Source: Allacma fusca (taxonomy: Eukaryota > Arthropoda > Collembola > Symphypleona > Sminthuridae). From it: a stretch of DNA of 64,000 nucleotides. The notes below the pieces were generated by a model, which was not told the DNA's origin, did not search any database, and saw only the letters and a program-made list of their open reading frames with translations. This document shows, piece after piece, positions 1-64,000 of this stretch. A program made the position numbers and the translations under genes. Position 1 is the first letter of the stretch, and each line of letters begins with the position of its first letter. The stretch spans positions 2,337,001 to 2,401,000 of the forward strand of contig OX359245.1 of the NCBI GenBank assembly GCA_947179485.1, given 5' to 3'.

Positions 1-129
1 ACATACCTCCGCACTTACTCAGCTTCACGGAATTCGCAAGCATGGCAGAGAGGATGATAACCCTATACCAACAAGAGACCAAATCAAATTTCAGAAATAT
101 TACAGGAAATAGGGCAATGGGAGGATTGG

Positions 130-801
130 ATGTTCGCAATGACAAGCGCAGCTGAAGGAGAGAAACCAACAAAACTTCACGCACAAAGAAAGGCGGGAGG
201 AGTCATCACAATGCGACAGCCCCGAGGAGCGGGAAGGTTTCTATACCTAGACGAACTCGTGACGGTCAGAATTTGGGAGAAGGAACAATTTCACCGGATA
301 CGGGAAAGAATTAGCGAACGACCAGCGGGACCCCATTACCAACCCTACACCATGAGAGAACAGGACGAACGAAGGCCTGGAGTGACGTCAATACATCTAG
401 TAAATCAGGCCATGGAGAGATTTCAAACACCATTCTGGCAGTCTATAGTTGTGGAAGCCAGGCTAGTAGAAAGAGAGCTAGAAAACCTAGTCCACACGCT
501 GGGAGAGCGGACGGACGTCGAAATCATTTTTAGAGACCCCGGACAGGATGTCATAAACACGGCTCCTAGAGGAGATCCAGTTTACACGACAAGACAAATG
601 CCGTACCTTTCCATCTCAATACCAGCGGAAAGGGAACAACTCATACGAGAATTGCGGAGGACACGGTACAACGCGGAACGAGATCTACTTTTGGCAAGGA
701 CTCATCCATTCGTAGTACTGTCCTTCCGGACGAGAATAGACGACGAAGCAGAGTCGGACACCCTGAAGGGACCGTCCAACCAGGAAGAAGAACGTCAATA
801 A
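130..801 (+). CDS. Element-specific accessory protein, homologue of the 276-aa ORF of element 2
   Basis: I do not recognise the family. Over 223 residues it aligns with the ORF at 36323-37153: shared blocks include RIWxxExFHRIRExIS, NERRPG/DERRPG, ERFQTP/DRFQTP and EIxFRD. The homologous N-terminus (EFAS-M, ITLY) lies in another frame starting at the ATG at position 42, and the frame switches between about 61 and 90, so this copy seems to carry an N-terminal indel. Only the part from position 130 is open. No membrane segment or signal peptide is visible. The protein is soluble-looking, charged and Arg-rich. Its position just before the small membrane protein is the same in both elements. Confidence 0.6.
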   Translation: MFAMTSAAEGEKPTKLHAQRKAGGVITMRQPRGAGRFLYLDELVTVRIWEKEQFHRIRERISERPAGPHYQPYTMREQDERRPGVTSIHLVNQAMERFQTPFWQSIVVEARLVERELENLVHTLGERTDVEIIFRDPGQDVINTAPRGDPVYTTRQMPYLSISIPAEREQLIRELRRTRYNAERDLLLARTHPFVVLSFRTRIDDEAESDTLKGPSNQEEERQ

Positions 802-966
802 CCTAACCAGGAGGACGTTGGCCGACTACCAACAACTGAGTCACGGCCACAAAAAGAACCAAGCGGGGAGCTAAATTACTCAATGACGGAAGAAATTCCT
901 GAGGGGAATGTAGATTAGATCATTTCTGTAAAGGAATGACCTAGCGTAGTTACATTTAACATGACC

Positions 967-1010
967 TTATGTAATATCAACCATCGGGATTTACGGCGGA
1001 TATTACATAA
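967..1010 (+). promoter_or_regulatory. Conserved hairpin upstream of the last ORF (element 1 copy)
   Basis: A perfect 12-bp stem (967-978 with 999-1010) closes a 20-nt loop that starts AACCATCGGGAT and ends ACGGCG. Element 2 has the same loop, one base shorter, at 36104-36146 with a stem that is partly changed but still mostly paired. Conservation of the loop in otherwise diverged spacer DNA, with a compensated pair in the stem, argues for a structured RNA signal. Function unknown. Confidence 0.7.
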
Positions 1011-1243
1011 TTAGTCAACAAAACAGTATAACAATAGGAGAAAATTAAAGAAAAATAATAACAAAATGTATCGAAAAACAAAACAAAAAGATGAGGAAAG
1101 TATTAACTATTTAATGATCTCAGATTCCTAGGATGTAATAGGTTACGCCACAGGAAGTTACAGGTCAGATCTCAACCTAGATCTCGACCGCAAAAGAATT
1201 TTTCCGCATTCGGGAAACTTATAAACACTAAACAAAAGAAGGG

Positions 1244-1271
1244 TATAAGACCGAGACTCTCAGCCGAGAGT
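1244..1271 (+). promoter_or_regulatory. Possible internal promoter and small hairpin before the last ORF
   Basis: TATAAGA at 1244-1250 is followed by CGAGACTCT and a 5-bp hairpin (ACTCT, 6-nt loop, AGAGT, 1256-1271), then CTCATAAT. The element 2 spacer has the same order (TATAAATA, CGAGACTCT, ACTCT/AGAGT hairpin, CTCATTAT) at 35848-35875. The TATA-like box lies about 120 nt before the start codon in both. It could drive a separate mRNA for the membrane protein. This is inference from conservation. Confidence 0.4.
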
Positions 1272-1369
1272 TCTCATAATCACTCCAAACACTCTAGAGA
1301 GCTCAAAACCTTAGACTACTCGGTGGAAACTCAAGATTTACCAGGAAATTTTTCTCGGGACTACCCGAC

Positions 1370-2077
1370 ATGAAGTATCAACTACTTTTGTGCCTCACAA
1401 TGGTGCTTATTGTGACGGACGTAATAGTGGACAGCAAGCCTGTACCAAGGCCCAACCCGGAACCTGTACCACCATTGATAGCAGCAATACTTGCAGCAGG
1501 AGGATCATGGTTGGCGAAATCCATGATACCAGCAATGGCAGTAGGAGGAACAGCCATCACAGCCTCAGTCATGATGCATAAGGATCCGGAAGTGCACATA
1601 CTCCACCATAACGAGGACGGAGAGCTTCAAATAGTGCCATACGACCCGGAGGCACCCAGTGACAGGGCCCAGGAGATGATGGAACAAAACCAACAACAAG
1701 CCATAAGGCAAGCTCAGCAACCGCTGATGCAGCCACGGTTTCAGGATGAGCGTCCACCATGGGTACAGGAATTCATGGAGGCGAAATGGAAGCCCAATGA
1801 GGTTCCATCACCCGAGGCGGACTACACTATACTCGTCATTGGATCCATAGGAGGAGTCTCAACAATCATTATCACGATTATAACCATAATCCTTTACCGG
1901 ATCAGGAGTATGCGGAAGAGAGGCAGCCATCAGTTAGTACGGGACCAGGAGATGGATAATGTCGCAACTGCGGCTTTAGTTCAGGATTCCGTAGAGCAAC
2001 TGATGGGATGTAAGCTAGTGAGACCCACTACAACCAATGCCACCCGGCAGACAAGCAGAGCCACGTTGCAGATCTGA
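1370..2077 (+). CDS. Small type I membrane protein of element 1
   Basis: The 235-aa product starts with a signal peptide (MKYQLLLCLTMVLIVTDV), followed by a Pro-rich stretch. A weakly hydrophobic Ala/Gly segment lies at about residues 35-67, and then HILHH and a Gln-rich middle. One strong transmembrane segment at about 153-175 is followed by basic YRIRSMRKR, giving a lumenal N-terminus and a cytoplasmic tail. The tail ends with a block shared with element 2 (DNVATAALVQ, SVEQL, GC, VRP). The reading frame is intact although the upstream ORF in this copy looks damaged. It could be an envelope accessory, viroporin-like or assembly protein. No known family is recognised. Confidence 0.7.
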   Translation: MKYQLLLCLTMVLIVTDVIVDSKPVPRPNPEPVPPLIAAILAAGGSWLAKSMIPAMAVGGTAITASVMMHKDPEVHILHHNEDGELQIVPYDPEAPSDRAQEMMEQNQQQAIRQAQQPLMQPRFQDERPPWVQEFMEAKWKPNEVPSPEADYTILVIGSIGGVSTIIITIITIILYRIRSMRKRGSHQLVRDQEMDNVATAALVQDSVEQLMGCKLVRPTTTNATRQTSRATLQI

Positions 2078-5000
2078 AGATACAAGCAGCAAGGGCAGCG
2101 CAAGAAAGAAGAAAGAAGACAACGAAAACAAAACAACTATATTCATCAAACTGTATGGATAAAACTGTTAAATTATTTACTTATTTATACATGATATAAT
2201 AGTTAGTTTTAAGATAGGATAACTAGATGTAACCTAGAATAATGACCCAATTTCCGTTGTAATAACATCAGGCGAACCAATTATATAAACAATTCCACCA
2301 ACGTTTCGCAAACACCTACAAGTATCAAGGTTAAAGAACCAAGGTTTAGACACATCACATTCATACACGAGAATTCACACGTATATATCATCATGAGTAT
2401 AACATGCATAGTATCAAACGGTAACATTTGACAAGAAACCAACTTGAAAGGTTAGGACTAGTAAACTTTGTAGCAGTCCGCACCAACATGAAGGTCACTC
2501 ATCAGTTTCACCTTTTTCCAACGCATTCAATTGAACAATTTGGATAAAATGTTTATCTCTCAACAACTACGAGTAACGAGTGTTATTTTTGAACTCTATT
2601 CCCCGACATATTTTTAAGTACGCTTCAATCAATTCTGCCAGCAGAAGCAAAACAACTGCTAACTCATTGTTTTGGTTGCCGGAGTGAACAGGCACTTGAG
2701 AAGGAAAAATGCTTTCTGTAAAAACACGGATACGGCAGGTTCAGCTTATTGCCGTTATTTCCATCGTAATTATTCACCAGAGGAATCAAGCAGACGATTT
2801 TGATAAGGTTCACGTTTTGCAATAGTGAGTGAGTAGGTAGTAGAGTGAAATTACAGCTCATTAACTTTCTCTCCCTACTTCCCACACTAGCAGAAGGCAA
2901 AATAATTGGCTCTCAGTTCTGTAATACGTCCCGTCTTTAAAAAGAGAACTGTTTGAGTCAAGGTTATTAACGGTGTCCCCGATTTTACACTTTTCGAGTT
3001 CTTGAGACTCTTCTTGGACACTAAACTTAGAAGCACGAGAATTGACATATACTCACAAGATCCTTTGAGACTTTTCTTTCGGACAGTGTTCTCGAGCAAT
3101 TAGACTAGGCTACCTCAACCAGGTGTAGACGGTCAATAAAACCGATAGAGCAAGTTCAAGAGAACTCAGGAAACACTGTGAGTAGGATACATATAACTAT
3201 GAGTTTGAGCATACGCTCTTCACAGGTTACAATACGGAATAGTCACAGCATGAAGGTATGCCAGGTAGGTACCTAAGGTCAAGAAAGTAAATCCTAGGGG
3301 TAGCACAGGCAGAATAATCTTCGGAAAGATTCCTTATTTCTAAGAGGAGTATTATAATTTCATTAACTAACCTTATCAATATATTATGAAGATATAAGAA
3401 ACCATAGGAATGGCAGGGACACTCATATTAGTTTGTTCCCTTCAACGCCGAAAGACATTTAGTATTGCAGACAGGTGACAAAGGATGTTTTGTTCACTCA
3501 GAATTAAGTTTCCGTATACAAACACGTTTAATTCTCTAAGTATAGTACCTAAGGAGACCTACGTACATTATATGATCCTTTTAGCAAAACAATACCCATT
3601 TAATTGATCGGATAATTTTCCCCAGAGGGAAGTTAGTTCGGTTACCTGCAGAATAATTTCTATTGGCTCTAAGCCATTTTTGATGAATCCAAACAGTCAT
3701 GCCCTTGATCAGAACGTCAGGTGGATCGCTCTTTCCACCGAGTGAGGCGGATTATTTACTTGCAATAAGGTTATACACATTTTTTTTGGGGAAAGGTAAA
3801 TTTCGCATCGTCTTTGGCGATGAACGTCACAAATAAAGCATGTGATTCAATTCAATAAGCGGCTGGAGGAAATTGGTGATAGATATTACCGTTCAGAAGA
3901 AGTACGAACCCCAGCTCAATACAGCCACATGATCTAAATCAGGAATGCGAACATTTTCGCTAGCTGAATTAGTATATTCAACACAAAATACAGTATCCAA
4001 AAACGTTTATTCATTTATTATTTATTTTTCCAACACGAAAACCCAGTAAGGATAACAAATTGTTTTCAGGCACAGCGTACATAGTTACAGCTTGCCACAT
4101 AAACTCCAACCCTTTAGTAAACAGTGAAAGTCTCAAGTTACGGTGATGAATGTTATTCATCTGGACACAATTTTCCACAGAAGCAAGAACGATTGTCGAA
4201 GCTTCGCTATTTTCGATTTCTAAAACAAACTTTTTTTTCAACAGCTTCATAAAAACAATATCAATAGAGCCGATTTTGTAAGGAAACCCAGAATTTCCCT
4301 TAAGAACATAGTAATTTTATTTAGAACTTAGCATTAAAGGCAATAATTGGCACTGATTTCCTATACTCCAAAGAAGGATTCGCCATTAAGGGTGACTACA
4401 AGATTTCAAAACCATGATGCGTTTAAAAGAATAGCTTTCATCAACATGTTGAATTTGAGTATATCCACTCGTTCATTCCCTTGACCGAGAAAGTCGAATT
4501 TCAGTTTAAACCATCATTTCAAGTCACTCTGAACACAGCAAATGCATTCAGAAGCGTCACCGTTCGAAAGGTATGTTAGAACTTGGCATTGGTAGGTTAG
4601 AAGTTACAAAAACCAGGTACAATCCCAAGGTCGATAGTATCGAACGGGAAACCGACGGAGAAAGTTCATAGGTGAAAGCTAAAGCGCAGGTAGAGACGGA
4701 TGGTCACACACGCTGTCTCCCAGCAACCTTAATTATCACCTTGAGCTATGTTCTATTCTAGTTCTACAAAGCTAAGCAAGTATAATACACAAGGTATAAC
4801 ACTTACAACATAACGTTATGTGATGACGTAACCATTTCTGTTTCTTGAAATTGCTCTATAGTTCAAATCCGAAAGGTCCAGAAATCTGAGGTAAAGTTCG
4901 GTAGGATCAGCATAAATTCGTAGACATCAGTCTCTTCGTGATAAAATAAACATACATGGTTACATATACCGGATTGATGTCTATGGATGATGCGTCAGAA

Positions 5001-6608
5001 CGCATGTCACCACCAACGCGTTTCGTTTCTAAAGATTCATCCTATGTATTGTTTCATGAGCAACAATACAACTCCATTGTGATTCGACCCAGGTCCAAAC
5101 TTAAAAGCTTGGTCCAAATCAATTTTGACCTTTAAGACGTGTGTACCTCATCGTTATAAGTTTATCCTAGGTATGGGAGGAAGAATAGTGATCTTCCATC
5201 ACTCAGGTTTATTTATAATAACCAGAATGAATCCCAGTTAAGTTGTGACAGACCCCGACATGAAATTACTCACAGTCGCCAATGTCACGAAATCGGTTCG
5301 ATCAACTGTCCTTTAGAAGTCATCCATCCGTTCGCAGATTGTTCTGTACGGTCTATGGCTCACAATAAAGATCAAAACTCAGGGGAAAGGAAGCACGCGA
5401 TATATAACATATATAACACGTACAAGTATAACACAGGTAGTAGCACGTCACGGCAGTATGATTTCAAGGCACCGCACAAATTATTTTTAAGATCGATTAC
5501 AAGTTATAGTTTGCTTTTGACCCGTAGGTTAACAAGATCAAACAGATACCAGCTGACTTTCAGTTTCAGCTCACAATCCTCTCGTTATACAGCCAAAACC
5601 ACGAAATGCAAAAATTCCAGTAACCAATGCTTTTCATCCCCAACCCAAATAGACGAGCGTCATAATTCAACAAACACAGAAATTAGTAAATAACAAAGGA
5701 AAACATATTTATAATTCTCAAATCCACATGGATTAACTCAGACAATTTAACAGAGAAAATTTATAACTTTAATGGCAACTGTTTCTTTCGCACTAGTCAC
5801 CGAATTCAACTCCACCAGACATTTCAATGTACAATACTTTGCACAAGGTTATTCACCCCTATCTCATCGGCAATGAGAGCAGAATAGGAATTGATCCAAA
5901 ATGAGCTTTACGACTATTACAAAACATGCTTCCACCATATTTGCGTCCATACCGACATTGAATTCTACAAATCTATCACCATAACTTGAAACAACATAGG
6001 AAAACACCACACCTATTTAATTTTTTACGGCACTGGCAAGACGAAATCACGACCTTGCGTAAGTACGCTAGCCCCATATATCCCATAACCTTGATTTACA
6101 TCGCATAAATGTTGCTCACATAAAACACACGTATTATATTGAATAAATGTTAAACTAAAAATTAGTCATACCCTGGAAATCTCGTGAACCGGCATAGAAT
6201 TCCATTTTGTATGCAGTAAGATTTTCAACACCTGTTTGTATACAACTTTTACGAGTAAAAATATTTGTGGTTAAATAGCAACAAGTGTGATATGATAATG
6301 ATGCGCGAAAACCCCATAATCAATATATCGGAGTACAAATGAATATGTTTCGTCTAAACTTTGTCGAATTTACGAATGTATTATTTATTGTAATTGGCCG
6401 ATGATAAATACCAAGAATTGAGAGATGACAGGTTAAGAACTGAGAGATGAACACACATGTAAAACCAATTGATAAAATCATGTATGTAATATAACCATGT
6501 AAACAAAAATGAACAAATGTATGAAATGTCAAATGAATGAAATATTGTGAAATTAACATTGAACTTGAATGTAGCATTGCCGAGGTCGACAATGACCCAG
6601 AAGAGGAA
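2078..6608 (+). other. Long 3' non-coding region of element 1
   Basis: About 4.5 kb between the last ORF and the polypurine tract with no convincing coding frame. Short ORFs here lack family features. The first 150 bases resemble the matching part of element 2 (purine-rich tract, ACTGTATGGA). Element 2's equivalent region is shorter, about 2.6 kb. Confidence 0.6.
6576..6608 (+). promoter_or_regulatory. Polypurine tract with upstream hairpin (element 1)
   Basis: AGAAGAGGAA lies directly before the LTR, the usual place of the plus-strand primer of LTR retrotransposons. Just upstream, ATTGCCG-AGGT-CGACAAT can fold into a hairpin with one mismatch. The same block is at 32358-32390 in element 2, nearly base for base, in DNA that has otherwise diverged. 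Confidence 0.75.
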
Positions 6609-7209
6609 TGTTACGTATTAATAATAAGAAAGGAATTAGCTGAGTCAGAAATGCACGTAGGCAGTTAAACCTGACTCAGGACAAATCAACGGAAATGGAG
6701 CAAGAAATAAACAATAAAGAGTTAGAGTTAAGTAGGTTAAGTAGCGTAAGCATAATTAGGTATAAACAATAAATGTTAGCTGTAAGTTAGAGTTAGAAAA
6801 AGACAGGGAGTTCTAATTCAGTCTTCAACCTAACAACATCTCCAGGATTGGAACCCAGGGATTGGCAATGGGTCCATTCCGTCCGGAATGGAACCCGCCA
6901 CGGACATCAGGAATCCCACGTAGTGGATTCTCAAAAGAAGACAATTTCCAGAAATGGAAAGGATCCATTACCAAATTTAGTGTTAAATGTTAAGTGTTAT
7001 AATTATAATTTATGTCAGTTAAGGAACATTATTAAAGGCCGAATAAAAGTGAACTACACACAGAAATCAAAGCAAAGCAAACCAAGCCTCATTAGTGATT
7101 AGCGCCATAACAACATCATGGACATTACGAGCAGGGAATGAGGCGCCCGAACCCGGGATACATCAAGTCCCTCTCTTTCTCAGCCGGGGAAGGGAGGGCA
7201 GATGTAACA
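6609..7209 (+). repeat. 3' LTR of element 1 (601 bp)
   Basis: It begins TGTTACG and ends GTAACA, matching the TGTTACG...CGTAACA termini of element 2. Internal blocks shared with element 2's LTR include AACAATAAA, TCCATTCC-GTCCGG/CTCCGG and CGCCCGAACC. The following four bases are ATAT. Similarity to element 2's LTR is only patchy, so this is a separate family. Confidence 0.8.
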
Positions 7210-7670
7210 ATATGTAGAACACCAGTTGGAGCAACAGTCTGTCATTCGCATACAGCGTTTGGTATAGTCGGGAAGGCATTCTTCAGACTTGTGACAGAAA
7301 TTTCGATTTTTATTATAATCATTATTTTAATAACAGTGGAAATTAGCATTAGTCAAATGTATTAAACAATTTACCAGGGTCCTGAAACCCATGGTTCGAG
7401 GACGCCAACCAAACAAGTTTCTGTATCCGTAGCCCATCTGCGACACCGCCAGTTTCGTTTGTATTGAGAGCAGTGTAATCATACAAAGGATAAATACTGC
7501 CGTCCCAGGGATTTAAAATGTATTAATTCCTGATGATGTAATCCGAATATTACTAAGAGTTGCAATTATTAGATTTGAGACGCTGCTTTGACAAATATTG
7601 AAAATAATGCTAACCCCATTTTAAATTGCAAACCAACTTATCAATTTTCGTCATGTATATAAAATATCCT
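7210..7670 (-). pseudogene. Broken copy of the two-knot cysteine-rich gene
   Basis: This minus-strand fragment is a paralogue of the gene at 22231-22821. Exon 1 (7375-7482, 36 codons) encodes a signal-like N-terminus and a conserved MGYGYRNLFGWRPRT stretch. Exon 2 keeps the Cys pattern C..C..C..CC..C up to NWC and then runs straight into the LTR of element 1 at 7209/7210. The splice acceptor before exon 2 reads AA where the intact paralogue has AG, a second lesion. Similarity to the paralogue continues upstream to about 7670. The 3' half of the gene would lie beyond the left edge of the window. Confidence 0.7.
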
Positions 7671-10609
7671 TATAAGTCGTTACTACTCAGAGTCTCCATG
7701 TCACTGAATGTGTCTGGTTATTTATTGCCTTAAAAGTTATTTTTTGAAGCAGATTGAGAAAGTTAAAACGATTGTTGATCAATTTCTTACTTATTACAAA
7801 AAATGATATTGGCTATTAACTTTCCATTTCACTTCTGAAACGAGTGCAGCAATTACATCATTGTCCAGAAATACATTAATTTGAACAATACATTTCTATG
7901 AGCAACATAATGAAGGGAAAGTAGGCTCATGAGTCAGGTATTACGAAGAATCTTTTTGCTTACATTTCAAATATAAAAACGTTTTTCATTTGTACATACT
8001 AAAAGCTTAGGTGAGAAGAATATTTGGTTCCCCCGTTCGTTAGCCATTCCTAATTTGTTAGCAATTTTCTAGTCTTCTGGATTTTCAAAATTTATAATTT
8101 AAGCTCAAATTTCTTTAGAAGCTATATTATAGAAAATTGTATTGGCTTTCAGAAGAGCTAACCATGAGGCCACAGAGGATTTTAGGCGACCTGCAACAAG
8201 AGAAGCAGCAGCATGTTGGAGTTAAGGAATATGAACTTCTACACATGTCGTACAAAATGGTTGCTGGAAATACTGATTTTCATGGGTAACTTGGTGAGTA
8301 ACCTGGGTTTTGCAATTTCGGTTAATTATTTTCCCAGGTTTTGTCTACAAAAAATGTCTCAGCTTAAATCTCTAAAAAAAACCCGAGTGCCACACTTAAA
8401 ATGAATGGCTGACAAGAATTTTTATGGCTCATGTAACTCGACCCGTGTTTTACCCGAGGTTGAATTGAAAGTACTAAACTGTAACTTGAACTTGAGTGGG
8501 GAGTGGGACTTGCCGTCAGACAGAACTTTTCCAATTCGTGTTCCCTCTTCTCTTTTCAGTTTTGTGACTACTAAGACGACGTATTATACATGAAGTTGAA
8601 CCTACGTATGTATATTCAAATTTTTCTTAGTTTCAACCGCAAAAACCTACGTACATCACCGCCAGCTATCCCACTTACAAAAGTTATTTATTATTAGAAT
8701 TCGGAGTTATGACAGAAATTTTGAATGTTTATGTTACACGTTTAAAATTTGCTGATATTTGAAGATTAAAATACCCTAAGAGATTTAACATGTAATACGT
8801 TTAGCAATACAGGGTTCCCTTTTCTCTATTTAAGAATGTCAAACTTTGATTGTCACAACGGGAAGAACAGGGTTAAATGCCATGGACAATACTTGGTGGC
8901 AATTATATATACTAGCAGATGTTTTCTCAGTCTTTGGAATCCAGCATTTTCAAAAATATGCAATACCAAAATTTATGGAACTCAATATAATGTTTGTTAG
9001 ACTAAAGTAGAGTGAAACAGAAAGTAATTTGGAGAAATTTGAAGACACTACAGAAAACTGTTTCGAGACACAAACATGGGTGAAACAATTTCTGAAAATC
9101 ATCAAAGCCCATCATCAACTACTACAAACCAAAAATTCTGGCGCTTTCCCCCAAAATGTGGTTTTCCAACATTGCATACTGTAGTAAATACCTTCTAAAT
9201 TTGATATATTTATTACAGTTACATTCAGCTAAAGCAAAACATGTGGCAAACATTGCATTTAACACATATTTAAAAATCCTATTTTTTATCTTTTAATTTT
9301 ATTATGAAGCTGATTAACTTTTTCTGGCTATGAATTATCCTTTCAACTTCTGTGAGTAATACATGCTTGAGTTAGACGTTTATGATAGAGTGCGACGCCT
9401 AATTAAAAGTATGTTATTTACATAATGAAGAAAACCCATTCTAAGGAAGAGTCAAAAATTAGCTACTGCAACGCCATATTGGAGATCTGGGGTTTGGACG
9501 GGTTTATCAAATCTCTTGACTCCACAGATTGGAGAAAAAAAGGCTTCCGCTGTGATAATAACCCGTTGCTAATAATTAGAAATATTCAAAAATTGTAAAA
9601 AATTTCAAAAGCTCTATTTCGGCTTTAAATTTGGCTTGCACATTAACCTGACCACGTAGATATGGAAAGCACATCTTATTTTCCTTTCGAAAAATCGATA
9701 TGAACGCTTCAAATTTAGTTTACATATTCTCCTGACTCCGTGAATGATGAAAAACCATTCTGAATTTGCCAGTTTTCCAAAAATTATGGGTTACGTTTCA
9801 ACAAACGGAATCCTGGAGCGACCTTGGTTTTGACCTTGTGGACACACTTCTATAACACTGAGCTAAGCTAAAAAAATCCCCAACATAACCTCCTGACCAT
9901 GTAGATATGCAAACCATTTTGAATTTTTCGATATTTCGAAAAATTTTGAAAGATACTTAATTTACGCTTTAAATTTCCCTTGCACATTTCCCTGAACATG
10001 TATTTGTGCAAACCACTTCGAATTTTTCAATTTTCGAAAATTCGAAAAATAGAGTTATCATACAACCTGGGCTGGGGTTTAAACTTTACTGAAACATTTC
10101 AGCATACATGTATGCAAACCAGTTCAAATATTTCAGTTTCTGAAAACAAATTGCGCTACCACACCAAGCTGCGAAATTAATTTTCTTTTCTACTCATGTG
10201 AAATACGACTCCCAACGCTTCGCTCATTGAGCTGTCGGTCAACCGATTGCAATTTACGATTTTTTTTGTACTGATGTTGTTTTTTAATCTACCATCCCGT
10301 TCCGAACCTCTAGGGTTTGTCCAAATATCAAAAGTGTTTTTTAAAATAAAAATACTTTCGATATTTAAAACTGATTTTCAAACAGCTTTATATATCATAT
10401 TAGTTGACTTGCTTTGTATTTTTCTCTCAATAATTTTTGACAAATTGTTTAAGCTTCATTGGTATTAGCAGTGTACAATTTTGTTAAGGCATTAAAATTC
10501 AAAAATGAATATGGCACTATCCTACAATACAATTTTGAATTTAAATCATAAAGTATTGATTAAATAAAAATATTAGATTTAAATCAAATACAACCGATTA
10601 GCAACCGAG
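7671..10609. other. AT-rich intergenic DNA
   Basis: No recognisable gene, RNA or mobile-element ends. The only stretch with any coding flavour is a 41-codon frame at 8164-8289, listed separately. Close to the right border, a TTAGCAACCGAGTTTCACAA-type block recurs at about 27048, pointing to a dispersed short repeat. Confidence 0.5.
8164..8289 (+). CDS. Short frame with weak cystatin-like look (very uncertain)
   Basis: A 41-codon frame starts at ATG 8164. Its second half reads YKMVAG, followed by NTDF. This loosely recalls the Q-x-V-x-G inhibitory loop and its surroundings in stefin-type cystatins, but the Gln is missing and no downstream exon with the rest of the fold was found. A donor-like GTAACT overlaps the end and an acceptor-like TTTCCCAG lies at about 8330. 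It may well be chance. Confidence 0.12.
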   Translation: MRPQRILGDLQQEKQQHVGVKEYELLHMSYKMVAGNTDFHG

Positions 10610-10639
10610 TTTCACAAATCAATCCGTTGTATGTATTGC

Positions 10640-11324
10640 AATTTATTTAGTGCAGTATATCAAAAGACTCGTCAATGGTTGAAACCATAGGTGAGTTAAA
10701 ACAACTTTTTTAATATACAGGAGCTGTACTGATTATACATTTATCATTACCCCATTGTAGCTAGAATTACGAGTGGTATAATGATTACATTCAATATAAA
10801 TACTTAATAAAGTCGATATTCATAACTTTTAGTTATAATGTGAGCACAGAAGTTATCCACCCCCGGTTACGCTCTATTTTCAACTCCTTGGCCATATGTG
10901 CCAGGGAACATCCACAAATGTCCTAAACTGTAGATAATAATGTTACCAATTCATTTCAGTGCCAAAAATTATTGAAAATACCCCCACCAAAGCAACGCAC
11001 ATTTAAAATGTAAAACAATTATCTATCCTTGATGTGATAACTCCTTGGGGACCTGAACAAATTAATATTATAGCTTCTGGCAAGTATTTCCATGCAGGTG
11101 CCATGCAGTCCATTGCCACAGAGATTGCTAGTCCCAAAATTAAATAGCGTTAACTAGAGCTACAAGGGGCTCAGCTACCGGGTTTGTAATGCCTGGTGTT
11201 GGAGATAGCTGGCTTTCTTTTATTTTTGATTCCATATTAAAATGTTTAAAAAGTTTTAAAACAATGTAGGGATTAGTTTATGCGGAACTGTGTGGAAGAG
11301 CTCCTCAAAAAAAATTTATGCATC
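10640..11324 (-). pseudogene. Inverted desaturase pseudogene
   Basis: This is a remnant of the desaturase gene in the opposite orientation. It keeps the first-exon start (relic start codon at 11233-11235) and a few dozen bases around the exon 3 acceptor and the 3' region. Exon 2, most of exon 3 and exons 4-5 are missing. All three histidine boxes are absent, so it cannot encode an enzyme. It arose by inverted duplication of the gene at 14731-16353 followed by internal deletion. Confidence 0.8.
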
Positions 11325-11796
11325 TATGTATGTAGTGCCGTAATTTGTCCTTTTAGTATTGTATTGTACTTTGGCGAAAAGTACAAAAGTAGTACAACTA
11401 AGATATTGTTTTGTACTCCGAGTTTTGTTTTTGTTTTGTACTTCTATCAGATTGTTTTTGTTTTTGTACAATCTGTATTGTATTGTTCTAAGGTTCTAGA
11501 AGACGCTAGAAATTTGCTAAAGTGATAGTTGTATCTGAGTTCAAGAGCAAGTAGGAATTGATTTGTGCAACTTTAGTTGTTTAAAAATTACGTGAAAGAA
11601 CAAAAAAACCAGTCATTGACTAATCTCCCATAAGAGATGCATTGAATCTGTTGACGGTCGAATTTTGAAGGGTGCAATTCTGTGGCACCAACCTATTTGT
11701 GAATAATCCCTGTAATACCCACATCGTAATTTCCAGAACAACATAATTTCATAAACAATATTCACTACCATTGCTTAAAATTAGAATGGATAGAGT

Positions 11797-12850
11797 TAGG
11801 CCTCCGCACATGTACAATTTCCTTAAACATGAACATGAACTTGAACATGAACATGAATTTTCATGTTTTACATGAGTTGTTTTCAAAATTACACGAATTA
11901 AATCATGTGATTCAAAACGAATACTTGATTTTTATTTCATGTGAATAAAGCACACATGAACATGACATTTACATGAACATGAAAAGTGGCAATTTCAAGT
12001 ACATGAACTGGACATGAACATGTACATGAACATGATGACATGAACTAAATTTCAGAAGAGTTATTAAGCTTATATTTAAGAAAGTACACAACAAGAGAGA
12101 TTCGGATTCCCGCAATAAGGAAATAACACTAGCTTGTTTAGCAAATGCTTCTACAATTGCACCCTTGTGGTCTGCGACAGGTTCTTTCTTTAAATCAATT
12201 GATTTGTGATGCTGCACTAAAGACCTTTAATATCCGGTTCCCGAATTTGCTTCAACTTTAAGGGAGTATCTAAAAGCATAGTTTTCATTGTCCTTGCCGC
12301 TAACTAAATTGTATGTACACAATAATATCTCCAGATATTTCCTTCCTCGAGTGTAAAATGATTATGTACACTTGATCGTTGTTTCTTAACGTTTTTTAAT
12401 GGCAATTCTTGAAGTTCTTCCAAAAATGTCAATTTCCTGAATAATGCTACTTCCAGGTGCTTTTTCGGTCATATTTGAACCTTCTTTTTCCTTAATAGTG
12501 TCAGTGCACAACTTAAAATGACGCTTAATACGATAAAGGAATTGAACGACATGGAAACGTTTGGCTATTAGTAGCATACTTTGTGGTGACATGAAAATAT
12601 TCGTGTTTTTGAGCTTGAGTTCATGTCTTCCGCTTTTGTGAACATGAAAGTGTACATGAAAATATTGTCATGTTTTCAAGGTAACCTGCACATGACATAA
12701 GACATGACTTGAAAAATCATGTCTGTTGTCAAGTATGTTTTAAATGCACATGAATGGTTTGTGACTCGATAATCAGATACATGAACATGAGTTGAGACAT
12801 GAGTCAGACATGAATGTTTCATGTCTGAGTTGTACATGAGCGGAGGCCTA
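11797..12850. mobile_element. hAT-type element B nested in element A (1054 bp)
   Basis: The terminal inverted repeats TAGGCCTCCGC and GCGGAGGCCTA are perfect, and the octamer GATAGAGT flanks both ends (11789-11796, 12851-12858), a clear 8-bp target duplication. Subterminal arms are built from ACATGAACATG-type hexamer repeats. Short minus-strand frames at 11969-12217 and 12386-12592 may be degenerate transposase, but no catalytic motif is visible. Non-autonomous. Confidence 0.85.
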
Positions 12851-13221
12851 GATAGAGTAGACGCTTGGGCTCTGATATCTATATTTTCAATTTGCTCAGC
12901 CGTTGGCTTTTACCACCTATTTCATCGATGTAGAAATGTCCCCTATGCGTGGACTACATTTACAAATCGCATAGTTCGTTTGTTAGACTAGGTCTTTTGT
13001 CTTTGTTAGACACAGACTAGATTTATCCAGGTCAACATTTAAACCATACGGTTAGCCAATTTTATTGATCAGTACCGATTCATTGGTATCATATCTGATG
13101 CCATTGAATTGTCATTAGCCAGTGTTGATTTAATTCGTGACCTTTTTCATGACGTCTTACTAATCCACATTAAATGTAACCTACAACTAGTACATCTTAT
13201 CGGTGGCGTCTAATAATCAAT

Positions 13222-13440
13222 ATAATAATAATAATAATAATAGGGTTTTATTGGTTGATATAGTGGCCTCAGCCGTTACAACCTTTAATAATCAATATGG
13301 TAACAGTCAAAGTCATGCAACTATTAGTGACACAGTAAGGTCAATCTGAGGTCATGTGACTACTAGTGACACAGTAAGGTCAATCTTAGGTCATGTGACT
13401 ACTAGTGACACAGTAAGGTCATGTGACCTCAAATTGACCT
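13222..13440. repeat. AAT microsatellite and 39-bp tandem repeat
   Basis: A run of about seven AAT units lies at 13222-13243. From 13318 a 39-bp unit containing AGTGACACAGTAAGGTCAA is repeated about three times, the last copy diverging into GGTCATGTGACCTC. Both lie inside element A. Confidence 0.7.
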
Positions 13441-13933
13441 TATTGGGTCACCAATAGTCTCATGACAGATTACGGTTTTAAGGGGCGCATGACCTATAAT
13501 GAAACTTGGTGAGTAACTAGTAGTAAATCACCTATGATTGACTTTATTGGCGCATTACTGGTCACATGACACTAGAATGACATACTCAATGTAAGTGTAT
13601 ATTTTATATGGGCGATAGTAGGCGAATCTACCAAGAATTAGTCAATGCCCAGTTTTTGTGCTTTGACGTGTTTTTTCACGATTCCAATTACACAAATCAA
13701 TTCCTATGTGCTCTAGAAATCTATTACAACAATCACTTTAGTAAATTTCTAGCGTCTCTAGAACCTTGAAACAATACAATTTGGATTGTATTGTTTTTTT
13801 CAATTCCTGTTTTGTTTTTGTTTTAGTTTTGTATCTCGAAAATGGATATTGTTTGTTTAGTTTTGTATCAAAGACAAAAACAATACAAAAGTACAAAACT
13901 AAACGAGTACAATATTACAGCACTATATGTATG

Positions 13934-14660
13934 TATGTATGAGTCAGACTTTTGAATAGACTGAGGATCACTCGTATTGTGAAAGTGTACAATTTAACTT
14001 TTCTGTTCACTGTCTCGAGAATAAACCTATACAAACATATTTAAGTAAACTTTTATTGCTGAAATATTTTTACGAAACAGTGCAGTAATTTCAATCGATT
14101 TCCTTTCAATCATTATTCATCATAGTCAAAGATATAAAAAATGACATAAAGGAACAAGGGGGGCTGAACTAAATTGTATGTGAGGCTACACTGTGGCTCA
14201 GATATCTGTAGAACTCAGTTTCCAAGTATACGAATTACACGTTACAGAAAGCCTTCCTTTACAAACTTCCTTTGACCAATAAATAAATGTGTAATTCGTA
14301 TAGTTACTTGGTAACTTGGTTCTACAGATATGTGAGCCACAGTGTAGCCTCAACTACAATTTAGTTCAGCCCCCCTTGTTCTTTTGTCATTTTTTATATC
14401 TTTGACTCTGACAAATAATGGCTGAAAGGAAATCGCTTGAAAGGAAATCGATTAAAATCAAATGGATTGAAAGAAAATCGACTGAAATTACGACACTGTT
14501 TCATACAAATATGTTTGTCAGCAATAAAAGTTTACTTAAATACATATGTACTTAAATGGTTTATTCTCGAGACTGTGAACAAAGTGAAATTGTACACTTT
14601 CACAATACTTGCGATCTTCAGTCTATTCAAAAGTCTGACTCAGAGATGCATAAAAATTAA
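13934..14660. repeat. Palindromic core upstream of the desaturase
   Basis: Arms of about 310-370 bp (13934-14240 and 14289-14660) are inverted copies around a 48-bp spacer. The right arm immediately precedes the desaturase start codon, so it may hold that gene's promoter, and the same promoter faces outward on the left arm towards the pseudogene. Long palindromes of this kind are unstable and can extrude as hairpins. Confidence 0.85.
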
Positions 14661-14730
14661 AATCTTTTGAGGAGTTTTTTCACACAGTTCCACATCAACT
14701 ACTCACCATACTGTTTTAAAACTCTTTAAC

Positions 14731-16353
14731 ATGGAATCAAAAATAAAAGAACGGCAGTTATCGCCAACACCAGACATTACAAACCCGATGGGGGACGAGG
14801 ATTTTAAAGCCCCGAGTTTTGAAACAAGAAATGGCTTTGTCAAAAGAAAAGAAGTTTTACGGTTACATTTTGCTATAATCCATATATTCGGAATTATTGG
14901 GCTGGTAATGGCTTTCCAGGGACGTGTGATGCTTTCAACACTCATATTTGGTAAACTCCATAGTTATTTGTTATTATTGCTAGCACTAAATTGCTAAGCC
15001 ACGTATAGGCGAAGCGATACATTAGAGGTCATTATTATAAGGGACAATGTAACTATATACTTCCAGGTTTATGAGCAAATTACTTGAACTTCAAGAATTT
15101 TTTTTGAAATCGAAAGTTCAATTAAATATTGCAGTATTTAGTCTATCCTAATAATTTACAGCTGTCCGGGAAAAATAAATTGATTTTAAAATCCCACACT
15201 AGGCAGTGAGCGTTCAAGCATATGACTTTATTTTTTATATTTTATTGCACCATAAATAATTGTTCAAAAAAATTCATATACGATTTCTACACTTATCTAA
15301 TTGTATTTTTGTTATAGCCGAGGCTACCTCCACTTTATGTCATATTGGAGTTGGAGCAGGAGCCCACAGATTATTTGCTCATCGAAGTTATAAAGCCAAA
15401 ACTCCATTGAGAGCACTACTGGCAATTTTATTTGCCTTTGCTGGTCAGGTATAAACTCAGTTATTTACAAAAATCTGAAAACAATTACACATACAGATTT
15501 GTAGATCTAACTAACGCTATTTAATTTTGGGACTAGCAATCTCTGTGGCTCTGGACTGCATGGCACCGTGTCCATCACAAATTAACGGACACTGACGCCG
15601 ATCCTCACAACTCAACAAGAGGCTTTTTTTATTCCCATATTGGTTGGCTACTCACCTACGATCACGATAAGTTTATGGAAAACTACAAGAAAATTGACAT
15701 GTCGGATATGGAAAATGATCCCATCGTCATGTTTCATGAACGGTTAGTGTCAAATATTTTGAGTATTTGCTGGACAAGAGGGCTAAAATTACAGATAGAA
15801 TAATTGAAATAGTGCTGTTTGTTTTTTAAACAGATACTACGATATCTTCCACTTGGTTTGTATATTTATAATACCTACGTTGATACCTTGGTACATTCTT
15901 GGGGAATCCCTTTTTCTTTCTTTCTGTGTTGGGGCCTGCTTCCGACACTGCTCGTGCTCTCACAAAACCTTCCTTGTAAACAGTGTTGCACACCTCTGGG
16001 GCTACAGACCTTATGACACGTGAGTCACTGGCTGCATAAGGAATCATTACGTCGCATACATTTTCAGTTTTGACAACATTAATTTCTCTTGCAGTTCAAT
16101 TAGTTCTGCAGAGAACAAGCTCGTTTCTTTCCTAGCTTTAGGTGAGGGTTGGCATAACTACCATCACGTTTTCCCCTGGGATTACAAGACAGCAGAGTTG
16201 GGTCCGTATCGATGGAACATATCAGCAGCTTTTATAGACTTCTGTGCCTGGTTTGGTTGGGCGTACGATTTGAAATCTGCTGGAAAAGAAGCCGTTGGGA
16301 AGCGAGTGGCAAGAACAGGAAATCATCTTCACCTTCAAAATGGTGCTTGGTGA
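14731..16353 (+). CDS. Delta-9-type acyl-CoA desaturase (five exons)
   Basis: A membrane di-iron enzyme of the ER that introduces a double bond into saturated acyl-CoAs (stearoyl-CoA desaturase family). The exons are 14731-14950, 15318-15448, 15537-15742, 15834-16019 and 16095-16353, all with GT-AG borders and matching phases, giving 333 residues, close to the usual 330-360. The three histidine boxes are intact: HRLFAH at residues 90-95, HRVHH at 127-131 and HNYHH at 268-272. The NSVAH...YRPYD block at 235-247, DTDADPHN and FPWDYKTAELG are family hallmarks. The N-terminus is short before the first membrane pair. The closest match is insect-type delta-9; regiospecificity cannot be read from sequence. 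Its upstream region is one arm of a palindrome. Confidence 0.9.
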
Positions 16354-19300
16354 TGGGGCGAAGCAGATATTCCTATTAAGAATATTCTGGTTACTGGAAC
16401 CCTATACTCGACGAAAGAACTTTAAACGGTACGATTGTCGTTTAGTTCAAAAGTGATGAATTATAGTGTTAGACAGTCTAAATTATTTGTTCGATTCCCC
16501 AAGGGGTTATTACATCAATAGTAGATAATTTGTTTTTGTTTGAAATGGTACAGGGTTTAAATTTTGCGGGGGTATTTCTATTAAGTTTTTGCGCCGAAAT
16601 GAATTGGTAGCATTATTATCTACAGTTTAGGACATTTGTGGATGTTCCCTGACACATGGCGAAGGAGTTGCTCGCAGTTGAAAATAGAAAGTAACAGGGA
16701 TGGATAAATACTGTGCTTACTGTACAGCTAAAAGTTGTGAATAACGACTTTATTAAGTTGCTTGTAATTATGTTGAATGTAATAATTATATAACTCGTAA
16801 TTCTAGCAACAATGGGGACATGATAAATGTATAATCAGTACAGCTCCTGTATATTAAAAAGTTGTTTTAAGTCACCTATGGTTTCAACCATTGACGAGTT
16901 TTTTGATATACTGCACTAAATAAATTACAGTATGTAGTTTCCACAATTCACAAAGAAGTGAACTATCAAAATGCTTCCTGGATAAATAAAAAAATTTCTA
17001 CAAATAGGCGTCAAAATATTTTTGAATTTATTTTCTTGTTTTAATCAAAACATGAAGTGCAACACGCACTTGCGTAATTTGAATATGAGTGTAAACGTTT
17101 TTAGGGGCGAAGTGAAGCTGAGAGGCTATATATCTGTTTTATTTACCGGACGAGAACTGCAGGACCAAGAGCACCATGCAATTCAAATGTTTTATGGGAG
17201 CAGATTATGTAAAAAATGAGTCTATTGTTTTTGAAGGAGATCGGGACACTCGTTTAATCTCAAAGAATTAGATGAGAGCACGTCATAAATACATACGTAC
17301 ACAAAGTGAGAAGTAAAGCGTGTGTCATCTAAAGTCGAATCTGTCTTTTCCACGAACCGGTAGATGTCGCATAAACTCGTGGATGCATAATTCAAGTGTA
17401 CAGACAGAATGATGCAACACGCGTGAATTCAATTACTCATTAAATCTATACAAAACCAATAGTGGAAGTAAAAGTGTATACATAAACACGTCGGTAGATG
17501 AGAAAATGTTTTAAGTGCTCCGCTATGTACATATAAACCTATTAATGCGCTTTAGTTAACGTTCGTGTGTGTACATACATACATATATTGTAATATTTGT
17601 AGCTGCATTTTAAATGTCTATTACTATGAATTTGCTGTATCGGGTAGAATAGAGTTTTGGCGGTCTGATGAAAATAAATATTGGGATATTTACACTATTA
17701 CTGTGAATTGAGCTTCATTTTCCAATTTGTTATGCCTATTTCACTGATCTAGGATCTCTGATTTTTGAGGTCAGGGGTTTATTACCAAAATTTGAAATCT
17801 CTAGCGAAATTTGATTTCATCAGCTGTTTATGTCATTATGGATGTTTTTCGAAAACTTTTCATAAGCATTCGCCCAGACAAGAGCTAAAAATGTGCTTCC
17901 TAACTTGGGGTTTGCTTTGGAAACTAAGTTAATATTTTTTTCAGAATACTATATTAGTAATTTTCCCGAAGATCAAAGGCAGCAATTGCTGCTAATTGGC
18001 TTTTTTCAATGATTCTTAATATTTTCTTCATACGTTTTTCTCGGTTGAAAGCCAAGCCTGAACTTATTTACGCTTATTTTGCATTAACATTTCTCACGTT
18101 TTAATTAATGACAGTTTTAATCACAGCAGGCTTTGAGTTCATGTTCTACTCCAACTGTTTTAACTTGTTTTATACTGCAGCGACAACAACCAAATAGTTT
18201 GTGATGCGCTCTCACAAAAGATCCCAGTGGTAGTTACAACCATACCCACGTTAAAAAATTTGATTTTGTAAATTGAAGCACATCCAACAAAACGTACATC
18301 ACCAATTCCAAAATTCAAAATGTGACAACTTTTGACAAATTTCCAAAGGAATCTTTTGACCTAAAATTTTTTTCCTAATGTTCCAAGGGGCAAGAATTTT
18401 TTTTGGAAAACGGAAAAATTCCTCTAAGGGACAAAAATTCTCCCAAGCCGACGCAAGCAATAACCAAAGTGATACATATAGCCATAGCTTTAAGACGTTA
18501 GATGTTGGATGTTTAGACGGTATATTATCCTGAATTTTTCAAACATAATTCTTTGGTAATTTATTTGAGAGTTCAAAACTTGCGGTATCAGGAACTGAAA
18601 TCGTGGGGACAATTTAAAGAATTGTTTTAAAAGGAAATTTTGCTCTTTATTTCAATTACAATAATCCCTCACATTTTCAGCTCCTGTGATCAAAATTTAA
18701 AATTTTCATAAAAACTACCTGACTTTGCTCCACTACCTTTGGGGGTATGACCAGAGATTTTGAGCGGCAGGAATAAAATTCATTTTGAAAAATTAGGAAA
18801 CTGATTTTGCTTCATAATAAGGGAATAGTGTATGATTTTCGTCATTATATCTTGTGTGGGGTCCACCCAAGGGTCAGATTCGTTTAAATCTTTCTGGAAG
18901 ATCATTTTTAAAATCCTAAATTATTTTCCTGTTTTCATACCAAATTTCAAAATGGCAAAGAAATTTAAAAATCCGTTAGCAAAAATGAATCATTTCCTTG
19001 GGATTTTCCTGCCAGAAATATTTTTCCCTGAGAAGAATCTTTTCGTCTTCCCACAAAACTCCGACCACTGGCTCCAAAATATGGAAATATCTTGTAGATG
19101 CAAGAGCTACAGCTGGGGGTATGTGGATTGAAAATGCCCTGAAATATTTGCCCACCCAGCTTAAAATGCCCTAAATGCCTGCCCACATGCCCAATTTTAA
19201 CCAGGTGGACAGCTTTTGAAAATGAACTGATTTTGGTCATTTTGTGAAGGGCAAGTTGAACATTTTGGTGGCACCAATATTGATTTGCTAACTTAGATTC

Positions 19301-20970
19301 AGAGTATCCAAATGTATAAAAACGCAGCGAAGGAAAAGTCACAAACGTTAATACCAGGTTATTCGCTTGTTCTTTAATGTTAAAACTGCAAAACCGTTGA
19401 CAGAGAAAGTATACATTATTGAAGGGCGGAGCTAAATTATATTTTCTTTTGGAGTTTAAATCCATTCAGTAAAAATATGAGTGTGCGGGACCAGTGTAAT
19501 TTTCGAAGGGTGGTGAAGCTGAATTTATTGATCCAGTTATTCTACATCTCAATGGCCTGCAGTTTGTAACAGCAGGGCTGATAAGCAATATTATCAACAA
19601 TAATTCCTGGAAAAATAGCTCGAGTAAAAACCAATAATGTACATCCTCAATGCAGGTCCCCCAGATATTGTTTTTTGTAACTTTACTATGTAGAGAGAAA
19701 ATACTATATGGATTAAAATTTGAACAAGAAAAACATGTTCGCCCACAAGTGGCATACATATTCATATGTGGAATAAATTACCACCATCCTTGCGAAACCT
19801 GAATAATATTAGTTTTCGTAGCGATTTTTATAAATGAATTTGACTACGACGAAGCCCTGACTGTATACTATTAGATTATTAAATGTATGCTTATTATTGG
19901 TTTTAAGTGACCAAATATGAATGGTTAAGTTACATTGTTGTCCGTCAATGGAAATCTTGGATTAGTTTCTATGTACGACTTGCCAACTAAAACTAAATAA
20001 ATCAAATCAAATACATGTATGCACTGGGGTATGTGCATTTTTCCATGATGGAGGATCTTCATTGAATTTTCCAGTTTGAATAAATAGTACCTAGAAAAAA
20101 TATATCTTAGCCATATTATGTACAGGTGTTTCACAAGTTGTAAGGTCCAATATGGCCTATGACATCCAAACGTATTTCCTCAACGGTTGAGTTAACTTTC
20201 AATCATCAACGTAATGGCAAATCTATTATAAAATTGATTGAAAACAGTAGCCTTTGCAGACCTGTATGACTGATTTCTAAGACCTCAGCGTTGATTAGCA
20301 ATAACACATCATATAACTCTTACCAATATGTATAAACAAAAGCCAAAACAATGGAAATACCAAGTAAGGTATTTTCAAACAACCTTTATTCAAAATTGTA
20401 AAGATATTTTCAAATTGAGTGCCATGAAGTCGTAGACCTTCTGCTATTTTATTCCAGGATTCTACCTAAAATGCCCAAATATATTATAGAATGAAAATAT
20501 GTTAAATTGTGCCGTCCTCGCCTTGAAATAATAATGCCCAAGCAACAACATTTTTAAATCGAGATACACTTACTTTAACTGTGAAGAGCATCAATTGTGG
20601 CGCTTTTGGTCACATAATGAGGTGTCCGGGCGAATGTTTATTTCGCTTTTGTAGGAAATTTTGTTGGACGCTTTTACAATTTGTTTCATTGACCTAACTC
20701 ACTGGGTCACAGGGTGCACAAATAGGATTTCGTCTTAAAGTTTCATGGATTTCTCAAAATTCGACATCCAGATTGCTACCCAAAATATTGTCAAAAGCTA
20801 ATATAAAAATACTCTGTTTCGACAAGCCATGGAAACCATCACAACCATCTCTGAGGTCGGCAAAGTCATCCGCTCATAATCTACGCATAGGAACACAATA
20901 CGCAATGAATACGGACAAGATTTAATTAATTAATTAACTAAAATGATAGCTTGCTACAGAACGTCTATCC
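16354..20970. other. Desaturase 3' region and AT-rich intergenic DNA
   Basis: The first 600 bases are matched by the inverted copy at 10610-11050, so they belong to the duplicated unit and probably include the 3' UTR. Beyond 16960 I see no supported gene. A block around 17620-17665 ending TTTTGGCGGTCT recurs in similar form at about 27110-27155, indicating a small dispersed repeat. Two in-line minus frames at 18965-19765 separated by a stop look non-coding. Confidence 0.45.
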
Positions 20971-21988
20971 CAGAGCTGCGCACAAGTACAAGTAGACCAC
21001 GAGTATTTCAAGTCAAGTTCGCGTTCGGGTCGTGGTGAAGTAAATAAAATTAAAACTATGAACGGTTCGGGTCGTGTTCAGGAATTTAATGGACTTGACC
21101 ATGATTTCTTACGTCAAGTCAAGTACGTGGTCAAGAATAATTATTTTACTTGAACGAAGTACTTGGTCATGTTCAAGTAAATATTTAGAAGTACTTGACC
21201 ACGAACTTGAGTTTTTCGTGTAAAAGTTCAAGTAATCATGCTTGAGCAAGTCTCCATGGCTGAGGGAGTTTTCAATTCACTTACGATTCACTATACTAAA
21301 TAAAACTTAAAGCGGAATTTTAGTGCATCATTTTAAGAGGCCTTAGTTAACTTGTTCCGTGTGTAAATACAAAAGAATGCTCAACACTCATATGGATCGG
21401 CTCCGTAGAAATTGATTTAAAAATGTTCACCCATTTTTACAATAGAATATGTCAACAAAACCTAAAAGGAGTTCTGTGTTACCGAAAATGTCAACTGAGA
21501 CACCAGACACACCGGCTACTCGAAACCAGAGTAGATCTTCATTGTACATTCTACATTCAATGAGAACGGTCAAAAATACAATTTTTGTTTTTAGAGGCGG
21601 TTGCTCGCATTATGCTGGGTGAAACCTAGTGTGTTAGAAACGAAGTAGAAGTATGTTCACGTACACACCTGACAAATATAAATTTTTCTCCAATAAAATT
21701 TAAGTATTTTGGTGTCGTACAAGTCAGGTTTCTTGTACTTGAAAGTTCAAGTTCATGGTCAAGTTCGGGTCATGGTCAAGTCAAGTTAACGTTGGACCCG
21801 AAACGCGCGTATAAAATCATGGTCAAGTAATCTGAGAATTACTTGAAAACCCGAACTTGTTACATTCAAGTATTACTTGAACTGAAATTGTCAAGTTCGG
21901 GTTACCTTGAAATACGTACTTGAGAAGTCGGGGTCAAGTCAAGTTCGTGGTCGGATTTTTATAAATACTTGACCCGAGCGCAGCACTA
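20971..21988. mobile_element. hAT-type element C (1018 bp)
   Basis: The ends CAGAGCTGCGC and GCGCAGCACTA are inverted with mismatches, and the octamer GTCTATCC is present on both sides (20963-20970, 21989-21996). Subterminal arms are made of many TCAAGTACTTG and TTCGGGTC repeats in both orientations. The interior (21250-21660) shows no transposase. A fragment of a related element is at about 27237-27330. Confidence 0.85.
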
Positions 21989-22230
21989 GTCTATCCCATG
22001 TCAAAATTTTCATTAATTACTCTACACAACTATACTAAAGTTTTTTCAGCATCAAAATAATACTACAAAATTTATCTGCTCAACTTAAATTTCGGGGTTT
22101 ATTTTATTTATTAAATAAACAAAGGACCTCCCAATTGTAATATTTAGTTTAATGTATACGTGCTACATGCATGCATCAATAAGACCAGAAGGTTTACGCT
22201 GCTTTAAACTTACGCAAAGCTAGTGCAAGC

Positions 22231-22821
22231 TTATTTTTTGTAAGTTAAATCACAAGGTTTACAAGGCGGCATAATGCAAACTGGATAACGTCCTCCTCCG
22301 TGTCGAGATGGATCTGAATATTGGTGGCAGTATCCACTGCAGCAATACTCGTTCACATGACAAGAATCCAAAGGCCATTTACACTGTAACAGAGGTTTTT
22401 CATATTTAATCAGTTCAACCGCAATTAAATGTTCATTTAAGTATCAACTTTTGTTTACTCGGCGGGAATTTCTTACATAATCATTTACAGGCCCCCACGG
22501 CGATTGTGGACAGTCGCATGGTGTGGGTTTGCAGATAGTTTCAGATGGGCCATTCGTAGTACACCAGTTGGAGCAACAGTCTGTCATTCGCCTGCAGTTT
22601 TTGGTTCCGTCAGGGAGACATTCATCAGACTTAAGACAGAAATTTCGATTCTCGTTGTAAACAATATTTTAATAACATGAGAAATAATTAATCAAGTGCA
22701 TTAAATAATTTACCAGTGGGTATATTTCGATGGTTCGAGGACGCCAACCAAACAAGTTTCTATATCCGTAGCCCATCTGCGACACCGCCATTTTCGTTCC
22801 CAATGAAATCAGTGTAAGCAT
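22231..22821 (-). CDS. Secreted protein with two cystine-knot-like domains
   Basis: Three exons on the minus strand (22714-22821, 22477-22650, 22231-22383) join in frame to about 144 residues, with introns of 63 and 93 bases. Residues 1-15 are a short hydrophobic signal-like region; the true start could be in an upstream exon because the frame stays open past the ATG. Exon 2 and exon 3 each hold an inhibitor-cystine-knot spacing: C-x7-C-x5-CC-x3-C-x9-C and C-x6-C-x5-CC-x3-C-x16-C. Such folds occur in secreted arthropod peptides of diverse roles (inhibitors, channel modulators, antimicrobial, structural). Nothing here identifies which. A broken paralogue lies at 7210-7670. Confidence 0.65.
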
Positions 22822-22829
22822 ACATGTGA

Positions 22830-23402
22830 TAAATACTGCAGACCTTGTGAATTACAAAGGTATTAGTTATTTATTAATGTAATCCGAATATGAATTAGAG
22901 TTTCTGTTATATTAGAGACGCTATAATATTTAAAATAATGCTAACCGCATCTTAAATTCCACTTTACTAATTATGTATACATTTTTTCTGTAATAAAATA
23001 TTTAAGTTTTCTAGTCATTGGTTCTAGTATTTGGTCTTACTGGATATTTGGTTCTTAGATTTTTAGTTGTCATTTGAGGTTAAATAATAGGAAGAATTTG
23101 ATAAAAATTAGTGTAATAATTGTTTTAAGTTTAAACGACGTTTTATTAAAATAATGATTTTCAGAAAAGATATTAATAAATATTTATTTACTTCGAATGA
23201 AGTTTTCGCTGGTAAAATGTGCAATACTGTTTCGGTTATTCGGATAACCGACGAACGGTTCGGTTATAAAAATCATCCGAACCGATGTATGGCGGTTCGG
23301 TTTCGGATAGGAGTATTTTTTTATCCGAACAAAACGGTTCGGTTCGGATTTTGACAAAAAATTAACCGAAAACTTCGGTTCGGATTTGTGTTTTATCCGA
23401 AC
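22830..23402. other. Upstream region of the cysteine-rich gene and a TTCGG-rich repeat
   Basis: The stretch to about 23000 is the duplicated 5' flank shared with 7480-7670. From 23225 the DNA is dense in GGTTCGG, ATCCGAAC and CCGAACCG in both orientations, typical of subterminal arms of a DNA element. Element D inserted into this repeat and its continuation is at 24324-24340. Outer ends were not found. Confidence 0.5.
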
Positions 23403-24323
23403 CAGTTCTTCTGTTGGGGACAAAATTCTTGTCCCGTCCCCGTCCCGTCCCGTCCCGATATTTTTTAAAAACCTTTGTCCCCAGTCCCGTACCGACAACC
23501 GGGACACGGGGACAAAAACCATGTCCCCGTCCCGTCCCCAAAAATTTATAAAAACGTTGTCCCCGGTCCCGTCCCGAAAGTCGGGACATGGGGACAAAAA
23601 TCTTGTCCCCGTCCCGTCCCCAAAATTTTTAAAAAACGTTGTCCCCTGTCCCGTCCCGAAAGTCGGGACATGGGGACAACAACCTTGTCCCCGTCCCGTC
23701 CCCGAAATTAAAAAAAATATTGTACCCGGTCCCGAAAATCGTGGAATGTGAACAAAATTCCTGTACCGTCCCGATAATTACTGAAAACAGTTGTCGACAT
23801 TCCCATACTGAAAATCGGAACATGAGGAAAATTTCGTACAAAAAATATTTGTATCATACACATAAAAAACGCATTTATAGAATCGTGTCTCCAAGATTCT
23901 TCCTGAACTTTTTGAGCAACAAGCCTCATTTTCTACAAAGGTGAAATAGTGTTCACAGAATAGTTTACTGATGAGCATTAAAGCTGAAACGTTATCCTTG
24001 TTCTGCTATGCTTGCTCGTCCCGTCCCGTTATATACACGACCAAAAAGCATGTCCCGTCCCAAATATAGTGGGGACAATTTGTTTTGTCCCCGTCCCGTC
24101 CCTGATATAATGGGGACAATTTTTTTTGTCCCCGTCCCGTCCCCGATATAATGGGGACATTTTTTTTTGTCCCCGTCCCGTCCCGAATATAATGGGGACA
24201 ATTTTTTTTGTCCCCGTCCCGTCCCGAATACGACATGGGGACAATTATTTTGTCCCCGGGGACGTCCCGTCCCGGTCCGTCCAGTGTCCCGACGGGACGT
24301 CCCTGTCCCCGGCAGAAGCTCTG
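23403..24323. mobile_element. hAT-type element D with GTCCCC minisatellite arms (921 bp)
   Basis: The octamer ATCCGAAC flanks both ends (23395-23402, 24324-24331), and the ends CAGTTCTTCTG and CAGAAGCTCTG are inverted with mismatches, as in hAT elements. Almost the whole body consists of degenerate repeats, about 40-70 bp long, of CCCCGTCCCGTCCC with TGGGGACAA. The left half carries units containing AGTCGGGACA and the right half units with ATAATGGGGACA. The long open frames here on both strands are low-complexity artefacts of the repeats. Confidence 0.85.
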
Positions 24324-24331
24324 ATCCGAAC

Positions 24332-27236
24332 CGATCTCATGCTTAGACTGCATTTATCTACTCGTTACTTTCTATACATATGGTTATTGATTAACGCAAA
24401 TCAATAAAGGTGGTACAAATTCATGAAACCCACATAGCAGATTCTTAAATAAAATTCTTTGCCACTCTTCCCAGCAGCATAATTCACAATGCCTTCCTCT
24501 AGTGATAGTGCTTTATGGATATCATGCGTTTGGTTGTATGTTACCAAGTGCATTTTATGACTACTGTTTTGAAAAAAACATTTGTATAAGAATAAAATTC
24601 ATGTGTTACAGGTAATTACTACACGTAAAAATCTCCTGCAGAATTTACTCTCACTTGGTATTTCAGAATTCGCTAGCACAATTTGAACTGGCAGTGTCTC
24701 ACAATATTGTACTTAAAATATTAACCTTGGCATTTAAATTGTTTTTTCCAGATGTAGTTTAAAATGCAGCATAATAATCTCCGGCGGAATTTTCTCCGCG
24801 TAAATTTCTCTCACGTGGCGTAAAAAACTCCGGCGGAATTTTCTCCGCGTAATAATCTCCACCCGGGCGTAATAATCTCCCGCGGAGTTTTCGTGGCGTA
24901 CAAATCTCGGCGTAAAAATCCCCAGCGGAGTTTTCTCCGAACACGACCCACATTACCCATACAGCCCACTCTGTAGTCTGGCTTTGACAATATTTACAAA
25001 GATACTATAACTAAAAAATACTATATTGCTTCCTACATGAGTTACTGCATGGCCAAGCTCATTTCATTTGTTCCCATTCATCTTAAAATGACAGTCTTGG
25101 ATCAATTTCGGTATGTTAACTTATATTTCGCATTTTTTATTCGCAAAACTAACACGGAGGTGAAAGCACTTGAGTTTTTCAAGTTAAAACTAACTCGTGT
25201 AATAACTATAAAAATGCAAGGTACCTTTCAGGAAACAAGTTACTGTTACAAAATTATTGTATGTACAAGCATGATGGTCAGATTTCGATGGCGTTGTATA
25301 GAATTATGTCAAAGGGCTGAAAAAAATCAACCACTGGAAAACAATGTGGTCCGAAAAAACTCATGGTGAAAGAGCTTACCGGTAAACTGGTTTTTAACAA
25401 AATTTTTAAAACGTTTTTAGCAAATTCCGCAACAACTAACGTTTAATGGTAAGACACACACTTAGCGTTGCGACATACTTTTCCCAATAAATGAAAACGT
25501 TGATTTACGGTTTGAGTAGTCGCATACAGGGGGCAATGCATTAACTAACTCCAGTTAGCACTTTGTGTTTCATCCACCAGAACACAGAGGGATATGTTAA
25601 TTAACATAGGCAACCAGGTAGAAGGATCTTCCAACTGGTCAAATTTAAGTGAAAGATCTGGAAGGTGGAAAACCTTTACAATTTTGGTGGAATGTCAAGT
25701 GGAATGTCAAGTGGAAGGTCAAGTGGAAGGTCTAATGGAAGGTGGAAATCCTGGTGGAAGGTTGAAGGTAATTTCGTGGCCGGGAAAGTAGAACTCAGCC
25801 CGCGATTGTCCAGAAATAAATTAATTCTAATACTTCATTTCTAAGCACAAAACAATGAGTTGGGAAGTGTGTTTATTATACAATGGCATATTGAATTATA
25901 AACAGAAATGTGTGTAAATGTATGGATGGCTTTCATAAATGTAATGATTTTGTTTCAGCCTAATGTCAAATTTTGAAGTACAGGAACTCTATGTATCACA
26001 TTCATCCAATCAATTCCTGAAGTTTAAAAAATTTTAATTTTGCTTCCGCTCAAAATTTACCCCAGATATCCTTTGATTTGAAACACTGACTGCCGTTTGT
26101 AAATTTATTTCATGTCATTGCAATAATAAAGAATTGTTTTGGGGATTCATTTGAGCCTACTAAAAATGTCGCTAGGCAAAGCTTTTGATCACTAAATCCA
26201 AAAATGTGGGTAGAGGGTAATAAAGTCCTTTAAAAGTGAATATTTTTGTGCATAAATTTATTGCATATTGTTATTTCCTGAGACAGCTTTTTTTGGCGAT
26301 GGATAGACGATATTTGGTACAAATGCATTCCTTCAGAAATATTGGCAAAATGAGCAGCGTTTTGAAATATTTTTGCGAACGGCTTACTGTCCATGAAAAA
26401 TAACAAGATCAGAAGCAAGATCATTTTGGATCCTTCGATTTTGACAGAGCTATGTAGTATTCTCAAATAGACTATTTTCAAATACGTATTTTCAGACTAT
26501 AAAGTATTTTGTATTTCAAAGTTGGGAAGCAGTGGGCAAGTATTTTGTACTTAGTATTTTAAGAGCCAGTAAGTACAAAAGTATTTGGTATTTAATTACT
26601 CTCAATGACATGTGAAATGTATTTTAAATAAAATATTTAGCCAAAAATACTCATGATATTCATGACCCTAGGAATGATGCAGGCTTCAACTGCAACTGTA
26701 AATTCCACACTAGACAATCTTGTAAAATCTGAAAAACGGTCTTTCTGAGACAGGAACTTACATTCTTATTTCGTTATTACTTAGGGAACAACTTGGAAAG
26801 AATTGGGGTTAAAAAATTGTAATAATTACTCCTAACAATAATTATTGCATAAAAATTTCACTGACGTTACAACATGATCTGAAATCTAAAGGAAATTTAA
26901 TAGAATTTTTTTATGAGTCATATGAGGTTCAAGAATGATTTGTGAGATTTACAAATGGGCCAGAAAAAAATATTATAATTCTTGGAAATCAGAGTATAAT
27001 GAGTAATTTAACTATGATTTCGTTCTGTGAAGTTGAGGTGGAAAAATTAGCAACCGAGTTTCACAATATATTCTGTGTGCTAATTTTTTAGTTCCATGTT
27101 GATGTTCTGTTACTATGGATTTGTTGTGTCGGGTAGAATATCATTTCGGCGGTCTAAAATTGTACGTGGTAATTATCATGTTAAATTAATTGGGAAATTT
27201 ATATGATATTAATTTTCTCAATTGAATATATACTGA
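24332..27236. other. Intergenic DNA with minisatellites
   Basis: No supported gene. At 24770-24945 a run of degenerate units of about 25-40 bp contains GCGGAGTTTTC or GCGGAATTTTCTCC with GCGTAATAATCTCC. At 25684-25765 a 12-bp unit CAAGTGGAAGGT repeats about six times. The region 26440-26640 is rich in AAGTATTT and AAATACTT in both orientations and may be a decayed DNA element. Confidence 0.5.
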
Positions 27237-27330
27237 AACACCAAGTTCGGGTACTGACAAATATCTACTTGAAAGTTCAAGTGCAGGTCAAGTTCAAGTT
27301 TGGATCCTTAAAATACTTGACCCGAACGCA
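27237..27330. mobile_element. Fragment related to hAT element C
   Basis: About 95 bases repeat the subterminal pattern of element C (AAGTTCGGGT, CAAGTTCAAGT, TACTTGACCCGAACGCAG). Neither a full body nor target duplication was recognised, so this is a relic or a deleted copy. Confidence 0.5.
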
Positions 27331-27776
27331 GGTCTGATTGTATAGTCATAGTCTTTTCCCCTTTGAAGAACTCCATATTATCGTTTACGTGATTAAATGA
27401 CCGCTATCATTTTTTTCCAACTCCATGTCAAATATCTTCAATACGTTAGGCAATGTTTTCCTTACAGTGAATCGAATAAATGAATAGAAGCGACCGCAAT
27501 ATTTACAGAGTTTCCCCGAAAGGGCGTGATATGATGGGCGTGATGGCAATTGAAATAGAATATCAAAAACGAAGTAAAACATTCGATAATCAAACTGACC
27601 ACCAAAACATCAAGTGGGTGGCGTTGTCACAGTGGTTATCCTAAAATACTGCCTGTATACGACAATTCCAAAATTAATTAGTAGTATTAAAATGGGAAAT
27701 TGCACATCCTTAATTGAGTAGTTGCAATAAAGAACTCGAGTGAAAAACTTCAAAAACCCGCGTACAAAGGAAGAGG

Positions 27777-30158
27777 ATGAAAATGGTTTTACTTCTGAGT
27801 TTGGCAATTTTCAGCCTCTTCTATAAAAATCCTGTTGCTGGCGAAGAAAACGCAACCAATTTGGAACTGTTCAATGAGAACAACCCCGGAATTTTGAGTA
27901 AATCAAATCAGTTGTATTTCTACATCTCAGCGTAAAGTTTGAGCGGAGCAAAAGTTTAGAAAAATTTAAATCTTTCCAAAATTAAAAAGTGTGAAAATTA
28001 ACTTCTTTAGGAATATCTACCCTCTGGCTAATCGACCTGGAAAAATCTTACGAACTTGGATTTCCACATCAGTTCGGATTTTTGAAGTACGGAAACAATT
28101 TTACTGTTCGAAATCACAACGTTCCTCGTGATGCCGAGAGCAGATGTCAAAATGTGTCTTTTCTCAGCTTCGACCAGAATAGAAGATTAATTCATCATTT
28201 TGGTTACGAATCCGCATTAAACTCTACAATTCAAGGTTTGCTCAATTTTCGATCTTGCTCAATCTTTACTGGTACGTTCTATGTGACCAGGGAGATGTTT
28301 TGCCATCTATCCCGGATTAAAGCAATAAATCACCTGCGGTTTGGTGCTGCAGATTTCCCTTAGAAAGCTACAGTGGTCAAGTAACTCGAGTACAATTAGC
28401 TCCGTCTTTCAACCAGAGGGCTCCAAATGTTTAGGTCTTTGATATAAGGACGGTAGAACAGCCTTACTTCAAAGTTTCCTCTAATGCTAAATTCCTTTCC
28501 ATATTAAAGTTCCAGAAAAATTTTTAATATTGATCTTCCCAGTCTCCAGGACATACATCCGACAGTAAATAAAATTACATTGACCACACTAGATTATATT
28601 TTAACATTTAGATCTCAATCCCTACTTGCTAAATTCAGATTTTTTTTTCTTACAGAAATGTTGGACAACCCCAGAGCGATACTTTTCCAATTTGAAGACC
28701 ACTGGGGTAACTATTTCATTTCAAACATTTTACAGCACACTCCCAGACCGAATGTACCTCTGATTTTAATCAAGTTCCTCAAGGAATCAAATTTAGAGCG
28801 GCATTCAGTCAGCGGACACTCAAATTATTGGGAATTTGTGGCTCTGTATCTAGTTCAATGAAAAACGTAACCGCAATGACTAGTCCCCATTTAGGTGTCA
28901 TGAGGAGTCTCAAGCATTTCAATCCTGAGGGCAATAAATTATCAGAAGCTTGGAGGTTAATTATTTTTTTCTGGACTTTTATTTTCAGGTGAAATTGAAA
29001 ACTATCATTTCTTACGCACGAACGAAGAATGTGTTTCAAACTTATCAAATTAGTAAGAAGAGTGAAGTCCGTTTTTACTTTCGGAAAATGCATTCGACTG
29101 TTTGAAAAGGAACGTTGCAGTGGCTGGTCACTGGCAGTCTATCCGGGAAGTTCGAGTTCCCACCGACTGGAACCTCCCCGTCATGTGACATTTCAGGCGA
29201 TCGGACCATGTCTGGAAAATGATTTCTCGGGTGGATCTTTAAATAAAACAAAGCCTGGCTTTGTGATTAAGAATCCAGAAATGAGGACCTTCCAACCAGA
29301 TCTATTTAGGATGATTAATCTCGATATTCAAATGGGGCGATGGAAGGTTTTCGGTGAAATAGAAGTAAAATATTTACTAGGATCTGGAAATCGGACTGAA
29401 TTCATTGCAGTAACACCAATAGAAGAGTTTGAGTGGAAGTTCTATTCAAAATCCAAAGTGGTGCAAAGGGAGTTTGATAAATCACTCGAAATTGAAGCTG
29501 GAGATGTTCTCGGTCATGCCATTCCAACGAATCTTGGAGGACCAGCAAATGAAACTTTTAACATTTTCCCAGCAAATCCATTCGCTTTGAATCAGTGGGA
29601 GAACGTCCTGTTACGAAATTCAATCAACAATCTGGGAATCATTAGCATTATTTTACAATTTGAATACGAGAACGAAAACAAAACTAGACCGCTATTCTTC
29701 TATTATTTGATGCCGGTCGGTAGAATTGATACAGACTATATAATATATGGACGAATTATCAACGAATACCAAACACGTGAAAAACGGGATAAACCTTACG
29801 TTCAAGTAATACCGCACTTCGAATATCCAGGTATCCACCAAAAATATTTTTTAAGTAAGTTAAAAAAGTCAGTTTAAAAATAAGTATCGTTTTGGTCCCA
29901 CAATAATCATTTTTTCACTCATATTGAGTTAGTCAAAACAAGCAACTTTTCAAGGCACGATTCAACGTCTGAAAACGTTCACGTCTGAAAACGTTGAATC
30001 GTACCTTTTTCACAATTACTCAATTGGTACCTTCGTATTAATTATAAATTTTAGGAATTAGGGAGAAAACCAGAACTGCAAAACGATTTTATGCAAAAAC
30101 TACATTACAATTTCGAAATTCATATTTAAAGCTTATTCTAATAACCAAATTGTCATAA
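27777..30158 (+). CDS. Secreted His-Me (DNA/RNA non-specific) nuclease-like protein
   Basis: Exon 1 (27777 to about 27894) encodes a signal peptide of about 22 residues followed by NAT, a glycosylation site. Exon 2 starts at 28012 and probably ends at 28271; exon 3 starts at 28656. The main exon runs in an open frame from about 29032 to about 29853, and a last exon at 30055-30158 joins it in frame (GT at AAGTAAGT, AG before 30055) to a stop. The exon 3/main exon border is unresolved. The main exon has GHAIPTNLGGP, then NETFNIFPANP, then NQWEN. This order (GH...LGGP...N.FP...W.N) is that of Endonuclea_NS-like His-Me finger nucleases. I infer an extracellular nuclease or inactive relative; metal-site completeness is unclear. 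Confidence 0.6.
29957..30002. repeat. Perfect 12-bp hairpin in the last intron of the nuclease-like gene
   Basis: ACGATTCAACGT at 29957-29968 is complementary to ACGTTGAATCGT at 29991-30002. The 22-base loop contains CTGAAA twice. It may be a tiny foldback insertion. Confidence 0.6.
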
Positions 30159-30957
30159 ATTATTTGATGCTGTTTTGCAATCCGTCAATATGTCACTTAC
30201 ATAACACACACATGCACTCCAAGTTTAGTAATGTGTATGAGAGATTGACCTAAACAAGACATATACAAACATCTTTCTACATTCGACTCTCCTGTAACGC
30301 CATGTTGACGTTACAAAGCGGCAAACCTAGCTAAATAACATAGTGTTGCTGCCATTTTAAAGTTTTTTACTGTTCAATTTCACTATAATTGCTTTGGCTT
30401 ATTATGCAGCGACGCTATAAAAGACTGGAAGGAACGTATTATTTTAAATATATGTACAAACGTTGTTAACGACATTGATTAAGTCCCATCCAGGAAAATC
30501 CACGTTTCTAATAAGCTTTTAGATTTATTTTCGCATCCAGTAAAGAACTGATATTCATAGTTTTAACGGAATTGCATTGTTCACTGTTTGAAAACTTTGG
30601 TAAATGATCTGAGAAGTGTCTTATTGAGATTCAGAAAACACTATTCAATCCTGATCTATGTTGTTGACAGTGTTTGTGGCACGGCAAACTTTGAAAAATA
30701 TCTCTACATTATAACCGCCACTTTATGGAGTGGGTGGCTATTAAAATTTCGCGCCCTACTGTTAAAATAGGCGCGCACGATTTAGGCATACATTAAGTAT
30801 CCACGACTGGGATTTAAAGCTTTTAAGTGTTACTAAAGAGGATTGATCTATGTAGTATACTATTTCAGTATAGCCAATCAAGCCTGTAGTATATACTGTA
30901 AAGCAAGCTAGCCGAGAAGCACAGTTTAGCAAAGCGAGCTGAAAGGGATTGTGCACA

Positions 30958-31779
30958 TATTACGTTTCATTTTTGGGGGAGGGAGGGGGTCTTGAAGCTG
31001 ATGATTTAGTGTATACCAAGGGGGGTGGGGGTAATCTTGCTGATGACGTTTCACCGATTCTCACAAAAATGCAAGGAATGAACCCGGATAATTGTTAGAC
31101 TCTAGTGTTTGTAGTAACAAACTTTTACCGCTGAAAGACCAGTGATACAATTTATAAACATACTCAAACCGTACATTAGTCCAAATGACTGAAAACCATG
31201 AGTATTCCGAAAACTCATGGCTTACGCAGGAATGGCTACAATATCACGTCCGTCAATTTCAGTTTCGCAAAAAATTTGTTATCATGATCGCAGTTGCTGT
31301 CGCCCTTGGCGATGCAACTTGGACAAAGTTTTAATATCGAAATTTCTCCAGTTTCCGTTGCTGTTTAAGCAGGATATTTCTTCTATATTATATTGCGTTT
31401 TTATTTGCAACCCGGAAGATTCATCTGCCTACTTTGGCGGTTTGTGGCAACATGTCATGGTAAATGTCTGGAAATTATCCTATCTCTACCATTGCCCCAT
31501 TCAATCAATAATGAACTCATACGAGTTTTAGGTCTATACAATGATCACTACAACTTTGAACGGTTTGGTCAAGTAGTTTCAGAGGAAAACTATCAGACAT
31601 CACGGACAGCACTATCTTATAAGGGGGTTGACGCCGCCCTAAAAATGCAACGGATTAAACTTGTTTTTTGTCTTTGTTTTTGCATTGATGACGTTTACAG
31701 GGGGGGTCAAGGAATAATGACGTTAGGATGACGATAGGGGGGGTAGGGTCCAAAAATGTTGAAAAAATGAAACGTAATA
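30958..31779. mobile_element. Foldback DNA element split by element 2
   Basis: The left end TATTACGTTTCATTTTT is inverted at the right end, which reads AAAAATGAAACGTAATA and is cut from its flank by element 2. TGTGCACA precedes the left end (30950-30957) and follows the reconstructed right end (60604-60611), an apparent 8-bp duplication. Inverted similarity continues into the flanks (CCGAGAAGCACAG at 30912 and its complement near 60670), so the site was already part of a larger inverted repeat. G-runs (GGGGGAGGG, GGGGGGGT) lie inside each end. The interior frames at 31217-31731 are not recognisable. Confidence 0.55.
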
Positions 31780-31780
31780 T

Positions 31781-32357
31781 TGTTACGTTGCTATCACCCG
31801 GGTATTGATGTTGTGTGGGTAATAGTCAATGTAGCCTAGGTTCGGGCGTTCCATTCCCCTGAAGTATGGTTTCGATGTTGGTGAAACTCATGAATAAATG
31901 GAACTATTGATTCTGTTGTGTAGGTTCGTTTATAATTGATTGAGCCAATTTATTGTTCCTAGAACTGATATAATTTACACTGAACAATTAACATTTTACA
32001 CAAAATAGAATTTGAAGTCTGAATCTCTTCTTCCTGAAATTCTCCGAATTTCATGTTGCCCCGCTTGCTACCTTTTGAGATCCATCCCGGAGGGAATGGA
32101 CTCTAGGTGCGGCTCCTCTTGATGTTGCTTGCTTGAAGTCGAGATTAGAACTTGTACTAAATCTACGTGTCTTAATCTAATCTAAATCTTATTCTTATCT
32201 TTATTGTTTATTAAATAATCTGAATCATTTCCTTTCCTTTACTTATAATTATGTTATGTCAGCGTTTGGCGTCACGTAGCCTTTGCTTACGACCTTCCAA
32301 ACTATTTGCTGACGTAGATTATGCTTATTCTACTCTATTTATAATATATCCGTAACA
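31781..32357 (-). repeat. 3' LTR of element 2 (577 bp)
   Basis: Termini are TGTTACG and CGTAACA. It matches the 5' LTR at 60024-60600 except at 31856 and 31971, where the counterparts 60099 and 60214 differ. On the sense strand a TATAAATAG box lies near the start, and AATAAA occurs several times. Confidence 0.95.
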
Positions 32358-32390
32358 TTCCTCTTCTGGGTAATTGTCGACCTCGACAAT
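32358..32390 (-). promoter_or_regulatory. Polypurine tract with upstream hairpin (element 2)
   Basis: On the sense strand AGAAGAGGAA abuts the 3' LTR. Just before it, ATTGTCG-AGGT-CGACAAT forms a perfect 7-bp hairpin. Element 1 has the same arrangement at 6576-6608. The tract should prime plus-strand DNA synthesis. Confidence 0.8.
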
Positions 32391-35004
32391 GTCATCTGTC
32401 GAAGTTCAAGATCATATTATTTGTAACTAAACTAGTTTTATTTTTGTTACCGTACTTTGTAGCTACTCATGGTCGTAAGATGTTAGCTTGTCTTTGTAGC
32501 ATGGTCGTAATGGTGTTCATGGGCATTAATATTGTTAAGGCATTGCATACAATTATCATACATCATCATGTTCATCATCATATGTGTGTAAACTTTTGTA
32601 ATGCTGTACAATTTTTGATGGTGTTATTGTTTGTATACTTTTTGTGAAAAGACTTCATATAATCTTAGATCTTAGAATCGTTGTACAACAAAATATAGGT
32701 GTTACCTTTACAATTTGCATATACAATATTTACATGGAATATCGTTATTTACATCACGATTTAACTTGATTTCTAATATTATTTATCGTATCTAAGATTA
32801 GAAACATCGTAGCAGAATTGAAATTTTTGTACACATATTTTGAAAAGAATTTGTTTGTGAAAAAAACTCTTATTTTCTGCTGTAACTGAGATATAGGTAT
32901 GGGATCTTGCAGGAATGTTCAAGAATACTTGAAGGCAGACATGAAATATGTCCCCTGCTTCTATTTTCGTTTGATTTCTAATTTTCTAATACCAAATTCT
33001 AGCTGTTGAAACATTGTGACTACTGTCAGTTACTGCTGCTACTAGGGTGGTGGCCTAATGTATTTTTAAGGTTTATTTAATTTATAGCTTGTAAAATCCC
33101 GTGACTTTCCTTGTAAAACAATTTAACATGTCACAGACAAATCGTTGTGGGAAAATTTTGTCAGAAAAATGTGTGATTACTCAATATCACTATTAACGGT
33201 TTGAAGTGACGGTCTGAGCGCAGAAGTGTCGCTCTCTAATACAAAAATATTTTGTGGAAACACAATGTGTGTGCCCCCTTGTCGTCAAACAAGAGAATAA
33301 CAGAGAATGTCAAAACAATTTAGAATTGTTCTTTGGTGTTTAGATTAGGAATTATGTCCTTCTCATGCACAACTGTTGGCAATTTCACCAAATGTGAAAA
33401 CATCGTGCTCCATGAAGTTCTGTAAGTAGTTCTTACTACTTCATAAGACATAAAATCATATTGTACCGTGAACTATTTCCTCAACTGAGATGGGAATGTA
33501 TTGTGGCGATAATCATAAATATATATATATATACCTTGATCTGTAAAAAATCTATTTGATGGAATGTGTCGAATTTGTAAGCTAAATTTTCTGTTTAAAA
33601 TTTCTTTCAGAATTGTGTTTTCTTAATACAATTTGTCTTGGGAAACTATGGAATATAGCAAAGCTAATAAGACGTTTGATCTGTTAAGATTTAAATTTTT
33701 GATCCTTTTCACTGAATGTTGAATTTAATCATTGTATAAACGAAGTGAATTTAATGATTCCGTAAACCTTTTGTCATCTATGATGTGTACTGAAAATTGT
33801 AAAAAGATGTCAACACTGTTTGCAATGTAGGTCTTGTTGCCTTTTATGCCTCTCTACAGATCTTTGAGGAGAGGTCAGCCAGAAGACAACAAATTATCAA
33901 ATATTTCCATTACTGTAATTTTCTTACTTTTTATATTTTTATTTAAAGTTCCTCCTACCTATTTGTAGTATGTATTTTTGTATTTTTCTCGCCTTGTCTC
34001 ATGAGCTACTGGCAGCTCTAGATGAATTAGAACGAGATGTTTTTGCAGCTAAGAGATCTAGTGCTCATAGGATCCTTCTGATCTGGGCACATTCATGTCA
34101 ACTTGCATTTGAAATGCGATACATTTTGCAAGTAAATAATTTATTAAAGGAACTATATTACAGAAATTCTTTTTGGAAGAATCTATCCTTTGGACTTCCG
34201 TTTTACTTAATCTATCTTTCTAGGTACCTAAAGTGTTAGCATATCTAGCTAGGTAAATTTTTGTTAAACTGAAGCTAAAAGGTAAACTGATCCTGATCGT
34301 AGAGAACTTGCTTATGCAGGGTTCCGATTTTTGCTGGAAAGTTGTTATCCCGCTCATCCCAAGCGATGAGTAGGTTAGAAATATAAATTTATCCTTCTCA
34401 TATGGAGTTGAATAACCTAATAAACCGTAAGGCATTACAATGCTCACTTATTGGCTGCAGAGTAAACAAGCCTCTAGGAATTATAATCGGCCAAATATTT
34501 TGGTTAGAACTGAACCTTATCTTGAAACAACTCATTAACAGAATAAACTTTTGTTTTCAAAACATAGCCTGACTTGATAGGGTTGATGTCCAATAAAAAT
34601 CTAATTACTGGAATCAATGGGGTGGAAAGAAAATTGGAAAGAAAATGGATAATGAATCCATCGAGACACGAAAGATATATTGATTTGAATCACATAATCT
34701 TTAGACTATTCTCACTTTACTCTTATTGGGAATCTGCCTCTTTAACTAACTTGAACTTTTCGTTCGTTATTTGAACTTTGTTATTTTCATTGCATTTTTA
34801 TATTTTTGTTATATATGAACTTGGTTTTCTATATTTTCTTTTCCTAACCTTATTCTACTTATAACTACTTATTCTATTGTTTTTCTACTACTATCTTATA
34901 ACTAATAAATATTTTTAAATATGTTTCCATACAGTTTTATGGTTTTGCGTATTTTTCTTCGTTGTTTTCTTTTCTTGTGTTGGTCCTTCCCGGTTGGGTT
35001 GGTA
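32391..35004 (-). other. 3' non-coding region of element 2
   Basis: About 2.6 kb of AT-rich DNA between the last ORF and the polypurine tract. It holds short CAT and TA microsatellites (about 32560 and 33522-33535) and no supported gene. A frame on the opposite strand at 33970-34239 has no family features and is antisense to the element. Confidence 0.6.
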
Positions 35005-35751
35005 TTACAGTTGTACGGTTGCTCTTGTTGTGTGTCGGCTGGCCTGTGGTTGTATGTTGGGCCTCACAATTCTGCATCCGACTAACTGTTCTACAGAATT
35101 TTGGACTAATGCCGCTGTGTCTGCAACATTGTCTAATTCTCTCTCGTTCGCTGTTTGTTGATCTGATTTTCTTTTCTGCATTCGAATTCGGTACAGTATT
35201 ACTGTGAATATAAATATCACTACTGTGGTAATACAACCGAATGAACTAATAATGACTACGGTGTAATCCGTGTCTGATGTTGGAACCTCATTGGATTTCC
35301 AATCAATTTCGTTGAATTGCTCCATCCAAGGTGGTCTACTATCCCTCTGCATGGTGGGCTGTTGGTTTTGTATGAATTGTTGTTGGGGTTGTATAAATTG
35401 TTGTTGAGGTTGTAGTAAAGCCATTTGTTGATTCCTCTCCATGATTCTCTGGGCTTCTACGTTTGGGTCGTTCGGGTCATACTGCACTAAAGCTAGTCTC
35501 CCGTCATCTTTATGGTGTAGTATATGTACTACTGGGTCCTTTTGTGCTAATATTGATGCTGTGATAGCTCCGCTTCCGACGGTTACGGCTGGTACCATGT
35601 AATTTGCGAACCATTTTCCTACTGATTGTCCCAAAGCTGCCATCAGTGGTCCTCCCCATGGTTCTGGACTTGGTTGCGCTATCGGTCTGGTTTCGGAAAC
35701 GTCCATTGCAATTAGAGTTATTGCAAGGCTCAAAAGATTTTGGCACTCCAT
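35005..35751 (-). CDS. Small type I membrane protein of element 2
   Basis: I chose the ATG at 35751 (248 aa) over an upstream one because the signal peptide MECQNLLSLAITLIAMDV then aligns with the homologue at 1370-2077. After cleavage comes a Pro-rich start, a Gly/Ala segment that may contact membrane (about 34-66), HILHH, and a Gln-rich stretch with repeated QPQQQFIQ. Then comes RPPW and one strong transmembrane helix at about 165-187, followed by YRIRMQKRK. The tail keeps DNVADTAALVQ, SVEQL and VRP. It is the most promoter-distal gene of the element. The family is unknown; the conserved architecture suggests a role at membranes, perhaps budding, entry or envelope assembly. Confidence 0.75.
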   Translation of the reverse strand: MECQNLLSLAITLIAMDVSETRPIAQPSPEPWGGPLMAALGQSVGKWFANYMVPAVTVGSGAITASILAQKDPVVHILHHKDDGRLALVQYDPNDPNVEAQRIMERNQQMALLQPQQQFIQPQQQFIQNQQPTMQRDSRPPWMEQFNEIDWKSNEVPTSDTDYTVVIISSFGCITTVVIFIFTVILYRIRMQKRKSDQQTANERELDNVADTAALVQNSVEQLVGCRIVRPNIQPQASRHTTRATVQL

Positions 35752-35847
35752 TTTCACTATATGAAAAAACGTTTTGTGTAACTGTTCCTTATCCCTTAGT
35801 AGTCTCAAGTATTTGAGCTCTCTGTGGGTGTTGAGGTTATAATGAGT

Positions 35848-35875
35848 ACTCTGTTTCAAGAGTCTCGTATTTATA
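35848..35875 (-). promoter_or_regulatory. Possible internal promoter and hairpin before the membrane-protein gene
   Basis: On the sense strand TATAAATA is followed by CGAGACTCT, an ACTCT/AGAGT hairpin with a 6-nt loop, and CTCATTAT. Order and spacing match 1244-1271 in element 1, while the loop bases differ. It lies about 120 nt before the start codon. Confidence 0.4.
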
Positions 35876-36103
35876 TCAATTAATTGTTTGTGTTTTCATC
35901 TTCCGATTGCGAAAGAGAATTCTTTTCCTAATTCCGATGTTGTAATCTGTATGTCCCACTTCCGGTGACATAATCTTTTGTTAGTATTTCTATCCTATGA
36001 ACTCTATAAAATGTGTTAGTAAGTGAATTATTTTTGTTTTTGTTTTCTATTTTGTAATTATTTTTATTTGTTTTTTTTTCTAACTATTCTGTTATGGTGA
36101 TCA

Positions 36104-36146
36104 TTATGTAACATCCGCCGTAATCCCGATGGTTGATGCTGCATAA
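36104..36146 (-). promoter_or_regulatory. Conserved hairpin upstream of the last ORF (element 2 copy)
   Basis: Sense-strand loop AACCATCGGGATTACGGCG (19 nt) is closed by a 12-position stem with one mismatch and one G-T wobble. Element 1's counterpart at 967-1010 has a perfect stem. One pair differs as C-G here and T-A there, a compensating change. The rest of the spacer is poorly conserved. Confidence 0.7.
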
Positions 36147-36322
36147 GATCTTAAAAATGTTTTATCGTAGATCCTTTCTTGCGAAATAATCTACACTTTA
36201 CATTCCCTTCGGGAATTTCTTCCGTCATCAGGTAATTTGGCTTCTGCTTTTCCCCGCTAGTTCTCTTTCTCCTTATACCATGACCTGGATGGTGTGGTCA
36301 GGTTATTATCCTCTGTGACGTT

Positions 36323-37153
36323 TTAATCGTCCTCCTCGGACGGCCCTCTGAGGGTGCCTGTCTCCTCCTCTCCTTCCGCTAGTGCTCGGAATGATATGAC
36401 TGCGAATCTATTCTCGGATAAAATCTCCGGGTCCCATCTTGCACGTGATGATCTTTCCCATAACTGATCCATTAGCCTTCTATGCTCTACAGTGTTTGTT
36501 ATGGAAAGATAGCTGGTTCTTTGTTGTGTCACTGGGTCTCTCCTGAGTTCTTCCTGTATGAAATCATATCCAAGGTCGCGGAAAACTATTTCGGTTCCTG
36601 TTCGACCTCTGAGGGTTCTGATGAGATTTATTAGATCGGGTTCATCTGGTCTTCCATCAATGACAACTGATCGCCATTGGGGTGTTTGGAATCGGTCTAT
36701 AGCGCTTGGTATCATGTGTATTGGTGTTATTCCTGGTCGTCTCTCATTTCTTGGAGATAATTGATATGGTTTGTAACTTGGTCCGTCTCCACGGTTGCTG
36801 ATTTGCTCCCGAATCCTATGAAAGTGTTCTCGTTGCCAGATTCGTATCGTGACAAGTTCGTTTAGGTCTCTGAAAGAACCTGTTTTCCGGGGTTGTCTTA
36901 GAGTGGCTACTCCTCCTTTCAATTTTCTAGCATATAGGGTAGTTGGCTTTTGGCCTTCCCCTGCTAGTTTCATTGCGAATATCCAGTCTTCACATTGTCC
37001 TAGTTCTTCTTCAATGTCGTCGATTGGGTTAGGTAGACTTCCGCTGCTCTGGTTTATTGCTCCGAATTGTCGCCACTCCTGAATTGCCGCGTCCTGATGA
37101 TAAAGAGTTATGATCCTTTCGGTCATACTCGCAAATTCTTGAAAACTTAGCAT
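36323..37153 (-). CDS. Element-specific accessory protein, 276 aa
   Basis: The ATG is at 37153, about 100 bases after the 1878-codon ORF ends. The protein is acidic at both ends and basic in the middle, with no signal peptide or membrane helix. Segments shared with element 1's ORF at 130-801 are FASM, EDWIFAM, LRQPR, LNELVTIRIW, HFHRIREQIS, NERRPG, DRFQTP, EIVFRD and LRGPS near the end. Conservation across two diverged elements shows that it is maintained as protein. The function is unknown and the fold is not recognised. It is not an obvious nuclease, protease or nucleic-acid-binding protein. Confidence 0.75.
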   Translation of the reverse strand: MLSFQEFASMTERIITLYHQDAAIQEWRQFGAINQSSGSLPNPIDDIEEELGQCEDWIFAMKLAGEGQKPTTLYARKLKGGVATLRQPRKTGSFRDLNELVTIRIWQREHFHRIREQISNRGDGPSYKPYQLSPRNERRPGITPIHMIPSAIDRFQTPQWRSVVIDGRPDEPDLINLIRTLRGRTGTEIVFRDLGYDFIQEELRRDPVTQQRTSYLSITNTVEHRRLMDQLWERSSRARWDPEILSENRFAVISFRALAEGEEETGTLRGPSEEDD

Positions 37154-37252
37154 GTGTATTGGTATACTCGCTAGTTGTTGTAAAGCTTTTTCTCCACGTC
37201 CGGTGATGGCGTCTCCTCTGAGTAGGAAACTATTTATCCATATTTCCTGCTC

Positions 37253-40200
37253 TCACCAGGTTGGTTGAGTTCCTATGTCGAACCACATCTGAGTAATCAA
37301 TCTGCGTAGCTCGGTTCCCGTCAGCCCTTGCATTACTCCCTGATGTTCCCGACATGTTAGATATGTTGGTACTTGGTGATTATCAATACCTCTCTGACCA
37401 TTGAACAATGTTGTCCAAAGTCTCGGTTTCATTTCCCCTGGTGAGATATTCATGTCTCCGGCCATCGTTTCCAGACGGGTATTTTCCATTGGTACGTTTC
37501 TTCGACTTTGCCCGTATAGGATGAGCAGGTCTCGCTCCCTTGGGTCTAGTCTGCGATAATCTGTGGGATGGTCCATTGCATCATACAGCAATGCCCTTCT
37601 TTCCCGGATTAATTCTCCGTGATTGTTGTAATCTATTCCTTCCTGGTGTTCGGCGCATTCTATATTTGATTCATGAGCATCTGTTCTGGGTTCGCTTAAG
37701 GTGCTAAGCGCCCTTTGTAACTGCTCGAGTCGTAGTTGAGGTGGTTGAGTAGGTTGTTGGTGGATGTTAAGTCTCTCGATAAATGTCTCCCTGTACATTC
37801 TGTTGAGCCATCTCACTAGATTTTGTTCTGGACTGTTTGTTGAACGATGTGAGATATTATATGTTGGAAATCTCTCAGGGTCGATGGTAGATTTCTGGTA
37901 ACAATGAGGACACATGGTGGATCTTTCCCTGGTGTCCATGTTGTTGCTGAAGTAGTTGGTTCGTCTGGAGTACTGTGCTTCTACCCGGCTATGGCGTTCG
38001 TCTCCAGATATATCTTCCAGTACTTGATCCGGAAATCTTGGCGGTGAGTGGTCCAATGGGTCATTGGCCCTTTCCACCATATTTCTCACTTGAAGTCGTA
38101 CCGGATCCAGTTGGCTGTATAACTGTGTCTCGTTTGGGTTGGTAAAGATGACTATTTCCGCATCCTCATCTTCCCAACTTGGTGCTACCATCCATCCACG
38201 GACTCCTATGTAAAATGATACGTGAGCTAAATCAACGAATCTTACATCAGGTGAGTCAGGTTGTGCCAGTGGATCTTCCGGTGCTGGAGCTTCTGGGTTT
38301 TCCTGGCGTTCTTCCTTAAACTCCACCTTTCGTTGACGTTGTCTAGCTCGTCTGGACTTCAGGTTGTCTTCAATGGGTGGTATGGATTGTCCTGTTATCG
38401 TGGACGGTACTGGTGATGGTGACCTTGATCCTCGTCTGTCCCTCGTGTCGTTGAATATTACAGTCCTAATGGGTGAGTAAACTCTAACCCTGGGTCGTTC
38501 GATTTCTGGCTCTGGACCTCGTTGTCGTCCTCTATACTGGAATGTACAGTTTGGAGCGTTGTCTCGTCCGTACAATCTGTCCAACTCCGGTCTGCTCCTT
38601 CGGATGTATTGTACAGGTATATCTTTTTGTCTCTGCCAAGCTTCATGTGCTGCCAACTTGGTCTTTGGTCTTACGTGTGGCTTATGGCCGTGTTTGAGTG
38701 GGCAATATTCACATCTGGTCTTTACCCACCTGCTGTCTGTCTCGTTGTCTGATGAACTATCTACCTGATGTTCTGATGGTGGCTTTTCCTCGTCGTCTAA
38801 GACCTCTTCCTTGATTACTTTCGATGATGTTCCGGCTCCTTCTTCTTGAGCCTCCACCGCTTGTTCCGTTGGCACAGCCGGTTCCTCTTCTGAGGCCAAA
38901 ACCGGTCCTTCTGCTCCCTCTGTCCTTCGTGGGTGGCTTCTTCCGGGGTCACCTTTCCGTATAGGATCCTGGTTCCCTCCGAAGTCCATTCCAACGGACG
39001 TGCCAATATAGATTACCATTCTGAGGGTAAATCGTACAAGCTGTTGAATAATTCCTGTTGGTCTTCCTGACGATGAGTGAGCCTCCTCTTCCTCAATCCG
39101 TGCCAGCATAAGCTGTAGCTGTTGTTTTAAGAATTGTCTGCTATAACTAACGGGTGACCATGCGTTGGTCGGTCCTACGAATGCATTTCTCCTCTGCCGT
39201 TCTCTGGCTGCTCGTTCCGACGTTCGCTGGAAGACTGGGTGGGTTTGTGAGACGTTGGCGTGTGCCTTTGTCTCCCATCCCTTGAATTCTTCCTCTTCGA
39301 GATGGTCAACTCCGTTGTATATGTGGGGGATGAGCAAAACTATCGTCCAGTTTGCTTCCGTGATTGTTGTTGCTAGTGCGAAGTGTACAACTTCACCTAT
39401 TGCAATTTCCTCGATGGGGTGAACATAGTCTTCCCCTTTGGTGATACTGTGAGGGTTGTTTTGCATCTGTCGTTGTAGGTTATTTATCTGGTCTTTTGCC
39501 AAGATACTTCGCCTGGTACGTGTATGTGTGTCTGCAAGTCCCAAAATTTGGATGACTTTGTTGATGAATTTCCCGTACTGTATCTCGTACTCCTTCCAAA
39601 TTTCATATTTGGTCTGTAGTGGTAACGGGATTGGTTTTGTTATTAAGTCCATTGCGACTGATTGTAAAGTTTTTGTTGTTAGATGGTAACCGTCACGTAT
39701 TGCTTGTGACATTAGCCAAATAGCTTGCGGTAATTTCCGTTGGTCTCGAATCTTTTGTCGTCGTTCCTCTTCCTCCGAAGTGGGTTCAGGAGCATGTCGT
39801 CGCTCTCTCCCGTTTTCGGATTCTTCCGCGTCCACTTCTTTGCCTAAAGCTTGGTTCCATACTTTGGCTACAGAAGTTTCGTTGAGGTAATGAGCATTCC
39901 TTTGGATATCACCTGGTAATGCTATTAAGTTCGGAGATATTTCTGTTGCTGTTGGATCTTTCTTAAGAAAATCTTCTAACTCCTTTTCCTCACTGGCATT
40001 GACGGGCATTATCATCCATATAGGTCGTTGGTCCGGTAATTGGGACTCAATGAGTACCCAGTCCTGTGGTATTTTGACTGTCTTTAGTGGTCTATTCCAT
40101 CTCCTGACTGCGTCTAGGATTGAGCTGGTGTAAACTCCTACTAGGACCATTCCCGTGGTACACATGCCTACGGCTCCTGCTACTCCTCGTACTACTCCAT

Positions 40201-42889
40201 TCTGCCAGAGTCGGTGCGCCGTGGCTGAGCCGAAACTTTGGTAACGTACGGCTGAATTTCCGACCGGTGGGCATTCCCGTTGGCCGTAAGGGTCATAGTG
40301 TCCGATTTCCTCTGAGTCTTCCTTATTTTCAAAGTCTAGGCTGACATGGTCAAAGCCTCTTGGACTGGTTGGATTCTCGGTTTCCAATCGGGTCCACCAC
40401 TGATAATGTGATGCCCGGGTTGTTGGATAAGGTCCGTAGTGTCCCGTCAATTCTTTTCTCAAGTTGGATTGTCCTACAGCAGATGTAATTAAACCGAACA
40501 TTAATAAAAATGATAACCAACTGTTACCGAGGTAAGGTATGGGTCCTCCTCGTCTTCCTCCTCCTCCACGTCCCATCTCCGGCGTGTGAGGTGGCGTTTG
40601 AATTGATGAGGTTGGTTGTCTTGGTTCCTCGTCGTCACTGAGGATGACGGTTCCGTCCTGGGGTGAGTTGGCAAAATCAGCCAATGAAAGCTGGTGGTGG
40701 TTAACAATTTCCGTTGTATCCGAAGTTATTGATGATTCTCGATCTTTGGGTCTTCCCTTTGATCTGATCACCTCAAAATCCTCTGAGCTACTGCTCTGGT
40801 CGTTGTGTTGCTCAGCTATAGATAGCTCGGATATTGCAACTTCGACGTTTTGTCCTGGTGAGGGTGGCATTTCCGTTGCCATTCCTGTTGGGCTTGCAGT
40901 TTCTGGACCATTTCGTTTTTCCTGAGCGAGCAAACGCTCTAGCTCTCCGGATGTTGCTGTTGACGTCGGAATGTTTGTTGGTTCAAAGTGTGCTGGAGGT
41001 AATTCTCTGGTTTGAAGGTCTATCTTTGACTCGGCACATATCAAGTGAAAGTCGTTATCATTTCTCCATTTTATCCATTCCTGGCGATGGCGTGCTAATT
41101 CTTTCATTAATCCTTCCTTTTGCTTTTTCGCGCTGTCTGCATTGACGTTTTGTCTGGCAAGGTTGCGGATGATTTCCCCGAGATCTTTTATTCGGTTTAC
41201 CATCTCCTCGTGCTTCCCTGCCTTCCTGGAGTCCTCTCCAATCTTTATGATATTCGACTGCCATTTCGCCGGTGGTTGGGTTGGTACTGTGTTCTGTCCA
41301 AATAGCTCTAAGATGGTCATCTGAGCTTCCTTCTTGACCTTCTTCTCCTTCTTTGCACGTTTCTTTGCATGATGTTCACATTCCTGTTGTACCACTGGTC
41401 CACTGTCGGTTGCAATTACTTGTCGTACCCTTTTACATCCTTTCCTACTACAGGTTTGGATGGGTACTGTCTCTTCCTCTTCTGAATCTGAAGAAGATTC
41501 ATTGGCGGTATCTCTGTCCGCTGTTGTAGCTGTGTCCGTGGCTGTTTCTTCGCTCCATGGTATCACTGCTACAGATGGTGGAGTCACTACTGGTACTTCC
41601 ACTGGTCTTTCTCTTTGAGCGATGCAAACTGCACGCTGTGGTTTAGGTGGTTCACTATTGACCGGTATTGTTGGCGGTGGCATCTTTGTGACCGCTGTAT
41701 AGCTTAAGGCTGGAGCTACTATGGGTGCTGTCAATGTTGACTCCCTCTCCATTCGGTCCTTGTAATCTCTCGCCGCTGGCGATAGAAATGGCGAAGGTGG
41801 TGGGGTTGACTCTCTCCTGCTCCTTGACCGTGCTGGACTGTCATAGCGACTCCTTGACCTGTCGTCCTCCCGTCGCTTCTTCCCCTCTGATGACGACTCT
41901 GTCTCCCGCTTCCTGGTCCTGCTGTCCTTAGAGCTGTGTCTTTCCCTCGAACTTTCTCTTGAGCTCCTGTGTTGCCTGCCCGAACTTTCTCCATTGGTGA
42001 TGGCCCGCCCGCGGCCTCTCCCGGCTGGTACCATATGTGCCGAGTAGGCTGCGAATCTCGGAGGCTCCCTTCGTCGGTCCTCCAAGTTCCCTCGTCTCAG
42101 ATCGGGTCCATAGTTGTCATCAATACGTCTACTGATTCTATGGGCTACGTCCTCGACCTGTTCTTCTTGTTGCGGTAACCATTCACTAATTTCGGGGATG
42201 TTGACTCGGGTTACTCCACAAATAGGGTCGGCTCCCATCACTTTCCGAGATGAGCTTCGACTTGTCTTGCCTCGTTCATATTGAAGGCCTGGAGTAAATG
42301 CCCATGGATCATGGTCATAATCTCCCCTTGGATTCTTTTGTCCGGGTACATCCTTTTCTTGTCTGTAATTTTGGACTAGCCATGGATCATCTGGCTGTCT
42401 ATTACGTGTTCTACAAATAGGGATCTGCCGTCGTATGGGAGTGGGATTAAATTCTTGTCCTTTAAAAAGGTAAACAAGATCATCTGGCGCTCGCTCGCCT
42501 CTGTCTATTTCCAGTTGCTGCTCCGGAAAATTTATCGACCCGCAAAAGTGCGGTTCTCGTCGTAATATGCGATAATCTATTGTTAATTCTCTAGGTTTCC
42601 TGAGAGCTCCGATGAGTACTGAATGAGTTACGATTTCTCGTCCATCTCGCGTTTGGACGATAATCCTATGGGGTAATTTCCCGTCTACTCTGAGAACAAC
42701 TTCCAGTCGTCCCGTATCTGAGTTTGGTAAAATTTTTGCTTGTGGTGTTTCCACTTCAGTTTGACTCACGTATTGGGTCCAATAACGTGGTCGATCGTCG
42801 TCGTCCCTGTCGACGGCGGGTAGGGCGTCTTGGCGTGGAGTCTCGCTGGTTTGAGACCCGGATGCACGTGACCCTCTGTTCTCTGACAT
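37253..42889 (-). CDS. Giant 1878-aa ORF with envelope-like central region
   Basis: Residues 1-270 are unrecognised, and 270-365 are rich in Arg-Ser/Ser-Arg. A possible zinc site C480-x4-C485-x18-C504-x-HH is followed by a Lys-rich patch and acidic tracts. At about 787-806 an internal signal-like helix ends in AVGQ. Hydrophobic segments follow at about 900-925, 1165-1190 and 1279-1302, with N-glycosylation sites at 964, 1003, 1180 and 1212 and basic cleavage motifs RERR (1028-1031), RTRR (1124-1127) and RERQRR (1229-1234). The tail holds CxxC at 1393/1396 and 1660/1663 and two CxEHQ motifs. A splice-acceptor-like TTTTATCTTCAACCAG directly precedes the ATG, as expected for an env-type spliced mRNA. 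No homology to known Env is recognised. It may be a polyprotein. Confidence 0.7.
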   Translation of the reverse strand: MSENRGSRASGSQTSETPRQDALPAVDRDDDDRPRYWTQYVSQTEVETPQAKILPNSDTGRLEVVLRVDGKLPHRIIVQTRDGREIVTHSVLIGALRKPRELTIDYRILRREPHFCGSINFPEQQLEIDRGERAPDDLVYLFKGQEFNPTPIRRQIPICRTRNRQPDDPWLVQNYRQEKDVPGQKNPRGDYDHDPWAFTPGLQYERGKTSRSSSRKVMGADPICGVTRVNIPEISEWLPQQEEQVEDVAHRISRRIDDNYGPDLRRGNLEDRRREPPRFAAYSAHMVPAGRGRGRAITNGESSGRQHRSSRESSRERHSSKDSRTRKRETESSSEGKKRREDDRSRSRYDSPARSRSRRESTPPPSPFLSPAARDYKDRMERESTLTAPIVAPALSYTAVTKMPPPTIPVNSEPPKPQRAVCIAQRERPVEVPVVTPPSVAVIPWSEETATDTATTADRDTANESSSDSEEEETVPIQTCSRKGCKRVRQVIATDSGPVVQQECEHHAKKRAKKEKKVKKEAQMTILELFGQNTVPTQPPAKWQSNIIKIGEDSRKAGKHEEMVNRIKDLGEIIRNLARQNVNADSAKKQKEGLMKELARHRQEWIKWRNDNDFHLICAESKIDLQTRELPPAHFEPTNIPTSTATSGELERLLAQEKRNGPETASPTGMATEMPPSPGQNVEVAISELSIAEQHNDQSSSSEDFEVIRSKGRPKDRESSITSDTTEIVNHHQLSLADFANSPQDGTVILSDDEEPRQPTSSIQTPPHTPEMGRGGGGRRGGPIPYLGNSWLSFLLMFGLITSAVGQSNLRKELTGHYGPYPTTRASHYQWWTRLETENPTSPRGFDHVSLDFENKEDSEEIGHYDPYGQRECPPVGNSAVRYQSFGSATAHRLWQNGVVRGVAGAVGMCTTGMVLVGVYTSSILDAVRRWNRPLKTVKIPQDWVLIESQLPDQRPIWMIMPVNASEEKELEDFLKKDPTATEISPNLIALPGDIQRNAHYLNETSVAKVWNQALGKEVDAEESENGRERRHAPEPTSEEEERRQKIRDQRKLPQAIWLMSQAIRDGYHLTTKTLQSVAMDLITKPIPLPLQTKYEIWKEYEIQYGKFINKVIQILGLADTHTRTRRSILAKDQINNLQRQMQNNPHSITKGEDYVHPIEEIAIGEVVHFALATTITEANWTIVLLIPHIYNGVDHLEEEEFKGWETKAHANVSQTHPVFQRTSERAARERQRRNAFVGPTNAWSPVSYSRQFLKQQLQLMLARIEEEEAHSSSGRPTGIIQQLVRFTLRMVIYIGTSVGMDFGGNQDPIRKGDPGRSHPRRTEGAEGPVLASEEEPAVPTEQAVEAQEEGAGTSSKVIKEEVLDDEEKPPSEHQVDSSSDNETDSRWVKTRCEYCPLKHGHKPHVRPKTKLAAHEAWQRQKDIPVQYIRRSRPELDRLYGRDNAPNCTFQYRGRQRGPEPEIERPRVRVYSPIRTVIFNDTRDRRGSRSPSPVPSTITGQSIPPIEDNLKSRRARQRQRKVEFKEERQENPEAPAPEDPLAQPDSPDVRFVDLAHVSFYIGVRGWMVAPSWEDEDAEIVIFTNPNETQLYSQLDPVRLQVRNMVERANDPLDHSPPRFPDQVLEDISGDERHSRVEAQYSRRTNYFSNNMDTRERSTMCPHCYQKSTIDPERFPTYNISHRSTNSPEQNLVRWLNRMYRETFIERLNIHQQPTQPPQLRLEQLQRALSTLSEPRTDAHESNIECAEHQEGIDYNNHGELIRERRALLYDAMDHPTDYRRLDPRERDLLILYGQSRRNVPMENTRLETMAGDMNISPGEMKPRLWTTLFNGQRGIDNHQVPTYLTCREHQGVMQGLTGTELRRLITQMWFDIGTQPTW

Positions 42890-43082
42890 CTGGTTGAAGA
42901 TAAAATACCTTACAGTAATCTGTTTTAATGATTGTGTACGTACCTACGTATCGGATTCTCCTTCGACCTTGTCGTATTAGGTAACTAATGAGATTTATAC
43001 GGTCTCCAATCTTGAGATCAATCTCGTTCTGACCAAAACTAACACAGTTTGGTATTGTTGTTAGGTATCTGGTGGTGCTCAT
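42756..43082 (-). CDS. Small basic protein, 108 aa
   Basis: The ATG at 43082 overlaps the stop of the preceding ORF in ATGA, suggesting termination-reinitiation coupling. Residues about 20-65 look like a small beta fold (IDLKIGDRINLISYLI, RRIRYVGTYTII, KVFYLQPD), with an Arg-rich tail. The 3' part overlaps the first 134 bases of the 1878-codon ORF in another frame. A 54-nt segment with GTACGT...CAG ends lies inside and keeps the frame if removed. Function unknown. Confidence 0.5.
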   Translation of the reverse strand: MSTTRYLTTIPNCVSFGQNEIDLKIGDRINLISYLIRQGRRRIRYVGTYTIIKTDYCKVFYLQPDVREQRVTCIRVSNQRDSTPRRPTRRRQGRRRSTTLLDPIRESN

Positions 43083-43342
43083 TCGCTTTCAGACTGATCC
43101 AAATCTTCTCGTCCTTTTTCGGGTACGAGTTGGGTATCGTCTACTTTCTCCGGTTTCTTCAGCGCTTTCTCCTTGAGGTGTTTTGCCTGCCTTTTTAACT
43201 CCCGAATTTCCTCCTGAACTTGTTGAAGTTCCTGTTGGATTTGTACTCGTCGGGTTCTGAGGGTTGCTGAATGTTTCTCGGTGGTCTGACGTATTTGTTC
43301 TAATTCTCTCAGGCCTTCTGGGATTGTCTTTTGTGATGACAT
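43079..43342 (-). CDS. Coiled-coil mini-protein, 87 aa
   Basis: The ATG is at 43342. Residues 10-65 are a strong coiled coil (LRELEQIRQTTEKH, VQIQQELQQVQEEIRELKRQAKHL), with a charged tail. It overlaps the 209-aa frame (43089-43718) almost entirely. Its stop shares ATGA with the next start. A scaffold or oligomerisation role is inferred. Which overlapping frame is expressed is not decided by sequence alone. Confidence 0.5.
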   Translation of the reverse strand: MSSQKTIPEGLRELEQIRQTTEKHSATLRTRRVQIQQELQQVQEEIRELKRQAKHLKEKALKKPEKVDDTQLVPEKGREDLDQSESE

Positions 43343-43718
43343 CCAATGACCTGTCCTGTTCTGTAGAAAATTCTACAGGTGTATTAATGACTTCTGTATG
43401 CGTATCTACAGAGTCTTGTTCGTTTTCTTCCTCTGGAACTTCCTGGAACTCTTCGTCCTCTTCTGTAGAATTTTCTACAAGGACTTTTCGTTCCGAGGGT
43501 TGTTTGAATTGTTGGCTAGACTGTTGGCTGCTCGAATCTGATTTTTCAGAGTATTCTTGACTCTCTCGGTTTGTTCTATCTCTCTCCACTCGTGCTATTG
43601 CCTCTCTGATCCGACTGCCTTGCGCTTGTAGGCTTTGCAGTGTCTGTCTCTGAGCTTCGCTGGGTGGGCTTGGTGTTGAGTTCCACAAAGGGGGGCTCTT
43701 CCAAGGCCTTTTGCTCAT
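43089..43718 (-). CDS. Disordered charged protein, 209 aa
   Basis: The ATG is at 43718. A short helical stretch (about 20-50: QRQTLQSLQAQG, IREAIARVERD) precedes a Ser/Gln/Glu-rich disordered region and a basic C-terminus (RRYPTRTRKRTRR). No family recognised. It overlaps the 87-aa coiled-coil frame. Confidence 0.4.
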   Translation of the reverse strand: MSKRPWKSPPLWNSTPSPPSEAQRQTLQSLQAQGSRIREAIARVERDRTNRESQEYSEKSDSSSQQSSQQFKQPSERKVLVENSTEEDEEFQEVPEEENEQDSVDTHTEVINTPVEFSTEQDRSLDVITKDNPRRPERIRTNTSDHRETFSNPQNPTSTNPTGTSTSSGGNSGVKKAGKTPQGESAEETGESRRYPTRTRKRTRRFGSV

Positions 43719-43920
43719 CTGTGTGAAGCAATTGTGTCGAAATATCCGCCTCTACTGAGGGCCAAGGCACCTCAACTCGTGGAGTCGCTTCTGAAGGTCC
43801 TTGATTTCCTGTTTCAATTTGTCCAGGCCTCCCTCTCTCTGTCGTAGGCGGTTGATTAATTCTCGGTTCTGATCCCGAATTGTAAGAATTTGTCTCTATA
43901 CTCACTGCTGTCGTCCACAT
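43576..43920 (-). CDS. Possible 114-aa ORF overlapping a third coiled-coil frame
   Basis: A frame from ATG 43920 encodes a low-complexity polar protein. In another frame 43895-43755 encodes about 47 residues of clear coiled coil (RDQNRELINRLRQ, LDKLKQEIKDLQKRL) without its own ATG. The latter resembles the neighbouring coiled-coil ORFs, so the coil may be the functional product reached by recoding or splicing. I cannot choose. Confidence 0.3.
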   Translation of the reverse strand: MWTTAVSIETNSYNSGSEPRINQPPTTERGRPGQIETGNQGPSEATPRVEVPWPSVEADISTQLLHTDEQKALEEPPFVELNTKPTQRSSETDTAKPTSARQSDQRGNSTSGER

Positions 43921-44019
43921 CAAGTTCTGTTGGACTTATCCCTGAACTACTTAATTTCTTAAGTGTTTTAAAGTCACTTTCGTCAATAAGTGGTTGAGTT
44001 TCTTCCTCACCTTCGGATG

Positions 44020-44262
44020 TTACACCTGAGCTGGTTTCAGCTGGTTTATTAAATCCGAAATATCTTCTTTGGCTTTCTGAGTTTCCTGGAGGGTTGCTTT
44101 GTGATCTCCCTCGAGTTGTTTCAGTTTGCTCAGTACTTCCTCCTGTTCCGAAATCTGATGTAAAATTCTTTGTTGGAGACGAATTTCGTTCTCCTTTGCC
44201 TTGATTAATTGGGCTTGTAATCCCTGGATGATTAGGATTAATTCTCTCTTTGTATGTGTCAT
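44020..44262 (-). CDS. Coiled-coil mini-protein, 80 aa
   Basis: The ATG at 44262 follows the previous stop closely (TAACTGATG). The chain is almost entirely helical with heptad spacing: LILIIQGLQAQLIKAKENEI, RLQQRILHQI, VLSKLKQLEGDH, ISDLINQLKPAQ. It looks like an oligomerisation module. Second of the run of small ORFs after integrase. Confidence 0.55.
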   Translation of the reverse strand: MTHTKRELILIIQGLQAQLIKAKENEIRLQQRILHQISEQEEVLSKLKQLEGDHKATLQETQKAKEDISDLINQLKPAQV

Positions 44263-44265
44263 CAG

Positions 44266-44478
44266 TTACTCTGGTTGAACCTCGTCTTGTGATTTCTCCA
44301 CTTGTGGGCAGAAACTTGACGTTTGAGGTTTTGTCTCCTGAATTAGCAGTTCTAAAGCTGCGATTCTCTGTTTGATGTACTCTTCCTGAGCTGCGTACTT
44401 CCAAATTTTTATCTGGACTAAATTCCTCTGTTGTTTCAATCCCCTTATCTCGTCCCTGATTTCCTCTAGGGTGTTCAT
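44266..44478 (-). CDS. Coiled-coil mini-protein, 70 aa
   Basis: The ATG is at 44478, about 225 bases after the integrase stop. Residues 1-50 form an amphipathic helix (LEEIRDEIRGLKQQRNL, EYIKQRIAALELLIQET); the tail is polar. First of the run of small ORFs. The tight spacing to the next start suggests reinitiation. Confidence 0.5.
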   Translation of the reverse strand: MNTLEEIRDEIRGLKQQRNLVQIKIWKYAAQEEYIKQRIAALELLIQETKPQTSSFCPQVEKSQDEVQPE

Positions 44479-44704
44479 TTACTTTCGAGCGAGTGAAATA
44501 TGGGTAATTTTTATCTAAAAATTCACGATTATCTGAATAATTTTCTGACGAAAATTTTCTTACTTGTGTACTTGACTGCTTAGTTGTACCTTTTCCTTCT
44601 TGAGTGTTATCTTTGTGTTGATGTGGTCCCTGGTTTGGTCTCCCTCCTTCACTTGGGGTGATTTGAGAGTATGAGTAATTTTTGTCACAAAATTCTCCTC
44701 TCTG

Positions 44705-47680
44705 TTATACTGGCTGAGTTTGGTCACTTGAACTGTCTGAGTAACTTTCGGATGAAAATTCTCTAGTTATTTCTTCGGTTTGAGCAGGTTGAACTTTAAA
44801 AGTCACCTTCTTGCTTGTAGTTGAACTGTTATCTGAAGTGGTCGAACTCTTACGAATTGACCGTGGCTGACTCACTGTAACTTTTCCACACTTGTTCCAA
44901 TTTCGTTTTGTCACCAATTCCACTATATCGGAATCTAAATCATAACTATACTCGTCCTCAATGTGTTCTCGCTGGAGGCACTTCTTAAGCCTTTCCACAT
45001 GGACTTTCTGTCTCTTTTTAGAATTCCTAAGGTCTTGAATGATATAATTGTCTTTGGCTAAAACTTCTATGACTACAAAGGGTCCTTTGTAAGGGTGAAG
45101 AAAGCGTTCGCTCTTTCCAACTATCCTGGTTGGTGTAAAGACTCGCACTGTGTCTCCGATGTTGAATTTAACGAACCTTCTTTTCCTATCATACCAATCC
45201 TTACTGTAGTCCTGACGTTCCCTTATCTTAGCAATAGCTTTTTCTATTCTAGTAGTGGCTTCCTCAGCACTCATAAAATTTGTGTCGACGCTGCTTAAGC
45301 ACAGTTGTAAGTTAAAATCATATATAGGTTGTCGCCTAAACATCATAAAATAAGGAGTTTCTTTGGTCACGTCATGGTGACTGCAATTGTAAGCATTTAT
45401 TAGAAACGGTAAACAACTGCACCATAGTGCTTGCTCTTTTTGAGTATAATGACTCAGCATAGTGCTTATAGTCTGGACCATTCTTTCTATTTGTCCAACA
45501 CTATTATGTCTTAATGCTGTAGATGTAGAATGGTTCATGCCTAATCTGCGAAGTAATGCTTGAGTGATTTCCGCTCTGAATTCGGATCCTCCGTCACTCA
45601 GCAAGTTTTTAAACAGTCCGTATTTTAAAACTACTTTGTGAAGCAAAAATTCTGCTATCCTGTCAGCAGTTTTATCTGGAATTGCTTCTGCGATCACGAA
45701 CTTTGAAACATAATCCTGTGCGATTATAATGTACTTATTCCCTTTTATGCTAATTTGCATGGGTCCAATGAGATCAATACATAGTGCATCTCCTACATTT
45801 TCTATCCTGATTGGGTGAAGTAGTCCTGCTGGCTTCATTCTCATAGATTTAGCTGCTTGGCAACTTTCACATGACATGACATATTTTGCTACTGAGACGT
45901 TCATTTTTCTCCAAAAATAATTTTTGTTGAGTCTATGAAGAGTTTTCTGGAATCCTAAATGTCCTCCGCATAGGATCCCATCATGAGCTTTTGATAGTAG
46001 GAAATTTCTAAGTACTCGGGGTACGTATAACTTACGTCCATCTTTATGTACTATAGTAAGAATCCCTTCTCCATCAATTTCATATCGGCTATACTTTTCT
46101 TTGTCCTTCCAATTTAACGTATGCCGCATCTTTATTTTGTCCATGATGAATAAACAATCTGGATCGTCCCTTTGCATCTCCTGCATGTTATGTTCCTCTA
46201 ACATAGTAACTTGCTCTTCATCTTCAAGTATCCTACACACAGGCTTGTGTGTGGAAAAAGTATCTTTGCTCCCTTCGCACCCCTGTAGTGCGTGAGCTCC
46301 TGGAACAAATTTTATTGCTCTATTTAATGACATGTCCTCAGTTTTCTGAGCGTCTTTATTCCTTTGGTCTTCATCCTGTGAAAGACATAGTGAATGTGAC
46401 GTCTTTTTACTTGTCACAACACCCTGCCCTTTCAGAGGTTGAATCTTCCATGATCTTCCATCGGTGAATTTGATTTCACCTTTCCGGATATTTTTCCTCA
46501 GCTCTTCTACTGTCGTCGCCAGTAGAGAGTAATTATCTTCATTTTCTGGATTCTCTGTGGATATGTACGTATGCGACGGCGGAGGGTTTTTGGTTTCCTC
46601 CGACTCGCATGCTGCAGATCTTCGTTGGATATTTTTCATCCATTCATCCACGTCTCTGGAAATCTTCATCGCCTTGATCCGCTGTGGGGTATCAAGATCC
46701 GGATTGTTAACATATCCTGGACTTTCTGCATCAGGAACTTGATCAGTCTTCCTGGCAGATTGTGCAGTGTATGTCTTCAATTGCGAAATAACTTCCTGTT
46801 TGAGCTTCCATTCATCTCCTTTTGCTGACGTTGGATTCCTCCAAGTTTCTTCAAATGCAAATCTTTTCTCCTCATCTGTGGGATCGTGTCCGGATGGAAT
46901 GTGATTTTCCACACTGAACTTTTCCTGTTTCAGTGTCGGTCGGTCGCATTCCTTTTGGACGTTCCTATCCTCATCCGTGAGTACCAATCTCTTGGCCTCT
47001 TTAGGACTGGTGGGATGGGTGGGCGGGAAAGTTGAGGACTTCTTTTGTGTAGTCTCAGCTGCCTGGCTCACCAGATCCGCTGTCTCCTGATTCTTCAATG
47101 TTCGATCATGGACTTCCGTATCGGAGTCTACAATTATGGCTGGTGGTAGATGTACAGCTTTTGTTTCAGCCTCACCTGCCCCATCCATTGTTGTGAATTC
47201 CATTGTACTCCGTGTCATCTGCCCTAGGGATTTTGGTGAATCAATGTCAACCTTCCCATTGGCTGGACTTTGTGACGTTGTTGCTGTCGTTGATTTTGGA
47301 GTAGGAGACCAATCAGTCCCCATTCCAATGTCAGTGATAGTATTTCTGTCAAAATCTTCATCTTGGACTTGAGCTTTCTTTGGCGATAAAAACTCTTTCA
47401 TATCTAAATCATTTATTGTTGCATTGTGAAGCTCTATTTCTTGTATTAGTTTGAGAGTTTTCTCGTAGATATAGTCATTGGTGTATTTCCAGGTGTTTTC
47501 ATCCTCTTGTGGGTCATCCTCCCGAAATTTGTGGATTGTAATGATGTCATCTACGGATAATTTCCATTCTTTGAGCGCTGAGTAGCTTTGTGTTACTTCA
47601 TTAACACGGCTCTTTACGCTCATTGTATGGTTCTCCCAATCCGTTTCCTCCAAATTTGGTTGAGGTGCTAGAATTTCCAC
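44705..47680 (-). CDS. Integrase with a long N-terminal extension
   Basis: Integrase inserts the element DNA into the host genome. This frame is in phase with the RT frame and separated from it by one UGA. The codon at 47680 is GTG and the first ATG follows about 19 codons later, so translation may be by stop readthrough. The first 550 residues are polar and disordered. A zinc-binding HH-CC module follows (H574, H582, C604, C607), then the DD35E catalytic core (D636 in IDLIGP, D696 in LSDGGSEF, E732 in GQIER). A GPY/F-type module (YKGPFVVIEV) lies at about 870 and a Ser/Thr-rich tail ends the chain. All catalytic residues are intact. Confidence 0.9.
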   Translation of the reverse strand: MEILAPQPNLEETDWENHTMSVKSRVNEVTQSYSALKEWKLSVDDIITIHKFREDDPQEDENTWKYTNDYIYEKTLKLIQEIELHNATINDLDMKEFLSPKKAQVQDEDFDRNTITDIGMGTDWSPTPKSTTATTSQSPANGKVDIDSPKSLGQMTRSTMEFTTMDGAGEAETKAVHLPPAIIVDSDTEVHDRTLKNQETADLVSQAAETTQKKSSTFPPTHPTSPKEAKRLVLTDEDRNVQKECDRPTLKQEKFSVENHIPSGHDPTDEEKRFAFEETWRNPTSAKGDEWKLKQEVISQLKTYTAQSARKTDQVPDAESPGYVNNPDLDTPQRIKAMKISRDVDEWMKNIQRRSAACESEETKNPPPSHTYISTENPENEDNYSLLATTVEELRKNIRKGEIKFTDGRSWKIQPLKGQGVVTSKKTSHSLCLSQDEDQRNKDAQKTEDMSLNRAIKFVPGAHALQGCEGSKDTFSTHKPVCRILEDEEQVTMLEEHNMQEMQRDDPDCLFIMDKIKMRHTLNWKDKEKYSRYEIDGEGILTIVHKDGRKLYVPRVLRNFLLSKAHDGILCGGHLGFQKTLHRLNKNYFWRKMNVSVAKYVMSCESCQAAKSMRMKPAGLLHPIRIENVGDALCIDLIGPMQISIKGNKYIIIAQDYVSKFVIAEAIPDKTADRIAEFLLHKVVLKYGLFKNLLSDGGSEFRAEITQALLRRLGMNHSTSTALRHNSVGQIERMVQTISTMLSHYTQKEQALWCSCLPFLINAYNCSHHDVTKETPYFMMFRRQPIYDFNLQLCLSSVDTNFMSAEEATTRIEKAIAKIRERQDYSKDWYDRKRRFVKFNIGDTVRVFTPTRIVGKSERFLHPYKGPFVVIEVLAKDNYIIQDLRNSKKRQKVHVERLKKCLQREHIEDEYSYDLDSDIVELVTKRNWNKCGKVTVSQPRSIRKSSTTSDNSSTTSKKVTFKVQPAQTEEITREFSSESYSDSSSDQTQPV

Positions 47681-47698
47681 TTGTGATTTGAATTTACG

Positions 47699-50275
47699 TC
47701 AGGGTTGACCTTTCAATCTCCCTGACCATGGATTTTGTCGCTGTGGGATTATGGCTTCATCTTCATCTGAGGATTGACTTTCGTCATCCGTCCAGTATTT
47801 TCCCTTATAGCTTTCCCTGGTCGTAAGGCTGGCTGCACACGCTGGTGGTGGCATTATTATATTCCTTTGAGGGATTTGTTTTTGCTCTTCCAAAGCAATT
47901 TTATGTTCCTTGACCGGGTCTGGTTCAAATTCAATCACTCGGTCCTCTGTATCCTCCAAATCGTCCTTTGTATAGGGTAATGGAGCTCTTGATAGAAAGT
48001 CTGCATCCAAGTGTAATGCTCCTTTCTTGTATGTAACTTGAAAGTCAAATTCTTGTAGTTTATTTACAAACTTACTTATTCGGTGGTTTGGATCTTTTTG
48101 TAATCGTAGGTAGCATAATGCTAAATGATCTGATCTGATTAAAAATTTTCTCAAATAAAGATATTGTCTGAATTTGCGAACTGCATATACGACTGCTGCT
48201 AGTTCTAATTCTGTGACTGAGTAATTCTTTTCTGACTGAATTAGTGTCCTCGAAGCATAAGCTATCGGATGTTCTCCTCCATCATCTTGTAGTACACAGC
48301 ATCCTAGTCCTGAAATTGATGCATCTGTATGCAGTATGCAATCCAACTCTGGGTTGAAATGAGCTAGAACTGGCTGTGTCATTAAGTTGGTTTTGAGAAT
48401 GTTGAAGGCAATTGTTGCATCTGCACTCCATTGGAAGCATCTTATGCGTTTTTGACCTTCAGATTTCCCCTTACTGCCAATCCATGATTGTGAGATGGGA
48501 CTAGCAATTTTTGCGAAGTCCTTGATGTATTTTCTGTAGAAACTGCATATTCCGAAAAATCTTCTTGCTTCTGTTTCAGATTTTGGTAATGGCACATGTC
48601 TAATAGCGTCCACCTTTGCAGGATCTGGACTGGTGCCTTCCCTGGATACTTTAAATCCTAAAACAATTACTTCAAAATATCCGAATTTGCATTTCTTTGG
48701 CTTGAACTTAAAGTTCTTGTTGCTGGCTCTTAACATCAACTCTTCGAGTGATGCTAACTTATCCAAAAGATGAATTCCATAAGAGATTACATCATCTAGG
48801 TATACCATGGCTCCTCTGAATTTGAGTGAGCCCAGCATTTGATCTGCTGCCCGTTGAAAAGCTGACGGTGCAATCTTGACTCCCATAGGTAGTCGTTTGA
48901 ATGCATATAATCCATCCTTTGTAATGAAAGAGGTTATGACTTGGTCATCCTCATGTATTAGTAATTGAAAGAAGCCTGACTCCATGTCAAGAGTGTCGAA
49001 AATTGCAGATTTTCCAAATTGCATAAGTATGTCATCTATTCTTGCTAAAGGGTAAACTTGATCTGTGATAGTCTTATTTAACGCTCGATAATCCACAACT
49101 GATCTAAATGTTCCGTCTTTCTTTTTGATGAGAAATAGTGGACTGCTGTAAGGTCCGTTCACTTCCTTAATGATGTCTGCATCTAACATCTTTTGTACTT
49201 CTTCTCGTACCTTTTGTCGCTCCATTGGTGAGCAAGGGAAAGGTTTTGCCTGAACGGGTGGATTATTTCCCGTATGGATCCGAATGGGATCAATCCACGC
49301 TGGTTCTTTTAAATCTCCCTTGTTAAATGCGAAACATTCTGGATATCTTGTCAACAATGCTCGGTACTTGGCTCTTCCTTCTTCATCGAGCTCTTCATTG
49401 ACGTCGAAACAATCAAGCTGTTCTTGTGTGAGCCTTTTGTGAGCATCACGTAATTGATTGCGCTTGATTTTGATGAGATCAAAATTTTCTTCAGCATGAC
49501 CTATAGCTGTACGTCCGTACATTGTCTGTGGGCATGGAGCTGGATTAAATACATATGCAAAAGGTTCTTCATTTGGTACTACACCTGCGGCTACTAAAAG
49601 TCGCTTGCTGGTGTAAAGTTTCTCTGATGGTTGTAAATAAAAATCCTTTTTGATGCGTTTTGGAATATGTATGGGCACCTTCATGTGTACATAGGCTGGT
49701 ATTGTGACTGCTTTTCGAGTCCTGCACATCATGTTCTTTGGTCCTTTAACTTCATGAAATGAAAAAATTGACCTGACAAATTCTATGTCGGCCTTTTTCT
49801 CTCCTACATAGAGATGAGTATCTCTAGTCATTGGAACTGTTTGAAATCGGTCACTCCGTATTTCATTATTCATGTAATCCAACGTTATTCCATAACGTGA
49901 TAAAAGATCTTCACCTATAATCATTCGTGGCTCTAGTGTTTCCATCACTAGACCTTTGAATAAACGTTTTTCACCTTCAATCATCATTGTGAATTTGGTG
50001 AGGCAAATTGGTTTTACCAATTCTGCATTAGCTACTGCTACTCGCAGAGCGCTTGGAACTTCTTTTATTTCCGCACATCTTGGTACTAAGTTTCTTTGGA
50101 TACAGGATCTTGTTGCTCCTGAATCTAGTAAAGCTGGTATCATCATACTGCATATTTTCACTTGTAAAGTTGACTTGTTGCCGTTTGATAAACGACATGG
50201 GTTGAGATCAATGATTTCTAATTCTTCGTCGTCTTTTGACTGACTTTCTACTCTAGTTGCTATAATTGCATTCAT
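47699..50275 (-). CDS. pol: Protease, reverse transcriptase and RNase H
   Basis: Aspartic protease LLDSGATRSC (Asp51) comes first, then a linker, then RT from about 360 to 590. RT has the first catalytic Asp at 430 (FDTLDMESGF), LPMG at 462-465 and YLDD at 492-495. RNase H spans about 640-765 with D651, E689/E691, D716 (RSDH) and D757 (HLDAD). Length and order are typical of Ty3/gypsy Pol. The frame is -1 relative to the nucleocapsid frame and opens upstream of its ATG, so Pol is probably made by frameshifting at 50323-50329. The integrase frame follows in phase after a UGA. Confidence 0.92.
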   Translation of the reverse strand: MNAIIATRVESQSKDDEELEIIDLNPCRLSNGNKSTLQVKICSMMIPALLDSGATRSCIQRNLVPRCAEIKEVPSALRVAVANAELVKPICLTKFTMMIEGEKRLFKGLVMETLEPRMIIGEDLLSRYGITLDYMNNEIRSDRFQTVPMTRDTHLYVGEKKADIEFVRSIFSFHEVKGPKNMMCRTRKAVTIPAYVHMKVPIHIPKRIKKDFYLQPSEKLYTSKRLLVAAGVVPNEEPFAYVFNPAPCPQTMYGRTAIGHAEENFDLIKIKRNQLRDAHKRLTQEQLDCFDVNEELDEEGRAKYRALLTRYPECFAFNKGDLKEPAWIDPIRIHTGNNPPVQAKPFPCSPMERQKVREEVQKMLDADIIKEVNGPYSSPLFLIKKKDGTFRSVVDYRALNKTITDQVYPLARIDDILMQFGKSAIFDTLDMESGFFQLLIHEDDQVITSFITKDGLYAFKRLPMGVKIAPSAFQRAADQMLGSLKFRGAMVYLDDVISYGIHLLDKLASLEELMLRASNKNFKFKPKKCKFGYFEVIVLGFKVSREGTSPDPAKVDAIRHVPLPKSETEARRFFGICSFYRKYIKDFAKIASPISQSWIGSKGKSEGQKRIRCFQWSADATIAFNILKTNLMTQPVLAHFNPELDCILHTDASISGLGCCVLQDDGGEHPIAYASRTLIQSEKNYSVTELELAAVVYAVRKFRQYLYLRKFLIRSDHLALCYLRLQKDPNHRISKFVNKLQEFDFQVTYKKGALHLDADFLSRAPLPYTKDDLEDTEDRVIEFEPDPVKEHKIALEEQKQIPQRNIIMPPPACAASLTTRESYKGKYWTDDESQSSDEDEAIIPQRQNPWSGRLKGQP

Positions 50276-50295
50276 TTTTTCTTGGATATCTTCAA

Positions 50296-51333
50296 TTACT
50301 GGGGCTGCGTCCCCCTCTGTGAGTTTCCCGACGGATATGGGCTAGATTGTCTTTTGTGTGGGCAATTCCTCCTCAGGTGGCCCATTTCTCCACATCCGAA
50401 ACATTTTATGTCGGTTTGGGTGGATTCTAGCGCCAGTTGTCCCGGTATCGGTTGTGACTGCTCCTGGCGGTCTGATTGATTCCTCCAGGAGTTGTTTCTG
50501 TCATTACTTTGGCTGTTCCGGTCCCTGGAGTTAGTTCTACTCCTGTTGTTATTGTTGTTGTACTGTTGGGGTCGTTGACCTCCTTGGTTATTGTTTGGCT
50601 GATAACCCTGGTTCTGGTAACCTTGTGGGTTGGCTTGGATTTGTTGTATGCCAGGGTTGGCGTACCCTGCATTTTGTCCTGGACCGTATCCTTGTTGTGG
50701 TACGTATCCTTGAGCTGGTCCATACCCTTGGGTGGGTGCATAACCTTGAAACGGTGCATAACTCTGTTGTGGTGGGTATCCTTGATTCGGATTAAACCCT
50801 TGAGGTGGCATGAAGCCTTGAGTTTGATTAAATCCTTGGCTGTTATAGCCGTTGTAGGATTGGTTGTATCCTTGGTTCATCTGTTGATCATTCCACTGGC
50901 GATTTCCCTGGTTGTTAGGGTTGTTGTTGTAGTATTGTCGGTTCGGACTTTGTCTAGATCCGAAATTTTGGTTCCTCTGAGGGTAACCTTGGTTGTTGGA
51001 GTTGTTGCCATCATTTCTGTACTGCGGCCTACTCCTGTCTTGATTATTGTAGAATCTCTCAGGTGTTGGAGATCTACCTCGGTTCCCATAATTCCTTCGG
51101 TCATCGTAACCTTGATTGTTACGTCCCCTGTCCGGGTAGTTGTTATTGTTGCTGTAACCTGGACTGGAATTTCGTGAGTTATTGAAGTTCCCCTGACCTG
51201 GACTTCGTCCTCGTTGGTCGTTAGGTCTATTTTCAGGTCTCCGATAATCCTGTTGTTCTCTTACTGCAGCTACGTTCACGACGGTTGTTTCCGTTGGAGC
51301 TGCTTTCATTCCAGAGGTCAATTTCTCTAACAT
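50296..51333 (-). CDS. Nucleocapsid-like Gag segment with prion-like domain
   Basis: Of 345 residues, most are Asn, Gln, Gly, Tyr and Arg. Residues about 165-225 consist of repeated QGY-x3-Q units (GYAPTQGYGPAQGYVPQQGY), resembling low-complexity domains that form condensates. A CCHC zinc knuckle CFGCGEMGHLRRNC lies near the C-terminus and should bind RNA. The frame is in phase with the capsid frame above, separated by one UAA and nine sense codons before this ATG. Near its end lies the slippery site for pol. Confidence 0.85.
   Translation of the reverse strand: MLEKLTSGMKAAPTETTVVNVAAVREQQDYRRPENRPNDQRGRSPGQGNFNNSRNSSPGYSNNNNYPDRGRNNQGYDDRRNYGNRGRSPTPERFYNNQDRSRPQYRNDGNNSNNQGYPQRNQNFGSRQSPNRQYYNNNPNNQGNRQWNDQQMNQGYNQSYNGYNSQGFNQTQGFMPPQGFNPNQGYPPQQSYAPFQGYAPTQGYGPAQGYVPQQGYGPGQNAGYANPGIQQIQANPQGYQNQGYQPNNNQGGQRPQQYNNNNNRSRTNSRDRNSQSNDRNNSWRNQSDRQEQSQPIPGQLALESTQTDIKCFGCGEMGHLRRNCPHKRQSSPYPSGNSQRGTQPQ
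50301..50329 (-). promoter_or_regulatory. -1 ribosomal frameshift signal for pol
   Basis: Sense-strand GGGAAAC (50323-50329) sits in the required G-GGA-AAC phase of the nucleocapsid frame. After a spacer of 7-8 bases comes a GC hairpin GGGG-n-CCCC (50301-50315). A shift by -1 enters the open pol frame, about 9 codons before the nucleocapsid stop. The same heptamer is used by some retroviruses for gag-pro frameshifting. Confidence 0.8.
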
Positions 51334-51357
51334 TTCTTGTACTTTGACAAATCTTGT

Positions 51358-54300
51358 TTAGATGGACTCCGCTCCATCTGTTTTTCGATCTTCATCGTAT
51401 TGTTTAATTCCAATTACAAAATCTGCTACCGTCTCCGCTGTCCATCCTCGACAGAAGACTATGTATTCGGATGTCAATCCTGCACGTAAGAGTCTGATTT
51501 TCTCCATCTCGGGCATAAATCTATCGACTCTATTGATTAGTGCTAATTTCGCATCTATGTATGCACATGGATCCTCATCTGTGTGCATCTTTCGCTTTTC
51601 CATCAGTGTACGTATCATTTGGTCGGTAATACTATACCTAATCAGGAACTCCTCTCTGAATTCATCCCAGTCAATGGTGTCGTATGGTTGTTCCTCATGC
51701 AGTCTTCGTTCAGCAATCCAATTTCTGATCCAATCCCTGACGGGTGGGTCAAAGATGATCTGTACGTGTTGCATCCTGGTTATGATGGTATCTCCTCCGA
51801 ACCTGTTGGTCTGAAGTTCGGCTGTTGCGAAGGCTGTCTCTGGGTCATCTACACCCGGTTTGAATTCTACTTTGGGAAACATGAGGGCGGTCATGTCGTC
51901 GTCCAGATGTCTCCTTGGAATTACTCGTACCTGCTCTTCGTCTGCAACGTCTTCGATACGTATTCCCTGATTTGGATTGATTGGTACGCATGGGTTGATG
52001 ATGTTGACGTTGACCTGGTTGAAGATGTTATTTCTGTTCACAATCTGTCTATTCCTCCAGTTGTCGAAGGCTTCAAAGTCGTGAGGGTTGCTTGAGTTGC
52101 TACTACTGGAGCTGGATGATGAGCTACTTCCTCCGGAACTTCCGGGGTCGCTCCTTGCTCTCCGTCTGCCTCCGATGTGTCTACCTCCTCTTGAGCCTCC
52201 TCGACCTGGATTTGACCTTGATTGAGATGGTCGCTGGTTGTGGGAGTTGTTGTTGTTAGCTCCTCTCGGCTGGTTTCCTCTCCCTGATCCACTTGGTCCT
52301 GGGCCTGGTGGTCTGGGTTGGTTATTTCCGATTTGACGGCGTGCTCGTAAGGGTTTACGTCTCTTTCTGACTTGAGTGAGTACAACTTGAGTTTCCGGAC
52401 TAAGGTCTCGAAGTCGGTTTCTTGGGAAGAAGTGAGTTTCTCCGGTATTATCCACAAATCGGACTTCCTCTTGTATTTCTTCGTCTCTTTCAATTGCTCT
52501 GAACGCTGCGTCGTAGGCGTCGTCTATAGAAATTCTTATAGTGAATTGACCTGGTACTTCTGGGATAATGAAGTCCTCTTCGTCGATTCCAATAAAAATG
52601 TGCTCTGTCTCTTCACTAGACTGTGCACTGTTATGCTGACCACTCTCACGTCTCGGAGTGTCTCTCTGTACTACCTGCTCTTCTTCTTCCTCGCTGGATG
52701 TGTCACTCAAGATTTCCACGTTAGAATCGTGAATTAGTCTATTCAATGCCTCTTGGTGGTCGTGTTCGTTCTCGATGTTTTCCAAGAAGCCTGGTGGTAC
52801 CCTTTGTCTGCGAACGCCGTTCGGTAGACTGATGTGTCGATGGTAAAGTCTGAAATTGGGTGCGATGTAGCTGGAGATCTGCCCTGGATCTAAAGATCTT
52901 CGGGTGATTATGTTCCAGAAGGTAATTATCGGGTGTTCACTCAGAACAATTTCTTCGTGTTCAGCTCTTGTAGCTGCAAATGCTTCAAAGTTTGAGTCTC
53001 TAGTTGGTCTGAATCTTCGTTGTATAATACCGTCCCTTCTGTTATAATAGATCAGGCGTCTCACTTGGCCTGTCCAAGTTGCTTCGTTTTCTACCCCCTG
53101 GTTTCTGAATCTGTCTTGTTTTCGGGCGATCTTAGAGTATTGTCTCACTGTTATTCTGCTTGGTACTAACTCGTCTTCGGTGGCTTCGTTCTCGCTGGTG
53201 TATACTCTGCCACTGGGTCCTGTCCAAATGTAAACTCCGTATTGTAAGTCGTCAAGCCAATTGACTGTACCTTGACTTATGGTTGGAGTTGTTGTTACTC
53301 GAGATGGTCCTGCTACTGCTGAATTTGGTCTGACGGGGACAGTCGGAGCTGTCGGTGTCGTTGGTCGGTTTGCTGACCTGGTTATGAACCTTCCGGTTGG
53401 TCTAGCTGGTACTGCAAAAGTCGTTGCTGCGCGTGTTGTTGATGCAGGTGTTGTTGTCCGTGACCTTAGGGTGTCACCTTGGACGTACGACTCGTTGCTT
53501 CTAGATGTTTGTTCCGAAGGTGATGGTTGTGGTGCTGTTACGAGCTCTCCACCTTCTATGATGGTCCTGTCGTTGTTGGTTGCTCGTTGCAGGATGTCTC
53601 GACCTCGTAAGATGTGGCGGTGTATACCCGTGCGTCCTATCGGTAGGCTGTTATATAACGAGCCTCTCGGTGATTGATAGACGGTAAATCTGTCTTGGGG
53701 TCTAAATGCCTGATAGTAAGTACATGTGTCAGAATTTCTGATGGTATTTGCAATAGTTAATGACGGATTCTGTTCTCTTAGTTGTCTCCCTACTTGCACC
53801 AATGTTCTTAAAGCTGTCTCACTAACGTCAAGTGGCGGTGCTCGCAACGCATGCACGGGTGGATGTACGTAGATTCGACCTCCCGGTGACTGGTAAACTC
53901 GGTGTACCAGTTGCTCGTTATTAGTTGCCTGGGTGGAACCTGTGTTGACGTACAACTTTGTTGTCGTTAAATCCCTTTTAACGTTAGCCTGTGATGTACT
54001 ACCAATTTGGGTGGTCTCGACCTCCTCAGTTGGTGTCTCCAATTCGTCTTGGGTGGGTTGTGGTCTAAAGTGCAGGTTAGGTTGAGTTGGTCGATTTCTC
54101 GGCGTATTTTCCGTTGAAACCTGTCTATTCTGACTGGTTGGTGAGATGTGTACGGGGTTGATTTGCTGTGTTGTCTCGTGAGAGTTGTTATGTCGGCTTG
54201 ACTGCCCTCTTTCACTTGTTGTAGGTGTGGAGCGACAGGAATTACTAGACCTCGGGGTCACTCTCGGGTGGGCCGTAGAGCTCCCTGCTGGTGTCTGATT

Positions 54301-54942
54301 ACCTGTCTGGGTTGTAGGTGATGGCGTGGGTGCTCTTGGGCTACCCTTCTGTATGGCTGTCTCGCAACGGCTGTTGCTTGGTCTCTCACGTGTCGTAATC
54401 CCTTGTGGACTGGTTCTGGGATTTAAGTTGCTATTCTCAGCACTATTAACCCTGTAATGTCGTCTCACCGATTTCTGGAAGAGTTGTGACCTGGGTGATG
54501 AGTAATCTACCTGGTTACTTTCCGTCACCTGGTTACTTGGTCTGAGATGGTCACGATCGGAGTTACTCGACTTCCGATTTCGAGGGGTTGTTAAACCTGC
54601 TTGAAGTGTCGCTGAGGCTATTGCTTGGGCAATAGCCTTGTTGATTGAGCTTGAGCTGGTATTCAAGCTTTCCGGTGAAATTCTTCGTGACGTAACGGGT
54701 TGTATGGTTGACTCACCTGAGATGGTCCTTAGCGTAGATCTAGATGCTGGTTCTAATAAACCCGTAACCGGATTCCGTGTTACTGGTGGGTTTCTTTGGT
54801 CGTACCTAAGGTACCTGCTTATGATGTCGTCAGCACTGGAGTCGATTGCACTTTGTTGGATGGTCCCGTTGTTGTTTGGAACATTGTTCTGGACCTGGCC
54901 TACTCTCGTCGCTGACTCGCCTTTCTTGTCGTTGTTGACCAA
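51358..54942 (-). CDS. Gag frame 2: long linker and capsid domain
   Basis: The frame opens after a TAG at about 54946 and has no ATG at its start. The first Met comes only about 1000 residues in (DDDMTALMFPK). It must therefore be reached from the preceding frame, with which it overlaps by about 110 bases. Most of the chain is Ser/Thr/Pro/Arg-rich and disordered. Three related motifs (YQSPGGRIY, YQSPRGSLY, WTGPSGRVY) form internal repeats, and an RG/GGR-rich basic region and a run of Ser precede the end. The last 190 residues are a retrotransposon Gag capsid domain (FATAELQTNRFGG, DPPVRDWIRNWIAE, WDEFREEFLIRY, KIRLLRAGL). Confidence 0.75.
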   Translation of the reverse strand: MVNNDKKGESATRVGQVQNNVPNNNGTIQQSAIDSSADDIISRYLRYDQRNPPVTRNPVTGLLEPASRSTLRTISGESTIQPVTSRRISPESLNTSSSSINKAIAQAIASATLQAGLTTPRNRKSSNSDRDHLRPSNQVTESNQVDYSSPRSQLFQKSVRRHYRVNSAENSNLNPRTSPQGITTRERPSNSRCETAIQKGSPRAPTPSPTTQTGNQTPAGSSTAHPRVTPRSSNSCRSTPTTSERGQSSRHNNSHETTQQINPVHISPTSQNRQVSTENTPRNRPTQPNLHFRPQPTQDELETPTEEVETTQIGSTSQANVKRDLTTTKLYVNTGSTQATNNEQLVHRVYQSPGGRIYVHPPVHALRAPPLDVSETALRTLVQVGRQLREQNPSLTIANTIRNSDTCTYYQAFRPQDRFTVYQSPRGSLYNSLPIGRTGIHRHILRGRDILQRATNNDRTIIEGGELVTAPQPSPSEQTSRSNESYVQGDTLRSRTTTPASTTRAATTFAVPARPTGRFITRSANRPTTPTAPTVPVRPNSAVAGPSRVTTTPTISQGTVNWLDDLQYGVYIWTGPSGRVYTSENEATEDELVPSRITVRQYSKIARKQDRFRNQGVENEATWTGQVRRLIYYNRRDGIIQRRFRPTRDSNFEAFAATRAEHEEIVLSEHPIITFWNIITRRSLDPGQISSYIAPNFRLYHRHISLPNGVRRQRVPPGFLENIENEHDHQEALNRLIHDSNVEILSDTSSEEEEEQVVQRDTPRRESGQHNSAQSSEETEHIFIGIDEEDFIIPEVPGQFTIRISIDDAYDAAFRAIERDEEIQEEVRFVDNTGETHFFPRNRLRDLSPETQVVLTQVRKRRKPLRARRQIGNNQPRPPGPGPSGSGRGNQPRGANNNNSHNQRPSQSRSNPGRGGSRGGRHIGGRRRARSDPGSSGGSSSSSSSSSSNSSNPHDFEAFDNWRNRQIVNRNNIFNQVNVNIINPCVPINPNQGIRIEDVADEEQVRVIPRRHLDDDMTALMFPKVEFKPGVDDPETAFATAELQTNRFGGDTIITRMQHVQIIFDPPVRDWIRNWIAERRLHEEQPYDTIDWDEFREEFLIRYSITDQMIRTLMEKRKMHTDEDPCAYIDAKLALINRVDRFMPEMEKIRLLRAGLTSEYIVFCRGWTAETVADFVIGIKQYDEDRKTDGAESI

Positions 54943-56860
54943 ATTCTAGATTTTCACGAAGTCGTCCGGATTGTATCACGGTCGTATACCTGGGTGTATC
55001 GTTGAAGAAAATCTGGCTATCCTGGTGTGCCTGGTGACTTCTCAACGACAATACCCGGTGCTCTAAAAGGTTTCGGATGACGTCTGTGGGGATGAAGATG
55101 TTGTCCCTGACGTTCCGGCCGTACTCGAAGGCACGTGTACGTAGCACCTCCCTTTCTTCCTTATTCGGATCTCTGTTATTGTCCCTTCTGTGGGTGACTT
55201 CAGCTAATCTAAGGAAAAAATGTGTCCACTGGACTGTACCTGTATAAAGATTTTGAGCTAACCTGTGATACACCTCTATCAGTTGTCCTTCCAATCCTCG
55301 AACTACCAGAAAATTTTCCACTGAGTTTCGTTGGAAGCCTGCGGTGGTCACTAATTGTTGAAATGATCCCGCTGGTACTATCACACCTGTACCTGTCACT
55401 AATTGTACGAAATTTTCTTCCACTCTTTGGATGTTATCTTGCCCTTCTCTGATCGGTGGTGACTGGTCCTCGACTGGGCCTTCCTGTTCTGTAGACTCAG
55501 ACACCCGGCTGAGCGTACTTTGAAAGCCTACGTCTCCTCTATTGGAAAATCCTGGAGATGGTCTTGATAGAAACCTATCTCGCACAAGTTGTTGTATGTC
55601 TGGTTGTTGAGAAACTGTAGTATTCGACTGTGACGATTTACGGTGGTCGCTGATGCTTAAATTTGATAACTGCTGATTTAATTGAGTAGTGACCTGGTCA
55701 CGATCACTCCCTATACTGTTATTAGTACGTGGCACTCCTGTTGGTGAGTCACCTTGTTCACTCTGTTCGGTTGACTCGTCCGATTGAGTTATTGCTAAAT
55801 TGTCCCTAAATGATGAGTGTGTACTGAGATTCCCTTGCTGGATAATCTCTGGTGTACTTGTTGCTATAGCTATTGGTCTGTTGGAATCTTCCAAATCATC
55901 CAATTCCGTTGAGCTTTGCTGATTAACCTGTTGTTCCGTTTGTCCAGTAGCTTTGCTGCACATTCCTTGACTTTGTACATCCTGTTGGGATTGTACGCTC
56001 GTGTCTTGAGGAATGTCTCCGTTGCCAACTGGGTTTGTCAAGTTGCTGACAACCACATTGTTGGGTGATTCATTGGTCACGTCTTCAATCTCACTTTCTG
56101 GAGTTGCAAAACCTTGCTCGACCTCCCCTACGCTTGTATGATTGCTTCCAGGATCCGTGAGGATTTCAAATGATGACATGGCAGCGCTACTAGTTGGTCT
56201 TTCCTCAGGTTGATTGAATTGCGACAGGATTTCCTTGATCGTGGGGTCAGCATCATGACTGACAAAAACCATGTCTCCTCTAGCATTTAGCATGAATTCG
56301 CCTGTGGCCTCAACCTCCTGGTCCTGTTGGACCTGTTGGCCCTCCAGGTTGGTTACCTCGAGGTCGCGTAATTCTCGTTGCATAGCTAGTCTGTGGAGAT
56401 TTTGTCCCTGCGCCACCTTTGTTTTTGACAACTTTGGTGTTTGCGCTGTCGATACAGTTGGTGTTCGTCTAGGACTGGTTGTCGTACCTGTCACAGGTGT
56501 TGACACCGTGTCCAAGAACACATCGATGCTTTCATCATTATTGTCAGGATTATCTCCGTGCCCCATGGCCTGCGAACCCGATGGACTTTGTGCAGATAAT
56601 GCCAGGGTTGTACTGCCGGATTCTTCCATGACTGTAGATGTCGACGCTGAAGATGTTGAAGAGAGGTCTACACCTGCCGTTGCTGTATTAGCTTTGGCTT
56701 TCGCTGCTTTCCTCTCCTCTTTCCTGCGGGCGAGGATCTCTTCCAAGCCTGTTTCATTCTGTGGTACTGGTCCTGCAGATCGCGTAGTCCTTCGAGATGG
56801 TATTGAAGGTGCAGGTGGTGGTTCCCTTCTTGATGGATGTTGGTTCTTTTCGGGTTCCAT
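54830..56860 (-). CDS. Gag frame 1: N-terminal matrix-like protein, 676 aa
   Basis: The first ORF after the leader has a true ATG at 56860. Residues 1-480 are acidic, Ser/Thr/Gln-rich and disordered. About 485-600 look folded and helical (NFLVVRGLEGQLIEVYHRLAQNLY, TGTVQWTHFFLRLAEV, REVLRTRAFEYGRNVRD) and could be the matrix-like domain. The frame ends 112 bases after frame 2 opens. The change between them would be +1 (or -2). Two AGG-C points (in GAA-AGG-C and AGT-AGG-C) in the overlap recall the AGG-C hungry codon of yeast Ty1, but no site is proven. Confidence 0.7.
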   Translation of the reverse strand: MEPEKNQHPSRREPPPAPSIPSRRTTRSAGPVPQNETGLEEILARRKEERKAAKAKANTATAGVDLSSTSSASTSTVMEESGSTTLALSAQSPSGSQAMGHGDNPDNNDESIDVFLDTVSTPVTGTTTSPRRTPTVSTAQTPKLSKTKVAQGQNLHRLAMQRELRDLEVTNLEGQQVQQDQEVEATGEFMLNARGDMVFVSHDADPTIKEILSQFNQPEERPTSSAAMSSFEILTDPGSNHTSVGEVEQGFATPESEIEDVTNESPNNVVVSNLTNPVGNGDIPQDTSVQSQQDVQSQGMCSKATGQTEQQVNQQSSTELDDLEDSNRPIAIATSTPEIIQQGNLSTHSSFRDNLAITQSDESTEQSEQGDSPTGVPRTNNSIGSDRDQVTTQLNQQLSNLSISDHRKSSQSNTTVSQQPDIQQLVRDRFLSRPSPGFSNRGDVGFQSTLSRVSESTEQEGPVEDQSPPIREGQDNIQRVEENFVQLVTGTGVIVPAGSFQQLVTTAGFQRNSVENFLVVRGLEGQLIEVYHRLAQNLYTGTVQWTHFFLRLAEVTHRRDNNRDPNKEEREVLRTRAFEYGRNVRDNIFIPTDVIRNLLEHRVLSLRSHQAHQDSQIFFNDTPRYTTVIQSGRLRENLEFGQQRQERRVSDESRPGPEQCSKQQRDHPTKCNRLQC

Positions 56861-57099
56861 ACCTGTAAACGTCCTAACTTTTTCTTGATGGGCTGAAAAA
56901 TGCTAAGGCGTTTCGTAGAGTTTGGTTTTATGAATTTGTTTTGACGGTTGTGAGAGTTCTTTTGTCAATTTCAATCCTGAAAACCTTCTTAAAACTTATG
57001 CCAAATTTCAACTTAAACCGTTTTCTAAAATTTTGCCTTGTATGCCTATGCTTATGTACTCTAGTTGTTAAACTTAATTGTGCCAATTGGTGATGATAA

Positions 57100-57540
57100 C
57101 TTGGAAAAGAAATTTTCTGTGTTTATAACCTAAGTGTTCAATCCCTGAACGTCCCTAACTCTAGCTGTGACCTGTCTTAAACTTAATTGTTTTAATCCTA
57201 ACGTTTCCAATAAGTACCTCCTGGTGTTACCACCTGAATTTCCTTAAAACCTAAACTTTTCTAATCTTAATTCCTTTAAAACTTATCCTTTCGTAATCTT
57301 AACCTTCCTTAAAACCTAACTGCTCTTAAACTTGACTCCCTTAAAACCTAAACTGTCGTAAACTTACTTTCCTTAAACTTAAACTCCTTAAAACCTATTC
57401 CCCTTAAAACTTAGTGTCATTTTAAAACTTAACCTTCTCTAAGCTTAGTCTCCTTAATCCTATCCTCCTTACAACTTACTGCTCTTAAACTTACTCACCT
57501 TAAAACTTAACCCTCTTAAACTTACTTATTTGCAATGGCT
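57100..57540 (-). repeat. TTAAAACTTA-rich degenerate repeat in the leader
   Basis: About 25 degenerate units of CCTTAAAACTTA / CTTAAACTTA (plus-strand spelling) are spaced 12-25 bases apart. On the sense strand it is a purine-rich TAAGTTTTAAGG array with almost no secondary structure potential, which separates the hairpin array from the Gag start. Confidence 0.6.
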
Positions 57541-57581
57541 AGTTGCGTCTAACTCCTTAAATTATCAGTCTTATTGTCAAT

Positions 57582-59347
57582 CAACACTCCTCACATTCGG
57601 GCCGGTGTTGCCTAAATTTCCCTAAATACTCCTGTAATGATTCCCAGAATTAATAAGGACTGTATTCCTCGCTACCAATTACCCTTCTGCCCCAAAGGAT
57701 ATGTTTCGCGTCCTAATTCGTACCTAAGAACTTCCTTGAACCGATCCTACCATCAGCAAGGCTTGTATCTGACGTAGACAGTAAAACCTGAAAGCACCAG
57801 AATTAACTGAATTCCTATCCCTATAACCAACTCTCAAAAGCCATGAGCCTGTGGTTTCTTATGCCAATTCTCTCTACTCTAGCACAATCCTTCGAGAATG
57901 GCTAATATTATGATGCACTCAAACCCATGAGTCATCTATGGAAGAAGTAATAAATATGAAAGTCCCTATGTATGGCCATAGCTGGAAACCGCATACATAG
58001 ATTTTAAAGTGAACATCCGTGCTTTGGAATGTCCCCTGTTATCCTATCCACTAGCCCATGGACCTCCTTACTAGTAATAGTCATTGCTGTTACATATCCG
58101 CTAGCTCGGGCACATTACAAACATGTACCTATATCGGTGCGTCAATCATAGCCTCTCCGATTACCTCTAGTAGGTCACAGGCTTATCGGTACTTTTGTCG
58201 GCACTCCATCCGATCACCTCCGTGCTTGGAATGACTCGAACCCTACTAAACCATAAAGTCCCTCCTAATCTTCCTAGCCTCTCGGATTCTACGTGTACTA
58301 AAACTTATATACAACAATGATTCCGCTCACATTTCGGCCCTTGAATCCCTAAAATTACGTAGATGAGAATTTTCTTATATGTATGCTTATGTACTATGCC
58401 AATGTGTCCACGCTCAATGTACCTCGGCCCTTTGGACTAAATTTTGTTTAAACCTTAATTAAACTGTCCTAATCACCTCGGTGCTCATATTCGGCCCTTC
58501 CGAGAAAATTTTGTTCGCCTTACATACTATAATCTTTAGATGATCAGATCTACCTATGCTCTCTAACTGAGCTATATAGGTTTTGATTTGCAAAAATGAC
58601 TAACTGAAATCTGATATGCTCCGTGCTCACATTCGGCCTTCCGGATTAACTTTAAAGTCCTAATATTTGCCAAAAACCATGACAAATTATGTCCTAATTA
58701 CCCAGCGCTCAAGCCGGCACTTCTGGTAGAACTGGAAAGATGGAAGAAGAAAAGAAGTTTGTGAAAGGTTTATGATAGATCCTATTGTTACCCGTGTAAA
58801 CCTACACATCAGGTAAAGAAAGTAATTTTCAGCGAAAGAGTTTTAATTGGGTTTTGCCGCCTAGCCAAGGGGCTCTTAATTACGTAATTTGGAGGTTAAA
58901 GAATTTAAAGACATTTGTGCTCAATCCCGGCCCTTCAAATGTGCTTATACTAGAAGGAGAAAAGATGTAGAGAAAGAAGAAAGTGAAAATTATTTTTGAG
59001 TTATTTACTTGAAAGATAGATCATATTTTTGCTTTAAACTAAGCTTGGAAAGTGAATTTTGAGAGTCTGGTATTAATAAAAAATGTCCTAATTAATTGAA
59101 AGATTTTTAATTGTGTTTTGGGTTCCCATCCCCTAGCCTGGGGTTTCCCAAAACTTTGAAAAGTAATTTGAAGAGTTAAAAGAATTTCAACGCTCAAAAA
59201 CGGCCCTTTTGAAATTAGGAACTTAAACTTACGAAGAGAAAGATTACTATTATACTGCGCTCAATTAACGGCGGCCCTTCAGCCGGAATAGTTCTCTTTA
59301 CAATACGAACACTGTTTATGCCTACGCTCAAGCCCGGCATTTTAGGC
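57582..59347 (-). repeat. Array of about ten hairpins with one conserved loop motif
   Basis: Plus-strand spelling: arm, YGCTCA, 3-8 bases, CGGCCCTT, complementary arm. Units: 57582-57610, 58319-58347, 58406-58437, 58477-58504, 58620-58645, 58702-58726, 58911-58942, 59184-59215, 59255-59282, 59320-59347. Arms such as GATTC/GAATC, GTCCA/TGGAC, CTCGG/CCGAG, CCAG/CTGG, ACATTTG/CAAATGT, ATTTCAA/TTGAAAT and GCCTA/TAGGC all differ yet pair; only the ninth has a 3-bp arm. The transcript (minus strand) shows AAGGGCCG...TGAGCR in the loop. Variable stems with a constant loop are the mark of a conserved RNA structure. The first unit deviates (TCCTCA...CGGGCCG). Confidence 0.85.
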
Positions 59348-60023
59348 GTCTAAAAAGACAGAAGAAAGACTTATTTTTACTGGAAGAAGCTAATTTTGGT
59401 GAAAATTTTAATGAACATACACCTACTATGTACTCTGAAAACCACAAAATACATATACGTATATGAGCAATTTTCTAATTTAAATCTATGATTTGTACCT
59501 AAATTCTGGTTAATTACTCCTGAATATTAGCTACGCCTCGTAACTACATGACAAAATTAATGCGCTCCTAAACATGAAATTCATGAACCTTAAAGAAAAA
59601 TTTGTATTACCTTATTGGACGTCCTCTTCCCCTAATTTTCCGGTTGGAAAGAGTCCCAATTTCACTGGTCACTTAAAATAATATTTCAGGCCTAAAAATA
59701 GTTCTTTTTCTAGTGCCGCACTAGGACTTCTGAACTGTTATTTGAATCCGCGCGTGATGATAATGGCCAAATTTTCTTTCTTGAGGTAACATTTTGTTGC
59801 ATGTTATAACTGCCTTTCACGAGAAGTTTCGGGTGGCCCTGGAGAGAAATGAGACATCTTCTCCTTAGCGAGCCCCATACTTCCATCCCATGAATTTTGT
59901 TTGACTAACGACCTTACTTGCTACAAAGTTTGGTCTTTTGTCACAGGGTCATCCGCAGGTCCCCGACCTACGGATCCTCCGGGTCCTTACCAAAAAAAAC
60001 CCGAAGGCCTGGCAGAAACATCA

Positions 60024-60600
60024 TGTTACGTTGCTATCACCCGGGTATTGATGTTGTGTGGGTAATAGTCAATGTAGCCTAGGTTCGGGCGTTCCATTGC
60101 CCTGAAGTATGGTTTCGATGTTGGTGAAACTCATGAATAAATGGAACTATTGATTCTGTTGTGTAGGTTCGTTTATAATTGATTGAGCCAATTTATTGTT
60201 CCTAGAACTGATACAATTTACACTGAACAATTAACATTTTACACAAAATAGAATTTGAAGTCTGAATCTCTTCTTCCTGAAATTCTCCGAATTTCATGTT
60301 GCCCCGCTTGCTACCTTTTGAGATCCATCCCGGAGGGAATGGACTCTAGGTGCGGCTCCTCTTGATGTTGCTTGCTTGAAGTCGAGATTAGAACTTGTAC
60401 TAAATCTACGTGTCTTAATCTAATCTAAATCTTATTCTTATCTTTATTGTTTATTAAATAATCTGAATCATTTCCTTTCCTTTACTTATAATTATGTTAT
60501 GTCAGCGTTTGGCGTCACGTAGCCTTTGCTTACGACCTTCCAAACTATTTGCTGACGTAGATTATGCTTATTCTACTCTATTTATAATATATCCGTAACA
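60024..60600 (-). repeat. 5' LTR of element 2 (577 bp)
   Basis: Same termini and length as 31781-32357. On the sense strand TATAAATAGAG lies close to the LTR start (plus coordinates near 60575-60585) and could be the promoter TATA box. ATAT follows at 60601-60604. Confidence 0.95.
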
Positions 60601-63050
60601 ATATGTGCACACTCCCAAAGCTGAAACTCTGTCGCAGACAAGAACTTTTTCAGATCGCTCAGCTCGCTGTGCTTCTCGGCATATACCAACTGCTTGCAAC
60701 CTACTGGAAGCTCGCAATATTACGCAATTTTAGAGTATCACTTAAAAGCGCTAATCATAATTATTGTAAACAATACACATGAATCATCAATTTAGATTAA
60801 ATTAAGTCTGGTAGTGAGAAAAACTACGTTCGGTTACAGCACTGAAGAATTTGATAAGAGGAGAATTTTAATGACTCAACTTTGTACCTATTAGTGTGGG
60901 GTTCTTATTAGGAAAAAGTAAATGGAATTGGAAGTAACTTATTGCAACAGTTTTTATATTTAACGCCAGGTGAATACTCAGAATTGTTATTGCTGAAGTT
61001 ATTTGCTCACTACTTTTTAGTAACAAGCCTTAACATCCACACGGTTGATCTTCATATTCTATAAAATATCATTAGGAAGTAAGAATTGATTTGTAGGAAT
61101 CATGGACTTTAGTAACTATAGAATGTGAAACATATTGCGCTAATACGAATTCCTTTCATTTTTCCCTTTTTAAATAATGAGTGCCTCCAGTGTCTGAGGC
61201 TACAGTTACATTATTACGGTACAACTGACTATATACAAATTATAATAACATACAAAATCATATTTGATCAGCACGTTGTGCTGATCCACAAAGGGGTGAA
61301 GCACTATACAGTGATGCAACAGCAATATTTTATAACAATGTTGGTATTAAATTAATCAAGCGATTAGTTAAATTCCACATGTATAGCCAAATATTGCGTT
61401 TGGGAGAGAACTTTATTGGGCCGGAAGCCGTTGTCCTATAATTTTTTGATGATGAATTTCCTACTACTTATGTATATGAAACTAATTGTTAGCCTTACAG
61501 TTAATAGTTCACATGTCTTATATAAGATTACTTTACCCGGCGAAGCGGGACATTAATAATAAGCCTTCTCGACAGGCCTTGATACGGGATCTATAGCCAT
61601 TTAAGGTTTTGTGAATACTCTCACAATTCTCAAGTAATTGCCCCTGTGCAAAGCACAGGGTTTTTACTAGTTATTTATTAATTAATATTAACTAGTAAAA
61701 GCCCTGTACTTCACAGGGGCAATTACTTGGAGCAAAAGACGGGCAAATGAATCGCCTAGGCCTAAGCCTATAGCCTTCCTATTTTCTTTGAAAAAATACC
61801 GCCATCGTATATAGGCCAATAGGCTGTTTCAACGAAAAGAAGAGCCTTAGTACCAAGGATCAAGTACTCTAACTGCCTGCCTATTAGCCTATATCTGTCC
61901 TAGTGTACATTGCTTGCCTGCCTATATTTTTGTTGCATAGCTTCTGACAGCGCTTTGCCAGCCTATATAGGCGATATAATTGTGAGTTTTAGATAGTGGA
62001 AGTCCAAGCCGTATGCAATGATCACGTGCAATTTGAATACCAATGTAGGGTTTTGATTAATTCTGTAGTAAACTACATAGTATCCAGTGGGAATAAATAT
62101 GGGACGTACATATACTCTGACAATTACGGGTATCAAGTAATTCCCGCCTCATTGTCAGTCCGTTTCTGCAAACGTTTTCCCAAAGATCTTGTAATCCTGT
62201 CCTAACCAATTCGTGCTTTGAGAATGTTCACCACTAACGCCTAGCCTTTACTTGAACGAACTTGTAGCGTATTGTAGTGGTGATTGCCCAGCCTAGAACC
62301 TCGCCTAGATTTATATCCCAGCTTGCCGCATCCTTGAGCCTTTGCATATTATAGGGCCTAGAATCTAGGCAGGCGCCCATGTTTGACTTGGAGAGGTAGT
62401 AGTGTGAATGTACAAATTAAAAGCTAGACGCCTTGGGAATCAAGCCCTATGGCGGAGACTTATTGTATGCCTAGATCTTGCGCGCTTATTTTAAGAGTAG
62501 CGCGAAACCAATTTGAACCATGAACGCGCGGAGGTTTAAATCAACGGACAGATGGAGATCAATAATAATAAGGATTATTTTTATTTTCATTCTGCATAGA
62601 CATATAGTATGTGCTAATTAAGTGAAACGAGACATGAGTCCAATTTAACTAAAAATGGAAAATTTGCAATTAAACCGTGATTTATTTTATGTGCCTCTAT
62701 AACGTCGTTCCCTTATAACGTCACTTTTCGGGAGATTTATTGATGTCGTTATAAAGATAGCCGACTGTATTCTGTTTACATTGAAATTTCTGCGTCAGAC
62801 AAGGCTGTCAATATTTACATTTCATTCATATGCACTCATGAATTATTCTTTACTAATTTTATACAATTGGTACTTTTAACGTTTTATTTGCTGAATCACA
62901 GGTTATAAATATAAATATATATCAATTTCAATTAAAATACTTAGTATCCCATTTTGAGTTAATTCTAATGTGAAATTGTTGCAAAATTACAGTTATGGCC
63001 ACCATCAACGTATCACAATTATTGCAGCGCCACAGAGAAGTTTCCAGCAT
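60601..63050. other. Right flank: interrupted inverted repeat and intergenic DNA
   Basis: The first about 120 bases continue the foldback site split by element 2 (GCTCGCTGTGCTTCTCGGC is inverted near 30912-30940). The rest is AT-rich with no supported gene. A frame at 61996-62205 has no features. Confidence 0.5.
61631..61729. repeat. 41-bp-arm inverted repeat
   Basis: CAAGTAATTGCCCCTGTG...TTTACTAGTTA (61631-61673) is mirrored by TAACTAGTAAAA...CACAGGGGCAATTACTTG (61689-61729) with a few mismatches and a 15-base AT loop. It resembles a short foldback MITE. No clear target duplication. Confidence 0.75.
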
Positions 63051-64000
63051 CAGGGATGTCAACGATTAATAATCACGATTAATGATTAACGATTAATGAT
63101 TACTATTTATTAATCATCAATCGTTAATTTAGTAAGCTTGGATTGTTTGAAATAATCATCAATTGTAATCATCAATTAACCTTTTTGCAAAAATCAATCA
63201 TCAATTGTAATCATCAATTAACCTTTTTCAAAAATCAATCATCAAATGTAATCATCAATTAACCTTTTTCAAAAATCAATCGTCAATTGTAATCATCAAT
63301 TTACCGTTTTCAAAAATCAATTATCAATTGTAATCATCAATTAGCCGTTTTCAAAAATCATTTATCAATTGTAATCATCAATTAGCCGTTTTCAAAAATC
63401 AATTATCAATTGTAATCATCAATTAGCCGTTTTCAAAAATCAATTATCAATTGTAATCATCAATTATCGGGCTGGCGACGTCTCCAAAATTCTAAGTAGT
63501 CTAGGGTTCGAAGAAGTTTTTACTAAGCAGTGTCCGGTGTATCTGGCTGATAATATAAAGGATATAATACACTCTGTTTACGATCAGAGCAGTTTACACA
63601 ACATGAACAGAATCCTGAACTCCTCGTCTCACCCTTTGTACAAGTTAGCTTATTAAAATGATAAATGCAAGCAGTATCTAAATATCCACATTACATTGTT
63701 AATTGCAATCCTCAATTAATTAATTTTCAAAATAATCGTTAATCGTTAATTGCAATCATCAATGAAAATTATTTTTAAAGTAATCGTTAATTGTAATCAT
63801 CAATGAAAATTATTTTCGAAGTAATCGTTAATTGTAATCATCAGTGAAAATTATTTCTAAAGTAATCGTTAATTGTAATCAACACGGAAAATTATTTTTA
63901 AAGTAATCGTTAATTGTAATCATCAGTGAATAATATTTTCAAAGTAATCGTTAATTGTAATCATCAGTGAAAATTATTTCTAAAGTAATCGTTAATTGTA
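63051..64000. mobile_element. hAT-like element E, left part, with tandem repeats
   Basis: It starts at CAGGGATGTCAACG, a typical hAT-type end, followed by many ATTAATCG/CGATTAAT words. About eight units of about 41 bp with CAATTGTAATCATCAATTA fill 63140-63470. A second run with TAATCGTTAATTGTAATCA fills 63710-64000 to the window edge. Between them, 63474-63656 is a unique 61-codon open stretch. The right end and target duplication lie outside the window. Confidence 0.6.
63474..63656 (+). pseudogene. Possible captured coding fragment between the repeat arms
   Basis: The frame GDVSKILSSLGF...NMNRILNSSSHPLYKLAY is open for 60 codons in otherwise repeat-filled DNA and ends in TAA. The pattern 'gly-phe...ile..ile...L.NSSSHPLYKL' loosely recalls the tail of some retroelement reverse-transcriptase proteins. 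Identification is weak. It may be an exon of the element's own protein or a captured host or retroelement fragment. Confidence 0.3.

Follow-up and report, generated by a model that had tools for sequence, protein, structure and literature searches.

Packaging signals of retroviruses usually lie between the 5′ LTR and gag, and the CTE and RRE are protein sites formed by internal loops in unspliced RNA. According to the cited parts of the sources, the internal loop of SL1 is a major Pr55Gag site in HIV-1 (PMC5874298), purine sites are described for MMTV (PMC8096270) and MPMV (PMC7674771), and RNA viruses carry dispersed hairpins, bound by the coat protein, which have a common recognition part and differing stems (PMC6281560, PMC7793301). 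The array described here also sits between the 5′ LTR and gag, in the leader of a giant LTR element of the springtail Allacma fusca; coordinates are those of the window, i.e. the whole stretch of 64,000 nucleotides that was analysed. Nothing alike was found in the openly licensed literature on springtail LTR elements and on hairpins repeated in the leaders of retroelements, and we know of no such core among retroviral packaging signals. Clustered or dispersed recognition hairpins are already known as such; it is the motif itself which is new.

The host element and its copies

The element and the parts of it which are relevant to the array are the following:

31781-60600, minus strand: Ty3/gypsy-type LTR element, 28.8 kb
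60024-60600, minus strand: 5′ LTR, 577 bp, 99.65% identical to the 3′ LTR
56861-60023, minus strand: leader, 3163 nt, from the 5′ LTR to the first long ORF
51358-54942, minus strand: ORF with a Gag capsid-like C-terminus and an RGG/arginine-rich segment, recognised by eye, without a Pfam match
50296-51333, minus strand: nucleocapsid ORF with a CCHC zinc knuckle (Pfam, 23.8 bits)
47699-50275, minus strand: ORF for protease, reverse transcriptase and RNase H (Pfam)
44705-47680, minus strand: integrase ORF (Pfam)
31781-32357, minus strand: 3′ LTR

The LTRs end in TGTTAC..GTAACA (TG..CA type) and an ATAT target-site duplication flanks both sides of the element. We classify it as Ty3/gypsy-like because ORFs for a CCHC zinc knuckle, PR-RT-RNase H and integrase are present; based on Pfam, Gag is of the CCHC type and PR-RT-RNase H is followed by integrase. 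The other long ORFs have no Pfam match. One of these, of 1878 aa (37253-42889, minus strand, downstream of integrase), contains by eye a hydrophobic stretch and basic cleavage-like sites. The Gag frame of the window copy (50296-56860, minus strand) is split into three ORFs, and many sister copies have an open frame of ~2200 aa which spans the zinc-knuckle ORF. The sequence after the 5′ LTR, where a tRNA primer-binding site would be expected, is partly conserved in the third element family described below.

Concerning the rest of the genome, the zinc-knuckle ORF gave 117 scored matches among 266 candidates and the reverse transcriptase 53 among 2258, the window copy being 100% and the others 98% identical. 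Relatives of pol were sought in viral contigs and none were found; in the protein collection, homologues of the reverse transcriptase are distant (28-40% identical among the 120 matches listed), and a homology search with the Gag region returned no match at E 0.001. Near full-length COI copies are also seen on the chromosome-size contigs C5, C8 and C12 and on the small contig C91; those on the chromosome-size contigs suggest recent mitochondrial inserts in the nuclear genome. A COI copy on C12 shares 89% identity with a COI record from Sminthuridae (B2BS87_SMIVR).

Other sequence features of the leader include a tandem array at 57240-57526 with units of ~16 and 32 nt (TAAGTTTTAAGG-like in RNA sense), in which several GTAAGT are present and, at 57501, a strong match to the look of a 5′ splice site. 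A second short motif, ATTAGGAC, is found five times in the leader (57717-59092, minus strand) and once elsewhere in the window, counting both strands; TTAGG is also the telomere unit of arthropods.

Hairpin units of the leader

The array comprises nine strong hairpins (58318-59348) and one diverged unit, u1. The units are listed with their stems, cores and covariance model scores:

59319-59348, minus strand: unit u10, stem GCCTA/TAGGC, core AAATGCCGGGCTTGAGCG, 33.2 bits
59252-59285, minus strand: unit u9, stem CTG/CAG, core AAGGGCCGCCGTTAATTGAGCG, 28.2 bits
59185-59214, minus strand: unit u8, stem AATTTCAA/TTGAAATT, core AAGGGCCGTTTTTGAGCG, 37.9 bits
58912-58941, minus strand: unit u7, stem ACATTTG/CAAATGT, core AAGGGCCGGGATTGAGCA, 38.0 bits
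58700-58728, minus strand: unit u6, stem CCAG/CTGG, core AAGTGCCGGCTTGAGCG, 30.3 bits
58618-58647, minus strand: unit u5, stem TCCG/CGGA, core GAAGGCCGAATGTGAGCA, 32.1 bits
58476-58505, minus strand: unit u4, stem CTCGG/CCGAG, core AAGGGCCGAATATGAGCA, 37.2 bits
58405-58438, minus strand: unit u3, stem GTCCA/TGGAC, core AAGGGCCGAGGTACATTGAGCG, 33.4 bits
58318-58348, minus strand: unit u2, stem GATTC/GAATC, core AAGGGCCGAAATGTGAGCG, 32.7 bits
57582-57610, minus strand: diverged unit u1, stem CAACAC/GTGTTG, 11.2 bits

Since the coding strand, and hence the RNA, is the minus strand, the RNA spelling of the motif is AAGGGCCG-n-UGAGC. In RNA sense, the strong units read as a stem, four letters that are mostly purines, GCCG, 3-8 nt, UGAGC, R and the complementary stem. 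The unit plan is a stem that varies, an internal loop with four purine-rich nucleotides (mostly AAGG) opposite one purine, an inner helix and a variable end loop; the inner helix is the near-invariant GCCG/UG(A)GC, with the A bulged. RNAalifold, run with no structure given, returned the outer stem and, inside it, a helix of four pairs (G-C, C-G, bulged A, C-G, G.U). The initial annotation had described about ten units around one shared loop. A constant part does exist, but it consists of the internal loop and the inner helix with its bulged A, whereas variation is greatest in the terminal loop; nine of the units are strong, and the tenth, u1, is not above chance in the window, where the best other site reaches 11.3 bits. 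The irregular spacing which had been reported stands, and a simple tandem repeat is rejected because of it and because the flanks of most units are unlike.

A further hairpin, at 58552-58581 on the minus strand (ACCTA-TATA-GCTC-AGTTAGA-GAGC-A-TAGGT), shares the unit plan of outer stem, 4-nt/1-nt internal loop and 4-bp inner helix. The aligned copies retain it, and L009 and L010 show changes. It resembles a tRNA D-arm; tRNA identity was rejected, as ARAGORN finds no tRNA, and the likeness is a resemblance only.

The sequence GCTCA-n-CGGC occurs 12 times in the window, nine of them on the plus strand at 58325-59338, compared with a mean of 1.49 and a maximum of 5 in shuffles of the whole window. 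The core alone was used to define the units, and stems were scored only afterwards. The arms of the nine units form 3-8 contiguous Watson-Crick pairs each and 46 in total; re-paired between units they form 8.2 on average, and 46 was reached in one of 200,000 permutations, which bears out the claim that the arms differ between units and are nevertheless complementary. A motif-blind search of the leader hairpins found GCCG..TGAG as the best common core, in 8 places; none of 60 dinucleotide shuffles gave more than 4. A covariance model of the units, one of the checks that had been suggested, scores the nine at 28.2-38.0 bits and the best other site in 64 kb at the 11.3 bits given above; since the model was built from these nine units, no more than their distance from the other sites can be read from these scores. 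In the whole genome, GCTCA-N(2-9)-CGGCCCTT has 829 matches and the reversed-pattern control 15; the matches of the core pattern which were listed are all on C1, many of them clustered. The folding energies of the ten single units are ordinary (z-scores -1.22 to 1.17), so stability was dropped as evidence for structure, and the evidence is the covariation. No known RNA family reached its gathering score in an Rfam search of 57000-60700, which gave only two chance-level matches (22.2 and 21.9 bits, with cut-offs of 117 and 90).

Conservation and covariation in sister copies

Sixty leader stretches were fetched from the genome. Of the first 20, all but L028, which was left out for its size, were searched with the covariance model, and 17 of these 19 loci carry units, each with 7 to 11 matches of at least 19 bits, so that the array is also found in the sister-copy leaders, as the initial annotation had proposed to check. 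Among these 19, L015 and L027 have no units, and L017 is cut. The diverged unit u1 recurs in 16 of the 19 loci (11.2-14.4 bits), which shows descent more than independent support; at its place in L009 and L010 the full GCCG/TGAGC inner helix is present.

The site-by-site comparison includes 54 of the 60 loci and the window, i.e. 55 copies; L015, L027, L028 and L038 were left out as they have no array match, and L017 and L035 as partial. Parsing succeeded for 491 of the 495 unit instances in these copies, with all five inner pairs in 321, four in 168 and three in 2. The unparsed instances are u8 of L009, u5 of L037, and u4 of L016 and of L019. At the u8 place in L009 the core has decayed (AAAAAGCCAGTGTGAACAG) and the long stem AGATTTTC/GAAAATCT is kept; the core of its close relative L010 is intact. 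In none of the 55 copies did any of the nine sites show a palindrome lacking a core.

Pairing-preserving changes are found between orthologous units at several places, among them C-G to G-C in u2, two pairs of u3 in L009 and L010, C-G to U-A in u5, A-U to C-G in u6, U-A to C-G in u7, A-U to G-C of u8 in L044, and A-U to U.G in u10. Broken intermediates are present in single copies, for instance C.A at u7 in L029 and A.C at u2 in L019. Pairing is lost in only 7 of 1964 inner pair cells, compared with 82 on average, and at least 65, when the right arms are shuffled among copies. A further alignment, A2, contains the 150 best matches of 219, from 24 loci and with 72 distinct units; as it was fitted to the covariance model it leans towards the model's structure. 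In A2, 92.8% of cells are paired, compared with 74.5% when shuffled, and the covariation is 0.542, compared with 0.182 for shuffled and at most 0.124 for slid alignments. Two of five measures, both-side-changed pairs and further pair types, do not stand out from the shuffles, of which 495 and 499 of 500 do as well, since all outer pairs are variable. The units are hairpins under selection on pairing, which we regard as practically certain. Selection for structure had been claimed from the window copy, and the covariation among orthologous units and with the distant family agrees with it; neither of the outcomes which the initial annotation had named as refuting, a lack of significant covariation in homologous elements or the motif being absent from the leaders of sister copies, was observed.

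Distant families in the same genome

L009 and L010 form a sister family, in which the zinc-knuckle ORF is 59-60% and the array region ~74% identical; they have 11 and 12 pattern-matched units, u1 included. The u7 region is doubled in both: L010 has CATTTG/CAAATG twice, and in L009 the stems of the doubled region are AACCTTTG/CAAAGGTT and AACCTGTG/CACAGGTT. A third family is represented by L069-L071, three of the six loci with its match pair among the places listed. Its leader aligns to that of the window in short patches only and contains two good units (35.0 and 30.9 bits), with the stems GTTGG/CCAAC and ATCGG/CCGAT. The first is found at the u2 place (49-nt patch, 78%, E 2e-4) and the second probably at the u10 place, judging from its alignment (E 0.41 with the window, 0.017 with L010). 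The Gag of this family is 34% identical over 809 aa, with the zinc knuckle kept. The core is conserved in all three families: the NC proteins are 37-60% identical between them, and the hairpin core is unchanged. Ten units are not needed, since the third family has only two good ones.

Constrained letters, strand and possible exchange of cores

The mean pairwise difference among 49 close copies, including the window, is 0.017 for GCCG/TGAGC, 0.038 for the arms, 0.045 for the flanks and 0.178 for the end loop. The end loops vary ~4 times faster than the flanks; those of u3, u4 and u5 differ no more often than flank windows of equal length. The bulged A is replaced by U in 7 of 113 distinct unit cores. 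A slowest GCCG/TGAGC and a fastest end loop are what would be expected of letters read by a protein. Concerning the strand, the inner G.U pair is held in 148 of 150 aligned units, the two exceptions being A-U and G-C, and its retention favours RNA of the coding strand. On the RNA strand, the non-Watson-Crick cells in the four inner pairs and 40 stem alleles are 11 G.U, 5 A.C and 2 other; this distribution mildly favours the same strand.

Eight full cores and 13 end-loop strings are found in more than one unit. The core AAGTGCCGGCTTGAGCG occurs in both u6 and u7, as does the 8-nt loop ACAGTTAT. The block changes and the common long loop suggest that cores may be exchanged between units, with selection against exchanges that break the stem; short end loops may be common to units by chance. 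Identical cores within a copy form 5 pairs, compared with 1.5 expected (52 of 5000 permutations), which hints weakly at exchange within copies. We tentatively entertain the possibility, as something short of probable, that this undescribed motif, present up to ~11 times, serves for genome recognition in a clade of giant springtail Ty3/gypsy elements, as an array in which core cassettes are exchanged and the stems stay and covary. If true, the binding site would be homogenised while the number and spacing of sites evolve, i.e. concerted evolution of a packaging or export array; the fast-changing, partly common cores would offer a case for studying exchange between repeats.

Proposed function and alternative explanations

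Multivalent recognition by a protein is suggested because the units have fixed letters in an asymmetric loop and a bulged helix, free stem letters, and are repeated. Based on this pattern, the array is quite probably bound by some protein, and the reading of the initial annotation, a repeated RNA element for Gag or a host protein, is plausible. In the model which we propose, the leader would carry a multi-site RNA recognition element, in which the outer stem of each unit need only pair and the end loop closing it could have nearly any sequence. The recognised part would be the purine-rich 4x1 internal loop stacked on the GCCG/UG(A)GC helix with its bulged A, and, with units in tandem, the full-length genomic RNA could be bound cooperatively by several molecules of the protein. 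The likeliest ligand would be the element's own Gag, with its zinc-knuckle nucleocapsid and arginine-rich segment, and the likeliest role the selection and packaging of the ~29-kb RNA. We infer each of these three points, protein binding, Gag as the ligand and packaging as the purpose. Packaging is the leading reading because of the leader position, the zinc-knuckle Gag and the parallels with HIV-1 SL1, MMTV and MPMV, and we give the array a probability of roughly 0.4 of being a Gag-bound packaging element of the full-length RNA.

Host export or splicing factors are a serious rival to Gag. A host factor, or a Rev-like protein coded by the element, would keep the leader unspliced and export the full-length RNA, in a CTE/RTE/RRE-like manner. 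The core stays constant while Gag diverges, and an unchanged core beside a diverged Gag and NC would suit a host factor too; retroviral RNA export elements are known, as described in the cited part of PMC4829213. YYYAG is found within 12 nt upstream of 6 of the 10 stems (random mean 0.96, P 0.0002, a post hoc comparison), and these sequences (57610-59347, minus strand) are 3′ splice-site-like. The leader contains 41 AUGs, and none of its uORFs exceeds 58 aa; ribosomes are therefore unlikely to reach the first long ORF by direct scanning, and splicing of the leader is plausible. On the other hand, 67 AUGs would be expected from composition, the splice sites are guesses, and four of the ten units have no YYYAG. 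We consider this export or splicing role rather unlikely overall, and sequence alone does not separate packaging from splicing or export control. The same long leader with its 41 AUGs could be taken to mean that the array drives translation, as a structure for internal ribosome entry or shunting, but small separate hairpins with irregular spacing, two to eleven in number, are unlike a folded entry site, which makes this role improbable.

The remaining alternatives concern the shared letters themselves. That the units act as DNA, be it as binding sites for proteins, as sites of recombination or as very small mobile insertions within palindromes, would explain why full cores and end-loop strings recur in different units, as if the core were movable. 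The arms, which differ in letters and stay complementary, are a single-strand trait, and the inner G.U would be a mismatch on the other strand; a DNA role is thus very improbable, mobile insertion into palindromes is rejected as no empty site was seen in the 55 copies, and the parallel which had been drawn with clustered DNA sites of the Su(Hw) type fits poorly, since constant pairing between arms of differing sequence is a feature of single strands. Slightly less credible still are kissing sites for RNA dimerisation. These would use the GGCC of many cores, but 20 of the 113 distinct cores lack it (AAGT in 15, AAAT in 4 and AAGA in 1), and dimerisation by GGCC was rejected on this ground; the GGCC letters also sit in the paired inner helix, and the end loops vary. 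A few real duplications exist, such as the u7 region in L010, and could point to chance or to functionless remains of tandem duplication. This is next to impossible: it is refuted by the compensated changes between copies, and the window shuffles, arm permutations, copy shuffles, genome control and motif-blind search all oppose it.

Stems that covary at three levels, inside a single molecule, from copy to copy and from family to family, are unusually direct evidence that a mobile element of a non-model animal contains a functional RNA element. With more than 100 copies in one genome (117 scored, nucleocapsid ORF), natural variants are available from which the recognition rules can be read, and these rules can be tested with RNAs of 30 nt. 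With Gag as the ligand, the array would offer a simple model of multivalent genome selection in a retroelement whose RNA is very long; with a host factor as the ligand, it would point to an arthropod export or splicing factor.

Comparison with known systems

Based on the cited parts of the sources, several described systems share some of the traits of the array. Very long ORFs and lengths of more than 20 kb are also found in the gypsy-like LTR elements named Burro of planarians (PMC6431247); these belong to another host, no hairpin array is described for them in the cited part of that paper, and the Burro-type domains MATH, BIR, ankyrin and BCL2 gave no Pfam match in the 12 ORFs scanned here. 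Yeast Ty3 has a Gag with one CCHC finger which is needed for RNA packaging (PMC4974528), and a CCHC Gag is present here too, whereas in the cited part no repeated leader hairpin is described for Ty3. The CTE, RTE and RRE are likewise internal-loop protein sites in unspliced RNA (PMC4829213), the export role being putative here, and differ from the array in sequence, position and copy number. The dispersed packaging hairpins of RNA viruses are similar in that multiple hairpins have a common motif and stems that are free to vary; in contrast, the springtail hairpins are clustered in one non-coding LTR-element leader, and their fixed letters are in the internal loop and inner helix, not in the end loop. 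The retroviral packaging signals of HIV-1 (SL1), MMTV and MPMV have in common with the array the leader position and a purine-rich asymmetric internal loop beside a helix; they differ from it in that, in the springtail elements, one unit with free stems is present two to eleven times, its role as a Gag site being putative.
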